DNA of 61,423 nucleotides from assembly GCA_023667185.1 (NCBI GenBank), contig JAMPAP010000004.1:1-61423 (forward strand). The letters are read 5' to 3'. Below the pieces are notes generated by a model. It was not told where the DNA came from. It searched no databases and saw only the letters and a program-made list of their open reading frames with translations. The position numbers and the translations under genes were made by a program. Of the stretch, positions 1 to 61,423 are shown in pieces. Position 1 is the stretch's first letter. Every line of letters begins with the position of its first letter. Origin of the DNA: Lachnoclostridium sp. GTDB lineage: Bacteria; Bacteroidota; Bacteroidia; Bacteroidales; Muribaculaceae.

Positions 1-18
1 ATTGCGGATTTAATGGTC

Positions 19-47
19 GAAGGCGGAGGGGACTCCGCCTTCTTTTT
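19..47 (+). terminator. Rho-independent terminator
   Basis: A perfect 10-bp stem (19-28 with 33-42, GC-rich) with a GGGA loop is followed by five T residues at 43-47. It would end a gene lying to the left of the window and separates it from the HTH genes that follow. Confidence 0.8.
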
Positions 48-79
48 CAGTCAGACACCTTTATTTATATAGGATTCTC

Positions 80-367
80 TTGGAATACGTTAAAATAGCA
101 AAGGATACACTTGATGCGATGTTTGAGATGATGGAATATCAATCCCTGGTTATCGCGGCAATGTATGAGAAATTCAAACCAATAAAGGCCGGCGAGTGGA
201 TTACCACCGAAAAGGCCGCTGAATTACTCAATGTATCGACAAGAAAAATCAGGATGATGAAAAGTCTTGGACATCTCGGATTCATAAAGCATGGTCGCAA
301 ATGCTTTTATAAATCAGACGATGTTAATTCACATATCAAGAAAGATAACAGTGAAAGAGATTTATGA
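80..367 (+). CDS. Small helix-turn-helix (excisionase-like) protein
   Basis: A 95-residue protein. Residues about 41-88 form an HTH_17/excisionase-like fold: TTEKAAELLNVSTRKIRMM, then a GFIKHGRKCFYK wing and a DDV-helix. Proteins of this kind are usual in Bacteroidales integrated elements, where they act as recombination directionality factors or small DNA-binding regulators. The start is TTG at 80; an in-frame ATG at 119 is an alternative that keeps the whole HTH. The gene overlaps the next HTH gene by 17 nt, so the two are probably translationally coupled. The specific role (excisionase or repressor) is inferred only from fold and from the integrase at 3608-4846. Confidence 0.75.
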   Translation: MEYVKIAKDTLDAMFEMMEYQSLVIAAMYEKFKPIKAGEWITTEKAAELLNVSTRKIRMMKSLGHLGFIKHGRKCFYKSDDVNSHIKKDNSERDL

Positions 368-641
368 TGGAGAACATGAATTGATTCGGAAATTCCTCTC
401 AATGGGCAGACGCAACATTGAACTATTGGAGGAAATGTCAATGGATTACAAGCCGTTCTTAATGGGCAAACGCTTCATCTGCGATGCCCAATTATCAGAA
501 AAACTTGGGATATCGAGACGTACATTGCAAGATTTCAGAGACAGAGGAATTTTACCATTCTACCGTCTTGACGGTAAGGTGCTCTACGAAGAAGATGACA
601 TCGAAAAATATCTACAGTCAATTTATATCCCCAAATACTGA
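351..641 (+). CDS. Second small helix-turn-helix protein
   Basis: A 96-residue protein with an MerR/excisionase-like HTH near residues 45-90 (AQLSEKLGISRRTLQDFRDRG, then a LPFYRLDGKVLYEEDDIEKYL wing). It is a divergent paralogue of the gene before it. I place the start at GTG 351, giving a 17-nt overlap with the upstream gene; the longer in-frame extension back to 291 lies wholly inside that gene and is unlikely. The N-terminal half (KEIYDGEHELIRKFLSMGRRN) is helical with no recognised domain. The stop is followed directly by the hairpin at 648-681. Expected role: DNA-binding regulator or directionality factor of the island. Confidence 0.72.
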   Translation: MKEIYDGEHELIRKFLSMGRRNIELLEEMSMDYKPFLMGKRFICDAQLSEKLGISRRTLQDFRDRGILPFYRLDGKVLYEEDDIEKYLQSIYIPKY

Positions 642-647
642 AATGCA

Positions 648-690
648 GAGAGGGCGACCGATACAAACCGGCCGCCCTCTCGGTTGTTTT
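648..690 (+). terminator. Island hairpin copy 1 (bidirectional terminator-like)
   Basis: Arms 648-660 and 669-681 pair over 13 positions with one A.C mismatch on the plus strand, which becomes a G.U pair on the minus strand. A TTTT run follows at 687-690. It sits between the converging HTH gene and AAA ATPase gene. The same sequence core recurs at 1949-2069 and 3545-3589. Confidence 0.7.
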
Positions 691-705
691 GCTTTTCTTG
701 CCATA

Positions 706-1860
706 TCAGATGTTCTCAAACTCGTTAACGTATGGCACAGCATCAAAACGTCCCTGAAGGTAGGCTTTCTCCAAATCCATCTTCTCTCGGAAGTCCTTGT
801 AATCGTATAGCGAGTAGAGGTCGGATGAGCCGTCTTCGCGTTTATTGACAAAGAATATCTGATCCTTGCGGAAACGAGTCATATCAAGCAGATGGGTGTT
901 GTGGGTTGTGAATATCAACTGCGCTGACTTACTCGCATGAAACAGATTTATGATATATTCCACCAAGCGGGTATGCAGGCTCGTTTCAACCTCATCAAGA
1001 AACATCACCTTATTATTACGCACAACATCCATTACAGTCAGCATTATTTTAAATAATATCTTTGTTCCTTCCGATTCCTCCGTGTTGAAATCAAATGGAA
1101 GTGACGGATTGCGACGGTGGAAAGTTGTCAGTTCGCCTTCCTTGAAACTAAATTCGACGATGTCGCTGTCGGCTGCTTTTAATACCCGAAGCACGGCATC
1201 CTTATTATCGCCAAGAAAACGGTCGATGGCGACAGAGGTCTTGCCACGGTAACTGAACACTAACTGTTCGTTAAACCAGCGGTAAACCTCTTTTGCTTTC
1301 TCACGATCCATCTGGCTTGCCCGGGATATAAACAAGGTCTTTCGGGATGTGTTTGAAGCAACATCAAGCGGACGGCGAATAACAGTGGTAAATTCATATT
1401 TCTCCTTCTTGTCACCATCTTTACGCTCATCGCGGGAGAATATCAACGCTTTTCGCCCTTTCGGATAATAATACAGTCTTTCCGTGATTATTTCCTCACG
1501 GGTGCAGGTGAATGAGTATTCATGTTCTATGCCGTCAAGTAAAAAACGTATATAAAATTCACTCGGAGTCTCTACCGAACCAAACTTAAATGGCTTGAAT
1601 CCGAAATTGTCACCCTCATTATAATTATGTGACTGAAGAATCATATCAACCGCTGCCTTTATCGCTTTGATGATATTGCTTTTGCCCGAAGCATTGGCAC
1701 CATAAATGGCTACTGTTTTCAACAATCGCTCATTGCCGACAGCAAAAGTATTGTCGGCAAGCGCACGAGCCTCCTTGGTTTGGATATTTGCGGCCTGCAA
1801 ATCAAGAGTCACCTTCTCGTTTATTGAGAAGAAGTTGGTTAGAGTGATTTCTAATACCAT
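706..1860 (-). CDS. AAA15/AAA21 OLD-like ATPase (COG1106-type)
   Basis: A 384-residue ATPase of the ABC/SMC-like AAA15 group. Visible motifs: Walker A GANASGKS at residues 54-61, Walker B VMFLDEVE at 285-292, and an H-loop-like TTHNTH near 318-323. The N-terminus FFSINEKVTLDL is the usual opening strand of this family. Relatives are often the ATPase half of defence pairs (for example with RloB-like or DUF4435 partners), but no partner gene is adjacent here, so it is an orphan. It is read leftwards from a TAnnTTTG box at 1889-1896 and ends at hairpin copy 1. Phage defence is an inference from family and island context; the ATPase assignment itself is firm. Confidence 0.82.
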   Translation of the reverse strand: MVLEITLTNFFSINEKVTLDLQAANIQTKEARALADNTFAVGNERLLKTVAIYGANASGKSNIIKAIKAAVDMILQSHNYNEGDNFGFKPFKFGSVETPSEFYIRFLLDGIEHEYSFTCTREEIITERLYYYPKGRKALIFSRDERKDGDKKEKYEFTTVIRRPLDVASNTSRKTLFISRASQMDREKAKEVYRWFNEQLVFSYRGKTSVAIDRFLGDNKDAVLRVLKAADSDIVEFSFKEGELTTFHRRNPSLPFDFNTEESEGTKILFKIMLTVMDVVRNNKVMFLDEVETSLHTRLVEYIINLFHASKSAQLIFTTHNTHLLDMTRFRKDQIFFVNKREDGSSDLYSLYDYKDFREKMDLEKAYLQGRFDAVPYVNEFENI

Positions 1861-1888
1861 TTTCAGTGTTGCATTTGTAATTATTTTG

Positions 1889-1896
1889 CAAATATA
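1889..1896 (-). promoter_or_regulatory. Bacteroidetes -7 box for the AAA15 gene
   Basis: TATATTTG on the minus strand matches TAnnTTTG and lies 28 nt before the ATG at 1860. No convincing -33 element was seen at the usual spacing. Confidence 0.5.
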
Positions 1897-1948
1897 ACAC
1901 TTTATTTCAAATTACACCTCATTCAAACTGTAATATTTTGATTTTAAC

Positions 1949-2069
1949 GCAGAGAAGGGCGACCGGTTTGTGACCTTCCCTGAAAAGTGTTGACAGATTT
2001 GAGGACGATTAACTAATGTGGTTTACACGCCCGGCGGCGTTCAACCGATTTACTTTACACCCTCTCTGC
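1949..2069. repeat. Island hairpin copy 2, expanded
   Basis: The outer arms GCAGAGAAGGG (1949-1959) and CCCTCTCTGC (2060-2069) match the outer arms of the hairpins at 648-681 and 3545-3589, but here about 100 bp separate them. The left side keeps GGGCGACCGG; the right side has a diverged CCGATTTAC. It lies between the AAA15 and DUF4143 genes and fills most of the 266-bp gap between them. Confidence 0.55.
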
Positions 2070-2126
2070 ATTTTTAGTTGTAAGTTTTTGGGGTGAGTAA
2101 TAACATACATATGTTGGACAGGCATT

Positions 2127-3365
2127 TTAGAAATGTCGAATATCCTTAATGTGAATATTGTATTCTTTCCATTCGATTTGTTCCGATTTGCTGTTGGTGA
2201 TGACTAGGAGGTTGTCGCAGTGGAGTTCTTTAGCAGCTTCTACAAGTGCATCGAGTTCTCGTTTTCTGGTTCTCTCAGAAGACATATCATAACAGACTTG
2301 AATTAGTTGCTCAACCTTTGCACCTTTTCGAGTAACGAAGTCAATTTCTTTGTCGTTGCGTGTGCGATAGTAGAACAGAGTTTTTCCGGGAGAGTATCCG
2401 CGACGTAGCAGTTCCACAAACACTTGGTTCTCCAACAGTCGCCCTAGGTTCTCGCTAAGGTTGAATGCCGTGCTTTGTACAAAGCCGTTATCTACTACAT
2501 ATACTTTGCTTGGAGCTTTCTTCATCAGCTTCATCTTGTTATTGAAACGTGGAAGATAAAAGAAGAGATAGGGCTCCGCCAGATATTCACAGAATTTTTT
2601 TGTCGTGGTTACGCTTGAGAGTCCTAATTCAGTCGCAAGATCATTCGCTGAAATGGGATTGCAGAAGTTGGATAGAAGATACGTAGCAAGATTATACAAA
2701 TCAACTGTATTCCTAACCTTATGACGTTTAGCTACATCTTTCAATAATATGGAGTCAAACAATGTCGAAAGGTAAGATTTTGTGATGCCGCGTGATTGTA
2801 TGGTTTCAGGGTAGCCACCGTTACGAATGTAGTCATCTGCAACAAGGACAACCTGTGCAGATTGTTCTTCAAGTTCCGGATTGACATTTTTCCAACGCAT
2901 TGTCTCTTCAAGGCTGAACGGGAGCATATCAATCTGAAGATAGCGCCCAGTCAATACGGTTGCCATCTCACTGCTCAACATCTTGGCATTGCTGCCGGTG
3001 ATAACAAGATTCTTGCCCCGGCGGTAGAGTTTGTTAACCCACAAATCCCAATCAGGTAAATTCTGGATTTCATCAAGCAAAAGGTACTCATATTCAGGAT
3101 ACACATCATCAAGCATTTGCATTACCAAATCCTCATTCCAATTTTCAAGCAGAAGATTGTCATCAAAATTGAGATATGCAAAGTTCTTTCCTTGTAACAT
3201 TAACAATGAAAAAACGGATTTACCGACACGACGAGGACCGGTAATCAGTTTAATTAATGGATTGGTAAGTAGCTCATCAAAATCGTATTTGGTATTGCGT
3301 TGTTGATATGGACGAGCCATTAGCTCATCCCTTTCAGCTCTTTGATTGAGGATTATATTCTTCAT
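2127..3365 (-). CDS. ATP-binding protein, AAA_14 plus DUF4143
   Basis: A 412-residue protein of the archaeal-type AAA_14/DUF4143 family. From the chosen start, Walker A GPRRVGKS is at residues 43-50 and Walker B YLLLDEIQN near 94-102. The C-terminal DUF4143 part carries an EIDF...Q pattern near 340-356 that resembles a PD-(D/E)xK nuclease core. I use ATG 3365 rather than a start 28 codons upstream, because the extension would run through the promoter and operator-like repeats at 3385-3472. The family is widespread in Bacteroidales, usually as solitary genes of unknown function, possibly linked to defence or mobile DNA. It stands alone here between two hairpin copies. Confidence 0.82.
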   Translation of the reverse strand: MKNIILNQRAERDELMARPYQQRNTKYDFDELLTNPLIKLITGPRRVGKSVFSLLMLQGKNFAYLNFDDNLLLENWNEDLVMQMLDDVYPEYEYLLLDEIQNLPDWDLWVNKLYRRGKNLVITGSNAKMLSSEMATVLTGRYLQIDMLPFSLEETMRWKNVNPELEEQSAQVVLVADDYIRNGGYPETIQSRGITKSYLSTLFDSILLKDVAKRHKVRNTVDLYNLATYLLSNFCNPISANDLATELGLSSVTTTKKFCEYLAEPYLFFYLPRFNNKMKLMKKAPSKVYVVDNGFVQSTAFNLSENLGRLLENQVFVELLRRGYSPGKTLFYYRTRNDKEIDFVTRKGAKVEQLIQVCYDMSSERTRKRELDALVEAAKELHCDNLLVITNSKSEQIEWKEYNIHIKDIRHF

Positions 3366-3384
3366 GTCGTTTCGTATTAGACCG

Positions 3385-3392
3385 CAAAGATA
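3385..3392 (-). promoter_or_regulatory. -7 box for the DUF4143 gene
   Basis: TATCTTTG on the minus strand fits TAnnTTTG and is 19 nt upstream of the ATG at 3365. The first operator-like half-site begins 5 bp further upstream, so bound protein could block RNA polymerase. Confidence 0.6.
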
Positions 3393-3397
3393 ACTAA

Positions 3398-3472
3398 TTT
3401 TATCCAATAAATCCACCGTACTGGATAAAAAACATATTATTTTATCCAATACAGAATCAATAATGGATAAAA
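3398..3472. repeat. Operator-like array of four TTTTATCCA half-sites
   Basis: TTTTATCCA occurs at 3398-3406 and 3440-3448, and its complement TGGATAAAA at 3422-3430 and 3464-3472. Each pair is a perfect 9-bp inverted repeat with a 15-nt spacer, and the two pairs are offset by exactly 42 bp (about four helical turns). The array lies directly upstream of the DUF4143 promoter. Confidence 0.75.
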
Positions 3473-3544
3473 AATGAAGATTTGACCAAGATGAGATGTA
3501 ATCTCTTTTGGAGTGGATTCTATATGAAGACCTGTAAATTTAAT

Positions 3545-3594
3545 GCAAAGAGATGGGCGACCGATATAATCCGGCCGCCCTCTCTCTGCATTTT
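3545..3594. terminator. Island hairpin copy 3 (bidirectional terminator-like)
   Basis: The inner stem GGGCGACCG (3555-3563) pairs with CGGCCGCCC (3572-3580) around an 8-nt loop. The outer arms GCAAAGAGAT and TCTCTCTGC extend it, and TTTT follows at 3591-3594. It lies between the 3' end of the integrase gene and the DUF4143 regulatory region. Confidence 0.65.
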
Positions 3595-3607
3595 GTCTGT
3601 CAACGTA

Positions 3608-4846
3608 TTACTTGTTTATTTTCAGTCTGTTGAACTTGTTGCGCATTGCCTCCATATTCTCATAGATGGTCTTGTCCTGTATCTTGGCGTAGATCTGGGT
3701 GGTCTTGATGTCGGTATGACCGAGCATCTTCTGGATGGATTCGATGGGGACATGGTTGCTCAGCGAGAGTGAGGCGAAGGTGTGTCGGGCGATGTGCGTG
3801 GTCAGAGGCTTCGTGATTTTGGCAAGGTCGGCGATTTCCTTGAGATAAGCGTTCATGCGCTGGTTGCTGCATACAGGCAACACCACGCCATCGGCTATGA
3901 CAACGGGATGACCTTCATACTTGACGGCAATCTGATGCGGCACCTCAAGGAGAGGGATGATGCTCAGTTCGCCTGTCTTGTTGCGCGACTTGCGTATCCA
4001 CATATTGCCGTCAGCATCCCTTTCTATGTCGGAGCGACGCAGCGTCTTAATGTCGCAGAATGCCAGTCCGGTGAAGCAACAGAACACGAATGTGTCGCGC
4101 ACAATGTCCAGACGCGGTGTCGCCGACAGGTTCAGGCTCATTATCGTGACAAGCTCTTCCTCGGTAAGGAACTGGCGTTTCGCCTGTGTGCGGCGGAACT
4201 TTTTGCCCATGAACGGATCCTCGGCAATCCACTTGTGGGCTATGGCATACTGCATTGTGTTCTTCAGATAGCGCATATACTTCACTGCCGTGTTGTTGGC
4301 GCAATTCTTGCTGATGCGCAGAAAATGCTCGAAATCATCGAGCATACCGGCATTGACATCCCTCACGGGAATGTCGTCCACATTCATGGTGAGCTTGAAA
4401 AACTCTCCCAGATACTTCACGCAGCGTTCCCAGCGCAGATAGGTGGCGGCGACAATGTCGCCGCGCTCCATCTCCTCCTTGCGCTTGATGTTCGCCTCAG
4501 TGAAGATTTCACGGAGCATCTTCGGCTTCTCCGACTTGCCAAGGAACATATCGCGCATGGTGATAGGGTTGATGAGCTTCTGCTCGCGGAGCATGAAGGT
4601 GTAGATCTCGTTGAATCTGGCACGCACTTCATCAAGGTAACGGTTCAGTTCCTGGTCGCGGCGGGAACGGCCTTTAGATATCTTGCGCATCTGGTCCCAG
4701 TTCTCAGGGTTGATGGCACGGCCAATGGCGAAGTCAACATATTGACCTGCCACCGTAATCCGGGCATACACCTTATGCTCGGTGTAGCCTGCGGTTCTTG
4801 GCTTTCTTGTGAAGAAAGTCAGAGTGTAATAAGGGTTGTTGTTCAT
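3608..4846 (-). CDS. Tyrosine recombinase (Bacteroidales integrase)
   Basis: A 412-residue integrase with an N-terminal arm-binding domain, a SAM-like core-binding domain (about residues 110-215), and a C-terminal catalytic domain. Catalytic residues seen: Lys290 (RNKTG), His351 and Arg354 in HIARHTF, His377 in LGHT, and the nucleophile Tyr386 (TTQIYAK). The first catalytic arginine is replaced by alanine (FTGLAFCD, Ala262), a substitution known in the IntDOT-type Bacteroides integrases. It is transcribed away from tRNA-Lys at 5360-5432, the usual layout for an island integrated at a tRNA. It most likely catalyses excision and integration of the island that contains the two ATPases. Confidence 0.92.
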   Translation of the reverse strand: MNNNPYYTLTFFTRKPRTAGYTEHKVYARITVAGQYVDFAIGRAINPENWDQMRKISKGRSRRDQELNRYLDEVRARFNEIYTFMLREQKLINPITMRDMFLGKSEKPKMLREIFTEANIKRKEEMERGDIVAATYLRWERCVKYLGEFFKLTMNVDDIPVRDVNAGMLDDFEHFLRISKNCANNTAVKYMRYLKNTMQYAIAHKWIAEDPFMGKKFRRTQAKRQFLTEEELVTIMSLNLSATPRLDIVRDTFVFCCFTGLAFCDIKTLRRSDIERDADGNMWIRKSRNKTGELSIIPLLEVPHQIAVKYEGHPVVIADGVVLPVCSNQRMNAYLKEIADLAKITKPLTTHIARHTFASLSLSNHVPIESIQKMLGHTDIKTTQIYAKIQDKTIYENMEAMRNKFNRLKINK

Positions 4847-5359
4847 GTTTCTTTAAGCGTTTAATGGTTACTTAAATTTAATCATAATTTGCCGGATTTC
4901 CAAACGCGTTTAAGAACATTGAATAATGACAGTGTTAAAAATATGTACACAGAGGGTCAAATTGCGCGATTTTCGCCGATGTACATAGAAATCACATAGA
5001 ACGTACACGGAAAAAAGCGGAAATATGCGGAAGTGGACACGGCGGAATTTATGCGGTGGTTCAAATGTTAAACATTCTTAAATATTCAACAAGAATCGTC
5101 AATTTCGCTTCCCGGTGTTCCGTTCCCACACAAGCGAGCCCCACCAATTTTTAGGCTTTGAATCGCAACTACGCTATTGTCAGAAAATTGCGAGTCGGCC
5201 TGTGTGAATATGTACACGAGTGTACATAAAACGGTGTGTACATAGGATGTACATATCCGGGGGGTAATATTCCGCGTAATTCTGCAATTTGGGCAAAAAG
5301 AAAAAGCACTGAATATCAACTGATTTCAGTGCTTTGCGGTGGTTTTCGGTTCCCACTAG
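4847..5359. other. Gene-free region with GTACA repeats beside the integrase
   Basis: No credible gene lies in this 513-bp stretch. It holds seven same-strand GTACA copies, at 4944, 4981, 5003, 5212, 5222, 5238 and 5249, six of them as the palindrome TGTACA. They fall in two clusters on either side of a gap of about 200 bp. The position between integrase and tRNA is where arm-type integrase sites and an attachment core would be expected; that role is inferred. Confidence 0.5.
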
Positions 5360-5432
5360 TGATCCGCGTGGGGCTCGAACCCACGACCCCAACATTAAAA
5401 GTGTTGTGCTCTACCAGCTGAGCTAGCGAATC
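5360..5432 (-). tRNA. tRNA-Lys (anticodon TTT)
   Basis: The 73-nt cloverleaf folds cleanly. The acceptor stem GATTCGC/GCGGATC has 7 pairs including one T.G. The D arm (AGCTCAGCTGGTAGAGC), the anticodon stem CAACA/TGTTG with loop CTTTTAA, and the T arm GTGGG-TTCGAGC-CCCAC are all present. The anticodon is TTT. The discriminator is A and the 3' CCA is not encoded. A TACCTTTG promoter box lies at 5473-5480. The 3' end faces the island, so it is a plausible integration target. Confidence 0.95.
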
Positions 5433-5472
5433 ATCATCTTTTTATTAATCGCTCTTCCTTCGAAAAGCAGTG

Positions 5473-5480
5473 CAAAGGTA
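5473..5480 (-). promoter_or_regulatory. -7 box for tRNA-Lys
   Basis: TACCTTTG on the minus strand matches TAnnTTTG and lies 40 nt before the tRNA 5' end. Confidence 0.55.
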
Positions 5481-5528
5481 AGGGCTTTTTCTTTATCGTG
5501 CAAATATTTCTTAACACTTTAACACTTA

Positions 5529-6296
5529 TTAATAATCCCGCCTTTCGCTTTGCCGCTTATTTTTGATTTCTAATAGAAGTAGTCGTGGTAGTGTTTTTAT
5601 GATATTGAGGCATCTCGGAATCTGCTTCTTGGGTTCTTTGAAGATGCGGTGGAGGAATTCAAGGTGATTTCTGATCATCCATTCGGGTGCTCTTGAGGTT
5701 TCGGTGCCACTAAAGAATTTAAATGCTGCTCCGACGGCTATCATAACACCATGGTTAAGATGTGGTCGCAACCTGCTCATAAATATTTCCTGCTTTGGAG
5801 CTCCGAGTGACACCCAGATTATGTCTGCTCCGTCATCACAAACCATTTTGGCGATTGCCGGATAATCGAATTGTTCAATAGAGCAGAAGGGTAGCTCGCT
5901 GAATGTCATATTTGTGACTTCAGGGTTTAATTCGATAAGTTTGTTTCGGAGAGCATCAAGAAGTTCTTTATTAGCTCCAAGGAATAGCATTCGATATTTG
6001 CGGCTACGGATTATATCTTCAAATATCTGGGATCCGCAGTATTGTGTGTATCGTTTTCCATAGATCCATTTTATATATAGTGGAACGAAGTTGCTGTCGC
6101 AAATAGAAAACATTCCTCCATTCACTATTTTCAGATATTCAGGATCATCGAGAGTTATACTCGCTATGACGCCATCGGCGACACAGATATAATCGGATCC
6201 GTCTTCGGTCAGCCGTTGCTGAATAGCCTGATGAACCTTATGTCGGTCAAATTCGTAGTTTATATTAAAATATTTCTCCATCTTCGATTTATTCAT
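5529..6296 (-). CDS. WecG/TagA/CpsF family glycosyltransferase (GT26)
   Basis: A 255-residue cytoplasmic, membrane-associated GT26 enzyme. This family transfers ManNAc-type, ManNAcA-type or glucosyl residues onto a lipid-linked acceptor. Signature blocks: CDSNFVPL with Asp67, GAPKQE at 165-170, GAAFKFFSG at 189-197, RAPEW at 202-206, and HLEFLHR at 211-217. The basic C-terminus (KNKRQSERR) fits membrane attachment. It is the last gene of the polysaccharide operon. Family assignment is secure; donor and acceptor cannot be told from sequence. Confidence 0.9.
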   Translation of the reverse strand: MNKSKMEKYFNINYEFDRHKVHQAIQQRLTEDGSDYICVADGVIASITLDDPEYLKIVNGGMFSICDSNFVPLYIKWIYGKRYTQYCGSQIFEDIIRSRKYRMLFLGANKELLDALRNKLIELNPEVTNMTFSELPFCSIEQFDYPAIAKMVCDDGADIIWVSLGAPKQEIFMSRLRPHLNHGVMIAVGAAFKFFSGTETSRAPEWMIRNHLEFLHRIFKEPKKQIPRCLNIIKTLPRLLLLEIKNKRQSERRDY

Positions 6297-6335
6297 TAAA
6301 GCGACATTTAATTTTAGATCTAAATAGTCGAAATA

Positions 6336-7514
6336 TCAAGTTATATTAATATTATAATTTTTAATTATTGTTGTCAATAGTATATTCCATTTTTGTGTAA
6401 TCACATCAGTGGAATATTGAGACTTTAGTTTCTCATAAGCAGCTTTTCCAAGCTTATTACTTTCTGCAGGTGAATCCCAAAGCTTTTTGATTGCTTTGTC
6501 AAGACTATCAATGTCTGATGGAGTGGTGAGTATCCCAATTGAATCATCATCACTCCCTATAATTTCTGTAAAACCACCATGATTTGGTGCGATCATAGGT
6601 TTACCATACGATGCAGCTTCTAAAATAGCCATTGGAAACCCCTCATACCAGCGCGAAGCCATTACAAAAAAACGTGCTTTGCTATAAAATTCTTTAAGCT
6701 GATCTCCTTTTAGATACCCCAGGAGTTCAATATTTGATGGAAGATTTCTAACAATATTTCTATCTCTGACTGCGCCTGCAAATTTGAATTGTATTTCAGG
6801 ATGATTACGAGCTACGTCTATTATCATGTCAACGCCCTTTTCCTGACTTATGCGACCACTATATGCGACATATTCTCCAATGGGATAACTTGGCTTGTCG
6901 GTGATGTCTACAGAATTGGGAATTACTAAAATTTTTTCTTTAGGGAAACCTGATTGAATTAGTTTTTGTCGTTGAAAATCAGTAATGCAAGCGAATACGT
7001 CTACGCAGTCCATATAATGACGTTTTATTCGCGCAACGGCATTACGGGCAGCATATCCGATTGATTTAAAAATAGAATGTTCGCAGTTATATTTAATGCA
7101 GCCCCATTCATTTCCCTTCTCGAGACATACTTCACAAGGCTTATTGTCACGCATAAATAATCCGGTAGGGCATATCAGTCTGTAATTATGAATGGTCATA
7201 ACTACCGGCACTCCAACTCTTTTACATTCCCTTAATGCGGCAGGTGAAATAAATGGATATAGATTATGAACATTAACAACATCAGGTTTTTCTCGTTTTA
7301 GGGCATTTCGCATCGCTCTTACTCCCGATGGAGAATATATCCCACTGATAAAACCACGAATTTTACCTTTCAATGAGTCATTTAATCCTGATGTTGACAT
7401 TCTTAATTGAGCTACTTCCCAACCTGAATGCCTTAGTGTTTCAGCCATCTTATCTACTACAGCTTCTTCCCCGGAATATTTCCCATATTCGTTATGAACC
7501 AAAAGTATTTTCAT
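6336..7514 (-). CDS. Glycosyltransferase family 4
   Basis: A 392-residue GT-B enzyme. The N-terminal Rossmann domain opens with KILLVHNEYG...SGEE. A Cys-rich insert (LICPTGLF...CEVCLEKGNEWGCIKYNC) is typical of a Bacteroidetes GT4 subgroup and may bind metal. The C-terminal domain carries YSGRISQEKGVDMII and the EX7E-like EGFPMAILEAASYGKP. ATG 7514 is preferred over TTG 7520. Part of the capsule operon, about 40 nt from each neighbour. The linkage made is unknown. Confidence 0.9.
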   Translation of the reverse strand: MKILLVHNEYGKYSGEEAVVDKMAETLRHSGWEVAQLRMSTSGLNDSLKGKIRGFISGIYSPSGVRAMRNALKREKPDVVNVHNLYPFISPAALRECKRVGVPVVMTIHNYRLICPTGLFMRDNKPCEVCLEKGNEWGCIKYNCEHSIFKSIGYAARNAVARIKRHYMDCVDVFACITDFQRQKLIQSGFPKEKILVIPNSVDITDKPSYPIGEYVAYSGRISQEKGVDMIIDVARNHPEIQFKFAGAVRDRNIVRNLPSNIELLGYLKGDQLKEFYSKARFFVMASRWYEGFPMAILEAASYGKPMIAPNHGGFTEIIGSDDDSIGILTTPSDIDSLDKAIKKLWDSPAESNKLGKAAYEKLKSQYSTDVITQKWNILLTTIIKNYNINIT

Positions 7515-7554
7515 AATCAATGTAGAATGGTATTGTTGAATCTTATACGATGGT

Positions 7555-8442
7555 TTACTTATATATTAGGTACATTAATCGACTATATAATCTACGTAAT
7601 ATGCTATGATATGATAAACTTTGCTCTAAAATATATTTATCTATTATTATATCGGAAGGAAAATCAAATTCTGAATTATTTTGATCCATCATTTCGTATT
7701 TAAATCTGCTCCATTTTTTACAGTTTGTGCCAGTACCATCAAATCCCGTATTGGCTACCAAACTTTTAATTGGAAAAAGCGAGACCTTATCTTGTAAGAA
7801 TTGATTGAAACAGAATCTAATAGCCCAAGAATGATTGTGCCCATATTTCCATCCGTTCAACATTTTAAAACAGTCGGATCCACCCCATCGGTTAAACTTA
7901 GATTTATATTTTATATATTTATCCCAATCTGTTAGCTTCCAATCTACTGAATTCCACCTGTTTTTCCATGTTCCCCACCCCCATGAACTACTTCGAGTAC
8001 AGAAGTATGTATTGTAATTGTAATCTCTTGGAATTATAATTTTATTGGTGTATCCGCATATCGAAAAAACTTCATTATTATTCTCATAATAAGAAAGCCC
8101 ATCATTCATATATTTCAAAAACATAGGATGTAACACCAAGTCATCTTCCAACACAATAACTTGATTATATTTATTTATTATTTTGGATACACCTCTTATT
8201 ATTGACGCTCCCAACCCCCTGTTAATCGATGATAATTCTACATATAATGACTCAAAACCCTCGATTGACTCTGCATATTCTCTTATCTGACTAATTACCA
8301 GCCTATCTGAATTGTTTTTTGGGCCATCAATAAAAATAAACAATTTGGAAGCAGAATGTTCAGGACAATTTTTTAATGATTGAATAAGTCGCTGAAATGG
8401 AGCTAAGCGATTATACGCGAATATAACTATAGGAGCGTTCAT
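7555..8442 (-). CDS. GT-A glycosyltransferase (GNT-I/GT2-like)
   Basis: A 295-residue inverting GT-A enzyme. It starts with PIVIFAYNRLAPFQRLIQSL, has FIFIDGPKN and the metal-binding acidic motif VIVLEDDLVLHPMFLKYM, and a later SSSWGWGTWKNRW block typical of this GNT-I-like bacterial group. It would extend the lipid-linked repeat unit. A truncated gene with a very similar N-terminus lies just upstream at 8494-8604, which suggests one enzyme of this type replaced another. Strongly AT-rich, unlike the flanking core genome. Confidence 0.85.
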   Translation of the reverse strand: MNAPIVIFAYNRLAPFQRLIQSLKNCPEHSASKLFIFIDGPKNNSDRLVISQIREYAESIEGFESLYVELSSINRGLGASIIRGVSKIINKYNQVIVLEDDLVLHPMFLKYMNDGLSYYENNNEVFSICGYTNKIIIPRDYNYNTYFCTRSSSWGWGTWKNRWNSVDWKLTDWDKYIKYKSKFNRWGGSDCFKMLNGWKYGHNHSWAIRFCFNQFLQDKVSLFPIKSLVANTGFDGTGTNCKKWSRFKYEMMDQNNSEFDFPSDIIIDKYILEQSLSYHSILRRLYSRLMYLIYK

Positions 8443-8493
8443 AATTAATGTGGTTATCCCAATTAAATTAGTTGAAAAGTGGGTTTTGATATT

Positions 8494-8604
8494 TCAGCCT
8501 TGTGCGATATATAATCTTTCGGGCTGATATTTCTTTATTGATTGAAAGGCTTCTACCGACAATTCCGGCCGATTGAATATGAGGAACAATACAGGTACTT
8601 TCAT
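8494..8604 (-). pseudogene. Truncated glycosyltransferase (N-terminal stub)
   Basis: ATG at 8604 opens a 36-codon frame that starts MKVPVLFLIFNRPELSVEAF and ends at TGA 8494-8496. The sequence matches the N-terminus expected of the GNT-I-like bacterial glycosyltransferases (FNRPE, then SIKKYQPERLYIAQ where DGP should follow). It begins 4 nt after the stop of the upstream GT, as a real operon gene would, and then stops before any catalytic motif. It looks like the remnant of a gene replaced when the downstream transferase was acquired. Confidence 0.65.
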
Positions 8605-8608
8605 GTTA

Positions 8609-9769
8609 TTATATTTTACTAATGGCTTCGGACATTCGTTTTATGCCGGACTGGAATGAGAATATCTTGCGATATTCTTCTTGGATTGAGGCTTTTGAGG
8701 AATGGCCGTGTTTCAGTGATTCACAGCAGTTAATGAATGACTTGGGGTCAGAATATTTAAACATGATTTTTCGGTCGATAAATTCTCCATATCCACGGGC
8801 TGAAACGGCGTGGGTTATTACCGGGAGTCCATTGCGGAGTCCGTCCATTATTCTTAATTTTATTCCACCACCGAGTGAAGTAGGACAAATATAGCAGTCA
8901 GCCTGACTGAGGATTATGTCCATATTCTCGGGGTTGGGAATTAATTTTATTCCTAATGATCTACAGGCATTTATAATCTCCTGAGAAGGATTTTTACCGG
9001 CTATAGTAAGGGTGGATTCAGGAAAGTTTTTAAGCAGAATAGGGTAATATTCTTTGAGCCATGGTAGAAGAGAATCAATGGATTGTTTGTTGGAAAGATT
9101 GCCTGTTATAACGAAGTCTTTGATTTGATTATCTGTTTTTTGTTCGGTGATGTTATGACTATCGTTACTTGTTGACTCGAAAGAGCCTAATACGTTGAAT
9201 TTTGATTCTTTACCATCGACAAGGTAGTGATACTTGAGAAGATCGACATCTTCAGGCGTTAGGGCAAGATTTAAATCGCTTAGCCTTACGGCATCACCTT
9301 CACCTTTACGGGTTATTCTCATTGAGGGGTAATATAGTAGGCGAGATGAATTGTCGCGTACATATTCGAGTTCGCAGTTATGGTGAATTGTGATCACTTT
9401 TGCGCCTGTCTTATGAGCTATATCGATCAGGCCTAACGAACAGTGGGAATTGTCAAAGATAACGAGCTCAAATTTATCTTCTTCAATAAGTTTTTTAAAT
9501 GTTTTGTTGAAACGGAGATATTTACCGCGAAGGAGATTGTATAGTTTTCGAATTTTGGAAACGTTGTAGTATACTGGAATTACCTTAACTCGAGGGTCTA
9601 TTCCCTGAAGGGGATGAATGTCAGATGCCGGATATAATAACGTAACTTGGCCTTTTTCCGGATATATATTAGCAAGAGCATTTATATAGGCTCTTGAAGC
9701 ATACACTCCGCCTCCTACGCTATCGAGATAGTGGTAGGTTACAATCAGGATTTTCTTAATATCTTTCAT
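8609..9769 (-). CDS. Glycosyltransferase family 4
   Basis: A 386-residue GT-B transferase. The N-terminus has ILIVTYHYLDSVGGGVYASRAYINAL (nucleotide-binding glycine loop). The C-terminal half has FVITGNLSNKQSIDSLLPWL, then CPTSLGGGIKLRIMDGLRNG, a variant donor-binding segment, and PVITHAVSARGYG. It overlaps the 3' end of the polymerase gene by 14 nt, so translation is probably coupled. Donor sugar unknown. Confidence 0.88.
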   Translation of the reverse strand: MKDIKKILIVTYHYLDSVGGGVYASRAYINALANIYPEKGQVTLLYPASDIHPLQGIDPRVKVIPVYYNVSKIRKLYNLLRGKYLRFNKTFKKLIEEDKFELVIFDNSHCSLGLIDIAHKTGAKVITIHHNCELEYVRDNSSRLLYYPSMRITRKGEGDAVRLSDLNLALTPEDVDLLKYHYLVDGKESKFNVLGSFESTSNDSHNITEQKTDNQIKDFVITGNLSNKQSIDSLLPWLKEYYPILLKNFPESTLTIAGKNPSQEIINACRSLGIKLIPNPENMDIILSQADCYICPTSLGGGIKLRIMDGLRNGLPVITHAVSARGYGEFIDRKIMFKYSDPKSFINCCESLKHGHSSKASIQEEYRKIFSFQSGIKRMSEAISKI

Positions 9770-10955
9770 TGACGGATTTTCTAAAGGATAAATTCAGATA
9801 GCGGGATTTAAGGTGTAATGGTAAACGGCTTAGGGTAAAAAGATAGTAGAATACCATGAAGCAGCTGATTTTTCCCATATTCCCAAAATACATTATGGTC
9901 ATTGAGCAGAGAAGTATTTCGAAGGCGAGAAATCTTTCGTATAGGAGATATGATTTATTCTTGAGCGAAATTATAATCATATAAAAGAATACGATTATTG
10001 GGAAAATACCGAATTGGTTCCAATATCCTATAAATCCCATATCCGAATTGTATACTCCTTTATCCATCATAATGGCCATCAGTTTCGAAGTATGATTACT
10101 CAGGAATCCATTGCCGAATATGTCGCATATTATATTTGGAGAGGCTTTGTGGAAGAAGTATTCTAATGCTAGGTTTCGATTGTATTTCGGGTCGCCAAGT
10201 TCGTCGATGGTTTGTTCATAGAGCTCAATCCATGTCTCAATTGTCGAGACAAATACTAATCCGGCCATTACAGCAAATAGCATTACAATTAATCCTGCAT
10301 ATCGTGATTTCATTGACCATACTACATACAGGCTTATCAGTAGTGTAGGCAGCATTATAGATCGGTTTTGCTGAAGAACGATAATTACCAATAGCCATAG
10401 AAACATCAGACAGTTTTTAAGGTTATTCTTTTGCCTGTAGCATACTGCTGCGTAGCAGAAATAGATGCTCAGCAGTTCATATCCACCCAGAGCTACATCA
10501 TTTTCTCCTGTGTATTGTACTGATTTTGTGAATAGTGAAGGTACGACCAGACGAAGTATATAAAACACAGTATAAAGTATGGCGTATAATTTCAGAGATT
10601 TTATGAGTTCGCTTTCGGTTGGGCGCATTATAAGCAGCATAATTACGCCAAACATCAGGTATTGTGTCTTATACGTCAATAACGATGTTACAAATGATTG
10701 GCCGTAATATAGATTCACTGTAATCATCGAAATCGCGATTGAAGCGTATATGATAGTAATTAGCCATGAGTTGTGCCATGTAAGTAGCTTGGGTCGATGT
10801 GATACTGTCATATAATACAATGAGACAATGACCATAAGTCCAAGCGTAAACCCTAACCAAATATCTTCCGATAAGGCTTTATAAAAAGATAAGCCCCAGA
10901 ATTTATTCATTAGGATAAATATAAATGTGAGATAAAATTCTCTCGCTTTTAGCAT
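9756..10955 (-). CDS. O-antigen/capsule polymerase (Wzy-like)
   Basis: A 399-residue integral membrane protein with about 10-12 hydrophobic segments, for example FTLGLMVIVSLYYMTV, YLMFGVIMLLIM and YAGLIVMLFAVMAGLVF. It has a large loop (about residues 220-290, ETWIELYEQTIDELGDPKYNRN) before the last segments, the usual Wzy/O-antigen ligase topology. Wzy proteins polymerise repeat units on the periplasmic face. The assignment rests on topology and operon context, since sequence conservation is low. An EpsG-like or ligase role is the alternative. Confidence 0.75.
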   Translation of the reverse strand: MLKAREFYLTFIFILMNKFWGLSFYKALSEDIWLGFTLGLMVIVSLYYMTVSHRPKLLTWHNSWLITIIYASIAISMITVNLYYGQSFVTSLLTYKTQYLMFGVIMLLIMRPTESELIKSLKLYAILYTVFYILRLVVPSLFTKSVQYTGENDVALGGYELLSIYFCYAAVCYRQKNNLKNCLMFLWLLVIIVLQQNRSIMLPTLLISLYVVWSMKSRYAGLIVMLFAVMAGLVFVSTIETWIELYEQTIDELGDPKYNRNLALEYFFHKASPNIICDIFGNGFLSNHTSKLMAIMMDKGVYNSDMGFIGYWNQFGIFPIIVFFYMIIISLKNKSYLLYERFLAFEILLCSMTIMYFGNMGKISCFMVFYYLFTLSRLPLHLKSRYLNLSFRKSVNERY

Positions 10956-10999
10956 ATATAGTTAATTTCTGAATACCATTAATGCGACTTTAATAAAAA

Positions 11000-11749
11000 C
11001 TAAAACCCTGATAATTTATTGGTAATCGACTTTGCAATAGCGTGAGCTATGTCATTGCAAAATCTTAACCGTTCACGCATCGAAGGAGTGTGATCCTGAT
11101 GTGATACCCGATAATTAAGGATAACGTTTTTAATCTTATGATTAGAAGTGCCTTCCATCAGGTAGGTTACTACGGTTATATCAGTATGTCGGATTTTAGC
11201 TCCTGAACCCCACATCCTGTAGATCACATCGTAATCAAGTGCGTAGCCGAAGTCTTTTTTACGATCGACGGCAAATTTAAATTTCCGATGGAGAGCTGTT
11301 CTTATAAACGAGGCATTGTGGCGGTAAATAGGCCGCTTGGCAAGTAAGCTTAAATCAGTTTCGCCGGCAATAAATTTCTCAGATTTATCGGGCTTTATGA
11401 CTATTGCATCCCCATAAATTATATCGTCATCAGGTAGGAGTGCATTCACTATTTTCTCAATTGCATCATCAGATGAAAAATAGTCACCTGCGTTCATGAA
11501 GTTGATATATTCACCGGTAGCATGAGCTAATCCCTTATTCATAGCATCATAGATGCCTTGATCAGGCTCAGAGCACCAGTAAGCAAAGCGTGATGAGTAT
11601 TTTTCAATAATCTCGCGTGTGCCGTCAGTTGATCCTCCGTCAATGACGATATACTCAACATTGGGATATGTTTGATTTAGGACTGACAGCATGGTCTGCT
11701 CGATATCTTTAACCGCGTTATAGCATACGGTAACTACTGTTATTTTCAT
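11000..11749 (-). CDS. Glycosyltransferase family 2
   Basis: A 249-residue GT-A enzyme with all core motifs of this small capsular GT2 group: ITVVTVCYNAVKDIEQTM, YIVIDGGSTDGT, DQGIYDAMNKGL, and FMNAGDYF (acidic metal-binding motif). RHNASFIR and DYDVIYRMW follow in the acceptor half. ATG 11749 is preferred over TTG 11752. It follows the upstream GT4 by 4 nt. Confidence 0.92.
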   Translation of the reverse strand: MKITVVTVCYNAVKDIEQTMLSVLNQTYPNVEYIVIDGGSTDGTREIIEKYSSRFAYWCSEPDQGIYDAMNKGLAHATGEYINFMNAGDYFSSDDAIEKIVNALLPDDDIIYGDAIVIKPDKSEKFIAGETDLSLLAKRPIYRHNASFIRTALHRKFKFAVDRKKDFGYALDYDVIYRMWGSGAKIRHTDITVVTYLMEGTSNHKIKNVILNYRVSHQDHTPSMRERLRFCNDIAHAIAKSITNKLSGF

Positions 11750-11753
11750 CAAG

Positions 11754-12908
11754 CTAATTTTTAGAAATTATTTCTTCATAAAATGAATTAATGCTGCTTC
11801 CATAGCTTTCATATGTATAATATTGGTTAACTGTTTCCGAAGCACGACTGATAAGATCATAATAATCTTTAATATCCGAGATTATAACTTTTTCAAGTAG
11901 TTTACAGAGTTCACTGTTATTTGAAAATCGTAAACCTATTTCTTTTCCCGTGAAGTGAACACCATTATCAAATTGTTCTTTTACTCCTGCCGTGTCTCTA
12001 CCAATGACTAAGCAACCATTATTCATTCCTTCAACTACAATTCTTCCAAAAGCCTCATTATAACTTGGTACTACCAGAGCCTTGGCATTGTACATCAAAT
12101 CCGGAATGTCTTTTCTTTCACCAAGTAATCTAACATATTCGGAAATACCATTTTTTTTAATTAGTTTCTTTACATAACTTAGATAATCAGTCTTTACTGC
12201 TGAACCTGCTATCCATAATTCACACGCTTGTCTTTTGTCTGTATCGAGATTAGAATATGCTGTTATTAAGTCTTCTATACCTTTCTCCTTATAAAGAGCT
12301 CCAACATATAAAATATAATTACTCCTTTTGTAATTAAAACGAGTATATCCTGACGGAATTATTCCATTATATATAATTCTATTATTATGATGATCTAATT
12401 TATGAAAATCGGAAACTTCATTACCTATTGCTATACCATATTGTTTCTTATATTTTTTCATAATATTTTCATGTAGCATAATTGCTCCACAGTCTCGATA
12501 TCCAAATTCACGATAATGTGTGATATGAGGTATATTCATTTTTTTTGCAAGTCTGAAGCCTACATTAATTACACTTGTATTAGAGTGAATTATGTCGATT
12601 TGTTTATTCTTAACAAATTCATATGCCTTGACCAAGGCTCGATTGTTTATTCTCTGATTATGGATAAGTAATGGGATATATCGGATGTAATCAGATGCCT
12701 TCAAGCATTTTGGAGGGAAAGCCCAAACAAATCTTATACATTCAGTTTCAACCCCAATATCTTGCAAAGCCCTGGATAATTCTCCTTCAGAAGGTATAAT
12801 GGCATATATTTCATGCCCATATTTAATTAATTCTTTAACAAGTGTAAATCCGGATTTGCTTGCGCCACCCCTAAAAGAGGGTACATGAAAAAAGAACAAT
12901 ATTCTCAT
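11754..12908 (-). CDS. Glycosyltransferase family 4
   Basis: A 384-residue GT-B transferase. It starts MRILFFFHVPSFRGGASKSG with the glycine-rich donor loop. HSNTSVINVG, NYILYVGALYKEKGIEDLI, ERKDIPDLMYNAKALVVPSYNEAFGRIVVEGM (EX7E) and GNEVSDFH are also visible. Operon member between the flippase and the GT2 gene, very AT-rich. A 157-bp AT-rich gap with no gene separates it from the flippase gene. Confidence 0.9.
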   Translation of the reverse strand: MRILFFFHVPSFRGGASKSGFTLVKELIKYGHEIYAIIPSEGELSRALQDIGVETECIRFVWAFPPKCLKASDYIRYIPLLIHNQRINNRALVKAYEFVKNKQIDIIHSNTSVINVGFRLAKKMNIPHITHYREFGYRDCGAIMLHENIMKKYKKQYGIAIGNEVSDFHKLDHHNNRIIYNGIIPSGYTRFNYKRSNYILYVGALYKEKGIEDLITAYSNLDTDKRQACELWIAGSAVKTDYLSYVKKLIKKNGISEYVRLLGERKDIPDLMYNAKALVVPSYNEAFGRIVVEGMNNGCLVIGRDTAGVKEQFDNGVHFTGKEIGLRFSNNSELCKLLEKVIISDIKDYYDLISRASETVNQYYTYESYGSSINSFYEEIISKN

Positions 12909-13065
12909 ACAGAATAATCGTGCCTAATTTAAATAATAGATAATATACTCTAATCAAAAATTCGATTGTCTTCAGATATCAAATGCTTCGGATAAATTTC
13001 AATTCTTAATACGTAAATTAACATCCAGAAAGACTATAAAAGATTTACTCTTAATTAATTATATA

Positions 13066-14604
13066 TCATCCCTTACGTAATTTTGCTAAAATAACATCTT
13101 TAATATAGCTCCTTTCATTTTGATTTGCCCCAATAAACAAAATCACTGTCATCGTTATTGCTAATGATATTAATAACTTAGCTATAAGTTGTATGAATTT
13201 GTCATCAGGTATATTATTTAAAAGGAAATATATCGGAATTAAAGATACGGTCACGTATATTAAAGGTATTATAGTATTTCCTATATAATATCGATAAGAT
13301 AAATCAACTCGACGATGTGCAATTACTACTCTAATAATTTGAGCCAATGCAACTATTATGATAAGAACAATCATTGTAGAGTATGCAGGAGCACCGCATT
13401 TTAGTAATATCGCAGATATTGGAATGAAGGATAGTGTTATTATTCCAACAAATATCTGATAATTCTTTATTTTTCCTGTAGCTCGAATTAATTGAGTTAT
13501 AGGAAGCTCTAAACAATGAATAAGACAATAAACAAGAGCAAGCTTTGAGAAAATTATCATATCTGGTGATATAGAATCTTCACCCAACCAAATTGTTAAT
13601 AAAGACTTTATACATAATATTAAAGGAAAAGAAAATATTAACAAAAGATAAAATGAAAATTTACTACTCATAACTACGAGTGAGAATAATCTATCCATCT
13701 CCTTACTTGCATAGCTTTTTATAATTTGTGGTGTTACAGCAAGATAGAAATTTGTAGAGAAAGATTCTACCATGCTTGATACCTTATCCGCAATACTTTT
13801 AGCTGTGTTAATCAATGGCCCAAAGAATATATTTAACAATAAATTTTGTCCCGCTGTAGATAGCATACCGGATATTGAACCGAATAGATTCCAACCGGTA
13901 TAACTAAATAGTTCATAAAACGCGAGCTTATTCCAAAATCGTCTTATATTACATCCTGATAACTTAGAATGACAAAATAAAATATATAATGCCGCATTTA
14001 GAGCAGATTCGATAAGTATTAGAAACCCGTAAAATTCAAGTTTATTTTCTTCAGTTAAGTAAAGTAAATAAACCAGACCAAGTTTCGCAATTCCATCAAT
14101 GATACTGATATATGCGAATACTGACATCCTTTCATATGCTATAATGGAGGATGTATATGGAACAACGAATAAATTTATAACAAATGTAAATAGTGCTGTT
14201 TGATATACAAATTTTGCACTTTGCATTGAGCCGTGGGGAATATTGAGTAGCGATATGCAATTTAATCCAACTGTCTCTCCCAAAAATATAACACCCAGAC
14301 ATAAGACAGCGAAACAATATATAAACATACTAAATGTGTTCCGGTATCCTTCGATATCTTTCTTTCCAAGATGGAAAGCAAAATATCTTTGGGTCGCAGA
14401 AGTTAATGTCCCCATTAAAAATGATAATGTTATAACTGCACTCCCAACAACATTATATATACCATAATTAAGTTCACCTAATGCTTGGAGTGTCACCCTT
14501 ACGGTAATCAGCCCGATAAACATTAAGAATAACATTCTAAAATAAAGCAGGATCGTGTTTTTTGCTATATTTTTATTATTACTCGAATTACCTTGATTGC
14601 CCAT
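13066..14604 (-). CDS. Polysaccharide flippase (Wzx-like)
   Basis: A 512-residue membrane protein with about 12-14 hydrophobic segments. The N-terminus (NTILLYFRMLFLMFIGLITVRV, YGIYNVVG, TLTSATQRYFAFHLG) is characteristic of Bacteroidetes O-antigen flippases in the MOP superfamily. It exports the lipid-linked repeat unit across the inner membrane. It begins 19 nt after the stop of the full-length NusG-like gene. Together with the Wzy-like protein it indicates a Wzx/Wzy-dependent pathway; no ABC exporter is seen. Confidence 0.9.
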   Translation of the reverse strand: MGNQGNSSNNKNIAKNTILLYFRMLFLMFIGLITVRVTLQALGELNYGIYNVVGSAVITLSFLMGTLTSATQRYFAFHLGKKDIEGYRNTFSMFIYCFAVLCLGVIFLGETVGLNCISLLNIPHGSMQSAKFVYQTALFTFVINLFVVPYTSSIIAYERMSVFAYISIIDGIAKLGLVYLLYLTEENKLEFYGFLILIESALNAALYILFCHSKLSGCNIRRFWNKLAFYELFSYTGWNLFGSISGMLSTAGQNLLLNIFFGPLINTAKSIADKVSSMVESFSTNFYLAVTPQIIKSYASKEMDRLFSLVVMSSKFSFYLLLIFSFPLILCIKSLLTIWLGEDSISPDMIIFSKLALVYCLIHCLELPITQLIRATGKIKNYQIFVGIITLSFIPISAILLKCGAPAYSTMIVLIIIVALAQIIRVVIAHRRVDLSYRYYIGNTIIPLIYVTVSLIPIYFLLNNIPDDKFIQLIAKLLISLAITMTVILFIGANQNERSYIKDVILAKLRKG

Positions 14605-14623
14605 TTGTATAACTTGTTCAATA

Positions 14624-15607
14624 TCAGGAATGGTAGTGGGTGAGGAGGAGGCGGGTGAGGCGGGAGTTGGGGGTGGGAAGGGAGAGGGAGGCGATTGGGG
14701 GGAGAGTGGGTTGGGTGGGGTCGGTGAGGGTGAGGATGAGGGTGATGAGGAGGGTGGTCCAGGGGTTGGTGATTGCGGTGGCGTGGCGGAGGTAGAGGGT
14801 ATGGTGGCGGGCTGCGAGGGTGTGGTGGCCGAGGAGGCGGTAGATGGCGGTGAGGATGGCCTGGAGCTTGGCGTCGAGCTTGGGGTTGGAGAGGGTGACG
14901 GCGTTCATGCGTGAGGCGAAGATGGTGAGTTTGGCGGCGAGATGGGTGGGGAGTGGTTGGTCAAGGGTGTGGTGAATGGCTTCAAGGAGGGGCGGGGTGA
15001 CGGCGTCAATGAGGTCGTAGGCTCGGGTGGTGCCGGGGGCAAAGGAGAGGATGCGGATGTCGGTAGCGCGGATGTCGGTCAGCTTTACGCCGAAGTTGCC
15101 GTAGATGGCTAAGTGGATCGAGCCGGTTTTGCTTTTGGGGCGTGGTATGTAGTGGCCGGTAATGCCGGGGAAGCTGCCGTTGACTATCTGCACGATGTCG
15201 CCTTCGAGGAGGTCAACGTTGTCTAAGTTGTAGAACGGGAGGGAGTTGGAATACGCAAGGGCGATAGCTCGGAAGGCTTGCATACGCTGGTCGGTGACTG
15301 TAGCGTAGCGATGAGTGGATGAGCTGCGGTCGATCAGGAGCGAGAACCCGTTTTCGAGTGCGCAGAGCGCTTTAATATGGTCGATTGTTCCGCGGAGAAA
15401 TAGGTAATGGAATGCCAGACGAGCCTGACGCATAATGGTTTTGCCATTCACCTCTACCGGCATTACGTATGTGGGCGCAAATAATTGTAATCCGGCCGAC
15501 GTTGCTACGTTGTAGCTGTCAACAATCGTTTGAGCCTGCTGACTGCCTGAGTTGCCGGGATTCACAAAGTTGAGCACATACCATGCTTCGTTTGTATCCT
15601 CGATCAT
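14624..15607 (-). CDS. UpxY/NusG-like capsule antiterminator, full length
   Basis: A 327-residue protein. Residues about 8-110 are an NGN domain (WYVLNFV at the start) and 135-190 a KOW-like segment (EGDIVQIVNGSFPGITGHYI). A 130-residue C-terminal helical extension follows and ends in a Leu/Thr/Pro-rich tail. UpxY proteins of Bacteroides bind RNA polymerase at the capsule leader and stop premature termination. Residues 8-152 are identical to the truncated copy at 16553-17083. The last 250 nt are extremely C-rich and G-poor on the coding strand. The C-terminal extension is unusual against the NGN+KOW size of about 170 residues; related Muribaculaceae proteins may share it (inference). Confidence 0.8.
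   Translation of the reverse strand: MIEDTNEAWYVLNFVNPGNSGSQQAQTIVDSYNVATSAGLQLFAPTYVMPVEVNGKTIMRQARLAFHYLFLRGTIDHIKALCALENGFSLLIDRSSSTHRYATVTDQRMQAFRAIALAYSNSLPFYNLDNVDLLEGDIVQIVNGSFPGITGHYIPRPKSKTGSIHLAIYGNFGVKLTDIRATDIRILSFAPGTTRAYDLIDAVTPPLLEAIHHTLDQPLPTHLAAKLTIFASRMNAVTLSNPKLDAKLQAILTAIYRLLGHHTLAARHHTLYLRHATAITNPWTTLLITLILTLTDPTQPTLPPIASLSLPTPNSRLTRLLLTHYHS
14637..14900 (-). promoter_or_regulatory. C-rich, G-poor transcript segment (possible rut site)
   Basis: On the plus strand this is a run of GGTG, GAGG and GGGG words, so the minus-strand transcript is nearly G-free and rich in C and U. Such C>G bubbles are the known signature of Rho-loading sites. It lies at the 3' end of the antiterminator gene, directly before the Wzx gene. 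Function is inferred. Confidence 0.35.
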
Positions 15608-15640
15608 AAAATCAGTGATTCATCCTCGAAAAAGATGTTC
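15161..15640 (-). repeat. Duplicated antiterminator 5' segment, copy A
   Basis: Bases 15161-15585 are identical to 16637-17061 (constant offset 1476). Beyond 15585 the match continues through the start codon with scattered differences and fades around 15650. Confidence 0.93.
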
Positions 15641-15717
15641 TTTACTTGGCCTGATGTAGTCAAAGCGTTATTTTACAACGAATTAACTATTTCAGTTCTT
15701 AATTCTGGTTGTCAGTT

Positions 15718-16431
15718 TTATAGAAGACTAATTAATTTAGAAGTGACAAACGAATCAGATTTACGTATATAATGAATATTGTCCTTATGCCAATATTTAG
15801 ATTTAAGCATTATATCGTCTATATCGTAAAAAGTAAGGTTATATTCGTTAGCTACTTGCTCGATAATTTTATTTTTTGCCTCAACTACAGCGTTTTCTGC
15901 ATCATCAAATTTCTCTTTTGGCTTAATATTTAATATTTCGCGAATATATTCAATGTATCGATTTGCCTTTCGAGGTATGAACATGTGAAGTGTTGATAAT
16001 ATAATCACTTTCGGGAAAGAAGCCCGACAAATATCTACGAGTTTTGAAAAGTCATTGTGGAATCTTTGATAATCATATTGTGTAAAGAAATCAGTACCAT
16101 CTTCCTTACGTCTAGAGTGATTTCCTATCCATATAAATACTGCGTCATAATGATATAGCCCATTTTTGAAAAAACATTTGAATTGTTCCCAAAACATTAT
16201 GTCGCGAAGAGCTGCTGAAGTGGCAAAAAGATCCACAGGGCAATTCAATTTTCTTGCCATGGTACCTCTTATTTGACGAGATACACTATCGCCTATCAAC
16301 AATATTCGATGTTCTGATTCTGTGTTAGCCTGATCATACCAAAAATTAGACCATTCAGTACTTTCTTTCCCATTGTAAGAATTGAGATATTCATTTTTAC
16401 ATATTATTTCATCAATTTTGTCCAATATCAT
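15718..16431 (-). CDS. SGNH/GDSL hydrolase
   Basis: A 237-residue protein with the SGNH blocks: block I ILLIGDSVSRQIRG (nucleophile Ser), a GNHSRR block III-like motif, and KDNIHY (Asp-x-x-His, block V). No signal peptide is seen, so it probably acts in the cytoplasm. Relatives in capsule loci are thought to add or remove acyl groups on sugars. It is AT-rich and lies between the two copies of the antiterminator gene, so it appears captured by, or spliced into, the regulatory module. Its substrate cannot be deduced. Confidence 0.8.
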   Translation of the reverse strand: MILDKIDEIICKNEYLNSYNGKESTEWSNFWYDQANTESEHRILLIGDSVSRQIRGTMARKLNCPVDLFATSAALRDIMFWEQFKCFFKNGLYHYDAVFIWIGNHSRRKEDGTDFFTQYDYQRFHNDFSKLVDICRASFPKVIILSTLHMFIPRKANRYIEYIREILNIKPKEKFDDAENAVVEAKNKIIEQVANEYNLTFYDIDDIMLKSKYWHKDNIHYIRKSDSFVTSKLISLL

Positions 16432-16552
16432 ATACTTATTTTAAAAATGAAAATATTTTAAACAGTGTCTGTAAAGAAAGACTGATTTTGAATACAAAAT
16501 TAATTAATTATAGGAAGAGAGCAAAATTTATTTTAGGGATAGTTATAGTTTT

Positions 16553-17083
16553 CTAACATTCACCACCAATAGACAATCTGTGTTCCTGATTTGCCGTCCT
16601 CAGTGTATCGAGAGAGGTGCTCGTCTGCAGGACAATAATGCCGGGGAAGCTGCCGTTGACTATCTGCACGATGTCGCCTTCGAGGAGGTCAACGTTGTCT
16701 AAGTTGTAGAACGGGAGGGAGTTGGAATACGCAAGGGCGATAGCTCGGAAGGCTTGCATACGCTGGTCGGTGACTGTAGCGTAGCGATGAGTGGATGAGC
16801 TGCGGTCGATCAGGAGCGAGAACCCGTTTTCGAGTGCGCAGAGCGCTTTAATATGGTCGATTGTTCCGCGGAGAAATAGGTAATGGAATGCCAGACGAGC
16901 CTGACGCATAATGGTTTTGCCATTCACCTCTACCGGCATTACGTATGTGGGCGCAAATAATTGTAATCCGGCCGACGTTGCTACGTTGTAGCTGTCAACA
17001 ATCGTTTGAGCCTGCTGACTGCCTGAGTTGCCGGGATTCACAAAGTTGAGCACATACCATGTTTCCGTTGTATCCTCGCTCAT
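16553..17083 (-). CDS. Truncated UpxY/NusG-like protein (NGN only)
   Basis: A 176-residue frame whose residues 1-152 match the full-length antiterminator, with only a few changes near the start. It diverges in the middle of the KOW motif (after GSFPGI) into 24 unrelated residues and a stop. The NGN domain that binds RNA polymerase is therefore intact and the KOW domain is lost. It is the first gene after the putative invertible promoter. It may be a decaying leftover of a recombination, or a short interfering form that competes with the full protein; the sequence cannot decide. Confidence 0.7.
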   Translation of the reverse strand: MSEDTTETWYVLNFVNPGNSGSQQAQTIVDSYNVATSAGLQLFAPTYVMPVEVNGKTIMRQARLAFHYLFLRGTIDHIKALCALENGFSLLIDRSSSTHRYATVTDQRMQAFRAIALAYSNSLPFYNLDNVDLLEGDIVQIVNGSFPGIIVLQTSTSLDTLRTANQEHRLSIGGEC

Positions 17084-17110
17084 AAAATCAGTGATTCGTC
17101 CTCGAAAAAG
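16637..17110 (-). repeat. Duplicated antiterminator 5' segment, copy B
   Basis: Second copy of the 425-bp identical block (16637-17061), with a similar but mismatched continuation through the start codon and early leader. The left junction at 16637 is abrupt. Confidence 0.93.
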
Positions 17111-17177
17111 ATGTTTTTTACTTGGCTTGGAATAGCCAAGGCGCTATATTATAACGTATTAACGCTCTTGCGATACC

Positions 17178-17303
17178 AAACTTCCGAAAACTCTGCCGAC
17201 AACTTCTGTCGGCATGTTTATGAACATCCATCGGAAGCGACTCCGATCGATTGCGCAAAATTACAAAAAAAATATTAAAATTATTACAAATTTTCGGAAG
17301 TTT
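17178..17303. promoter_or_regulatory. Candidate invertible capsule promoter
   Basis: AAACTTCCGAAAA (17178-17190) and TTTTCGGAAGTTT (17291-17303) form a perfect 13-bp inverted repeat around a 100-bp segment. Inside lies TAATTTTG on the minus strand (17256-17263), a TAnnTTTG box aimed at the capsule genes, so the present orientation is read as ON. A TTTG at 17287-17290 could be a -33 element, but the 23-bp gap is long. Bacteroidales capsule promoters are known to invert in this way; for this site it is inference. Confidence 0.6.
17195..17246 (-). other. Structured capsule leader RNA
   Basis: The leader between the promoter and the first gene can form GCCGAC/GTCGGC (17195-17200 with 17208-17213) and TCGGA/TCCGA (17231-17235 with 17242-17246). 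TCGGAAG (17231-17237) can instead pair with CTTCCGA of the left repeat arm (17181-17187). UpxY-type antitermination acts on such leaders. Confidence 0.4.
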
Positions 17304-17330
17304 TTTCTCCAAGTAAGTGACAATTAAAAA

Positions 17331-18239
17331 TCAGCCACATTCTTGCTTCGCTCGAAATTCCGAAGGCGTCAGCCCGGAAATCCGTTTGAACAGGCGCGAG
17401 AAGTGAGCCGGGTACTCAAACCCCAGTGAATATGCTATTTGAGCCACATCATCCGAATTTTTCACCAGTAACTGCTTGGCATGGGCTATGATATGACGCG
17501 ATATCATCTCCTTAGGTGTCAGTCCGGTCTCTTTTCTAACTAAGTCGCTGAAATAGTTGGGCGTAAGGCAAGCCTTCTCGGCAAAATAAGCTACCGAGGG
17601 GATCGTTTTCGACGTATCGCCATCCTTATAATACATCTTCAGCTCGCGATGAAACTGCGCCACAACGTCAGAGTTCACCTTATGGCGGGTGATAAATTGA
17701 CGGTCATAGAAGCGGTGCATATATTCGAGAAGCAGCTGGATATTAGCCGAGATTACCGCCGCAGAGTGATTGTCGACTGAATGTTCAAGCTCCCTGCGTA
17801 TCATATCCAGGCAAAAGACAAACTGCCGCCGCTCATCCTCCGACAGATGTAACGCCTCCATCTCGGAATAATCAAAGAAACTGAACTCTCCAATCTTCTC
17901 AGCAAGCGGAGTGCCGTAGATCAGATCCGGATGAAACATCAGCCCTATCACATCAGGTGCTATCTCATCCACCTCCATATCCACATCTATCAGCTGCCCG
18001 GGAGAGAAACTCACCACTGTACCCTCCTGATAATCATACTGCCTGCGCCCATATTTTATAGAACATTTTGCCCCGTTTTTCAGAAAAAGCGCATACACTC
18101 CATAGTTCATCCTGACGTGATTCACCGGGAGTGTGGCCGTCTTGAGATCTATCACCGATACAAGCGGGTGAAGCGTCTTCATGCCATACAACTTATTGTA
18201 GGCATCAATCGAATCGAGATTTACTATCGGATTATCCAT
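17331..18239 (-). CDS. AraC-family transcriptional regulator
   Basis: A 302-residue regulator. The N-terminal two-thirds is a cupin-like sensing domain (FLKNGAKCSIKYGRRQYDYQEGTVVSFSPGQ). The C-terminal 100 residues are the double HTH (SVAYFAEKACLTPNYFSDLVRKETG, then IAYSLGFEYPAHFSRLFKRISGLTPSEFR). Start is ATG 18239; a start 9 codons upstream would enter the likely promoter (TACTTTCG at 18248-18255, one mismatch from TAnnTTTG). It is divergent from the hydrolase-acetyltransferase pair, its likely target. Its 3' end is only 28 bp from the putative invertible capsule promoter. Confidence 0.9.
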   Translation of the reverse strand: MDNPIVNLDSIDAYNKLYGMKTLHPLVSVIDLKTATLPVNHVRMNYGVYALFLKNGAKCSIKYGRRQYDYQEGTVVSFSPGQLIDVDMEVDEIAPDVIGLMFHPDLIYGTPLAEKIGEFSFFDYSEMEALHLSEDERRQFVFCLDMIRRELEHSVDNHSAAVISANIQLLLEYMHRFYDRQFITRHKVNSDVVAQFHRELKMYYKDGDTSKTIPSVAYFAEKACLTPNYFSDLVRKETGLTPKEMISRHIIAHAKQLLVKNSDDVAQIAYSLGFEYPAHFSRLFKRISGLTPSEFRAKQECG

Positions 18240-18349
18240 GCTGCGAAAGTAACGAAATTTTATCACATAACGAATGATTCAGTGATTTTGTTAAGGATAT
18301 CTTGAAAATGTATAAAACACTCATTCGACTTTCTTCGTTATTTTGCAGT

Positions 18350-19420
18350 ATGAAACATATTATATCAACCGCCGTGCTGATGCTGATCTCACTGGCTTCT
18401 AATTCACAAATCATGAATAATCCGAATACTGACACATCGTTGGCTCCCGCTCAGAAACTCGAGCTAACTCAGGAATGGGACAAAGTCTTCCCTAAAAGTG
18501 ACAAAGTTGACCATAAGAAAGTGACATTTATCAACCGATATGGCATAACCCTTGCTGCCGATATGTACACCCCCAAGGACGCCAAAGGCAAACTCCCGGC
18601 TATCGCCGTCAGCGGCCCTTTCGGAGCAGTCAAGGAGCAGTCAAGCGGCCTATACGCCCAGCAACTCGCCGAGCGCGGATTCCTTACTATAGCCTTTGAC
18701 CCGTCATTCACCGGCGAAAGCGGAGGCATGCCCCGGCGCGTGGCATCTCCTGATATTAATGTGGAAGATTTCTCTGCCGCCGTTGACTTCCTTTTGGTGC
18801 AAGATAATGTCGACACAGCCCGCGTAGGCATACTCGGCGTCTGCGGTTGGGGCGGAATAGCTATACAAGCCGCCATAAACGACCCTCGTATCAAAGCCAC
18901 CGTAGCTTCAACCATGTACGACATGACCCGTGTCAATGCCAATGGATACTTCGACAGCGAAGACTCGGCTGCCCAACGCAACGCCAAGCGCGCCTCAATG
19001 GCTGCCCAACGGACCGAGGATTACCGCAACGGCTATTATAAGCGCGCCGGCGGAGTGATTGACCCTTTACCCGATGACGCACCACAGTTTGTCAAAGACT
19101 ATCATGCATATTACAAGACCTCGCGCGGCTATCACCCCCGCAGCGGCAACTCTACTGATGGATGGAACGTAACATCCAACCTCCCATTCCTTAACTTCAA
19201 ATTCTTCGAATATGCCTCCGAACTTGAAAACGCAGTGCTCATAGTCCACGGCGACGCTGCACACTCCTACTACTTCGGAAAAGACACATTCGCTCTCCTA
19301 AAAGGCGACAATAAGCAGATGCTCACCATCAAAGGAGCCTCCCACTGCGACCTCTACGACCAGCTTGACATCATCCCCTTTGACGAAATTGCCGCATTCT
19401 ATAACGAATACCTCAAATGA
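18350..19420 (+). CDS. Secreted alpha/beta hydrolase with Cys nucleophile
   Basis: A 356-residue protein. Residues 1-20 ([20 protein letters not shown]) are a signal peptide, so it is periplasmic or exported. The nucleophile elbow is GVCGWGG, with Cys in place of Ser, as in dienelactone-hydrolase-like and YcjY-like relatives. Other family marks are [22 protein letters not shown] (acid region) and GASHCDLYD (catalytic His). ATG 18350 is used because TTATTTTG at 18338-18345 looks like the promoter box, making the upstream ATG at 18308 unlikely. It overlaps the acetyltransferase start by 4 nt. Substrate unknown. Confidence 0.82.
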
Positions 19421-19983
19421 CTCTTGAATATTTCCGGCAAATGATTGCCGAAGGTAAGCCGCTTCAAGGTGACGACATGATTCAATTCATGCGTCACCAG
19501 AGCGACATCTCACGAAAATTACAGTTTGAACTCAACTGCCGGTATCACACCCCCGAAGAAATACGCCATCTCTTCGGCCAAATCATCGAGCAGAAAGTCG
19601 ACGACGAGTTCCGACTCTTTCCCCCATTTTACACTGACTTTGGTCGTAACATCCACATAGGCAAAAAAGTATTTATCAACTCCTGTTGTCACTTTCAAGA
19701 CCAGGGAGGCATCTACATCGGCGACGGGTCTCTGATAGGCCATTGTGTAGTCCTCGCTACACTCAATCACAACCACGACCCTGCCCTACGCCAAAACCTT
19801 AGCCATGCACCCATCCGCATAGGCCGCGGAGTATGGATCGGAGCCAACGTAACAATAACCGCCGGAGTGACCATTGGCGACAACGCCATCATCGCCGCCG
19901 GAGCCGTCGTCACCCGTGACGTCCCGCCCGACATGATAGTCGGCGGCGTACCCGCCCACATCATCAAATCCATCTACGACTAA
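19417..19983 (+). CDS. Sugar O-acetyltransferase (LacA/Maa family)
   Basis: A 188-residue left-handed beta-helix acetyltransferase. The N-terminal Mac domain carries [21 protein letters not shown]. Hexapeptide repeats run from about 70 to 180 ([57 protein letters not shown]). The catalytic His lies in ATLNHNHDP. It transfers acetyl from acetyl-CoA to a sugar hydroxyl. Translationally coupled to the hydrolase by an ATGA overlap, so the pair probably acts on the same acylated glycan or metabolite (inference). Confidence 0.92.
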
Positions 19984-20177
19984 CTCTCCCCCACCCCCGC
20001 TTGACTTAATAGTTTGGCAAATTGATAATTCTGCCTATTTGATATATACGATAATCGGTTTTCATGAAAACCAATACGGCAACTTCCCTAATTGAATAAA
20101 ATTAGAGTAAAGCTTGAAAATAGGTATGATACACTTGTGTTTATCAGTTTATTAGCTTTAAAGTCTAAAGCGGCGGT
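19984..20177. other. AT-rich convergent intergenic region
   Basis: 194 bp between two converging acetyltransferase genes. No clear hairpin with a T-tract and no gene was seen. Confidence 0.5.
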
Positions 20178-20753
20178 TTAAGCTTGGATTTGCTTGATGA
20201 CGCGGGCGGGGTTGCCTGCAGCAAGGGTGCGGGCAGGGATGTCTTTTGTGACGACGCTGCCGGCGCCGATTACACAGCAGTCACCGATGGTGACGCCCGG
20301 CAGAATGGTAACGCCACCGCCTATCCAGACGTTGTCTCCTATAGTTACGGAACGCGCCCATTGCACTCCCGTATTCCGGGGCTCAGGTTCCAGCGGATGA
20401 CAAGCAGTATAGATGCTGACGTTTGGCCCGATAAAAGCGTTGTCGCCAATGGTCACCTGCCCTTCATCGAGAATAGTGAGATTGAAGTTGGCAAAGAAAT
20501 TTTCGCCAACTGAAATGTTGCAGCCATAGTCGCAACGGAATGGCGGATTGACGTGGAATTTCCGGCCACATTTGCCTACGACATCACGGAAAATGGTATA
20601 CAACTTTTCAGTATCGGCGGGATTCATTGAGTTAAACTCCCAGAGTTTCTGCCTGGTCACGTCCAGCCGACGTAGGAACTCAGGGTGCAGGGCATTATAA
20701 ATCTCACCATTGAGCATCTTTGCCCATTCTTCATAAAAATATTTGTCTTCCAT
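20178..20753 (-). CDS. maa: Maltose O-acetyltransferase-like enzyme
   Basis: A 191-residue acetyl-CoA-dependent sugar acetyltransferase. It has an N-terminal Mac domain (EEWAKMLNGEIYNALHPEFL), then the CDYGCNISVGENFFANFN hexapeptides, the catalytic His in YTACHPLEPEPRN, and IGDNVWIGGGVTILPGVTIGDCCVIGAGSVVTKDIP. The DYGCNI and CHPL marks fit Maa better than LacA. TATCTTTG lies only 5 nt before the ATG, suggesting a leaderless mRNA. It converges on the divergent paralogue at 19417-19983. Confidence 0.9.
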   Translation of the reverse strand: MEDKYFYEEWAKMLNGEIYNALHPEFLRRLDVTRQKLWEFNSMNPADTEKLYTIFRDVVGKCGRKFHVNPPFRCDYGCNISVGENFFANFNLTILDEGQVTIGDNAFIGPNVSIYTACHPLEPEPRNTGVQWARSVTIGDNVWIGGGVTILPGVTIGDCCVIGAGSVVTKDIPARTLAAGNPARVIKQIQA

Positions 20754-20758
20754 AACGG

Positions 20759-20766
20759 CAAAGATA
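20759..20766 (-). promoter_or_regulatory. -7 box for maa
   Basis: TATCTTTG (minus strand) matches TAnnTTTG and ends 5 nt before ATG 20753. Confidence 0.6.
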
Positions 20767-20852
20767 CAAAAAAATACTTGACAATCCTGCCGCAGGTCGC
20801 TTCAGCGCATTGCGTGAAACCATAAGAAATGAAGCGACACTACGGAGGTTCC

Positions 20853-21629
20853 TTAGTCAAGTGTCTGGTCACCGCCACCATTCACAAACAGAGTCTGGCC
20901 GCTGATCCACGCTGATGCCTCGGATGCGAAAAATAGCACAGCGCGAGCGATGTCCGACACCTCGCCGAGGCGCTTTATGGGAGTGTGACGAAGCATCTTC
21001 TCCTCGAGCTCCGGAGTCAGAATCTTCTGCAGAGCGGCAGTGCGGGTTGCTCCCGGCCCTACGTTGTTTATCCTTACGCCCAATGGCCCGAAATCGTGGG
21101 CGAGATTTGCTGCGAGGTGATTCAGCGCGGCCTTTGACGAGGCATAAATGCTCATGTTGGCCTCTTTGTCGATGGAGCTCATGGAGGTGATATTGACTAT
21201 GCTTCCGTAGCCTGATTTGCTCATCAGGGGCACGGCCAACTGGCTAAGGCGGAAGGGTGCAAACAGATTTATGTTATAGATCCTCTCCACATAAGCAAGA
21301 TCAATCTTAAACGGATTTTCGCGACCGCCACCGCCGAGGCCGGCGTTATTGACAAGGATATTCACCGTACCAAATCCGTTTACAGCTGCATCAATGAGAC
21401 TCACCCGGTCAGCATCCTCGAGCACATTGCACGCTACGGCTATGGCCTTACCGCCTGAAGCCGTTATCTCATCGGCTACACTGTGAGCCTTAGCCAATTC
21501 AAGATCACTGACCACCACGGCCGCTCCGGAAGCAGCCAAAATCTGTGCCGAACCCCGGCCGATGCCATCGCCACCACCGGTGACGATGGCAACTTTACCC
21601 TGAAGGTTGAATAGATTTGTTATTTCCAT
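20853..21629 (-). CDS. SDR-family oxidoreductase
   Basis: A 258-residue classical short-chain dehydrogenase. It has the TGGGDGIGRG cofactor loop (residues 17-26), NNAG, a catalytic Ser in ITSMSS, YASSKAALNHL (catalytic Tyr-x3-Lys), and a C-terminal SGQTLFVNGGGDQ. An Asp after the second beta strand (VVVSDLELA) favours NAD(H). It resembles the 7-alpha-hydroxysteroid and glucose dehydrogenase branch, but the substrate is not determined. It lies 32 bp downstream of the AAA+ gene on the same strand. Confidence 0.9.
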   Translation of the reverse strand: MEITNLFNLQGKVAIVTGGGDGIGRGSAQILAASGAAVVVSDLELAKAHSVADEITASGGKAIAVACNVLEDADRVSLIDAAVNGFGTVNILVNNAGLGGGGRENPFKIDLAYVERIYNINLFAPFRLSQLAVPLMSKSGYGSIVNITSMSSIDKEANMSIYASSKAALNHLAANLAHDFGPLGVRINNVGPGATRTAALQKILTPELEEKMLRHTPIKRLGEVSDIARAVLFFASEASAWISGQTLFVNGGGDQTLD

Positions 21630-21661
21630 ATTGGCATAACAATCATGTGGTGGTAATAGTT

Positions 21662-23755
21662 TTAAAATCCGACGCGGCTGTGAGAAGAGCGTGACTTGAG
21701 CTTTTCCTCCGAGCAGAGCGTTTCGATCTCTCCGAACGAGGGTTGCTCACCGTGAAGCACCTCAGCCATAAGGGCCTTTCTGACGATATTGTCGATCTCG
21801 CCGCCGCTGAAGTCGAAGCGCGTGGACAAGGTCATGGCATCGCCGGCGCTAAGCGACGGGAGCTTGCTGAGCCATATCTTTTGCTTGGCCTCAACTGAGG
21901 GTTTGTCAAACTGTATCTTGAAAAGGAAACGGCGCTCGAATGCTTTGTCGAGATTCTCGGCAAGGTTAGTGGTAGCGATAAGGATACCTTCCAGATTCTC
22001 CATCTCCTCGAGGATGATATTCTGGATAGCGTTCTCGGTCTGGTCGATGCTGCTGTTGTTGCCGGTCTTGCGGGATGAGAAGATAGCATCGGCCTCGTTG
22101 AAGAGAAGGATAGGTTTCAGCGTCGAGCGCTTGCAGAGGCGTTTGTAGCGGGCGAATATCTCCTTGATGATTTTCTCGCTTTCGCCATACCACAGACTCT
22201 TTGAGGCCGAGATGTCGACATGGATGATGTCGCGGCCGGTGGCGCGCGCCCATTGCATCACTGACTCCGTTTTGCCCGTTCCGGGTGCACCATAGAGCAG
22301 CACGGCAATACCTTTAGACAGGCCTTTTTCCTCGAGGCGTGAGACGAGTGCCGAGTAATTATCTTCCCTCAGCGAATCGCCCACCATGTTAAGGCGCTCA
22401 GTCTCAGCCGGAGAGAAAAAGAGGCTCTTCTCTTTTATCTCCGATGCACGGATCACTGACTTTGAGTCAGGCTTTTCGATATAAAGCGATGCATCTTCGC
22501 CGAAATACAGCTCCTTACCTTTATCCGTAAGGCGCAGCGAGGTATACTCGCCGAACAGGGATGAATGGGTGACCATCTCCATCAGGTCAAGACGCTGCAG
22601 TTTGTGGGTCTCTTCGCGAAACTCCTTCAGAGCCTTATTGCGCTCCTTGACGGGATAGAGCGAGCCCAGCTCGCGGGTTATGCTCAGCTCGTCACCGTTG
22701 GCGCAGGCGTCACACCCTATATAGAATAGTGCGCGCATATCGTCGTCAGCAATCACATCGCGTATATGCGAGAGCACCGCGATGCTCCCTTTATTGGAAT
22801 CCTCCAGAAGGTTCAAGCGCTCTGACAGGCGCTCCATGGCCTGATCGTTTTCCACATCGTGGTCACGGCTGTGGACATACTCCTGCACCGTCCGGACGAA
22901 AGAGTAGATGTTCAGGCCGAAGCTTTTGGGGTCAAACGCACCGAAGTCTTCGCCGAGAAACAGCTTTTTACCGCGGGTAGTAAGAGTCATATCCTCCTTA
23001 TTGCCCGAGAGCTCGATAAGATTTTCACGGACAAGGGAGTTAGATCCGTCAAGGAGCGAGCGCTTCACCTTGAATCTCACACCATAAGCCTCATACATAT
23101 CCCTCAGTGTGCGGTTAACGTCTGACCGTCCGCTACCGTCATATTCCACGAAATCCTTGCATATCTCGTAGAAGAGCACGCGGTCAGGAAGGTCGCTGAT
23201 TATCTTGCGTAGATCCTTCACCAAGGGCATGGTGGAGTTTTCATCCTCGATATTTTCTACAAAGTGGAGCATAGCCTCGGCCGTCACATCGTCATCTTGG
23301 ATCTGGGAATCAACCAGTTTACAGAAATCGTAACGGTCAAACTCCTTCTCGAGGATACGGCTGTCACGAAACTCCGGCTTCTGATTGTCAAGCACACACC
23401 CGATCACATAGTTAGTGACCATAAAATTTTGCCTTACGAGACGACACTCGCTAAGGTCAGTCTGAGCGATAAAGCCTTTCTTCAGCAGGCTCTTCACCGC
23501 CGGCACATATTCCATCACGTCGAGCTGGGATACGCCGAAATAAGTAGCGACATCGTCAAGGTCAGAGCAACGGCCGGCGCAGCTCCTGTCAAAAAGTGCG
23601 GCAAAGATTATAGCCTCCTCCTTGGTGTCAAGGCCAAGAGTTGACATCATACCATCGAGTGCATCGGTTAATTCTTTTGCACCTAATCTTTTGAGTTTGC
23701 CATCGCGCAATTTTCCTGCGGCTTGTTTCAGATACTGGATGGATTTCTTATTCAT
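21662..23755 (-). CDS. AAA+ ATPase with duplicated N-terminal modules
   Basis: A 697-residue protein. The C-terminal 215 residues are a CDC48/FtsH-like AAA+ domain: Walker A GAPGTGKTE (489-497), Walker B ILLFNEADAIF (549-559, Asn in place of the usual first Asp), sensor-1 ATTN, and the Arg finger region FERRF. The N-terminal 450 residues hold two internally similar winged-helix-like units, each ending in a LTTRGKKLFLGEDFGAF-like or LTDKGKELYFGEDASLY-like phrase. It has no membrane segments. TAATTTTG at 23783-23790 is its promoter box. Function unknown; likely a cytosolic remodelling ATPase. Confidence 0.85.
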   Translation of the reverse strand: MNKKSIQYLKQAAGKLRDGKLKRLGAKELTDALDGMMSTLGLDTKEEAIIFAALFDRSCAGRCSDLDDVATYFGVSQLDVMEYVPAVKSLLKKGFIAQTDLSECRLVRQNFMVTNYVIGCVLDNQKPEFRDSRILEKEFDRYDFCKLVDSQIQDDDVTAEAMLHFVENIEDENSTMPLVKDLRKIISDLPDRVLFYEICKDFVEYDGSGRSDVNRTLRDMYEAYGVRFKVKRSLLDGSNSLVRENLIELSGNKEDMTLTTRGKKLFLGEDFGAFDPKSFGLNIYSFVRTVQEYVHSRDHDVENDQAMERLSERLNLLEDSNKGSIAVLSHIRDVIADDDMRALFYIGCDACANGDELSITRELGSLYPVKERNKALKEFREETHKLQRLDLMEMVTHSSLFGEYTSLRLTDKGKELYFGEDASLYIEKPDSKSVIRASEIKEKSLFFSPAETERLNMVGDSLREDNYSALVSRLEEKGLSKGIAVLLYGAPGTGKTESVMQWARATGRDIIHVDISASKSLWYGESEKIIKEIFARYKRLCKRSTLKPILLFNEADAIFSSRKTGNNSSIDQTENAIQNIILEEMENLEGILIATTNLAENLDKAFERRFLFKIQFDKPSVEAKQKIWLSKLPSLSAGDAMTLSTRFDFSGGEIDNIVRKALMAEVLHGEQPSFGEIETLCSEEKLKSRSSHSRVGF

Positions 23756-23782
23756 AACAGTTATTACTTATGGTTTCGACGA

Positions 23783-23790
23783 CAAAATTA
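23783..23790 (-). promoter_or_regulatory. -7 box for the AAA+ ATPase gene
   Basis: TAATTTTG on the minus strand, 27 nt before ATG 23755. Confidence 0.5.
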
Positions 23791-23895
23791 GGAGCCACAT
23801 GTCTCAATCTTCGATACGAGTTCAAAAAAAAATAGAAAAAATTTTATTCACTCATATAGGAGGCGAGGAATAATTCGTCATGTTACTTATCGTCA

Positions 23896-24351
23896 TCACC
23901 CCTTACTTATACGCGATCGCTCGATATGCTCGAGGTCGCGCTCAGCTTGACGTCGCTGCTGCCGCGTCAGCCCGGCGTTATGATTTATCGTAAACTTACA
24001 TCCGTTTTTCACAAAATCCTTACCCTCGACGAGAGTTATACCGAGATTGGCTACAAAGATCTTCTTCGGACGATATTCCTCTGATACTCCGTCAGCCTTC
24101 TGCTGCTTACGCTCAGCCGCACGCTGACGCGCCTTACGGGACCGTTCAATGGCTGTCATGATATCCGACGATATGTATCGGAATATCGATTGTACCATCT
24201 GCTCCTCGCTTGAGATGTCAGGCATAATGCCATCAGTCATAAGCTTGTCGGCCAAAGCAATGAGACGCTCTGCCACGTCACCTTGAAATGATGAATTGAT
24301 TTTCTCGATAATACCTTTGCGGAACTTTCGCGATACTGCTAACTGTTTCAT
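23896..24351 (-). CDS. Small charged protein of unknown function
   Basis: A 151-residue soluble protein that I do not recognise. The first 60 residues are helical (KFRKGIIEKINSSFQGDVAERLIALADKLM). A basic coiled segment SRKARQRAAERKQQK follows, then a beta-rich stretch FVANLGITLVEGKDFVKNG and a Gln/Arg-rich end (RQQRRQAERDLEHIERSRIS). The longer frame back to 24483 is rejected because TATTTTTG at 24372-24379 is a good promoter box placed before ATG 24351. The basic segments would suit nucleic-acid binding, but this is a guess. Confidence 0.7.
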   Translation of the reverse strand: MKQLAVSRKFRKGIIEKINSSFQGDVAERLIALADKLMTDGIMPDISSEEQMVQSIFRYISSDIMTAIERSRKARQRAAERKQQKADGVSEEYRPKKIFVANLGITLVEGKDFVKNGCKFTINHNAGLTRQQRRQAERDLEHIERSRISKG

Positions 24352-24371
24352 AATGCAATCTGTTTTTTCAG

Positions 24372-24379
24372 CAAAAATA
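24372..24379 (-). promoter_or_regulatory. -7 box for the small charged protein
   Basis: TATTTTTG on the minus strand, 20 nt before ATG 24351. Confidence 0.5.
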
Positions 24380-24569
24380 CACAGTCGCATTACGCAAAAG
24401 TGACCATAATGGCAGGATTTATGCGTTTCCATGACAATGGTATGCGAAATGTTGCTAACTTTGCTTAAGACCTCAGCAAACAAACAGCAATGATAACCGG
24501 ACAGATAAAGAATCAGATATGGAGAACCTTTTGGAAGCCTTCAGGAATCACCACGGTATTGCAGATGAC

Positions 24570-24603
24570 GTCAGACTTGTCAGACAAGTCTGACGGGTCG
24601 GAC
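24570..24603. repeat. Four GTCNGAC palindromes at 9-bp period
   Basis: GTCAGAC, GTCAGAC, GTCTGAC and GTCGGAC start at 24570, 24579, 24588 and 24597, each separated by 2 nt. Together 24570-24594 form a perfect 12-bp inverted repeat around one base. It lies 3 nt after the rpoN stop; it has no T-tract, so it is not a standard terminator. Confidence 0.85.
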
Positions 24604-24606
24604 GAA

Positions 24607-25986
24607 TCATAGCTTTTTGCGGAGGCGGGCGGCGGGGAAGCCGAGGCGCTCGCGGTATTTGGCGACGGTGCGACGGGCTATTTTGAAGCCGCGGCTTTCA
24701 AGCTGCGAGGTAATTGTGTCGTCGCTCAGGGGGGAGGCGGGGTCTTCGCCTTCGATAATTTCACGAATGGCCGACATACAGGCGTGGGTGGAGGTGTCGT
24801 CGTCACTTCCGGCTACACCTTCGTTGAAGAAGTATTTCAGCGGGTAGATGCTCGTGGCGGTGGCTACATATTTGCCGGAGGTAGCTCGCGAGATCACCGA
24901 GAGGTCATAGCCGGTGATAGCGCCTATATCTTTCAGCACCATAGGGCGAAGTGTGGTTTCATCCTCGGTGAGGAAAAATTCGTGCTGTATCTTGACGATG
25001 GCGCTCATAATGTTAAATAATGTGGTGCGCCGCATACGGAGCATATCGATAAACTCCAGCGCATCGTTTCGGCGACGGGATATGAAGGCATCGGCTTTAT
25101 CATCAGCGGTCTCTACCTTAAACGATTCCTCGATGCGGAGGTCAGGCACTCCGGAGGGCATGATGACCGTCACGGTTGTCAGGGCTTCGTCAGTCTCGAT
25201 ATAGAAGTCGGGGACTACATGGCCGGTTCGCTCATCTGAGGGACTCCCCCCTATCTCGGCTCCGGGCTTGGGGTTGAGTGAACGGATTACGTGGATAGCC
25301 TTACGCAACTGCTCCATGGTTATACTGAGCATCGAGGCGAGGCGGTCGTAATGCTTGAGGGAGAATAGATCAAAGTAATGGTTTACTATCTCGATAGCGC
25401 GGTTCACATCCTCGTCAGGGCTCAAGCGGCGGAGCTGCAGCAGCAGACATTCGCGCAGGTCTACGGCACCCACTCCGGCCGGGTCGAGGGTCTTGACAAG
25501 GTCGAGCCCGCGGCGATAGGTGTCCATGGGGATATCCATGCCGGTGGTAATGAACACGTCGTCGGCTATCGACTGCAGGGTGCGGGTCAGATACCCGTTA
25601 TCGTCAATATTTCCTATAATATAATCAGCCACAGCAGCCACATCCTCGGGGACGTTCATCTCGTTGACTTGCGACGAGAGATATTCCAGCAGCGACATCG
25701 GCGCAGCCACAGCTACAGGCTCATAGATAGCATCATCGGCACTTCGATTATTGACATTCAGGCGATATGATGGCAGGTCGTCATACTCCGCCTTGCCGTC
25801 AGCAGGCTCACTGTCGGCGGGCAGTTCATCCACAACTTCGAGAGCGGGATTTTCCTCGACTTGATTTTTCACTTCCTCCTCAAGCTCGGTCTCACCCATC
25901 TCAAGCAGACGGACAAACCGGATCTGCGCCGGTGACATTCGTTGCTGGAGTTTCTGGTCAAGCGACAGGCGAAGTGATTCTTTCAT
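24607..25986 (-). CDS. rpoN: RNA polymerase sigma-54 factor
   Basis: A 459-residue RpoN. Region I is the Gln/Leu-rich start (LRLSLDQKLQQRMSPAQIRFVRLLEM). A core-binding domain spans about 90-270. The HTH and the C-terminal RpoN box ARRTVAKYRERLGFP (about 440-453) are intact. Sigma-54 directs RNA polymerase to -24/-12 promoters opened by NtrC-type activators. The gene begins 5 nt after the neuB-like stop and has no visible promoter of its own, so it appears to be the last gene of the nonulosonate/Wzi operon. This is an odd home for a global sigma factor. Confidence 0.96.
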   Translation of the reverse strand: MKESLRLSLDQKLQQRMSPAQIRFVRLLEMGETELEEEVKNQVEENPALEVVDELPADSEPADGKAEYDDLPSYRLNVNNRSADDAIYEPVAVAAPMSLLEYLSSQVNEMNVPEDVAAVADYIIGNIDDNGYLTRTLQSIADDVFITTGMDIPMDTYRRGLDLVKTLDPAGVGAVDLRECLLLQLRRLSPDEDVNRAIEIVNHYFDLFSLKHYDRLASMLSITMEQLRKAIHVIRSLNPKPGAEIGGSPSDERTGHVVPDFYIETDEALTTVTVIMPSGVPDLRIEESFKVETADDKADAFISRRRNDALEFIDMLRMRRTTLFNIMSAIVKIQHEFFLTEDETTLRPMVLKDIGAITGYDLSVISRATSGKYVATATSIYPLKYFFNEGVAGSDDDTSTHACMSAIREIIEGEDPASPLSDDTITSQLESRGFKIARRTVAKYRERLGFPAARLRKKL

Positions 25987-25991
25987 AATCG

Positions 25992-27005
25992 TCAGATTTC
26001 TATCAGGGTATCGTAAGCGAAATCATGAATGGCACGAGTGCCGATTACATTGTCCCACTGCATAGGCGAGATGCCGTTGCCGGGGCGCTTGACGGTGATA
26101 TTTTCTTCAGTAAGGAGCTCTCCTTCAGCTATATCACGGGCGGCCACTATGCTCTTTCGCGCTACCTCGATATTAGCGGCCTCACCCGGAGCCACGCGCT
26201 TGATGCCGTCGCCAAGGGCAAGTTCTACGTTTCTGATAGCATTCACCATGGCGGCAAGCTCGTCAGGTTCGAGCGACGCGCGATGATCAGGGCCGGGAAG
26301 ATTTTTGTCGAGCGTGAAGTGCTTCTCTATTACATCAGCGCCTAATGCTGCCGCGGCCACGGGTATCTCTATGCCAAGGGTATGGTCGCTATAGCCTATG
26401 CCTCCGCAACCTATTGATTTCAAGGTAAGCATGGCTCGGAGGTTCACATCACGCATTGCCGTAGGATACTGCGTGGTGCAATGCAGCAGCGTGATGTCAT
26501 CTTTGTCGATACCTCCGTCAACGAGGATGTCCACAGCTGCCTCCACCTCGTTGAGGGTCGACATTCCGGTAGACATAATCACACGTCCACCTTTCGAAGC
26601 TATCTTTCTCAGATAAGGGAGGTTAGTAATCTCTCCCGATGGTATTTTCCAGTAGTCCTGCCCTATCTCGGCAAGAGTGTCGATGGATACTAGGTCAAAT
26701 GGAGTGCTCATGAATCCTATTCCCTCACGGCGACAGATGGCGGCCAGACGCTCGTAAGCATCCAATGGCAGGTGTATGGCACGGCACATATCGAGCTGAC
26801 TCTCAACCTCTCCGGTGGTCTCTTTCTGGTATTCAGCCTTGGGGGCGATTGACGAGATGACGAGTTCAGGCACGGCGGTCTGAAACTTCACATAGTCAGC
26901 ACCCGCTCTCTTGACGGACTTTATCATTTCCACAGCCCGGTCAAACGATGCATTATGGTTCACACCGGCCTCAGCTATAATCAATATCTTATTATTTTTC
27001 TTCAT
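25992..27005 (-). CDS. neuB: N-acylneuraminate/legionaminate synthase
   Basis: A 337-residue NeuB-family TIM barrel that condenses PEP with a ManNAc-type sugar to make a nine-carbon sialic or legionaminic acid. Motifs: IIAEAGVNHN, ADYVKFQT, STGMSTLNEVEAA, YSDHTLG and EKHFTLDKNLPGPDH. A C-terminal SAF/antifreeze-like domain begins near 280 (RKSIVAARDIAEGE) and ends with GNGISPMQWD. With a LegB-like gene in the same operon, legionaminic-type product is more likely than Neu5Ac (inference). It overlaps the ATP-grasp gene by 14 nt. Confidence 0.92.
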   Translation of the reverse strand: MKKNNKILIIAEAGVNHNASFDRAVEMIKSVKRAGADYVKFQTAVPELVISSIAPKAEYQKETTGEVESQLDMCRAIHLPLDAYERLAAICRREGIGFMSTPFDLVSIDTLAEIGQDYWKIPSGEITNLPYLRKIASKGGRVIMSTGMSTLNEVEAAVDILVDGGIDKDDITLLHCTTQYPTAMRDVNLRAMLTLKSIGCGGIGYSDHTLGIEIPVAAAALGADVIEKHFTLDKNLPGPDHRASLEPDELAAMVNAIRNVELALGDGIKRVAPGEAANIEVARKSIVAARDIAEGELLTEENITVKRPGNGISPMQWDNVIGTRAIHDFAYDTLIEI

Positions 27006-27951
27006 GTACTATAAAACTTACTTCGTCAAGATAACGCGTGGTAAGCACAAATGGTTTTGCTTTTATGGGAGTAAGCACATTTTCATTATATTCGTCGATA
27101 ATCATGCCGGCGATATCCGCTCCGGCATTGATCGTGGCTACGACTCCACCGCCGAGACGAGGATTAACCTCCATCAGATACAACTCATTGTAACCTACGC
27201 CGCTGATCAGCTGCACTGTCACTGCGCCGCGAAGCTCAAGGCGTGTCAATACATCATGAGCTATAGACATATAGCGAGGTTCGGTAGTAGTGATCGTCTC
27301 TGTGACCTCTCCTCCGGCCACTTGAAGGCGCAAGCGCGGGGAGATAGTGATGATGCGGCCTTGCTGATCCACGTAGCAGTCGCAAGTAATTTCCTCAGCA
27401 TCAGGAATATATTGCTGAATAAGATAATCCTTCTGGCTGATACGGTTAAGGAGATAGTCATCATAGTTGCGCAGGATGACGATGCCTTTTGAAGCTGAGC
27501 CGTTGCGGGGCTTGGCTATTACCGGATATTTGGCAGGGACGTCTCTTACCGTCCTGGGAACCGGTAGATTAGCTTTCTCAAACATATCGGCTGAAATCTT
27601 CTTGTCAAACATTGCCTTTGACAGTTCGGGCGACGATACCGGAGCGAAAACTTCGGGATGGGTCTCAGTAAATCTTGCCACGGGTTCCACAGCGCCATCT
27701 ACAAACGGTATCATGATATTTATATCATATTTCTTGCATACCTCCTCAAGGTCTTTTTGCAGACCGGGATCATTCCATCTCAGGCCGGTGATTACATCTC
27801 CTATACCCGAAAGGGGCACATACGGGTTAAGCTCATATCCGTAGATATTTACATTTATACCACGCTCGTGGCCGGCTTGGATAAACTTCTGCGCCATTGA
27901 GACGCGTTTGGCGCCGCCAAGAAATAGGATATTAAGTTCGGTGGTTGTCAT
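26992..27951 (-). CDS. ATP-grasp ligase
   Basis: A 319-residue ATP-grasp protein. It has a pre-ATP-grasp Rossmann domain (LNILFLGGAKRVSMAQ), the ATP lid YPVIAKPRNGSASKGI near 145-160, IQQYIPDAEEITCDCYV, and the Mg-binding LYLMEVNPRLGGGVVATINAGAD. It resembles the carbamoyl-phosphate-synthase-like ATP-grasp proteins found in surface sugar loci. It may attach an amino acid or acyl group to a sugar precursor, but no substrate is evident. It overlaps legB by 4 nt and neuB by 14 nt. Confidence 0.85.
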   Translation of the reverse strand: MTTTELNILFLGGAKRVSMAQKFIQAGHERGINVNIYGYELNPYVPLSGIGDVITGLRWNDPGLQKDLEEVCKKYDINIMIPFVDGAVEPVARFTETHPEVFAPVSSPELSKAMFDKKISADMFEKANLPVPRTVRDVPAKYPVIAKPRNGSASKGIVILRNYDDYLLNRISQKDYLIQQYIPDAEEITCDCYVDQQGRIITISPRLRLQVAGGEVTETITTTEPRYMSIAHDVLTRLELRGAVTVQLISGVGYNELYLMEVNPRLGGGVVATINAGADIAGMIIDEYNENVLTPIKAKPFVLTTRYLDEVSFIVHEEK

Positions 27952-28946
27952 TTGTTGTAGATGTCAGTTTTATATCTTGCAAGATTTTCCGGTCGGGTGA
28001 ACCATTCAGCAGTAATCCTTAAGCCCTCCTCGAGAGAGTAGCGGGGTCGCCAGTCAGTGAGAGTGGTTATCAGGGTATTATCACCGCAAAGACGGAACAC
28101 TTCACTGCCCGATGGGCGCAGTCGGTCAGGGTCGGTCACAAATTCCACCTCTTTACCCATCACGCGGGCTATAGTCTCGAGGGTGTCGCGCATGGAGATC
28201 TCGGTGCCGGTAGCTATATTGATCTCACGGCCTTCGATATCAGGGGCTTGTGCGAGGGCAAGGAATCCGGCTGCCGTATCGGCCACGAAGTTGAAGTCAC
28301 GCGTTGGTGTAAGGTCACCTACCTTAATCACCTCCTTGCCTGAGGCTATCTGGCTGATAATGGATGGGATAATCGCACGTGCACTCTGGCGGGGTCCGTA
28401 GGTGTTAAACGGGCGGGCTATCACCACGGGTAGCTCAAAAGCGTTATGGAAGCTCAATGCTATGGCATCGGCGCCGATTTTTGTTGCAGAGTAAGGCGAC
28501 TGCGGCTGGCGCGGATGTTTCTCATCGATAGGCACATACCGGGCTGTGCCGTAAACCTCGCTTGTAGAGGTGACTATCAGGCGATTGACGCCCATGTCGC
28601 GGCAAGCCTGACATATATTCAGTGTTCCTTTGATATTTGTATCCACATAGCTGTCAGGGGCTACATAGCTATAGGGAATAGCTATCAGAGCTGCAAGATG
28701 AAACACAGTGTCACAGCCTTTTACTATATCGCGGCAAAGATTGGGATCGCGCACGTCGCCGGTCACAACCTCGAGGCCCGGCGAATTGTTGCCATCAAGC
28801 CAGCCCCATGAGTTGAACGAATTGTACTGGCACAAAGCCCTGACCTGAAGCCCTTTGGAGAGCAGTAGTTCCACCAAGTGCGAGCCAATAAAGCCGTCAG
28901 CTCCGGTCACGAGCACCCGGCCTGAAATATTTCTTGTAGATTTCAT
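27948..28946 (-). CDS. legB: LegB-like NAD-dependent 4,6-dehydratase
   Basis: A 332-residue extended SDR. It has VTGADGFIGSHLVE (GxxGxxG), the phrase QYNSFNSWGWL characteristic of LegB-type 4,6-dehydratases, a catalytic TSTSEVYGTA and YSATKIGAD (Tyr-x3-Lys), and ARPFNTYGPRQSARAIIPSIISQ. LegB converts GDP- or UDP-GlcNAc to the 4-keto-6-deoxy intermediate in legionaminic acid synthesis. The aminotransferase (legC) and other steps are not in this window. ATGA-type overlaps with both neighbours show tight coupling. Confidence 0.85.
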   Translation of the reverse strand: MKSTRNISGRVLVTGADGFIGSHLVELLLSKGLQVRALCQYNSFNSWGWLDGNNSPGLEVVTGDVRDPNLCRDIVKGCDTVFHLAALIAIPYSYVAPDSYVDTNIKGTLNICQACRDMGVNRLIVTSTSEVYGTARYVPIDEKHPRQPQSPYSATKIGADAIALSFHNAFELPVVIARPFNTYGPRQSARAIIPSIISQIASGKEVIKVGDLTPTRDFNFVADTAAGFLALAQAPDIEGREINIATGTEISMRDTLETIARVMGKEVEFVTDPDRLRPSGSEVFRLCGDNTLITTLTDWRPRYSLEEGLRITAEWFTRPENLARYKTDIYNK

Positions 28947-29398
28947 CTTGTTTTGCTTAGGTAATATACGCGTTTCACTCCGCTGTCGTCAGTATAGCTC
29001 ATCACCAGCGACGATGATGTCAGCGTTGCGACATTCATCACCGTAATGCCTGAAGGATCAAAGCCTAAGGCTGAGGGAGGGGTATACTGGTCGTTATTGG
29101 CGGAGTCATGGTTGTCGAAATCAAAAGTTATGGTGTCGCCCGTGCGCACCCATGAGCTGTAGCAACGATGGGAGTCGTTATGAGGATACAGTGTCTGAAT
29201 ATACATCACATTGCTCTGAAATGCAAACGTATAGCGGAGCACTGAGGTATCATAGAGTGTCACCTCGCGATCATTTTCAGTCATTGAGTCGAGGCGCCAG
29301 AATCCGAAGAGCGGGCCTATGTCACCATCGTTGTGGGTGCAGCTGCCGAGCATGATAGGCAGCATTATCATCAGCAGATATCGTATCAGGCTTTTCAT
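28943..29398 (-). CDS. Lipocalin-like lipoprotein
   Basis: A 151-residue lipoprotein. The signal peptide ends in the lipobox MLGSC with Cys20, and TGDTITFDFD and GVKRVYYL strands suggest a small beta-barrel like the lipocalin-like Bacteroidetes lipoproteins (FGFWRLDSMTENDRE at the N-terminus). It sits between the Wzi-like and LegB genes with 4-nt overlaps on both sides, so it probably works in surface polysaccharide assembly or in sensing its state. Exact function unknown. Confidence 0.75.
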   Translation of the reverse strand: MKSLIRYLLMIMLPIMLGSCTHNDGDIGPLFGFWRLDSMTENDREVTLYDTSVLRYTFAFQSNVMYIQTLYPHNDSHRCYSSWVRTGDTITFDFDNHDSANNDQYTPPSALGFDPSGITVMNVATLTSSSLVMSYTDDSGVKRVYYLSKTR

Positions 29399-30918
29399 TT
29401 TTTGAAATTTAGAAGTCCTTCATATTTAAGCGTAACCATCACTCCGGCACTGTTACACGGGAGGTTACCGCGGTCAATTTCGGCCTGAGCGAGGAGCGAG
29501 AGCCCCTTTATCCGGCGGATTTTCCAGTCAGCCTCGAGCATTACTGAGGTCAGATGCCGAGTATGCTGGAGCGTCAGTTTGCCGTTACCCCATGCTTTGC
29601 GGTAACCGGCTTTCATCCTGTAGCTCAGGCAAGGGAGTATATCGCCTTCGAGGCCGAGATGGATGCCACGGACGCGGTTGCAGAGGAAGTCAGGGAAACC
29701 ATCGGTATTGTAGAGCGGCGACATCACAGCGGGCGAACCGATTGCGAAGCCATAGTTGGCCCACGGGCCGAATGAAGTATTATTATAATAATCGTCAGCT
29801 CCGGTCGACTCAGCTTTGAGGGTAGTGCCCTCATAATCGGCTGAGGCATAGTGGATAGGGCCGCTCTGGTTGGTCAGGTCAAGGTATTCCACAACCACGC
29901 CTCTTACCACGCCATGACGGCATGCATCATATTCCACACCCCAGAGGCCATCCCAGCCATTGAGCTTACCGATACCTGATCCGTCCTCCCAAGGCCATGA
30001 AAAGTAAGCCTTTATCTCTCCGGCTGATTTCAGGCGGTAGCGAGCTTGCAGATCCCACGACCCGAGGTGATTACCGGTATAATATCCGTCAGAACCATCC
30101 TCGGTAGGGAGAAACATTTTGAAGAATGTATTGAGCTTGACATCACGGTGTTGCGACCGGAAAAGGCGTCCTCGCTCATACCAGTCGACATTGCCGCCAA
30201 ATTCGCCTGCAGCCTGCATACCCAGAGTCACCGAGAATCTCTCGCGTGGAGCCACACGGAAGTAGCAGCGCTTGTAGTTATACCACTCGCCGGTAGAGAG
30301 ATGCGACAGGTAGTAGTTATACTGATCGCGAGTCCAGCCGTTGTCAGTAAACTTACCATACCCTATCTCGCCTTGTATCTGAAGCCATCCCTGAGTGAAT
30401 GGTACATCTTGAAAATCAATGAATCCCACTCTCACCTGTGGTATAGGCCGGGCGTTACCGCTTTCGATAAGGTCGCCCGAGGTTAGCCGCTGGTTGAGCA
30501 GGGCACTCCCCCGCTCCTTCATGCCGGCACTTAGAAACACACCGCGGTATTTCACCTCTCCATACAGCTGCTGGATGAAAAAGCGCGAAGGCTTGACGGC
30601 GTGGGTGTGCCACGTCGCGCTAACGGCATCATATCGCTCATAGTCAATCGACGAGCCGTAGCCTGCGGCAAGCTCAAGGCCGAAACCGTAAGAAAATCGC
30701 TGTGATTTGTCGATTTCACGGCTCAACATTCCGGTCACCTGTGCGTTGTATTGTCCGGAAAACCGTCCGCCCCGCAACGAGGATATATAATAAGGTGCAA
30801 AACTCCCCTGACCACCACCGGCAGTCAGCGAAGCGGAAAAATCCACGGGATAATCAGCCCTGACCTCTGCGGCACTCATCAGCATCGCCAATGCCAAAGC
30901 GGTGATTGATAATCTCAT
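29395..30918 (-). CDS. Capsule assembly Wzi-family outer-membrane protein
   Basis: A 507-residue protein with a signal peptide (MRLSITALALAMLMSAAEVRA, cleavage after VRA). A long series of aromatic-alternating beta strands follows (RFSYGFGLELAAGYGS, FFIQQLYGEVKYRGVFLSAGMKE, LSYRMKAGYRKAWGN). This fits the Wzi-like outer-membrane barrel that anchors capsule. ATG 30918 is used; an upstream start at 30948 falls inside the promoter box TAATTTTG at 30946-30953. First gene of a six-gene operon that ends with rpoN. It is divergent from serC. Confidence 0.87.
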   Translation of the reverse strand: MRLSITALALAMLMSAAEVRADYPVDFSASLTAGGGQGSFAPYYISSLRGGRFSGQYNAQVTGMLSREIDKSQRFSYGFGLELAAGYGSSIDYERYDAVSATWHTHAVKPSRFFIQQLYGEVKYRGVFLSAGMKERGSALLNQRLTSGDLIESGNARPIPQVRVGFIDFQDVPFTQGWLQIQGEIGYGKFTDNGWTRDQYNYYLSHLSTGEWYNYKRCYFRVAPRERFSVTLGMQAAGEFGGNVDWYERGRLFRSQHRDVKLNTFFKMFLPTEDGSDGYYTGNHLGSWDLQARYRLKSAGEIKAYFSWPWEDGSGIGKLNGWDGLWGVEYDACRHGVVRGVVVEYLDLTNQSGPIHYASADYEGTTLKAESTGADDYYNNTSFGPWANYGFAIGSPAVMSPLYNTDGFPDFLCNRVRGIHLGLEGDILPCLSYRMKAGYRKAWGNGKLTLQHTRHLTSVMLEADWKIRRIKGLSLLAQAEIDRGNLPCNSAGVMVTLKYEGLLNFKK

Positions 30919-30945
30919 ATTAATAGTCGAATAGTTATTACACCC

Positions 30946-30953
30946 CAAAATTA
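30946..30953 (-). promoter_or_regulatory. -7 box of the Wzi-legB-neuB-rpoN operon
   Basis: TAATTTTG on the minus strand, 27 nt before ATG 30918. No sigma-54 type GG-N10-GC element was recognised by eye here. Confidence 0.6.
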
Positions 30954-30996
30954 CAAAATTCTACCCATTCATTAAACTAATCATTTAAAAAATGAT

Positions 30997-31004
30997 TATA
31001 TTTG
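30997..31004 (+). promoter_or_regulatory. -7 box for serC
   Basis: TATATTTG, 28 nt before ATG 31033. Confidence 0.65.
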
Positions 31005-31032
31005 CAAAAATTATCACTAAAATTATCATACA

Positions 31033-32109
31033 ATGAAAAAGCATAATTTTTATGCCGGTCCATCGATTCTAAGTCAGTACACCATCAAAAACACTGCCGA
31101 TGCAATAATCGACTTCGCCGGTACAGGGTTGTCAATCCTCGAGATTTCTCACCGCAGCAAGGAGTTTCAAGCTGTCATGGATGAAGCTCAGGCGCTTGTA
31201 AAGGAGCTGCTTAACGTACCCGAAGGCTACCACGTATTGTTCCTCGGCGGCGGTGCAAGCCTCCAATTTGCCATGGTGCCTTACAACCTCCTCAAGAAGA
31301 AAGCCGCTTATCTCGACACCGGCACATGGGCATCTAACGCCATCAAGGAAGCCCGCCTCTTCGGCGAAGTGGAAGTGCTCGCCTCCTCAAAGGACGCTAA
31401 CTATACTTACTATCCTACGGACTACACCGTTCCTGACGATGTAGACTATTTCCATATCACCACCAACAATACCATCTACGGAACAGAGCTCCGCGAGGAT
31501 CCTGACGTTAACGTTCCTTTGGTAGCCGATATGTCAAGCGATATCTTCTCCCGCAAGATCGACATCAGCAAGTATGATGTAATCTACGCCGGTGCACAGA
31601 AGAATCTCGCTCCTGCCGGTGTGACCCTCGTTATCGTCAAAGAGAGCGCCCTCGGCCACGTAGAGCGTGCCATTCCTACAATGCTCGACTACCGCACCCA
31701 TATCAAGAAGGGCTCAATGTTCAACACACCTCCCGTGCTCCCCATCTACTCCGCACTGATGACTCTGCGTTACTACAAAGAGCTCGGTGGAGTGGAAGCT
31801 CTCGAAAAGCTCGACCTCGAGAAAGCACAGCTTCTCTACTCGGCCATCGACTCCAGCAAGATGTTTGAAGGCACGGTGACTGACAAGGCTCACCGCTCAA
31901 TCATGAATGTAACTTTCGTGATGACAGAGGGTTACCGCGAGCTCGAAAAAGATTTCGTAGACTTCTGCACTGCCCGCGGCATCGTAGGTATCAAGGGACA
32001 CCGCTCAGTGGGAGGCTTCCGCGCTTCGCTCTACAACGCGCTGCCTATCGAAAGCGTTCAAGTGCTCATAGAGGCTATGAATGAGTTTGAAAAACTTCAC
32101 GTAAAATAA
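31033..32109 (+). CDS. serC: Phosphoserine aminotransferase
   Basis: A 358-residue fold-type I PLP enzyme that makes 3-phosphoserine from 3-phosphohydroxypyruvate. It begins with the family opening [12 protein letters not shown] and has [22 protein letters not shown], the [10 protein letters not shown] loop, the PLP lysine in [13 protein letters not shown], and [18 protein letters not shown] at the C-terminus. Full family length. It is followed by serA after 2 nt, giving two steps of serine synthesis in one operon; serB is not seen here. Confidence 0.97.
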
Positions 32110-32111
32110 TC

Positions 32112-33032
32112 ATGAAAATACTGATTGCTACTGAAAAACCTTTTGCTGCTGTCGCCATCGACGGTATGCGTAAGGTGATCGAAGAGGCAGGAGCCGAGCT
32201 GGTACTTCTTGAGAAATACACCTCGAAGACTGAACTGCTCGCCGCCGTAGCTGATGCTGACGCTCTTATCATACGCAGCGACAAGGTTGACGCCGAAGTC
32301 ATGGACGCAGGCAAGAAGCTAAAAGTAGTAGTGCGCGCCGGAGCAGGCTATGACAATGTTGACCTCAAGGAAGCTACCCTCCGTAATATCTGTGTAGAGA
32401 ACACCCCCGGCCAGAACTCTAACGCTGTAGCCGAACTCGTATTCGGCCTCGCCGTGATGATGGCCCGCAATATGTATGCCGGGACTTCGGGCTCAGAGCT
32501 CCGCGGCAAAGGCCTCGGCATCCATGCCTTCGGTCAGGTGGGTCGCAACGTAGCCCGCATAGCTCGTGGCTTTGAGATGAATATCTCAGCTCTCGACCCC
32601 TATTGCCCCGAAGATGTGATGCTCGAAGCCGGTGTGACTCCCGTCCACTCGGTAGAGGAGCTTTACAAGCTCAACCGCTACGTGTCGCTCCATATCCCCG
32701 CTACCGAGGAGACCCGCAAGTCAGTGGGCTACGATCTGGTAATGCTCATGCCCAAGGGTGGCGTGCTTATCAACACCGCCCGTAAGGAGGTGATCGACGA
32801 AGAGGGCCTCATCAAGGCACTTAAGGAGCGTGATGACCTCAAGTATGTGGCCGATGTAGCTCCCGAGCGCGCCATGGAGATGAAAGAGCTTTTCGGCGAC
32901 CGAGTGTTCTTCACCCCCAAGAAGATGGGCGCGCAGACGGCCGAAGCCAACATCAACGCCGGTATCGCTGCAGCCCGTCAGGCCATCGCATTTCTCACCG
33001 AGGGTATCGACAAATTCCGCGTCAACAAATAA
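32112..33032 (+). CDS. serA: D-3-phosphoglycerate dehydrogenase, short Lys type
   Basis: A 306-residue 2-hydroxyacid dehydrogenase without the ACT or ASB regulatory domains of long PGDHs. It has VRAGAGYDNVDL, ENTPGQNSNAVAE, the cofactor loop GLGIHAFGQVGRNVARI, and INTARKEVIDEEGL. The usual active-site His (TPHIGA) is replaced by Lys (TPKKMGAQT, residues 268-276), which marks the known type III-K PGDHs of Bacteroides and Entamoeba. It supplies 3-phosphohydroxypyruvate to SerC. Confidence 0.95.
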   Translation: MKILIATEKPFAAVAIDGMRKVIEEAGAELVLLEKYTSKTELLAAVADADALIIRSDKVDAEVMDAGKKLKVVVRAGAGYDNVDLKEATLRNICVENTPGQNSNAVAELVFGLAVMMARNMYAGTSGSELRGKGLGIHAFGQVGRNVARIARGFEMNISALDPYCPEDVMLEAGVTPVHSVEELYKLNRYVSLHIPATEETRKSVGYDLVMLMPKGGVLINTARKEVIDEEGLIKALKERDDLKYVADVAPERAMEMKELFGDRVFFTPKKMGAQTAEANINAGIAAARQAIAFLTEGIDKFRVNK

Positions 33033-33048
33033 TCTGATTACTACTTTA

Positions 33049-33080
33049 CGAGGCTGCGTCTACTTTACGATGCAGCCTCG
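33049..33080 (+). terminator. Hairpin after serA
   Basis: CGAGGCTGC (33049-33057) pairs with GCAGCCTCG (33072-33080). No T-run follows, so termination strength is uncertain. Confidence 0.45.
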
Positions 33081-33084
33081 ATAT

Positions 33085-33250
33085 TATAGGTCACGCACAA
33101 AGTAAATGTGCATTTTGATGGACATCTTTTGTGCGCATGACCACTCGCTCATCAATCATGTGGGATTCACCACACTCATTCTTCACGAGTGTCCATACCC
33201 ACCAAAATATTATCCCTAAAAATGCACATTTACTTTGTGCGTGACCTATA
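33085..33250. repeat. 166-bp palindromic (MITE-like) element before crcB
   Basis: Perfect 32-bp inverted repeats at 33085-33116 and 33219-33250 enclose 102 bp. An inner pair ATGGACA/TGTCCAT (33118-33124 with 33190-33196) extends the symmetry. No gene is encoded. The right arm ends 5 bp before the crcB start codon. Confidence 0.85.
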
Positions 33251-33255
33251 TAGTC

Positions 33256-33618
33256 ATGAATTATCTTGCAATATTCATAGGTGGTGGATTAGGCAGCGTA
33301 ATGCGCTATGGCATACAGATGCTTATGCATGAGCGCATTGTCATCTACAATTTCCCGTGGGCTACATTCACCGTCAACATTGTGGGCAGTTTCCTGATCG
33401 GACTCTTCTACGCACTGTCGGCCAAGCTGAACCTACATGACGAGGTGCGACTGTTTCTTACAGCCGGGCTCTGTGGCGGTTTCACCACATTTTCCACCTT
33501 CAGCAACGACAACCTTGAGCTCCTACGCAGCGGCCAGTGGACAATGTGTATCATCTACACACTTCTGAGCGTGATATTAGGTCTTTTAGCTTGTGTTGCC
33601 GGTGCAAAATCAGCTTAA
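33256..33618 (+). CDS. crcB: Fluoride channel CrcB/FluC
   Basis: A 120-residue protein with four membrane helices that exports fluoride as an antiparallel dimer. Family marks: IFIGGGLGSVMRYG, FPWATFTVNIVGSFLIG (with the conserved Asn), and the Phe-box GFTTFSTFSND. The start is ATG 33256; the frame extends 7 codons upstream into the palindromic element. No fluoride riboswitch was recognised upstream. Confidence 0.93.
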   Translation: MNYLAIFIGGGLGSVMRYGIQMLMHERIVIYNFPWATFTVNIVGSFLIGLFYALSAKLNLHDEVRLFLTAGLCGGFTTFSTFSNDNLELLRSGQWTMCIIYTLLSVILGLLACVAGAKSA

Positions 33619-33635
33619 AGTTGAAAATATTTTGG

Positions 33636-33643
33636 TAACTTTG
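33636..33643 (+). promoter_or_regulatory. -7 box for panB
   Basis: TAACTTTG, 31 nt before ATG 33675. Confidence 0.65.
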
Positions 33644-33674
33644 CAGCCAAATTCAAAATCTGAATATAATAGAA

Positions 33675-34496
33675 ATGTCAACTTACAATGAATCAGCGAA
33701 GCCCAAGGTTACTACAGCCTCACTCCGCAAGATGAAACTCAATGGCGAGAAAATCGCCTGTCTTACCTCATACGACTTCACTTTGGCCTCACTCGTAGAT
33801 GCCGCAGGAATGGATCTTATCCTTGTAGGTGACTCAGCCGCCAACGTCATGATGGGCTATGAAACCACCGTGCCCATCACACTCGATGAGATGATTACGT
33901 TTGCCAAAGGTGTGGTACGCGGCGTAAAGCGCGCGCTTGTAATCGTGGATCTGCCTTTCGGTTATTATCAAGGCAATCCTGATATGGCTCTCGCCTCAGC
34001 AGTGCGCATCATGAAAGAGACCGGAGCGGGAGGTGTAAAAATCGAAGGCGGTGCTGAAATTAAAGAGTCGATAGAGCGCATCCTTACTGCCGGCATCCCC
34101 GTATTCGGCCATCTCGGGCTTACACCCCAGTCAATCAACAAATTCGGCACTTATGCCGTGCGCGCCAAGGAGGAAGCCGAAGCAGCCAAACTGCTATCTG
34201 ATGCCCGTATGCTTGACGAGCTCGGCTGCTTCGCCATCACCCTCGAAAAAATCCCTGCCTCGCTTGCCGCTCAGGTAGCTAAAGAGGTCAGCTGCCCCGT
34301 GATAGGTATCGGTGCCGGAGGAGAAGTTGACGGCCAGATACTCGTAGTTCAGGATATGCTCGGCATGAACAAGGGATTCGCCCCCAAATTCCTCCGCCGC
34401 TATGGCGAGTTTGGTGACTCCATCGTCAATGCCGTAAGCTCTTACGTAGCCGACGTCAAGAGCTCCGACTTCCCCAACGCCAACGAACAATACTAA
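33675..34496 (+). CDS. panB: 3-methyl-2-oxobutanoate hydroxymethyltransferase
   Basis: A 273-residue PanB, first committed enzyme of pantothenate synthesis (ketoisovalerate to ketopantoate with methylene-tetrahydrofolate). Motifs: LTSYDFTLA, VGDSAANVMMGYETTVPITLDEM, IVDLPFGYYQG, GGVKIEGGAE, and GHLGLTPQSINKFG. The catalytic Glu lies in FAITLEKIP. Family length. It has its own promoter box and a terminator hairpin at 34517-34551. panC and panD are not adjacent. Confidence 0.97.
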   Translation: MSTYNESAKPKVTTASLRKMKLNGEKIACLTSYDFTLASLVDAAGMDLILVGDSAANVMMGYETTVPITLDEMITFAKGVVRGVKRALVIVDLPFGYYQGNPDMALASAVRIMKETGAGGVKIEGGAEIKESIERILTAGIPVFGHLGLTPQSINKFGTYAVRAKEEAEAAKLLSDARMLDELGCFAITLEKIPASLAAQVAKEVSCPVIGIGAGGEVDGQILVVQDMLGMNKGFAPKFLRRYGEFGDSIVNAVSSYVADVKSSDFPNANEQY

Positions 34497-34516
34497 GTAT
34501 TTATCCATAGCATTCC

Positions 34517-34551
34517 GATGCCCGGATCCTATGACCCGGGCATCAGATTTT
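34517..34551 (+). terminator. Terminator after panB
   Basis: GATGCCCGG (34517-34525) pairs with CCGGGCATC (34536-34544), followed by AGATTTT. Confidence 0.75.
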
Positions 34552-34570
34552 GTAAAAACACACATTACCG

Positions 34571-35908
34571 ATGCAAGAGAACAACAGAGCGGTATTCGCT
34601 ACTAAATTCGGTGCTATCGCGGCCACTGTAGGCTCAGCGGTTGGCCTCGGCAATATATGGCGCTTCCCTTACGAAGCCGGTGAGCACGGCGGCGGCGCCT
34701 TCCTTATATGCTACATAGCATTTGTATTCCTGCTCGGTGTGCCGGTATTGTGTGCTGAGTTTTGCATGGGGCGAGCCTCACGCAGCAATATCTTCGGCGC
34801 TTACCGCAAGCTCTCCAATAGCAAAGGATGGAAATTTGCCGGATTTATAGGCATATTAGCTTCGCTGTTGATTCTCAGTTTTTACTCAGTAGTGGCCGGA
34901 TGGACCGTAGAATATTGTCTGTCATCACTAACCGGCCAGCTCGACTTCAGTGACTCGGCGGCTGTCCACCGCCAATTTGAGGCGATGACCACCGGCTGGC
35001 GTCCTGTAATATGGACAGTTATATTCCTGATATGCAATTTCTTAATATTGTTCGGAGGTGTAACAAAAGGAATAGAGCGCGCATCAAACATCCTCATGCC
35101 ACTGCTTTTTCTGCTCCTTGTAGCCTTCTGTATCAACTCGTTAACGATGCCCGCCTTTAAGGAGGGCATGGCATTTCTTTTCAAGCCTGATTTCAGCAAG
35201 ATAGATGCCTCGGTGATGTTAGGCGCTATGGGTCAAGCATTTTTCTCACTGAGCCTCGGACTTGGAGGCATGATGACTTACGCATCATATTTCAGCAACG
35301 AGACCCGACTGGTGCGCTCGGCCGTGACCACGGCATCGCTCGATTTCCTTGTAGCAGTCATAGCCGGAATTATCATTTTCCCGGCTGTATTTTCATTTGA
35401 TATCTCGCCTCAGGCCGGACCTACGTTAGTATTTGAAGTATTGCCATTCATTTTCAGCCACCTCCCACTTGGCATCGTATGGTCCACACTGTTTTTCCTG
35501 CTGCTCTTCGTGGCCTCCATCACTTCTACCGTCTCCATGAGTGAAATTTCCATCACTTACTTCTGCGAAGAAAAGAAAATGTCACGCCCCCGGGCCACGA
35601 TTATCTCCTCAGCCATTGCTTTGGTCGGTGGACTGATATGCGCTCTGAGCTTCGGTCCGCTCAGCGACTTCTACATCTTCGGCATGACCGTCTTTGACCT
35701 ATTTGACTACGCATCGTCAAACATCCTGCTTCCGATTGGCGGCATGATCTGCTCATGGTTTGTAGGATGGAAAATGGACCGCCGCCTGCTCAAGATGGAG
35801 CTCACCAACAATGGCACATTCAAAACCCACATAATCAAGCCTCTACGATTCTTCCTCCGCTACATCTGCCCCACCGCCATCTTCCTCATCCTCCTCAGCA
35901 TCAATTAG
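34571..35908 (+). CDS. Neurotransmitter:sodium symporter (NSS/SNF family)
   Basis: A 445-residue transporter with about 11-12 membrane helices of the LeuT fold. The TM1 sodium/substrate motif GSAVGLGNIWRFPYEAGEHGGG is intact at residues 17-38. FFSLSLGLGGMMTYASYF (TM6) and LLFVASITSTVSMSEI (TM8) are also visible. It imports amino acids or similar solutes with Na+. The substrate is not predictable from sequence. Its stop is 5 bp from the converging Maf gene, with no hairpin between them. Confidence 0.93.
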   Translation: MQENNRAVFATKFGAIAATVGSAVGLGNIWRFPYEAGEHGGGAFLICYIAFVFLLGVPVLCAEFCMGRASRSNIFGAYRKLSNSKGWKFAGFIGILASLLILSFYSVVAGWTVEYCLSSLTGQLDFSDSAAVHRQFEAMTTGWRPVIWTVIFLICNFLILFGGVTKGIERASNILMPLLFLLLVAFCINSLTMPAFKEGMAFLFKPDFSKIDASVMLGAMGQAFFSLSLGLGGMMTYASYFSNETRLVRSAVTTASLDFLVAVIAGIIIFPAVFSFDISPQAGPTLVFEVLPFIFSHLPLGIVWSTLFFLLLFVASITSTVSMSEISITYFCEEKKMSRPRATIISSAIALVGGLICALSFGPLSDFYIFGMTVFDLFDYASSNILLPIGGMICSWFVGWKMDRRLLKMELTNNGTFKTHIIKPLRFFLRYICPTAIFLILLSIN

Positions 35909-35913
35909 CGGCG

Positions 35914-36534
35914 TCACTCTGTGGGATTAGGGAGGAAGCGGTGGAGGGCTGTGTAGAGGCGGTGGATGGGGAGGCCCATGACGTTGTAGAAGGAGCCGTC
36001 GATGCCTTCGATGGCTGCGGCGCCTATCCATTCCTGAATGCCGTAGGCTCCGGCTTTGTCAAGGGGATGATATTTGCTGACGTAGTAGTCGATCTCCTCC
36101 GTGGTCAGGGTGGCGAATTTCACTTTGGTTTTTTCGGAAAATGTGTATCGGTCAGAAGCTGTCTTGATGGTCACACCGGTGACTACGGTCTGCTCCCGTC
36201 CTGACATCTCGGCAAGCATGGATCGAGCCTCGGCATCGTCCTTCGGTTTTCCGAGGATTTTTCCATCAAGGACTACGATGGTATCGGCCGTAACGAGCAA
36301 GCGAGGATCGTCGGCTTCAAGGGTAACGGCTGAGGCTTTGAGCCGGGAAAGATACACGGGAACCTCTTCGGCGGGCAGATCATCCGGGCATGTCTCGTCG
36401 ACATTGTGGCTCGTATCCACCACAAAAGGGAGGTCGAGCATCGCAATCAATTCGCGACGGCGGGGCGAGCCGCTCATAAGTATCAGCTGGTATCGCCGTG
36501 CAAGTGCGCCTAACGGGTTATGCTTTTCTATCAT
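35914..36534 (-). CDS. maf: Maf-family nucleotide pyrophosphatase
   Basis: A 206-residue Maf/YhdE-like dTTP/UTP pyrophosphatase that cleans non-canonical or excess nucleotides. Motifs: LILMSGSPRRRELI (catalytic loop), LVTADTIVVLDGKILGKP, MSGREQTVVTGV, YVSKYHPLDKAGAYGIQ and GSFYNVMGLPI. Its 5' end overlaps the DUF2520 gene by 17 nt. Last gene of a four-gene operon. Confidence 0.95.
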   Translation of the reverse strand: MIEKHNPLGALARRYQLILMSGSPRRRELIAMLDLPFVVDTSHNVDETCPDDLPAEEVPVYLSRLKASAVTLEADDPRLLVTADTIVVLDGKILGKPKDDAEARSMLAEMSGREQTVVTGVTIKTASDRYTFSEKTKVKFATLTTEEIDYYVSKYHPLDKAGAYGIQEWIGAAAIEGIDGSFYNVMGLPIHRLYTALHRFLPNPTE

Positions 36535-37312
36535 GGAATTCCTTTATAATCGATTCAGACAAAAGGATATATATCTCGCGAAGATTGTCAGGGAGCATCT
36601 CGGCATGAGCCTCGATAAGAACGGTGTCGCCACGGCGAGCCGGGCCGGTCTGGCCATCGCGCGGGTTCATCTGCAGAGCTTTGTCGAGGGTCTCCCGCAG
36701 TAGAGGCGCGAGCACGTCAAAGGGTATGTGGTGTTTCTGGAGCAGGTCGTGAGCTATCATCCACATATAGTTGGAGAAGTTACAAGCGAAAACGGCGGCT
36801 ATATGCATTCTCCTGCGGGTCAGGCTGTCAGCATGATATACGTTCTTAAACACCTTCACGGCCATTTCCCTGATACGGTCTTCCACTTCAAGGGTGGAGC
36901 CTTCAGTGAAAAGCGAGACGGTGTCGAGGTTGACGCGGCGCGACTTTGAGAAGGTCTGCAGCGGATAAAATACGCCATAGCTGTCAGAGAGGCGGCTGAG
37001 AATCTCCATTCCGGTTGAGCCGGAGGTGTGAAGCCAAAGCGCATTGTTAGGTTTAAGCGCCGCCACGGTATCTTTCAGTGCATCATCGCTTAAGCTCAGC
37101 AGATACACGTCAGCGTCAGGAAGTATTTCATCGAGGTCAGCCGTGGCTGCAGCTCCGGGAATAGCATCAGCAAGAGCCTGAGCATTAGCAAGGTTACGGC
37201 TATAGACTTGCACCACGTCAGCAGCATCAGCCTGATGGATAGCCGGGGCAAGCGACGAGGCTACATTCCCCGCGCCTATCATCACGAGGCGCGGCTTAGA
37301 ATTTTTCGACAT
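36518..37312 (-). CDS. Rossmann-fold DUF2520 protein
   Basis: A 264-residue protein. The N-terminal Rossmann domain (LVMIGAGNVASSLAPAI) resembles the NADP-binding part of F420/P5C reductases. The C-terminal DUF2520 domain (AVFACNFSNYMWMIAHDLL, NPRDGQTGPARRGD) is helical and resembles 6-phosphogluconate dehydrogenase dimerisation domains. Enzymatic role unknown. It overlaps both neighbours by 17 nt. Confidence 0.9.
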   Translation of the reverse strand: MSKNSKPRLVMIGAGNVASSLAPAIHQADAADVVQVYSRNLANAQALADAIPGAAATADLDEILPDADVYLLSLSDDALKDTVAALKPNNALWLHTSGSTGMEILSRLSDSYGVFYPLQTFSKSRRVNLDTVSLFTEGSTLEVEDRIREMAVKVFKNVYHADSLTRRRMHIAAVFACNFSNYMWMIAHDLLQKHHIPFDVLAPLLRETLDKALQMNPRDGQTGPARRGDTVLIEAHAEMLPDNLREIYILLSESIIKEFHDRKA

Positions 37313-37823
37313 GTACCTGATCCCAGTTTAGCTTTTCAAGATTTTGGGGTTTGCGCTCCTCATCAGCATAACCTATGGCTATTACGCACACCGGGGTGCA
37401 AGTTTCGGGAATGCCAAGTGCATCCTGAATATACTCTTCTGATGAGCGGCCATCAGCAGCATAGCGGCCTCTTACCTGAATCCAGCAAGATGTAAGTCCA
37501 AGATCCTGAGCCTGCAGCTGGATAAATGTAGCAGCCACCGAGGCATCTTCGATCCAGGCATCTGACTTCGTAGAGTCAGCTGTGACCACAATAGCGAGCG
37601 GGCAGCGGGCTATTGCCGTGGCATACGCCGGCTTACATTCTGACAACCGGGTCAACATATCCTTATCTTCGACGGCAATAAACTGCCACGAGCGCGAACT
37701 CTTGGATGTAGGAGCCAGCAATCCTGCCTGTAAAATCATTGTAACATCATCAGAGGGTATTTCCTGCTCTTTGAACCGCCTGATCGAACGGCGATTCACT
37801 ATCAATTCATGAAAACTGTTCAT
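37296..37823 (-). CDS. Nitroreductase-family protein
   Basis: A 175-residue FMN-dependent nitroreductase fold. It opens with FHELIVNRRSIRRFKEQEIP, the FMN phosphate-binding Arg cluster, then APTSKSSRSWQFI and QDLGLTSCWIQVRGR. The C-terminus has IGYADEERKPQNLEKL. Probably reduces quinones or nitro compounds with NAD(P)H. ATG 37823 gives the conserved start; ten further upstream codons run into the preceding gene's stop. Confidence 0.92.
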   Translation of the reverse strand: MNSFHELIVNRRSIRRFKEQEIPSDDVTMILQAGLLAPTSKSSRSWQFIAVEDKDMLTRLSECKPAYATAIARCPLAIVVTADSTKSDAWIEDASVAATFIQLQAQDLGLTSCWIQVRGRYAADGRSSEEYIQDALGIPETCTPVCVIAIGYADEERKPQNLEKLNWDQVHVEKF

Positions 37824-37842
37824 AATCGTAAGTGATTGTGAT

Positions 37843-38826
37843 TTACTTGCCAAACACCCAAGCCTGACTGAAACGGGATGTCACCTGGGGCGACGAGGCG
37901 GCTGACATGGCAGCTCCGAGAGTCTTTGCCGATGCTGCGATAACTCTGTAATTTTCACCGCTGAATGATATTCCGAGCTTTGCAGGCTTGTGCTGGGAAA
38001 TGAATTTCTCCGATTGCTCCACGGTGGCAAACGAAGCCACGACCACTAAATAGGGATCTTTGAGATCAAGGTGAAGTTCTTCAGTGGCAGCAGGCGTAGC
38101 AACCGTAGTCGCAGCCACTACTGGCAGTGTCTCTACCGGCTTGGCTATCAGGAGCTCGCCCCGATTGTCATGGCGGTCAGCAAACAGCACATCAGCGAGG
38201 TTATAGCTGCTGAATCCGGAGTCAATCGAGGCGTAACAAGTATCTTCGCGAGGTTCGGTCATGGTGGTACGCATCAGCACAGCTGCCACAACCAATATTC
38301 CGGCCAGACATGCTGCAGCACGCATCACATTATATAATATACCGTGACGTCCGGCAGCCTCTTCGTCAGAGGAATCATCAGCGATATCCGGGGCAACATC
38401 CGTATCGTAATCCGAAAGCTGAAGCTGAGGAAGTGACGCGAGAGCCGATAGGCGAGATGCCGCGGTGGACGAAGGAACGAATAGTGGCGAATCCCCTGCC
38501 GACATTTCAAACATACCGATACTGCCTAAGGCGAACTCGCCATCGTGTCGCAACTGGCACAACATCGAGCGTACCTCAACATTGATTTCTTTCATGGCAG
38601 CCTCACGGCTAACTCCTTCACGACGGCTGATACTGTCAGCCAGCATCCAGTCGTTATGATTAAGGTCAGGGTTAAAGCCGGTAGTCATCGAAGGAGCATG
38701 AAACACTCCTGTTGCTTCATCGTACCACGCACTGTCATAATGATTTATAAACGCGCCAAGGCCGGGCACAACTACACAGTCGTGTCGCGTCAGCAGGTAT
38801 TCAATATGCAGTATTACGGTATTCAC
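37843..38826 (-). CDS. HU-like plus SPOR domain membrane protein
   Basis: A 327-residue protein. Residues 1-125 form the bacterial CCDC81/HU-like domain (IEYLLTRHDCVVVPGLGAFI, GMFEMSAG). A membrane helix lies near 185-205 (AAACLAGILVVAAVLM). The C-terminal SPOR domain (YLVVVASFATVEQSEKFI, VIAASAKTLGAAMSAA) binds denuded peptidoglycan at division sites. GTG 38826 is used; TACCTTTG at 38831-38838 ends 4 nt before it, so longer starts are excluded and the mRNA may be leaderless. Such proteins recur across Bacteroidetes and likely act at the septum. Confidence 0.85.
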   Translation of the reverse strand: MNTVILHIEYLLTRHDCVVVPGLGAFINHYDSAWYDEATGVFHAPSMTTGFNPDLNHNDWMLADSISRREGVSREAAMKEINVEVRSMLCQLRHDGEFALGSIGMFEMSAGDSPLFVPSSTAASRLSALASLPQLQLSDYDTDVAPDIADDSSDEEAAGRHGILYNVMRAAACLAGILVVAAVLMRTTMTEPREDTCYASIDSGFSSYNLADVLFADRHDNRGELLIAKPVETLPVVAATTVATPAATEELHLDLKDPYLVVVASFATVEQSEKFISQHKPAKLGISFSGENYRVIAASAKTLGAAMSAASSPQVTSRFSQAWVFGK

Positions 38827-38830
38827 ACCG

Positions 38831-38838
38831 CAAAGGTA
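38831..38838 (-). promoter_or_regulatory. -7 box of the HU/SPOR operon
   Basis: TACCTTTG on the minus strand, 4 nt before the GTG start. Confidence 0.6.
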
Positions 38839-38916
38839 GCCAAAAATTTTAACATTGCGACACATTCTACCGGATTTTTCGCACAACTTTTCAGCTGCGC
38901 TTTCCGTTATAGATAT

Positions 38917-39582
38917 ATGACACGTGATTTACAAATAGGAGATCTGAAATGCCTCTGCGCTACCACCGGCCGCACTGACCGCGTAGCCTACATCCTCTAC
39001 CCTATGGATATGCTTGAGGGGTGGATTGAATCTGCCACCGCCCATTTCGGGGTAACCATCGTAGCAATCACGGGGATGGATTGGCAAAACGTCTTCAGTC
39101 CCTGGCCTGCCAAAGGTGTTCCTAAAGGTACGCCTGATTTCGAAGGTCGTTCACCCGAGTTTCTTGCATTGCTTCGGGATGATGTCATACCAAAGGTTGA
39201 GAGTGAGTTAGGGCTTGACAAGGAGGTTGAGCGTACGCTCGTAGGTGTATCCATGTCAGGGCTTTTCACGCTGTGGCAGTGGGCGTTATGTGATACCTTT
39301 ACCAACATTGCATCGCTGTCAGGCTCGTTCTGGTATGAGGGGTTTATTGACTGGTTTGATCATCAACGATTTGACTCAAAGACCGGTCGTGCTTACTTTC
39401 TTCTGGGCAATCTCGAATCGAGAGCCCGCGCATTTCACGCAGTAGGAGAGAATACACATATCATAGTCGAATCACTTGAGCATCAAGGAGTAGACGTGAT
39501 GTTTCAGAGCGTCCCCGGCGATCATTATGCTGATCCCATTCCGCGCTTAAACGCCTCATTTACGGCTCTTTTCAAGAAATGA
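38917..39582 (+). CDS. Esterase-like alpha/beta hydrolase
   Basis: A 221-residue hydrolase of the esterase D/enterochelin-esterase type. It has the nucleophile elbow LVGVSMSGLFTLW (GxSxG), an NLESRARAF segment, and VPGDHYADPIPRL with the catalytic His. No signal peptide. ATG 38917 is chosen; the frame stays open upstream to 38545 but there it is antisense to the HU/SPOR gene. The 3' end overlaps the converging patatin gene by 27 nt. Confidence 0.85.
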   Translation: MTRDLQIGDLKCLCATTGRTDRVAYILYPMDMLEGWIESATAHFGVTIVAITGMDWQNVFSPWPAKGVPKGTPDFEGRSPEFLALLRDDVIPKVESELGLDKEVERTLVGVSMSGLFTLWQWALCDTFTNIASLSGSFWYEGFIDWFDHQRFDSKTGRAYFLLGNLESRARAFHAVGENTHIIVESLEHQGVDVMFQSVPGDHYADPIPRLNASFTALFKK

Positions 39583-40413
39583 CCTTATCTCGTCAAGGCG
39601 TGAAAGACATACCTCTCGCCCAATGTTATAAACTCTATTCATCTTCTCGGGATCGGTATCGATGCGTCCGATAGGGAGCGGCTCGTCGGGGGCTATAACT
39701 AATGTGTCGCCCGCTCGCTCCTGAGCGTCGAGATATTCAAGCTGGGCATTATACATCTCATGCCGACGAGCCATGGCCACGGCAATGGCCGGGGCGTAAG
39801 GCATCAACAGCTTGAAAAGCCATCCTTTCGCAGGCTTTTTGCGGTAGTCGCGCGGCTGGGTGAGTACCACTACATTTCTCTCAAAACCACATTCCCGGAA
39901 ATACTCCAGCGGTATAGAGTCGCTTATGCCGCCATCAAGCATACGACGGCCATCGTCGACTTTTACCGGGCGCGTTACCACCGGCATCGACGCTGAGGCG
40001 CGCAGCCATTCCAGCGACTGATAGTCGACCTTATCCATCTTGTAATAAACCGGTTGACCCGTAGCTACATCAGTGCACACCAGATGAAACTCCATAGGAT
40101 TTTGCTCAAACGCTTCGGCATCAAACACGTCAAGCTCGGCCGGCAAGATATGGTAAGCAAACTCTGCTCCGACGAGGTCGCCCGTACGCAATAGTGTGCG
40201 CAGTCCCATATATCGCGGATCTTTACCATATTTAAGGTTATAGCGAAGCACTCGCCCCGGCTGGCGCGACTTATAGTTACAACCGAAGCTTGAGCCTGCC
40301 GACACCCCCACCAGTCCGTCAAACTCGATACCATTTTCCATCATGACATCGATGACGCCGGCCGTGAAGAGCCCGCGCATGGCACCACCTTCCAGCACCA
40401 GTCCGGTTCTCAT
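39556..40413 (-). CDS. Patatin-like phospholipase (RssA/YjjU type)
   Basis: A 285-residue patatin. The oxyanion loop is LVLEGGAMRGLFTAGV, the nucleophile lies in GVSAGSSFG, and the catalytic Asp in DGGISDSIP. NCYKSRQPGR-like and YNAQLEYLDAQERAGDTLVIAPDEPL segments are typical of the YjjU group. Cytoplasmic lipid acyl hydrolase; substrate unknown. It follows the TSCPD gene with a 4-nt overlap. Confidence 0.93.
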   Translation of the reverse strand: MRTGLVLEGGAMRGLFTAGVIDVMMENGIEFDGLVGVSAGSSFGCNYKSRQPGRVLRYNLKYGKDPRYMGLRTLLRTGDLVGAEFAYHILPAELDVFDAEAFEQNPMEFHLVCTDVATGQPVYYKMDKVDYQSLEWLRASASMPVVTRPVKVDDGRRMLDGGISDSIPLEYFRECGFERNVVVLTQPRDYRKKPAKGWLFKLLMPYAPAIAVAMARRHEMYNAQLEYLDAQERAGDTLVIAPDEPLPIGRIDTDPEKMNRVYNIGREVCLSRLDEIRSFLEKSRK

Positions 40414-40652
40414 ACCGTCTCTTTCAAAGCATGTGCCAGCTGGTCAGGGCAAGATGTCAGTTTGACTCCACATTTTATTCCTTCAAGCCGACTGATGACA
40501 TCCTCCACCTTCATGCCCTTCACTAACAAGCTGATCCCCTGGAGATTGCCATGGCAGCCGCCGATAAATGAGACATCAGTAATCAAGCCGTTTTCGATTT
40601 CAAAGTCGATTTGGCGGGAGCAAGTCCCGCTTGTTTTATATGTATATTTCAT
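40410..40652 (-). CDS. TSCPD-domain protein (TIGR03905-like)
   Basis: An 80-residue protein with the full family signature: YKTSGTCSRQIDFEIENGL, FIGGCHGNLQGIS, and LTSCPDQLAHAL at the end. The conserved Cys residues suggest metal or thiol chemistry; the domain also occurs at the C-terminus of some ribonucleotide reductases. Function unknown. ATG 40652 is used because the promoter box TATCTTTG lies at 40672-40679 inside the longer frame. Confidence 0.9.
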   Translation of the reverse strand: MKYTYKTSGTCSRQIDFEIENGLITDVSFIGGCHGNLQGISLLVKGMKVEDVISRLEGIKCGVKLTSCPDQLAHALKETV

Positions 40653-40671
40653 TTTCCATTGATTTTTGATA

Positions 40672-40679
40672 CAAAGATA
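40672..40679 (-). promoter_or_regulatory. -7 box of the TSCPD-patatin operon
   Basis: TATCTTTG on the minus strand, 19 nt before ATG 40652; only 12 bp from the divergent box at 40692-40699. Confidence 0.6.
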
Positions 40680-40691
40680 CCAAAAGTTTTG

Positions 40692-40699
40692 TAATTTTG
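40692..40699 (+). promoter_or_regulatory. -7 box of the second patatin operon
   Basis: TAATTTTG, ending 8 nt before ATG 40708. Very short leader. Confidence 0.6.
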
Positions 40700-40707
40700 C
40701 ATCTGAA

Positions 40708-41508
40708 ATGCTAAACGTATTCAATTTCAGCAGCAAGCCTTACAAGATCGGTCTGGCTTTAAGTGGCGGCGGGGCACGCGGATTCGCTCATGCCGGCGCT
40801 CTACAAGCGTTTGAAGAGATGGGAATAAGGCCCGACATCATCGCCGGCGTCAGTGCCGGTTCGGTGGTGACTGCGCTCTATGCCTCAGGCTTGAAGCCAC
40901 GCGAGATATTGCAGAGTTTTGCCAATGCCAAGTTCACTGACTTTGCCGAGTTTAACGTACCCACGAGCGGCTTCCTGTCAATGGACGGTTTCAAAAAATT
41001 TCTCCGTGACAACCTCCGCAAGCAGAAAATAGAGCAGCTGCTGATACCTTCGCTCATCTGCGCCACTGACCTTGACAACGGTGTGCCGGTGGCTTTTGAC
41101 AGCGGCGATATCGTGGATTGCGTGGCCGCCTCCTGTTCGATACCTATAGTGTTCAAGCCCCAGCGCATCGACGGGATCACCTATGTAGATGGAGGCGTGC
41201 TTCACAACCTCCCGGCCTGGGCACTGCGCGACAAATGCAAATATGTAATAGGTGTCAACTGCAGCCCCGTGCCGTTCAGAGAGCATGCAGGCTCGCTACT
41301 GAATATCGCCCAACGCACTTACGACCTTATGGTCAAAGCCAACGCTTACACGGACATGGCTCTCTGCGATCTCACAATCTCCATCGACGAGATAGCCACA
41401 TATAAAGTATTTAACCTCGATCAGATAAATCGCATCTTCAATATAGGTTACGAAACCACGATGCGCGAGCTCCTTAACGTCGGATTCAAGTTACCAGATA
41501 ACAAATAA
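40708..41508 (+). CDS. Patatin-like phospholipase (RssA type)
   Basis: A 266-residue patatin: IGLALSGGGARGFAHAGAL (oxyanion loop), IIAGVSAGSVVTALYA (nucleophile Ser), and DGGVLHNLPAWAL (catalytic Asp). It is the NTE/RssA type and differs clearly from the patatin at 39556-40413 across the divergent promoter. ATG 40708 is used because the upstream codons lie in the promoter. The GH13 gene starts 3 nt downstream. Confidence 0.93.
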   Translation: MLNVFNFSSKPYKIGLALSGGGARGFAHAGALQAFEEMGIRPDIIAGVSAGSVVTALYASGLKPREILQSFANAKFTDFAEFNVPTSGFLSMDGFKKFLRDNLRKQKIEQLLIPSLICATDLDNGVPVAFDSGDIVDCVAASCSIPIVFKPQRIDGITYVDGGVLHNLPAWALRDKCKYVIGVNCSPVPFREHAGSLLNIAQRTYDLMVKANAYTDMALCDLTISIDEIATYKVFNLDQINRIFNIGYETTMRELLNVGFKLPDNK

Positions 41509-41511
41509 ACC

Positions 41512-43251
41512 ATGGACACAAAACCGGTCATTTACCAAGTTTTCACCCGTCTGTTCACAAACGACAATCCCACATGTATCCCCTCCGGCACCCTCGCCCA
41601 GAACGGCTCCGGAAAATTTAATAAAATCACCACTGAAGTTCTCGAGTCAATCAAGCAGCTCGGTATCACCCATATATGGTACACCGGTATCATCGAGCAC
41701 GCCACCCGCACTGACTATTCGGCCTGCGGCATATCACCTGACAATCCTTACGTCGTAAAAGGTCAGGCCGGATCACCTTACGCCATCAAGGACTATTATG
41801 ATGTAGACCCTGACCTGGCTGAGGATGTAGACAACCGCATGGCTGAATTTGAGGCTCTCGTGGAGCGCACCCATGAGGCCGGTATGAAAGTAATCATCGA
41901 CTTCGTGCCTAACCATACGGCCCGCCGGTATCACTCTGACGCCGCCCCATCGGGCATCAGAGACCTCGGCCAGGATGACGACACCAATCTCTTCTTCGGC
42001 CATGACAACAATTATTATTATATCACCCGCCAGCTCTTCGCACCCCATGTCAACCTCGGACAAGGACGCGACGCTTATGTGGAATTTCCAGCCAAAGCTT
42101 CGGGCGACGACTGCTTTACGGCATTCCCGGGCGTGAATAACTGGTATGACACCGTAAAGCTCAACTATGGAGTGGATTACGGTGACGGATCACGCCATTT
42201 CCAGCCCATCCCCTCCACCTGGTTCAAGATGCTCAACATCCTTCGCTTCTGGGCATCGAAAGGTGTCGACGGCTTCCGCTGCGATATGGCTCACATGGTG
42301 CCGGTAGAGTTCTGGGAGTGGGCAATTCCCAATGTCAAGGACCGCTACCCCGAGGTGAAATTCATAGCAGAGATATATGATACCAACCTCTACAACACAT
42401 TCATCCATCACGCCGGATTTGATTACCTTTACGATAAGGTGAATCTCTACGATACACTGCGCGGCATCCAGTGTAACAACTATTCTGCCGCCACCATCAC
42501 CAGCTGCTGGCAGCGCACTGACGGCCTCGGCTCTCATCTGCTCAACTTCCTTGAAAATCACGACGAGCAGCGCTTTGCATCACGCTTCTACGCAGGCGAT
42601 GCCAAGCTCGTTTTTCCTTCGCTCGTGGTCAGCTCGATGCTCTCCACCGGCCCGATGATGATCTACGCCGGCCAGGAGCTCGGCGAAAAAGCCTCGGATG
42701 CCGAGGGCTTCAGCGGTGACGACGGCCGCACCACGATATTTGACTACTGGAGCGTGCCTACCCTGCGCCGCTGGTACAACTCAGGGAATCCTGACGGCTC
42801 ATTGCTGACCCCTGCCGAGCGCAAGCTGCGCAACCGCTACGCCACCATCTTGCGTATGCTTAACTCGGAGAAAGCTATTGCCGCGGGCCGGATGTTTGAC
42901 CTGATGTATGTCAACTATCAGAATCCCACGCTCAATCCGCATCGCCACTACGTGTTTATGCGCTCTTACAACGGCGAGACCTTGATCATCGCTGCCAACT
43001 TCGCCAACGAGCCAGCCGAGCTGAAAGTCAATATCCCGCTCCATGCCTTCGAATACCTCAACATCCCCCAAGGCGAGGTTATCGGCAACGAGCTGCTCAC
43101 AGGCGACTCAGCCCGCAAGCTCCTTGTGGCTGACGAGACATTTGACATTTCAATCCCCGCCAACGATGCCGCCGTATGGAAAATCGACCACGACAAGGTG
43201 ACCCCTTACCGTAGGCTCGTCCCGTCGCCATCTGCTCCTCATACCAAATAA
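41512..43251 (+). CDS. GH13 alpha-amylase-family glycoside hydrolase
   Basis: A 579-residue alpha-glucan-acting TIM barrel. It has VIIDFVPNHTAR (region I), GVDGFRCDMAHMVP (nucleophile Asp), KFIAEIYD (acid/base Glu), and NFLENHDEQRFASRF (transition-state Asp). A C-terminal beta domain starts near 500. No signal peptide, so it acts in the cytoplasm, probably on glycogen or imported maltodextrins. It is coupled to the patatin gene, an unexplained pairing. Confidence 0.93.
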   Translation: MDTKPVIYQVFTRLFTNDNPTCIPSGTLAQNGSGKFNKITTEVLESIKQLGITHIWYTGIIEHATRTDYSACGISPDNPYVVKGQAGSPYAIKDYYDVDPDLAEDVDNRMAEFEALVERTHEAGMKVIIDFVPNHTARRYHSDAAPSGIRDLGQDDDTNLFFGHDNNYYYITRQLFAPHVNLGQGRDAYVEFPAKASGDDCFTAFPGVNNWYDTVKLNYGVDYGDGSRHFQPIPSTWFKMLNILRFWASKGVDGFRCDMAHMVPVEFWEWAIPNVKDRYPEVKFIAEIYDTNLYNTFIHHAGFDYLYDKVNLYDTLRGIQCNNYSAATITSCWQRTDGLGSHLLNFLENHDEQRFASRFYAGDAKLVFPSLVVSSMLSTGPMMIYAGQELGEKASDAEGFSGDDGRTTIFDYWSVPTLRRWYNSGNPDGSLLTPAERKLRNRYATILRMLNSEKAIAAGRMFDLMYVNYQNPTLNPHRHYVFMRSYNGETLIIAANFANEPAELKVNIPLHAFEYLNIPQGEVIGNELLTGDSARKLLVADETFDISIPANDAAVWKIDHDKVTPYRRLVPSPSAPHTK

Positions 43252-43289
43252 TTAGGCTGACTATTTTTGAATCATTCAAGATAAATGAT

Positions 43290-43297
43290 TAACTTTG
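43290..43297 (+). promoter_or_regulatory. -7 box for prs
   Basis: TAACTTTG, 34 nt before ATG 43332. Confidence 0.65.
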
Positions 43298-43331
43298 TCC
43301 CCACGAAACTTATATTCTTCATAACCATATC

Positions 43332-44276
43332 ATGAGTGAAAATCTTGCACCTATCAAGGTGTTTTCAGGTACAAAATCGCGTTACATGGCCGAAGAAATC
43401 TGCAAGGATCTCGGCTGTGAGTTGGGTAAAATGAACATTCAATACTTTGCCGATGGCGAGTTTGAAGTGTCGTTTGAGGAATCTATCCGTGGCTGCGAGG
43501 TTTACCTCGTCCAGTCAACGTTTCCTAACACCGACAATCTAATGGAGCTACTCTTGATGATCGATGCCGCAAAGCGTGCTTCGGCAAAATCCATCATCGC
43601 CGTGATGCCCTACTTCGGATGGGCACGTCAGGATCGCAAGGACAAGCCGAGGGTATCAATCGCCGCCAAGCTCGTGGCTGACCTACTCTCGACAGCCGGT
43701 GTAGACCGCGTCATCACAATGGATCTCCACGCTGACCAGATTCAGGGCTTCTTCAATGTCCCCGTTGACCACCTCTACGGATCGTCAGTGTTCATCCCTT
43801 ATATTCAGAGCCTTAACCTTGAGGATCTCGTGATTGCGACCCCCGACGTAGGTGGCGCGAAGCGTGCCAACAGCTACGCCAAATACCTCAACGTACCCCT
43901 GGTGCTCTGCCATAAGCAGCGCGCCAAAGCCAATGTCGTAGCCAACATGACCGTTATCGGTGATGTCAAGGATAAGAATGTGATCCTTATTGACGATATG
44001 GTGGACACCGCCGGCACCATCACCAAGGCAGCCAACCTCATGATGGAAAACGGTGCAAAATCAGTGCGCGCGCTCTGCTCTCATGCTATCCTGAGCGATC
44101 CCGCATCCGAGCGTATCGACAACTGCGCTCTGACCGAGATGATATTCACTAACTCGATTCCGTTTAACAAGACTTGCCATAAGGCCACAATCCTCTCAGT
44201 AGCAAGACTTTTCGCCGACACCATCCGCCGTGTCCACAGCAACGAATCCATCTCTTCACAATACCTTATTAAATAA
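43332..44276 (+). CDS. prs: Ribose-phosphate pyrophosphokinase
   Basis: A 314-residue PRPP synthetase. It has IKVFSGTKSRYMAEEIC, MPYFGWARQDRK (flexible loop region), the cation-binding DLHADQIQGFF, CHKQRAKANV, and the PRPP loop VILIDDMVDTAGTI. It makes PRPP from ribose-5-phosphate and ATP for nucleotide, His and Trp synthesis. It appears to head a seven-gene run to bioD, with gaps of 3-5 nt or overlaps throughout. Confidence 0.97.
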   Translation: MSENLAPIKVFSGTKSRYMAEEICKDLGCELGKMNIQYFADGEFEVSFEESIRGCEVYLVQSTFPNTDNLMELLLMIDAAKRASAKSIIAVMPYFGWARQDRKDKPRVSIAAKLVADLLSTAGVDRVITMDLHADQIQGFFNVPVDHLYGSSVFIPYIQSLNLEDLVIATPDVGGAKRANSYAKYLNVPLVLCHKQRAKANVVANMTVIGDVKDKNVILIDDMVDTAGTITKAANLMMENGAKSVRALCSHAILSDPASERIDNCALTEMIFTNSIPFNKTCHKATILSVARLFADTIRRVHSNESISSQYLIK

Positions 44277-44279
44277 CGT

Positions 44280-46397
44280 ATGAAATTATCACATATCATG
44301 GCAGCTTCTATCGCCGTATCTGCAGTGGCTACTTCCTGCAGCTCAGCCTCACAGGAGGATGCCAATATCATTGACCGACCTGACTACAAGGCCGTTGAGG
44401 GAGAAGCTTTCTCTATCGACGCTCTGGAGGCACTCGGCCGTGTTAGCGGGCTCGATGTCGCTCCCGACGGCAAGACCGTGCTCTTCGGCATCTCTTACGA
44501 GAGCGTGGAGCAGAATAAGTCAAACAATGATCTCTATACCGTTAAGACTGACGGCAGCGAATTTACCCGCCTTACCCGCACCGGCTCATCGGAGGGTAAT
44601 GCCGTATTCATCGACGGCGGCAATAAGATCGCTTTCACCTTCCCGGTGGATGGCGTTTCGCAGCTTTGGGTGATGAATGCCGATGGCTCTGACCGCCATG
44701 CAGTAAGTTCCGAAGAGAAGGGTGTCGAAGGCTTCAAGTTCTCGCCCGACGGCACTAAAGTGGTAATCATCAGCAATGTGAAATACACCCGTCAGGCATC
44801 GGAAGTATATCCTGACCTGCCCCTTGCTACCGGCCGCATCATTGATGACCTCATGTACAAGCACTGGGACGAGTGGGTAACTGAAATCCCCCACCCTTTC
44901 ATCGCTGACTTTGACGGCAAGTCGCTTTCCAACGTTGTCGATATCATGGAAGGGGAGGAATATGAGTCGCCCATGAAGCCCTTCGGAGGTATCGAATCTT
45001 TCGCCTGGAGTCCTGACAGCAAGCAGCTTGTCTACGTCTCACGCAAAAAGAAGGGTCTCGAATATGCCATCTCCACCAACTCTGACCTCTATCTTTATGA
45101 CCTCGCATCAGGTGAAACCCGCAATCTCACTGAAGGGATGATGGGTTACGATACTTGTCCCGCTTTCTCACCCGATGGCAATTATCTGGCATGGCTTTCA
45201 ATGGAGCATGACGGCTATGAAAGCGACAAAAACCGTATCTTCATCCTTGACATGAAGTCGGGCGAAAAGACAGATCTTACCTCTGACTGGGACTACACTG
45301 CCGATGCTATAGCATGGAATCCTGACGGCAAGTCGATCTACTTCATCGCTCCTAAGGACGGCGTAACTCCGGTCTTCGCTATCTCACTTGCTGACAAGGC
45401 TGTGACAGTGGTAGCCGATGGCGAATGTGACTATGCCGCTATCGCACCGGCTGCTGACGGAGCTCTCGTAGCTCTTCGTCACTCGATGCTCTATCCCAAT
45501 GAAGTTTACTGCATCTCCGCCGGTGAGGTTAAGCAGATCTCCAATGTAAACACCGAGCTGTTAGCTTCAGTGAAGATGCCTACGGTAAAAAAAGTAATGG
45601 TGCCCACTACCGATGGCAAGCAGATGACCACATGGGTGGTCTATCCTGCTGACTTCGACTCTACAAAGGTGGCTGAATATCCCGCTATCCTCTACTGCCA
45701 GGGTGGTCCTCAGCAGGCTGTAAGCCAGTTCTGGAGCTACCGCTGGAACCTCGCCCTGATGGGTGCCAACGGATATGTGGTGATAGCGCCCAATCGCCGC
45801 GGCCTCCCCGGATTCGGTACTGAGTGGAATGCCCAAATCTCAGGCGATTACGGCGGCCAGAATATGAAGGATTATCTCAGCGCTGTAGATTATCTCAAGG
45901 CGACAACCCCGGCAATTGACCCTGCCCGCATAGGTGCTACCGGTGCAAGCTACGGCGGATTCTCAGTCTACTGGCTTGCCGGCAACCATGACAAGCGCTT
46001 CGCAGCCCTACTCGCCCATGCCGGTATCTTCAACACTGAAGCTCAATATCTTGAGACAGAAGAGATGTGGTTTGCCAACTGGGATCTCGGTGGTCCGTTC
46101 TGGGATAAATCCAATGCAGTGGCTCAGCGCACATTCGCCTCGTCGCCTCACCGCTTCGTCGACAAATGGGATACCCCCATCATGATAAGCCATGGCGAGT
46201 TCGACTACCGCATTCTGTCATCGCAAGGCGAGATGGCCTTCAATGCTGCCAAGCTTCGCGGCATTCCTGCCGAAATGCTCATCTTCCCTGACGAAAACCA
46301 CTGGATACTCAAGCCTCAGAACGCTATACTGTGGCAGCGCGAATTTTTCCGCTGGTTTGACAAGTGGCTTAAGCCTGCTCCTAACACGGAAAACTAA
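44280..46397 (+). CDS. S9-family prolyl oligopeptidase-like lipoprotein
   Basis: A 705-residue serine peptidase. The signal peptide has a lipobox AVATSC (Cys20), so it is a lipid-anchored envelope protein. Several PD40/WD40-like beta-propeller repeats follow (for example YDTCPAFSPDGNYLAW, DAIAWNPDGKSIYF). The C-terminal alpha/beta hydrolase has GATGASYGGF (nucleophile Ser), ISHGEFDYRI (Asp) and DENHWI (His). It resembles dipeptidyl-peptidase 5/acylaminoacyl peptidases that cleave imported oligopeptides. It follows prs by 3 nt. Confidence 0.94.
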   Translation: MKLSHIMAASIAVSAVATSCSSASQEDANIIDRPDYKAVEGEAFSIDALEALGRVSGLDVAPDGKTVLFGISYESVEQNKSNNDLYTVKTDGSEFTRLTRTGSSEGNAVFIDGGNKIAFTFPVDGVSQLWVMNADGSDRHAVSSEEKGVEGFKFSPDGTKVVIISNVKYTRQASEVYPDLPLATGRIIDDLMYKHWDEWVTEIPHPFIADFDGKSLSNVVDIMEGEEYESPMKPFGGIESFAWSPDSKQLVYVSRKKKGLEYAISTNSDLYLYDLASGETRNLTEGMMGYDTCPAFSPDGNYLAWLSMEHDGYESDKNRIFILDMKSGEKTDLTSDWDYTADAIAWNPDGKSIYFIAPKDGVTPVFAISLADKAVTVVADGECDYAAIAPAADGALVALRHSMLYPNEVYCISAGEVKQISNVNTELLASVKMPTVKKVMVPTTDGKQMTTWVVYPADFDSTKVAEYPAILYCQGGPQQAVSQFWSYRWNLALMGANGYVVIAPNRRGLPGFGTEWNAQISGDYGGQNMKDYLSAVDYLKATTPAIDPARIGATGASYGGFSVYWLAGNHDKRFAALLAHAGIFNTEAQYLETEEMWFANWDLGGPFWDKSNAVAQRTFASSPHRFVDKWDTPIMISHGEFDYRILSSQGEMAFNAAKLRGIPAEMLIFPDENHWILKPQNAILWQREFFRWFDKWLKPAPNTEN

Positions 46398-46402
46398 TCA
46401 AT

Positions 46403-46942
46403 ATGTCAAAAGCAGCAGTCAAAAAAGCTATATCAGAATTTACCCCCGAGCAACTCCGGGGGTTAATTCTTGATATATACTCCAAGTATAAGGATGCAAA
46501 GGAATTTCTTGACTTCTTTGCTGATCCTGATATAGAGAAAGTATCGGAAAACTACGCCTCGCAGATCGACAAGGAGGTCTATCGCGTGTACCACCATTTT
46601 CATGCCCCGCGTATCACCCGCATAAAATCCATCATCAAGAAATACTCCAATCTTGAGCCGGGATATGAAGCGATGTCTGACATGCTGCTGATGACGGTGA
46701 TAAAACTGATCCGCGTGGGCAAAGGCGACAAGTTCACCGAATCAGTCAGCAATCAGGTAGCCAAGTTGCTTGACACCACCTGCGAGCATCTCCACCGCAA
46801 CGGCCAGCTCAAAGAATACCTGCCACTGCTTGATCGCGAAGTCGAGGCAGTGAAATCCAAAATATGGTATAATCATTTCTATCACGAACTAAGCTATACG
46901 CTTCAAACCTGGATTGAACGTTCGAACGATGACTCAGAGTAA
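46403..46942 (+). CDS. DUF6155-type conserved protein
   Basis: A 179-residue all-helical soluble protein with no enzyme motif. [29 protein letters not shown] and the central [19 protein letters not shown] match what I know as DUF6155. Function unknown. Its 3' end overlaps bioA by 14 nt and it starts 5 nt after the peptidase gene, so it is transcribed with the biotin genes. Confidence 0.8.
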
Positions 46943-48221
46943 TAATTGTCAGGAGATCCATGACGCATTTGACCGCGCTCATCTCTGGCATCCCTACACC
47001 TCAACAATCAATCCTCTCCCCACATATAAAGTAGATTCAGCATCAGGCGTCAGAATACGCCTATGCGACGGTCGCGAACTTATCGACGGTATGTCGTCAT
47101 GGTGGTGTGTGATTCACGGATACAACAATCCTGACATCAACCGCGCTATCGATCAGCAGCTCAGCCGCATGAGCCATGTGATGTTCGGCGGACTGACCCA
47201 CGAGCCCGCTATCACCCTGGGCAAACTGCTGCTTGAGATGACGCCACCATCGATGAACAATATCTTTTATGCCGACTCAGGCTCTGTGGCCGTAGAAGTG
47301 GCTATGAAGATGGCTGTTCAGGCCGCAGTGGCCATGTCAGGCAACAGCAGCAAGACTAATTTTGTCACCATCCGCTCCGGATATCATGGCGACACATGGA
47401 ATGCCATGAGCGTCTGCGATCCCGTCACCGGTATGCACTCTATATTCGGTTCGGCACTCCCGGTAAGATACTTCGTGCCGCAACCCCGCTCTCGCTTTGA
47501 CGGAGAGTGGAACGAAGCAGACATCGCCCCGCTTAGTGATCTTCTCGAAAAGAAATCTGACGAAATAGCTGCTCTGATTCTCGAGCCTGTGGTGCAGGGT
47601 GCCGGCGGTATGTGGTTTTATCATCCACAGTATCTTGTAGAGGCAGTAAGGCTCTGCCGGGAGCATAACGTTCTGGTAATCTTCGATGAAATAGCCACCG
47701 GGTTCTGGCGCACAGGTAGAACTTTTGCCTGGGAACACGCCGGAGTGGAGCCTGATATCATGTGTATCGGCAAAGGACTTACGGCCGGCTATATGACCAT
47801 GAGCGCCGTGCTGACTACCAAGGCTGTGGCTGATGCTATCTCGCGCTCCGAGGCAGGGGTCATGATGCACGGGCCTACATTTATGGCAAACCCTCTGGCA
47901 TGCGCTGTAGCTATCGAGTCGATCAAGCTGCTGAAGCAGAAGGACATGAAAGCTGTCATCTCTCACATTGAGACTGAGCTGAAGCGACTTCTTGCTCCGG
48001 CTCGCGAGCTTGACAACGTGGCAGACGTCAGGGTGCTTGGTACCATCGGTGTTATCGAGATGAAAGAGTCCGTGGACGTAGGAGAGTTTCAGAAACGCTG
48101 CACCGACCGCGGAATATGGGTTCGTCCCTTCGGTAAGAACGTGTATGTGATGCCTCCTTATATCATTTCAGATGAGGATCTTGAAACGCTTGTTACCCGG
48201 ATGATTGAATGTGTGAAATGA
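46929..48221 (+). CDS. bioA: Adenosylmethionine-8-amino-7-oxononanoate aminotransferase
   Basis: A 430-residue class III PLP aminotransferase that makes DAPA from KAPA in biotin synthesis. [55 protein letters not shown], the [11 protein letters not shown] Asp and the PLP Lys in [15 protein letters not shown] all match BioA. ATG 46929 is preferred over TTG 46914. It overlaps bioF by 4 nt. Confidence 0.97.
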
Positions 48222-49354
48222 CCGGATACTTTGAATCGCAGCTCGGCAATCTACGTAAGTCAGGCAATTTCCGCACCATTCCCTCTGACACCTCCGCGAG
48301 CCTGATGCTGACTGACCTGTCGTCAAACGACTATCTCGGTCTGGCACTCCGTGAGGATCTACGGGATGAGTTTTACGATACCCGCGAGTTTCGATCGATA
48401 CCGATGAGCTCGTCGGCTTCAAGGCTATTGGCCGCGTCACAAGACCACTACGCTTCGCTTGAGAACCACCTTAAAGAGCTTTACGACAGGGATATACTCC
48501 TGTTCAATTCAGGATATCACGCCAACACCGGTCTTATCTCCTCACTCGCTGCAGGCAGCAAAACCATGGTGGTAGCTGACCGCCTTGTGCATGCAAGTAT
48601 CATCGATGGTACCACTCTTTCAAGAAGCCGGTTTACACGGTTTCCTCATAATGATTTCAATAAGTTAGAGCAGATCATCAGCCGCTATGAGGCTGAGGTG
48701 GATCGCATACTTGTAGCCGTAGAGAGCATCTACAGTATGGATGGTGACCGTGCTGACATTGAAGCACTTATCGCTATCAAGCGCCGTCATCCCAAGGTTA
48801 TGCTTTACGTTGATGAGGCACATGCTTTCGGCGTGGAAGGCAAGAATGGACTCGGCGTGGTCAACAATGTCGATATACTTCATGAGGTCGACGTCATAGT
48901 AGGCACATTTGGCAAGGCAGCCGCTTCGATGGGAGCATTTTGCGCCACGACGGCTTCTCTTCGCGATTATGCCGTCAATAAAGCCCGCAGCTTCATTTTT
49001 TCTACGGCGCTTCCTCCCGTCACCGTGGCCTGGACTGAGTTTATCGTAAGACATATCGTGGCAATGGATGCCGAGCGTAAGAAGCTGCATCGCTTATCGT
49101 TACAGTTAGCCGAAGGGCTAAAATCCATCTGCGGCGTTGACACCATGGCAAGTCACATTCAACCATTCATTACGGGTGACCCTGTAGAGGCAATAAGGCT
49201 CTCGCAACGACTCGCTGCTTGTGGTTTCAAGGTTCTCCCCATCAGAGTTCCAACAGTTCCCGCAGGCACTGACCGGCTACGTATCAGCTTGTCGGCCCAT
49301 CTCTCCGCCGACGATATTTCAAAATTCTTATCGGCATTGGAGCATGAAATATAG
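48218..49354 (+). CDS. bioF: 8-amino-7-oxononanoate synthase
   Basis: A 378-residue alpha-oxoamine synthase (PLP). It joins pimeloyl-ACP and alanine to give KAPA. It has [51 protein letters not shown] (PLP ring contact) and the PLP Lys in [12 protein letters not shown]. The ATG at 48218 overlaps the bioA stop. Its own 3' end overlaps the BioGC fusion by 11 nt. Confidence 0.95.
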
Positions 49355-50702
49355 ATATATAGTAAAGGAAGATAATCCGGGAATCATCCTGCTCTTTGCG
49401 GGATGGTCAATGGATGATAATCCCTTCAGAGAGCTGAAAATCAATGGCTATGACCTGATGGTGATATGGGACTACCGTGACATTGAATTTCCTAAGGCTG
49501 ATATGTCTGATTATGGCGAAGTCATCGTGGCGGCATGGTCATTCGGAGTACCGGCCGCTGCTTTACTTATCGCTTCCGGACGGCTACCCATCTCAGCTAC
49601 AATCGCCATCAATGGCACGCAACACCCTGTGGATGACACTCTCGGCATACCCAAGGACATCTTCAATGCCACTCTCAACAATCTCTCGGAAGAGAATCTC
49701 ACAAAGTTTTACCGCCGCATGACCGGCTCTCGCGACCGCTTCAGCCACTTTATGCTACACCATCCGGAGCGCGACATCGACGAGCTCCGCGACGAGCTCC
49801 GAGCCATCGCCAGCCGTAAAAACAGGGTCGTGAAATGGGATATAGCCATAATCTCCGAGGGTGACCGCATAATACCTCCGATCAACCAGCATAATACTTG
49901 GGCATCGGAAGCGATAGAGATCATCTCAATTGACGATGCACATATACCAGACCTTCAAAGTATCCTTTCATCCATTCTTACTGACAAATCGCTCGTGGCC
50001 TCACGTTTCGCCAAGGTCATGGACAGCTACGATACTAATGCATCGGTGCAACTTCATGCCGCCGAGAGGCTTATCAATCTCTGGAATCCTTCAGCTGACA
50101 GCTCATTTGACATCATCGAAATAGGGTGTGGAACAGGATATGCTACCCGGCAATATCTCAGCATGATTACACCACGATCGCTTCAGCTTTGGGACTTAAC
50201 CATCGCCCCCGGGCTGCCTGAAGCCGCCAAGCTGCAATGTGACGCCGAAGCCCAGATTGCCAAGACTCCGCATGAATCGGCCGACATAATATTCTCTACA
50301 TCAACTATTCAATGGTTCAACTCCCTGCCGTCGTTCTTCAAAAACGCAGCCTGCGCGTTGCGTCCCGGAGGAAAACTCATCATATCCACCTACGGAAACT
50401 TAAATTTTCATCAGCTGAACTGTGGAGCAGAGGTAACTCATTGCTACCCGGGCAAGGATGCATTGCTTACGATGCTCCCTGAATCACTTAAAGCCGAGAC
50501 AGTTGAGGATGAGCAAATCGACATGGTATTTGACACTCCGGCCGATGCTCTTCGCCACATCCGGCTAACCGGAGTCAACGCCCTGTCGCGCTCTACATCT
50601 CCCTCCATAACACGCTCCATATTAAGCAACTATCCCCGGCATGAAGATGGGAAATACCATCTCACATATCACCCCATTTATCTGATAATCCGTAAATTAT
50701 GA
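49344..50702 (+). CDS. bioGC: BioG-BioC fusion (pimeloyl-ACP esterase + malonyl-ACP methyltransferase)
   Basis: A 452-residue two-domain protein. Residues 1-205 are BioG/DUF452: LLFAGWSMDDNPF, the nucleophile elbow VAAWSFGVPAA, and a late DDAHIP His. Residues about 215-452 are a BioC-like SAM methyltransferase: IIEIGCGTGYATRQYL, DIIFSTSTIQWF, LRPGGKLIISTYG. BioC methylates malonyl-ACP to start pimelate synthesis and BioG removes the methyl at the end, so one polypeptide carries the opening and closing steps. ATG 49344 matches the BioG N-terminus; the frame is open further upstream inside bioF. Confidence 0.92.
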   Translation: MKYRYIVKEDNPGIILLFAGWSMDDNPFRELKINGYDLMVIWDYRDIEFPKADMSDYGEVIVAAWSFGVPAAALLIASGRLPISATIAINGTQHPVDDTLGIPKDIFNATLNNLSEENLTKFYRRMTGSRDRFSHFMLHHPERDIDELRDELRAIASRKNRVVKWDIAIISEGDRIIPPINQHNTWASEAIEIISIDDAHIPDLQSILSSILTDKSLVASRFAKVMDSYDTNASVQLHAAERLINLWNPSADSSFDIIEIGCGTGYATRQYLSMITPRSLQLWDLTIAPGLPEAAKLQCDAEAQIAKTPHESADIIFSTSTIQWFNSLPSFFKNAACALRPGGKLIISTYGNLNFHQLNCGAEVTHCYPGKDALLTMLPESLKAETVEDEQIDMVFDTPADALRHIRLTGVNALSRSTSPSITRSILSNYPRHEDGKYHLTYHPIYLIIRKL

Positions 50703-51334
50703 ACAATATATATTTCATCTCAGGTATCGACACCGATGCCGGCAAAAGTTTCGTCACCGGCTATATCGCCCGCAAGCTTATGGAAAATGGCAAAACTGTT
50801 GTCACTCAGAAGTTTATTCAGACCGGAAACGAAGATTTCTCCGAAGACATCACCCGCCATCGTGCCATAATGGGTATCGAACTACTGCCCGAAGACCTTG
50901 ACCATACCACCGCACCCATCATTTTCAGCTATCCTGCATCAGCACAGCTCGCGGCACATATCGACGGCAAAACCATCGACACCGCCATCATCGACGCAGC
51001 ATCGCACAAACTATCAGAGCGTTACGACATCGTACTTCTCGAAGGCGCAGGTGGACTGATGGTACCGATGACCGACGACTTCCTCACAATCGATTACATC
51101 ACATCCCGCCATCTCCCGCTGATACTCGTCACCAACGGTATCCTCGGATCAATCAACCACACCATCCTCTCGCTCGAAGCCATAGCAGCTCGCGGCATTG
51201 ACCTTGCCGCCGTAGCCTACAACACATATTACGATACTGACAAAATCATCGCTGAAGACACCCTCGGATTCATCCGCCGTTATCTGAGCAAGCACTTCCC
51301 TTCCACTACGCTCTTCACCGTCCCCACCCTCTGA
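50699..51334 (+). CDS. bioD: Dethiobiotin synthetase
   Basis: A 211-residue P-loop ATPase that closes the ureido ring of dethiobiotin. It has the P-loop FISGIDTDAGKSFVTGYIA, KFIQTGNEDF, and the LLEGAGGLMVPM loop. It overlaps bioGC by an ATGA. Last gene of the bio run. bioB is not in this window. Confidence 0.95.
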   Translation: MNNIYFISGIDTDAGKSFVTGYIARKLMENGKTVVTQKFIQTGNEDFSEDITRHRAIMGIELLPEDLDHTTAPIIFSYPASAQLAAHIDGKTIDTAIIDAASHKLSERYDIVLLEGAGGLMVPMTDDFLTIDYITSRHLPLILVTNGILGSINHTILSLEAIAARGIDLAAVAYNTYYDTDKIIAEDTLGFIRRYLSKHFPSTTLFTVPTL

Positions 51335-51410
51335 CCATCGGTAACTAAGAAAGTTATAAATAGGGACACCTTCCTGAGTATAGTTTCTCAAGATTTCCGC
51401 ATGACGGCTT

Positions 51411-51497
51411 TGCCGGCTTGCGGACAATGATGACAACATTGTCTTCGCACCCGGTCAGGGTGCATGGCTATAGGTATTCTCTGTCCGCAGGCTGGCA
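51411..51497. repeat. Structured intergenic element after bioD
   Basis: Arms 51411-51426 and 51482-51497 are inverted repeats with two mismatches. They enclose hairpins GACAATG/CATTGTC (51423-51443) and GCACCC/GGGTGC (51447-51463). A competing hairpin 51397-51423 uses the same left arm. No gene is present in 51335-51581. It could be a REP-like repeat or a structured 3' RNA. Confidence 0.5.
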
Positions 51498-51524
51498 GAA
51501 CTTACTTAATGGTCACTTAAACAG

Positions 51525-51567
51525 AAAGTCACCGTTTCATTATATGGGGTGAAACGGTGACTTTTCT
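51525..51567. terminator. Bidirectional terminator hairpin
   Basis: A perfect 15-bp stem, 51525-51539 with 51550-51564, has a 10-nt loop and A/T tracts at both ends. It serves the converging bio and monooxygenase genes. A homologous hairpin lies at 61321-61360. Confidence 0.75.
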
Positions 51568-51581
51568 TAATCAAGTGACGA

Positions 51582-51860
51582 TTAGAAAGTGAATTCCTCG
51601 AGGGTCATGGTAGACAGTTCCTGAAGCTGTGGCACAATCCGCTTGAAATGGTCAGATTTCATGTGAGCATCCAGGGATTTTTTGTTATCCCAGGTCTCTA
51701 CTATCATGAGATGATCATCATTGGTCAATGAGCCATATAGATCATAGGTTATACAACCTTTGTCATGGAGAGAAAGTTCCACAAGTTCAGTTGCGAGATC
51801 TATAAGCGGCTGACGGTTTTTGCTTTCTTCGATAAGAAGCGTACAGTTTAATCGTATCAT
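51582..51860 (-). CDS. ABM-domain (antibiotic biosynthesis monooxygenase-like) protein
   Basis: A 92-residue ferredoxin-like ABM protein. It opens with IRLNCTLLIEESKNRQPLIDLATELVEL and contains GCITYDLYGS, MIVETWDNKKSLDAHMKSDHF and LSTMTLEEFTF, the standard order in YgiN/quinol-monooxygenase-like proteins. Cofactor-free oxygenase or small dimeric scaffold; substrate unknown. ATG 51860 is preferred. It lies downstream of dnaK but is separated from it by a terminator. Confidence 0.88.
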   Translation of the reverse strand: MIRLNCTLLIEESKNRQPLIDLATELVELSLHDKGCITYDLYGSLTNDDHLMIVETWDNKKSLDAHMKSDHFKRIVPQLQELSTMTLEEFTF

Positions 51861-51877
51861 ATACTTTATAGAATTAA

Positions 51878-51913
51878 AAGGACGCACGGCGATAAGTGTC
51901 GGAGTGCGTCCTT
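51878..51913 (-). terminator. Terminator of dnaK
   Basis: AAGGACGCAC (51878-51887) pairs with GTGCGTCCTT (51904-51913); in the minus-strand transcript a TTTT tract follows. Confidence 0.75.
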
Positions 51914-51965
51914 ATAGTTAATTTAGAGTGCGGGGGATTTCACTCCTTTTGTTATTTCACATCAT

Positions 51966-53864
51966 TTATTTTACTTCCTCAAATTCTACGTCGTCGACAT
52001 GAGTGTCACCGCCGTTAAAGGGGCCTGCTGAAGGACCCTGCTGGCCTGCTGCACCCTGTGCCTGCTGGGCGTTGAGGATGTCCTGCTGGGCAGCCGAGAA
52101 GGTCGACTGGATTTCGTTGATAGCGGCGTCGATGCCTGCGAGATCCTGAGCCTTGTGGGCTTCTTTGAGTCGGTTGAGAGCGTTTTCGATAGCTGCTTTT
52201 TTGTCGGCCGGGATCTTGTCGCCGAGTTCCTGAAGTTGTTTCTCGGTCTGGAAGATTATAGTGTCGGCCTGATTGAGCTTGTCGATACGTTCTTTTTCTT
52301 TAGCGTCGGCTGAAGCGTTGGCAGCGGCTTCGTCTTTCATACGCTGGATTTCGGCGTCAGTAAGGCCGCTTGAAGCTTCGATACGGATGCTCTGCTCTTT
52401 ACCGGTGGCTTTATCCTTGGCTGATACGTTGAGGATACCGTTGGCATCAACGTCAAAAGTAACTTCGATCTGAGGTATGCCACGTGGAGCGGGGGCGATG
52501 CCATCGAGGTGGAATTTACCGAGTGTCTTGTCATCTTTAGCCATAGGACGTTCACCCTGGAGGACGTGGATTTCAACTGAGGGCTGATTGTCAGCTGCAG
52601 TTGAGAATACTTCGCTCTTCTTAACAGGGATAGTGGTGTTGGCTTCGATGAGCTTGGTCATCACTCCGCCGAGGGTTTCGATACCTATTGACAGAGGCAC
52701 GACATCAAGAAGAAGTACATCTTTGACATCACCTGAGAGGACGCCACCCTGAATGGCTGCACCTACGGCTACCACTTCGTCGGGGTTAACACCCTTTGAA
52801 GGAGTTTTGCCGAAGAATTTCTCTACGATCTGCTGTACGGCGGGGATACGGGTCGAACCACCTACGAGGATCACTTCGTCGATATCCGAAGCGGTCATGC
52901 CGGCATCCTTAAGAGCCTGCTCGCAAGGCTTGATGGTAGCCTGAATGAGCTTGTCGGCGAGCTGCTCAAACTGTGCACGCGTGAGGGTGCGAACCAGGTG
53001 TTTCGGGCCGGTAGCAGTAGCTGTGATATAGGGGAGGTTAATCTCAGTAGAAGTAGTGGAAGAAAGTTCGATCTTAGCTTTCTCGGCAGCCTCTTTAAGG
53101 CGTTGGAGTGCCATAGGATCCTGACGGAGGTCAATGCCTTCCTCTTTCTTGAATTCATCAGCGAGCCAGTCGATGATAACGTGGTCGAAGTCGTCACCGC
53201 CGAGGTGAGTATCACCATTGGTAGATTTTACTTCAAATACGCCATTACCGAGCTCAAGGATAGAGATATCGAATGTACCGCCACCGAGGTCGAATACAGC
53301 GATCTTCTGATCTTTGTCAGATTTATCAAGGCCGTAGGCGAGGGCGGCAGCAGTAGGCTCGTTGACGATACGGCGTACGTTGAGGCCGGCGATTTCGCCT
53401 GCTTCCTTTGTAGCCTGACGCTGCGAGTCGTTGAAGTAAGCGGGGACGGTGATCACGGCGTCGGTGACGCTCTGTCCGAGGTAGTCTTCAGCTGTTTTCT
53501 TCATTTTCTGAAGGATCATGGCTGAGATTTCCTGCGGAGTGTATTCACGGCCGTCGATGTCGACGCGGGGAGTATTGTTATCGGAGCGTACTACCTTGTA
53601 AGGCACACGTTCGATTTCCTTCTCCACCTGATCATAAGTCTCGCCCATGAAACGTTTGATAGAATATATTGTACGTTTAGGGTTGGTGATAGCCTGACGT
53701 TTTGCGGGCTCGCCCACTTTACGTTCACCACCATCAACGAATGCCACAATTGAAGGAGTGGTGTTACGGCCTTCCTGATTAGGTATTACTTTCGGCTCGT
53801 TACCTTCGAGCACAGCGACACATGAATTAGTAGTTCCAAGGTCTATACCAATTATTTTTCCCAT
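51966..53864 (-). CDS. dnaK: Chaperone DnaK (Hsp70)
   Basis: A 632-residue Hsp70. The nucleotide-binding domain has [63 protein letters not shown] and [11 protein letters not shown]. The substrate domain has [15 protein letters not shown]. The Gln/Ala-rich C-terminus ends in DDVEFEEVK, the co-chaperone-binding EEVD-like tail. dnaJ and grpE are not adjacent. No CIRCE element was seen upstream. Confidence 0.98.
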
Positions 53865-54204
53865 AGTAGTAAGTATTTATGTTTTTAATTTTAATAATCA
53901 ACAGTTATGTCAGCGTGGTCTCACGCTTACATTCACAATTTAAACAAATTTTATGCCAAAAATGTTGACCCTAATTTTGATAATGGTTAAAATAATTGGT
54001 AAAATATTGTAAATAAAGAGTCTACATATTCACATTAAACAAGTCATATGTTAAAATACACTGACAAAATGGCCGACTTTCATCTGACAAACTGCCAAAT
54101 CCGCCGACAACTCTTAGTGACGACTGGACTAATTCGAGACTGCGTGACTTTTCTAAACGCCATTTTTAATCGGTAATTATGAGGAATTTAATAACTTTGT
54201 GGTC
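53865..54204. promoter_or_regulatory. dnaK upstream region
   Basis: A 340-bp AT-rich divergent region. A small inverted repeat AGCGTG-GTCT-CACGCT lies at 53912-53927, about 50 bp before dnaK, and could be an operator or leader hairpin. No good TAnnTTTG box for dnaK was found. The box for the methyltransferase is at 54192-54199. No gene is apparent between. Confidence 0.4.
54192..54199 (+). promoter_or_regulatory. -7 box for the SpoU methyltransferase
   Basis: TAACTTTG ends 5 nt before ATG 54205, which would give a leaderless or nearly leaderless transcript. Confidence 0.6.
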
Positions 54205-55014
54205 ATGGAAGAGAGAATTATAGAAATACACTCGCTTGAGGATGAACGTGTGGCGGTATTTGCCGGGATGACCGACAGGCAGTTGCGCTGCGGTGACTCG
54301 GGCAAGGGTGTGCTTATCGCTGAAAGTCCGAAGGTTATAAATGTGGCTCTTGATGCCGGATATGAGCCATTGAGTCTGCTTGCCGAGCGCAAGCATCTCG
54401 AGGGTGATGCCCGTGAGATCGTGGAGTGTATAGGCGACGTGCCGGTTTACACCGGAAGCCGCGAGCTGTTGACAGAGCTGACCGGCTATAAGCTTACACG
54501 CGGAGTGCTGTGCGCGATGAGGCGCAAGGCAAGGCCGCAGCTGACAGAACTGCTTAAGGATGCACGGCGGGTGGCAGTGATCGACGGTGTGAGCGATACA
54601 ACGAATATCGGTGCGATATTCCGGTCGGCGGCAGCACTTGGGGTGGACGGCGTGTTGCTGACGCGGGAGGCTTGTGATCCGTTCAATCGCCGGTCGATAC
54701 GAGTGTCAATGGGGAGCGTTTTTCTTGTGCCATGGACATGGCTTGACGGAGGGTTTGACGCGCTACGTCATGCCGGATTCAAGACCGTGGCGATGGCTCT
54801 GAGAAATGACTCGATACCGCTTGATTCGCCTCAGCTACTGGATGAAGAGCGCCTCGCTATAGTGCTGGGCACCGAGGGCGACGGATTAAGCAGTGCAGTA
54901 ATCACCGGAGCTGATTATGTGGTAAAGATACCGATGTTTCATAACGTTGATTCACTGAATGTTGCGGCTGCATCGGCTGTAGCTTTTTGGGAACTTTGTG
55001 CCAAAAAACGCTAA
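54205..55014 (+). CDS. TrmH/SpoU-family RNA methyltransferase
   Basis: A 269-residue SPOUT enzyme. An N-terminal substrate-binding domain is followed by the three SpoU motifs: TTNIGAIFRSAAALG (about 132-146), IVLGTEGDGL, and IPMFHNVDSLNVAAASAVAFWE, which form the SAM-binding trefoil knot. It 2'-O-methylates tRNA or rRNA; the target base is not predictable. ATG 54205 follows the promoter box. Confidence 0.93.
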   Translation: MEERIIEIHSLEDERVAVFAGMTDRQLRCGDSGKGVLIAESPKVINVALDAGYEPLSLLAERKHLEGDAREIVECIGDVPVYTGSRELLTELTGYKLTRGVLCAMRRKARPQLTELLKDARRVAVIDGVSDTTNIGAIFRSAAALGVDGVLLTREACDPFNRRSIRVSMGSVFLVPWTWLDGGFDALRHAGFKTVAMALRNDSIPLDSPQLLDEERLAIVLGTEGDGLSSAVITGADYVVKIPMFHNVDSLNVAAASAVAFWELCAKKR

Positions 55015-55041
55015 ATATTTTACCATACAAAGCAAATTCAC

Positions 55042-55049
55042 TAAATTTG
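55042..55049 (+). promoter_or_regulatory. -7 box for the GlmU-like gene
   Basis: TAAATTTG, 31 nt before ATG 55081. Confidence 0.6.
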
Positions 55050-55080
55050 CATGATTTAATCGACACTATAAAACATCAAG

Positions 55081-56265
55081 ATGATGAAAAATATTATACT
55101 CTTTGATCCGGTCAAAGCTCGCGAGGGCTTGCTGCCGCTGACTTTTACACGCCCGGTTGCGCTGATTCGCCATGGCATTTTAACCATCTCGGAGAAATGG
55201 CAGCGCGCAATTCCCGGTGCATATTCTTATCAGACAGAAGATTACCTGTCGATGAAATTCCCGATGATACAGTCAGAAGACGGTGATGATCTCTTCATTG
55301 CCGGCAATATGGAGCCTGACCCTCAGATCACTGCTGCCATTCTGGCTCTTCAGCATGGCGAGGCTCTTGCTGATAATGACGGGAACATTCTTGCTCGCCG
55401 CTGCACGGGTGAACCATCGCACATCATCACATATGAAGGAGAAAATCTGCTGACCATCAACCGCCCATACGATATCTTCATGAAAAATGCCGAGGCCATG
55501 ATGCGTGACTATATGCTCATCACTGAAGGCCGAAAGAGCGAACCGCTGAGCGACAGCTGCCGCTTGATAGGCGATCCGGTGCTTGCTGACGGCACTCCGG
55601 CTCTTTTCATCGAAAAGGGTGCTACGGTGGAAGGCGCGATTATAAATGTAAAGAATGGCCCGGTGTACGTAGGACGTGATGCCGAGATTATGGAGGGCTC
55701 GTGCCTGCGCGGCCCGATAGCTATGTGTGAACACTCGGTGATCAATATGGGCTCGAAGATTTACGGCGGCACCACGCTCGGCCCTTACTGCAAGGTAGGC
55801 GGTGAGATCAATAATGCCGTATTGATAGGTTATTCCAACAAGGCACATGACGGCTTCCTCGGAAATGCCGTGATAGGCGAATGGTGCAACCTCGGGGCCG
55901 GATGCACTATGTCAAATCTCAAGAATACTTACGCTCCTATACGCCTGTGGGATTACACGACCTCTACGTTTGAAAAAACGAAGCTTCAATTCTGCGGCCT
56001 GATCATGGGCGACCATTGCAAGGCCGGTATCAATACGATGTTTAACACCGCTACAATGCTTGGCGTAGGAGTCAATTTCTATAGTGCGGGCTTCCCGAGA
56101 ACGTTTATTCCATCCTTCAGCGAGGGTACAGTCCAGGGAATGAAGCCGGTGGATCTCGATCGATTCTATCAGACGGCCGAGCGCATGATGAGCCGCCGCC
56201 ATGTGGAGCTTACTCCTATCGATAAAGAAATTTTACTGAACATCTACCAACAGACCATCCAATGA
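55081..56265 (+). CDS. GlmU-family protein (putative sugar nucleotidyltransferase)
   Basis: A 394-residue protein. The N-terminus (NIILFDPVKAREGLLPLTF, RPVALIRHGILTISEKW) is the NTP_transf_4 domain of Bacteroidetes GlmU-like proteins. The C-terminal half is a left-handed beta-helix (VEGAIINVKNGPVYVGRDAEIM, MGSKIYGGTTLGPYCKVGGEI). GlmU makes UDP-GlcNAc, but the usual nucleotide-binding signature GTAMYS-type loop is not seen, so activity is uncertain. ATGATG start; the second ATG is also possible. It overlaps the next gene by 4 nt. Confidence 0.85.
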   Translation: MMKNIILFDPVKAREGLLPLTFTRPVALIRHGILTISEKWQRAIPGAYSYQTEDYLSMKFPMIQSEDGDDLFIAGNMEPDPQITAAILALQHGEALADNDGNILARRCTGEPSHIITYEGENLLTINRPYDIFMKNAEAMMRDYMLITEGRKSEPLSDSCRLIGDPVLADGTPALFIEKGATVEGAIINVKNGPVYVGRDAEIMEGSCLRGPIAMCEHSVINMGSKIYGGTTLGPYCKVGGEINNAVLIGYSNKAHDGFLGNAVIGEWCNLGAGCTMSNLKNTYAPIRLWDYTTSTFEKTKLQFCGLIMGDHCKAGINTMFNTATMLGVGVNFYSAGFPRTFIPSFSEGTVQGMKPVDLDRFYQTAERMMSRRHVELTPIDKEILLNIYQQTIQ

Positions 56266-57044
56266 GTAACCACGAGCAGCGCGATATGAGCAGCAACGTT
56301 TCTGACAACCTCGTAATCATCCCTACATATAATGAGCGGGAGAATATTCAGGCCATTATAGACGCCGTGATAAATCTCCAGGGTGATTTCAGTGTGCTTG
56401 TAATTGACGATAATTCGCCTGATGGGACTGCCGGTTTTGTGAAATCAAAGATCGAGCAATATCCCGGCAGAGTGTTTCTTCTTGAGCGCACCGGTAAGCT
56501 CGGACTTGGCACAGCTTATATCGAAGGGTTTAAATGGGCTCTTGCCAGGCCGCAGTATCAGTATATCTTCGAGATGGATGCCGATTTCTCACATAATCCG
56601 GAGGATCTCATAAATCTGCGCAACGAGTGTGTGCTCAGGGGCGCGGATATGGCGATTGGCTCCCGCTACGTGACGGGGGTCAATGTGGTCAACTGGCCGA
56701 TGGGACGAGTGCTGATGTCATATTACGCCTCTAAGTATGTAAGACTTGTGACCGGGATGCCGGTGAACGACTCCACGGCGGGGTTTGTATGCTATACCCG
56801 CCGGGTGCTTGAGGCGCTTCCGCTTGATAAGATCCGGTTCAAAGGATATGCTTTCCAGATAGAGATGAAATTTCTCGCTTACAAGTATGGCTTCAAGGTG
56901 GCTGAAGTGCCTATCATCTTTGTCAACCGTGTGCTTGGCACCTCGAAGATGAGCTCGGGTATTTTTTCCGAGGGTCTTTTCGGCGTGATGCGTTTGAAAT
57001 GGTCGAGCCTGTTTACGAAATATCCTGATTACTCCAAGAAATGA
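56262..57044 (+). CDS. Polyprenol-phosphate mannosyltransferase-like GT2
   Basis: A 260-residue DPM1-type GT2. It has VIIPTYNERENIQAII, VLVIDDNSPDGTAGFV, the metal-binding EMDADFSHNPEDL, IGSRYVTGVNVVNWPMGR and STAGFVCYTRRVLEAL. It moves mannose or glucose from a nucleotide sugar to polyprenyl phosphate. No C-terminal membrane helices are present, as in the soluble DPM1 class. Coupled on both sides by 4-nt overlaps, between the GlmU-like gene and pyrC. Confidence 0.93.
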   Translation: MSNHEQRDMSSNVSDNLVIIPTYNERENIQAIIDAVINLQGDFSVLVIDDNSPDGTAGFVKSKIEQYPGRVFLLERTGKLGLGTAYIEGFKWALARPQYQYIFEMDADFSHNPEDLINLRNECVLRGADMAIGSRYVTGVNVVNWPMGRVLMSYYASKYVRLVTGMPVNDSTAGFVCYTRRVLEALPLDKIRFKGYAFQIEMKFLAYKYGFKVAEVPIIFVNRVLGTSKMSSGIFSEGLFGVMRLKWSSLFTKYPDYSKK

Positions 57045-58387
57045 TACTTCTTTATAACGCGACTATCGTCAACGAATCGCAGCGGTATGTAGGATATGTA
57101 GCCGTTGAATCGCAATATATCAAGCAGGTAGGCCACGGCGAGGCTCCGCAGGTGCTGATCGATGCGGCTGATGAGGCAGTAGATCTCGGCGGCAATCTCC
57201 TGATGCCCGGCGTGATAGATACCCACGTCCATTTCCGCGACCCGGGGCTGACGGCCAAGGGCGATATGGCCACCGAGACGGTGGCAGCCGTGATGGGAGG
57301 CGTGACCTCATTCCTTGATATGCCCAACACCATTCCGCCCACTGTATCCCGCAAAGCTATTGATGACAAGAAGCTTCGCGCGGCCGAGGTGTCGCTGGCC
57401 AATTACGGCTTTTTCATCGGCGCTACAAATGACAACGAGGAGGAAATCCTTCAGGCCGATTTTACCGGGATAGCCGGCGTAAAAGTGTTCATGGGCTCGT
57501 CGACAGGCAATATGCTTGTAGATGATGAGTCGACACTTGACCGTGTTTTCCGCGAGGTGAAAGTGCCCGTGGCAGTTCATGCCGAGGATAATGCAATTAT
57601 CAAGGCTAATATTGAAGCGATTGCTGCAGAATACCCTGACGGCGATATTCCCGTGGATCGACATCCTGACATCCGCTCATCAAAAGCCTGCGTTTCGGCC
57701 ACGGCAAAAGCTGTGGAAATAGCCCGGAAATATGGTACACACCTTCACGTATGCCACATTTCCACCGCCGACGAACTTCAATTTTTCACCCGAGGCGACC
57801 TGTCAGCCAAGAAAATTACGGCTGAGACATGCCCTCATTACCTCTTTTTTGACCGCAACGATTACGACCGCCTCAGATCGAGGATTAAGTGCAATCCAGC
57901 CATCAAGGAGTGCAGCGACCGCCTGGCGCTGCTTAAAGCGGTGATCGAAGGAAGGATAGATACCATCGCCACTGATCATGCCCCGCATCTGCTTGAGTCA
58001 AAGGCCGGAAATGCTTTGACGGCGGCCTCAGGAATGCCCGGGATTGAGTTTTCACTCGCGTTGATGCTTGAACTTGCTGATGAAAACCCGTCGCTGACTG
58101 AAGAGCGCATCGTAGAGCTGATGTGTCACAATCCTGCCCGGATATTCAATATTGACCGCCGCGGTTTCATCCGTGAAGGATATTTTGCTGACCTTGTGGT
58201 CGTAGGTCAGTGCTCCCTGAAAATCAAGGATGAGGACGTACATTCCCGCTGCGGATGGACACCTCTCGCCGGGACGATGCTCAGGCGACGCCCCGTGATG
58301 ACGATGGTCAACGGCCGTGTAGTGATGAGCGGCGGACGTCTCACGGGCGATCGCCCGGCTCTTCCCCTTAAATTTAATAACCAATAA
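57041..58387 (+). CDS. pyrC: Dihydroorotase
   Basis: A 448-residue class I amidohydrolase of pyrimidine synthesis (carbamoyl-aspartate to dihydroorotate). The zinc ligands lie in DTHVHFRDPGLTAKGD, VHAEDN, LHVCHIST and TDHAPH. GVKVFMGSSTGNM holds the region of the bridging residue. Length and the GMPGIEFSLALML segment fit true PyrC rather than allantoinase. It follows the GT2 gene with a 4-nt overlap. Confidence 0.93.
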   Translation: MILLYNATIVNESQRYVGYVAVESQYIKQVGHGEAPQVLIDAADEAVDLGGNLLMPGVIDTHVHFRDPGLTAKGDMATETVAAVMGGVTSFLDMPNTIPPTVSRKAIDDKKLRAAEVSLANYGFFIGATNDNEEEILQADFTGIAGVKVFMGSSTGNMLVDDESTLDRVFREVKVPVAVHAEDNAIIKANIEAIAAEYPDGDIPVDRHPDIRSSKACVSATAKAVEIARKYGTHLHVCHISTADELQFFTRGDLSAKKITAETCPHYLFFDRNDYDRLRSRIKCNPAIKECSDRLALLKAVIEGRIDTIATDHAPHLLESKAGNALTAASGMPGIEFSLALMLELADENPSLTEERIVELMCHNPARIFNIDRRGFIREGYFADLVVVGQCSLKIKDEDVHSRCGWTPLAGTMLRRRPVMTMVNGRVVMSGGRLTGDRPALPLKFNNQ

Positions 58388-58420
58388 TACACATTATATA
58401 TATTATATAGTTAACCAACC

Positions 58421-60271
58421 ATGTTAAATGAAACAAATGTCAAGACTCTTGACAAGGTAGTTGTAAGATTTTCCGGCGACTCCGGAGATGGAATGCAGCT
58501 TGCCGGAAACATATTCACCAATGTATCGGCAGGCCTTGGCAACAAGGTTTCCACCTTCCCCGATTATCCCGCCGAGGTGCGCGCTCCGCAGGGCTCGCTC
58601 AGCGGTGTCAGCGGCTTTCAGGTCAGTGTAGGTGTGGATGTTCACACTCCCGGCGACGAATGTGATGTGCTGATAGCCATGAACCCCGCGGCACTGAAGC
58701 AGAATGTAAAGTTTCTCAAACCGGGTGGCGTGGCTATCGTCGATATTGATTCGTTCAAAAAAGCTGATCTCGACAAGGCTATGTTTGCCACCGACAAGCC
58801 CTTCAAAGAGCTTAATATAAATGCCCAGATCGTAGAAGTGCCCGTCACTTCGATGACAAAGGCTACCTTGGCCGACTCGGGCCTCGACAACAAGTCGATG
58901 CTCAAGTGCCGCAATATCTTCGCATTAGGCCTTGTATGCTGGCTCTTTGATCGTCCGTTGGAGGCTGCCCGCCATATATTGAGGGGCAAATTCGGCAAAA
59001 AGCCGGCTGTGCTCGAGGCTAACCTTAAGGTGCTCGACGCCGGATATGATTACGGTCATAATATCCACGCTTCTGTCACCACTTACCGCATTGAGACTGA
59101 AGATGCACGCCCCGGAGTGTATACTGACATAAATGGCAATACTGCTACCGCATGGGGTCTTATCGCCGCCTCAGAGAAGTCAGGTCGTCCGCTCTTCCTC
59201 GGCAGCTACCCCATTACCCCAGCCACTGATATTCTTCACGAACTGGCCAAGCGCCGCGACCTCGGCGTAAAGGCTGTGCAGATGGAGGATGAGATTGCCG
59301 GTGTGTGCTCGGCTATTGGCGCATCATTTGCCGGTGATCTCGCGGTGACTTCGACCTCCGGTCCGGGTCTGGCTCTGAAGAGCGAAGGTATCGGTCTGGC
59401 CGTGATGGCTGAGTTGCCCTTGGTGGTGATTGATGTGCAGCGTGGCGGTCCATCGACCGGTCTGCCTACAAAGACCGAGCAGACTGACCTTATGCAGGCA
59501 CTCTACGGTCGTAACGGCGAGTCGCCGGTGGCTGTTGTTGCTGCATCATCTCCCGTCGACTGCTTCAATATGGCTTATCAGGCCGCCAAGATAGCTATGG
59601 AGCACATGACTCCCGTTATCCTCCTTACTGATGCCTTCATCGGTAACGGCGCAAGTGCATGGCGCGTACCTGAGGATGATGAGCTGCCCGAAATCAAGGC
59701 TCCAGTGCTTACGCCTGATATGATAGGTGATGACTGGCATGCCTATCTGCGTAATCCTGAGACACTTGCCCGCCTTTGGGCTATTCCCGGCACACCCGGC
59801 GCGGCACACCGCATAGGTGGCCTGGAGAAGGATTTCGTCACCGGTGTCATCTCAATTGATCCCGTCAATCACGAGAAGATGGTACAGACCCGCCGCGAGA
59901 AGGTGGCCCGTATAGTGCGTGATATCCCTGATCTTGAGGTAATTGATTGCGCTGGCGCTGATACTCTCCTGCTCGGCTGGGGTGGCACTTACGGCCATCT
60001 CCGCACAGCTGCTGCCGAGCTCAACAAGGAGGGTGTGCCCGTAGCCTTCACTCACTTCAATTATATCAACCCGCTCCCCGGCAATACCGCTGAGGTGCTC
60101 GGAAAATACAAACGCGTGATCGTGGCTGAGCTTAACACCGGCCAATTTGCTGACTATCTGCAGGCTAAGTTCCCTGAAGTAAGAATCGAGCGCATCAACA
60201 AGATTCAGGGTCAGCCGTTCCTCGTAAGCGAAGTCGTAGAGCGCGTCAAGGAGATTATCAACCGTCATTAA
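58421..60271 (+). CDS. korA: 2-oxoglutarate:acceptor oxidoreductase, alpha subunit (gamma-alpha fusion)
   Basis: A 616-residue subunit. Residues 1-190 are the gamma domain (VVRFSGDSGDGMQLAGNIF, FPDYPAEVRAPQGSLSG). The rest is the alpha domain (YPITPATDILHELAK, TSTSGPGLALKSEGIG, GGPSTGLPTKTEQ). With KorB it oxidatively decarboxylates 2-oxoglutarate or a related 2-oxoacid to the acyl-CoA, reducing ferredoxin. The gamma-alpha fusion is common in Bacteroidetes. No TAnnTTTG box was seen in the 33-bp gap after pyrC. Confidence 0.95.
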   Translation: MLNETNVKTLDKVVVRFSGDSGDGMQLAGNIFTNVSAGLGNKVSTFPDYPAEVRAPQGSLSGVSGFQVSVGVDVHTPGDECDVLIAMNPAALKQNVKFLKPGGVAIVDIDSFKKADLDKAMFATDKPFKELNINAQIVEVPVTSMTKATLADSGLDNKSMLKCRNIFALGLVCWLFDRPLEAARHILRGKFGKKPAVLEANLKVLDAGYDYGHNIHASVTTYRIETEDARPGVYTDINGNTATAWGLIAASEKSGRPLFLGSYPITPATDILHELAKRRDLGVKAVQMEDEIAGVCSAIGASFAGDLAVTSTSGPGLALKSEGIGLAVMAELPLVVIDVQRGGPSTGLPTKTEQTDLMQALYGRNGESPVAVVAASSPVDCFNMAYQAAKIAMEHMTPVILLTDAFIGNGASAWRVPEDDELPEIKAPVLTPDMIGDDWHAYLRNPETLARLWAIPGTPGAAHRIGGLEKDFVTGVISIDPVNHEKMVQTRREKVARIVRDIPDLEVIDCAGADTLLLGWGGTYGHLRTAAAELNKEGVPVAFTHFNYINPLPGNTAEVLGKYKRVIVAELNTGQFADYLQAKFPEVRIERINKIQGQPFLVSEVVERVKEIINRH

Positions 60272-60284
60272 ATCGTCACTACCA

Positions 60285-61298
60285 ATGGAAGAAACTACAT
60301 ATAAAGCATCAGATTTCAAAAACGGACTCAACGTTAGATGGTGTCCCGGATGTGGCGACCATGCCATCCTCAACACTCTCCACAAGGCTATGGCCACCCT
60401 CGGAGTCGCTCCGGAGATGACAGCTGTAATCTCGGGTATCGGTTGCTCGTCACGACTGCCGTATTACATGAATACTTACGGATTTCACACCATCCACGGT
60501 CGTGCCGCAGCTATCGCCACCGGTTTCAAGGTGGCACGTCCTGATATGACTGTATGGCAGATCTCGGGCGACGGCGATGGTCTCGCTATCGGCGGTAATC
60601 ACTTCATCCACGCTGTGCGCCGCAATATCGACATAAATATCATCCTGTTTAACAACAAGATATATGGCTTGACCAAGGGACAGTATTCACCTACGTCTGA
60701 CCGCGGATTCGTCTCCAAGTCGTCACCTTACGGCACCACTGAAGATCCCTTTATCCCGGCCGAACTCGTATTCGGTGCCCGCGGCAATTTCTTCGCCCGC
60801 AGCATTGACGTGGAGCTTAAGATATCGGAGGAGGCTCTCGTAGCCGCTGCCCGTCACAAGGGAACATCCGTCGTTGAGATTCTGCAAAACTGCGTCATCT
60901 TCAACAATGGCATCCACAACTTCATCACTGACAAGGAATTCCGAGCCGACCGCACTATCCACCTCGTGCATGGCCAAAAAATGATTTTCGGCAAAAACAA
61001 TGAGTACGGTCTGGTGCAGGATGGATTCCTGCTCAAAGCTGTCAAGATAGGTGAAGATGGCTATACCATGGATGATGTCCTCGTTCATGACGCCCATACC
61101 CGCAGCAACTTCCTCCACCAGCAGCTTGCCATGATGGACGGACATGAACTACCGCTCGCCATAGGTGTGATCCGCGATGTAGAATCACCCGTCTACAACG
61201 AAGAAGTCGAAGCCCAGATTCAGAATGTACGCTCCCACAAAAGCTACGACACTCTCCGCGGCATGATCCTCTCCGGCGAAACATGGACCGTAAAATAA
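60285..61298 (+). CDS. korB: 2-oxoglutarate:acceptor oxidoreductase, beta subunit
   Basis: A 337-residue TPP-binding subunit. It has LNVRWCPGCGDHAIL, SGIGCSSRLPYYMNTYGFHTIHGR, the TPP motif SGDGDGLAIGGNH...NNKIYGLTKGQYSPTS, and EILQNCVIFNNG. It starts 13 nt after korA. No separate ferredoxin-like delta subunit is visible before the window ends. Confidence 0.95.
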   Translation: MEETTYKASDFKNGLNVRWCPGCGDHAILNTLHKAMATLGVAPEMTAVISGIGCSSRLPYYMNTYGFHTIHGRAAAIATGFKVARPDMTVWQISGDGDGLAIGGNHFIHAVRRNIDINIILFNNKIYGLTKGQYSPTSDRGFVSKSSPYGTTEDPFIPAELVFGARGNFFARSIDVELKISEEALVAAARHKGTSVVEILQNCVIFNNGIHNFITDKEFRADRTIHLVHGQKMIFGKNNEYGLVQDGFLLKAVKIGEDGYTMDDVLVHDAHTRSNFLHQQLAMMDGHELPLAIGVIRDVESPVYNEEVEAQIQNVRSHKSYDTLRGMILSGETWTVK

Positions 61299-61320
61299 CA
61301 CAGTAAAAACTCGGTAATGA

Positions 61321-61360
61321 AAAGTCACCGTTTCACCTAATGGAGTGGAACGGTGACCTA
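61321..61360. repeat. Palindrome homologous to 51525-51564
   Basis: AAAGTCACCGTTTCA (61321-61335), then a 10-nt loop and TGGAACGGTGACCTA (61346-61360). The left arm is identical to that at 51525-51539 and the loop length is the same; the right arm has drifted. It lies after korB and probably acts as its terminator. The last 60 bp hold no recognisable feature. Confidence 0.7.
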
Positions 61361-61423
61361 TGTTTTAGAGTAACTACTCAGCTATCGGCAAAGTAGACTT
61401 ATGGGCATGACGTTGCTATTGGT

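Follow-up and report, generated by a model that had tools for sequence, protein, structure and literature searches.

An inverted repeat around a capsule-type operon promoter as a predicted leader-RNA element and the probable relic of a divergent leader

A perfect inverted repeat that frames the promoter of a capsule-type operon, and that a first-pass annotation took for the two ends of an invertible promoter, is read here differently: its left arm is predicted to be a conserved, covarying element of the operon's leader RNA, and its right arm is probably what is left of a second leader that ran the other way. The repeat itself is as that annotation gave it, with 13-bp arms at positions 17178-17190 and 17291-17303 of the window (the whole 61,423-nucleotide stretch of DNA analysed) and a spacer of exactly 100 bp, and the -7 box TAATTTTG likewise lies where it was placed, at 17256-17263 on the minus strand. 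The annotation had the biology right and the repeat wrong. Taken as a whole, the explanation in which a leader-RNA element, a divergent-leader relic and a promoter fixed ON come together, with the leader loading a UpxY-like factor, seems to us reasonably likely.

The assignment of the promoter to a capsule operon was borne out, since the region heads a capsule-type operon led by UpxY-like genes, all on the minus strand. The first gene is a truncated UpxY-like copy of 176 aa (16553-17083); then come a GDSL lipase/acyltransferase-like gene (15718-16431; PF13472, 33.9 bits for a cut-off of 32.9), a full-length long UpxY-like protein of 327 aa with a NusG-like N-terminal part and a helical C-terminal part (14624-15607), and the remainder of the polysaccharide operon (5529-14604), comprising glycosyltransferases, a WecG/TagA/CpsF protein and a membrane protein. 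Both UpxY-like copies fall under the curated NF033644 cut-off of 100 bits, the truncated one at 39.7 and the long one at 44.0; the third UpxY-profile match in the genome, on contig C22 (64.9 bits), is presumably the housekeeping NusG. Inside the two UpxY copies, and flanking the GDSL-type gene, is a direct repeat of 426 identical bases (16636-17061 and 15160-15585). Homologous recombination at this repeat would delete the GDSL-type gene together with the truncated UpxY copy, and it is possibly a switch of polysaccharide modification.

An AlphaFold2 model of the long UpxY-like protein (pLDDT 78.6, pTM 0.59) has a helical C-terminal part, and a Foldseek search with this model returned NusG, RfaH-ops and NusG-RNA structures, with a best E of 4.8e-7 and low query TM-scores of 0.20-0.25. 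The model is thus consistent with a NusG-type fold in a protein whose gene leads a capsule operon. These are the two points of likeness to the UpxY antiterminators of NF033644; the proteins here differ from them in scoring 39.7-46 bits for a cut-off of 100, and the long form also in its length of about 330-340 aa, against 164 profile positions, and in its helical C-terminal part. UpxY and UpxZ are described in PMC12632263.

Seven long UpxY homologues in related genomes (L021-L027) have, upstream of the gene, a stretch identical or almost identical to the left arm. A scan of genome_contigs with a long-UpxY protein alignment gave 22 related loci (L043-L064), which include six of those seven and three close pairs (L047/L049, L050/L060 and L061/L062), and whose family we take as probably Muribaculaceae. 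The conserved motif, here called box1, was found by regular expression in 20 of the 22, and by weight matrix with a score of at least 18.7 in 21; the exception, L059, scored 11.8, and its leader matched the covariance model described below at 26.2 bits. For alignment and training we used 22 leaders, namely those of the 21 loci other than L059 plus L026 of genome G007, leaving the window out. A second motif, box2, follows box1 by 65-68 nt in 20 of these 22 (it was unrecognised in L051 and L056) and by 65 nt in the window. The distance from the start of the -7 box to box1 is 73 nt in the window and usually 70-73 nt in related loci with an operon-facing box, with 81 in L051 and 48 in L055.

Transcription from the promoter at about 17256 would drive the polysaccharide operon, and the first element transcribed would be a structured leader RNA, in which the P0 hairpin, box1 (the left arm), an imperfect hairpin of fixed length and box2 follow in that order; the outer stem and the conserved internal loop are predicted to arise from box1 together with box2. 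In the window this domain (17106-17193, minus strand, model R1) comprises the outer stem, the internal loop, P1 with its inner hairpin, and box2 (CCAAGTAA); the left arm, TTTTCGGAAGTTT on the minus strand, supplies the 5' strand of the outer stem and of the internal loop and the start of P1. The letters GAA opposite AGUA in the internal loop recall what we take to be a bulged-G module. P0 (TGCCGACA/TGTCGGCA, 17194-17214, minus strand) lies just upstream of box1, and a predicted extension of this hairpin would pair with the first bases of box1; a hairpin tendency directly upstream of box1 (z below -1) was seen in 18 of the 22 loci, compared with 9 of 22 when a control stretch downstream was used. 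A copy of the 3' half of the leader, with box2 and without box1, precedes the full-length UpxY copy (15608-15687, minus strand; 85% identity to 17084-17163; 12.4 bits).

The pairing is supported by covariation, with compensatory changes in six of the eight pairs of P1. Across the 22 training leaders, with the outer stem included, 90.2% of cells were paired, as against 46-55% in slid controls, and 30 cells showed double changes, as against 10.1 in shuffles, none of 500 of which reached 30. In the outer stem the variation is mostly U-A to U-G, so that the support there is mostly one-sided. Covariance model R1, built from the 22 relatives with the window excluded, gave a match of 53.4 bits (E 2e-11) in the window. 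A separate set of 17 leader copies, none of them used for training and one of them the window, had 81.0% of its cells paired (slid controls 37-58%) and 25 with double changes (11.0 in shuffles; 0 of 500 as many), in an alignment (A5) that was itself fitted to the covariance model; RNAalifold predicted no pairs from a free alignment of the 17 held-out copies (A6), and with default settings on alignment A3 it predicted P1 alone. Rfam gave no match up to E 5 in window positions 16900-17500, none in L048 (2700-3050), and two tRNAs and nothing else at the gathering score in 18 loci. A literature search found no description of the leader RNA, an absence that is no proof that none exists. From its conservation and covariation, then, we read the left arm as a leader-RNA element. 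The right arm lies upstream of the promoter box, so that only the left arm can belong to this RNA; the earlier remark on leader folding was a useful lead, in that the left arm is in the predicted fold, with a partner other than the right arm. In L048, a second and weaker leader-RNA match (2755-2829; 19.5 bits, E 0.011) lies on the same strand inside an invertible segment and is perhaps another relic.

A covariance-model scan of 297 genomes of the family, run with filters that drop weak matches, found 30 copies of the RNA in 28 genomes: 15 training loci, the window and 14 others. Only the 14 others test the association with UpxY, because the training loci were chosen by their UpxY gene. A long UpxY lies downstream on the same strand in nine of them (L112, L117, L118, L121-L124, L126 and L128). 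No UpxY follows in the other five; the RNA directly precedes a flippase-like gene in L120 and L125, another ORF lies downstream in L106 and L119 (both from genome G377), and L127 ends 99 nt past the RNA. These five copies, two of them directly before flippase-like genes, fit a ligand-sensing or translational control element that works independently of UpxY loading, as does the compact fold of fixed length near a start codon; this reading has to contend with the nine independent copies that do have a long UpxY behind them on the same strand, and we regard it as unlikely. Canonical UpxY leaders were considered as carriers of box1 and dropped, since the 30 canonical loci contained no leader box (four of them scanned from an approximate start and one with 163 nt upstream only) and no model match below E 1. 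Work on recognition of paused polymerase by Bacteroides UpxY (Saba et al. 2024) is said to have found that a leader hairpin aids UpxY loading; the leaders of that kind differ from the window's in that the 30 canonical ones are without box1.

The nearest published parallel that we met is LoaP, which, according to PMC12691694, binds a leader hairpin. Like LoaP and its UNCG leader hairpin, the window combines a NusG paralogue, a folded leader RNA and a long biosynthetic operon; unlike them it involves another RNA in another phylum, for which binding by the UpxY-like protein is a prediction. RfaH and ops offer a further likeness, since there too a surface-polysaccharide operon has a short conserved leader element along with a NusG paralogue; the difference is that ops is read as non-template DNA (PMC12691694), whereas box1 would be one half of an RNA fold that covaries. 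On the model of LoaP, RfaH/ops and UpxY, the leader most likely loads the UpxY-like factor: it would mark or pause RNA polymerase, the P0 hairpin being a possible pause site, and the long NusG paralogue of UpxY type, whose gene lies downstream, would load there and carry transcription through the long operon.

It could instead be that box1 acts as an ops-like pause element in non-template DNA rather than as RNA. Its near-invariant core is followed by T-rich letters and a G, a hairpin sits just upstream, and RfaH-ops complexes are, with a NusG-RNA complex, among the structures closest to the long UpxY model, at low TM-scores; the fixed spacing to box2 and the compensatory changes in P1 nevertheless point to RNA. 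We consider this alternative rather unlikely. A plain ops-like DNA element, an early idea of ours, was weakened by box2, by its fixed spacing and by the P1 covariation. The DNA and RNA readings of box1 can be compatible.

The right arm (17291-17303, plus strand) is a second copy of box1 in opposite orientation upstream of the promoter, and the match between the two arms is unlikely to be due to chance. Of 5000 dinucleotide shuffles made from the local intergenic region (248 bp), 11 held any perfect repeat of this length or longer; in shuffles of 17206-17330 the 13-mer appeared once in 20000 and the motif score of the right arm was reached in none of 20000, and on these latter counts a chance repeat was judged unlikely. 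Across the window there were three perfect repeats with arms of 13 bp or more and a spacer of 30-300, against 0.37 expected (100 shuffles, maximum 3), so that it is nothing unusual for such a repeat to turn up somewhere in a window.

On the right-arm side, model R1 aligns with more than the arm itself. A putative truncated divergent leader (17288-17327, plus strand) consists of box1 (TTTTCGGAAG), 8 nt and a box2-like stretch (CCAAGTAAGTGACA); with filters off it ranked directly behind the true leader, at 13.0 bits (E 0.04 in 4 kb), and in a wider search of 211 kb it was a weak match with E 2.1. Reverse copies of box1 scored at most 8.2 in the 22 related loci, of which L044, L047 and L061 offered under 60 nt upstream of box1, as against 21.0 in the window. 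In 14 further loci they scored at most 10.9, except for 15.4 in L112, from genome G250.

This genome has what appears to be the intact form. G250 carries divergent leader RNAs of 55.1 and 24.3 bits, each before a stop-free long UpxY frame with a run of polysaccharide-type genes behind it. Between the leaders (L129, G250:C4:117000-136000, 15116-15548) there is one promoter, framed by perfect 59-bp inverted arms 155 bp apart, whose outer ends extend into box1; the -7 box faces left as assembled. A recombinase gene at the far end of the left operon encodes a protein 46-56% identical to those of the related loci L052 and L056. Among 34 related loci searched with filters off (L044, L047 and L061 left out), G250 alone has a divergent leader beside the promoter. 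Because the right arm aligns with both box1 and box2, and because the intact form exists in G250, we read the arm as a divergent-leader relic: it would probably be the box1 of a second leader that has lost its middle and its operon, the recombination arms having presumably been lost as well, and the ancestral arrangement would have resembled that of the relative, with one promoter between 59-bp inverted arms and two divergent capsule operons.

Were the right arm instead a working element in its own right, it could be an operator upstream of the promoter, which it adjoins, or the leader of an antisense transcript into the AraC-type regulator gene (17331-18266, minus strand) that ends 27 bp away. 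The improbability of a chance match and the survival of box1 and box2 with the middle gone are compatible with this idea; the reverse copy is nonetheless absent from all 22 related loci, P1 could not form, and what lies behind the arm on the plus strand is the AraC gene in antisense, the next plus-strand genes with family matches being about 1 kb off (a hydrolase at 18302-19420 and a hexapeptide transferase at 19417-19983). We judge this improbable, and a relic remains the preferred reading of the right arm.

Invertible capsule promoters of Bacteroides are turned by the serine invertase Mpi, and Tsr tyrosine recombinases act in the same setting. Inversion of Bacteroides capsule promoters is described in PMC12632263 and PMC3090145. 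Inversion of this kind appears to occur in the relatives, with other arms. Ten of the 22 related loci frame the homologous promoter with inverted repeats of the type ATCTCTTNNNAAGAGAT or variants of it, and in all ten the -7 box points in the direction opposite to the operon; L026 of G007 has arms of the same type with the -7 box toward the operon, and three related contigs end at such an arm. These arms differ in sequence from the 13-mer and lie between promoter and leader. The window has a dyad, ATCGGAAGCGACTCCGAT (17230-17247, strandless), about where relatives carry an inverton arm, and no partner for it was found in 16800-17800. The relatives' arm core TCTCTTNNNAAGAGA and a wider core CTCTTNNNAAGAG, used because the first pattern would miss variants such as those of L052 and L054, gave no match in the window's genome (2.29 Mb, 93% complete), a search built on the relatives' arm types that other kinds of arm would escape. 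CTCTNNNNNAGAG occurs once in the window, at 38359 (0.85 expected), and one 14-mer searched in the window had no match.

The first-pass annotation had proposed looking in the genome for other copies of the arm and for an invertase. The 13-mer occurs only at its two places in the 2.29-Mb assembly; the same assembly, 93% complete, has no match to the serine recombinase family and six to tyrosine recombinases. One of the six, on contig C39, is 45-47% identical to the recombinases of L052 and L056, invertible loci that have a tyrosine recombinase gene just upstream. The statement that no dedicated invertase gene lies nearby needs correcting, in that a tyrosine recombinase gene (3608-4846, minus strand) is found beside tRNA-Lys (5359-5432), at the end of the capsule operon. 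We rejected it as first choice for a dedicated invertase because it adjoins that tRNA gene and because its identity to the recombinases found near invertible relatives (those of L052, L056 and G250) is no more than 27-29%; it is more like the integrase of a mobile element.

The window therefore resembles the Bacteroides invertible promoters in having a promoter upstream of an upxY-type gene, and in that related loci hold theirs between inverted repeats; it differs in that its arms appear to be leader elements, and in that its genome contains neither a serine recombinase match nor the relatives' arm core. Arms shared with other loci or relatives, the mark of an invertible capsule promoter, were not found. 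If the 13-bp arms were sites of active inversion, with one of the genome's own tyrosine recombinases as the driver, a perfect repeat that bounds a promoter would be accounted for; the idea would also agree with the framing of related capsule promoters by inverted repeats, and could call on the six tyrosine recombinase matches, the C39 one included. Against it, relatives keep box1 without a partner arm, their own arms differ in sequence and have a core that finds no match in the genome, the window's arm occurs at no other genome site, and the flip would move the P0 hairpin too, which in invertible relatives mostly lies outside the arms. We consider such inversion very unlikely. It was rejected as first choice, and the 13-bp arms were given up as recombination sites, because the left arm is a leader-RNA element conserved in relatives that lack the right arm. 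With one arm a piece of leader RNA and the other an apparent leftover of one, the promoter probably no longer flips; since the known recombination arms are missing from the genome, it is most likely fixed ON.

How UpxY-type factors locate their own capsule operons is understood in part. A compact, covarying leader RNA found mostly beside one UpxY subfamily would be a testable recognition signal outside Bacteroides, and a two-sided promoter such as that of G250 would be an either/or capsule switch, not an on/off one. In its broadest form, the proposal is that an undescribed class of RNA loads long UpxY proteins in this Bacteroidales family, that in some members an invertible promoter of the G250 type picks between two divergent capsule operons, each of which has a leader RNA and a UpxY of its own, and that the window is a fossil of that arrangement; we find this somewhat less likely than not. 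A literature search found nothing on invertible promoters or phase variation in Muribaculaceae, or on UpxY together with UpxZ and promoter inversion. The window also carries a warning, namely that a capsule promoter may be framed by a perfect inverted repeat without being part of an inverton.

Other inverted repeats were seen in the window and its genome. A perfect 32-bp inverted repeat (33085-33116 / 33219-33250) with a spacer of 102 bp lies just upstream of a crcB gene. On contig C39 (L095, G000:C39:1-16000), a repeat of about 32 bp with one mismatch (14903-14934 / 15041-15072, spacer 106) lies between two genes. On contig C22 (L097, G000:C22:346000-362000), a 19-bp perfect inverted repeat (9609-9627 / 9902-9920, spacer 274) adjoins a tyrosine recombinase gene at 8188-9411 and is a candidate for a real inverton of this genome.
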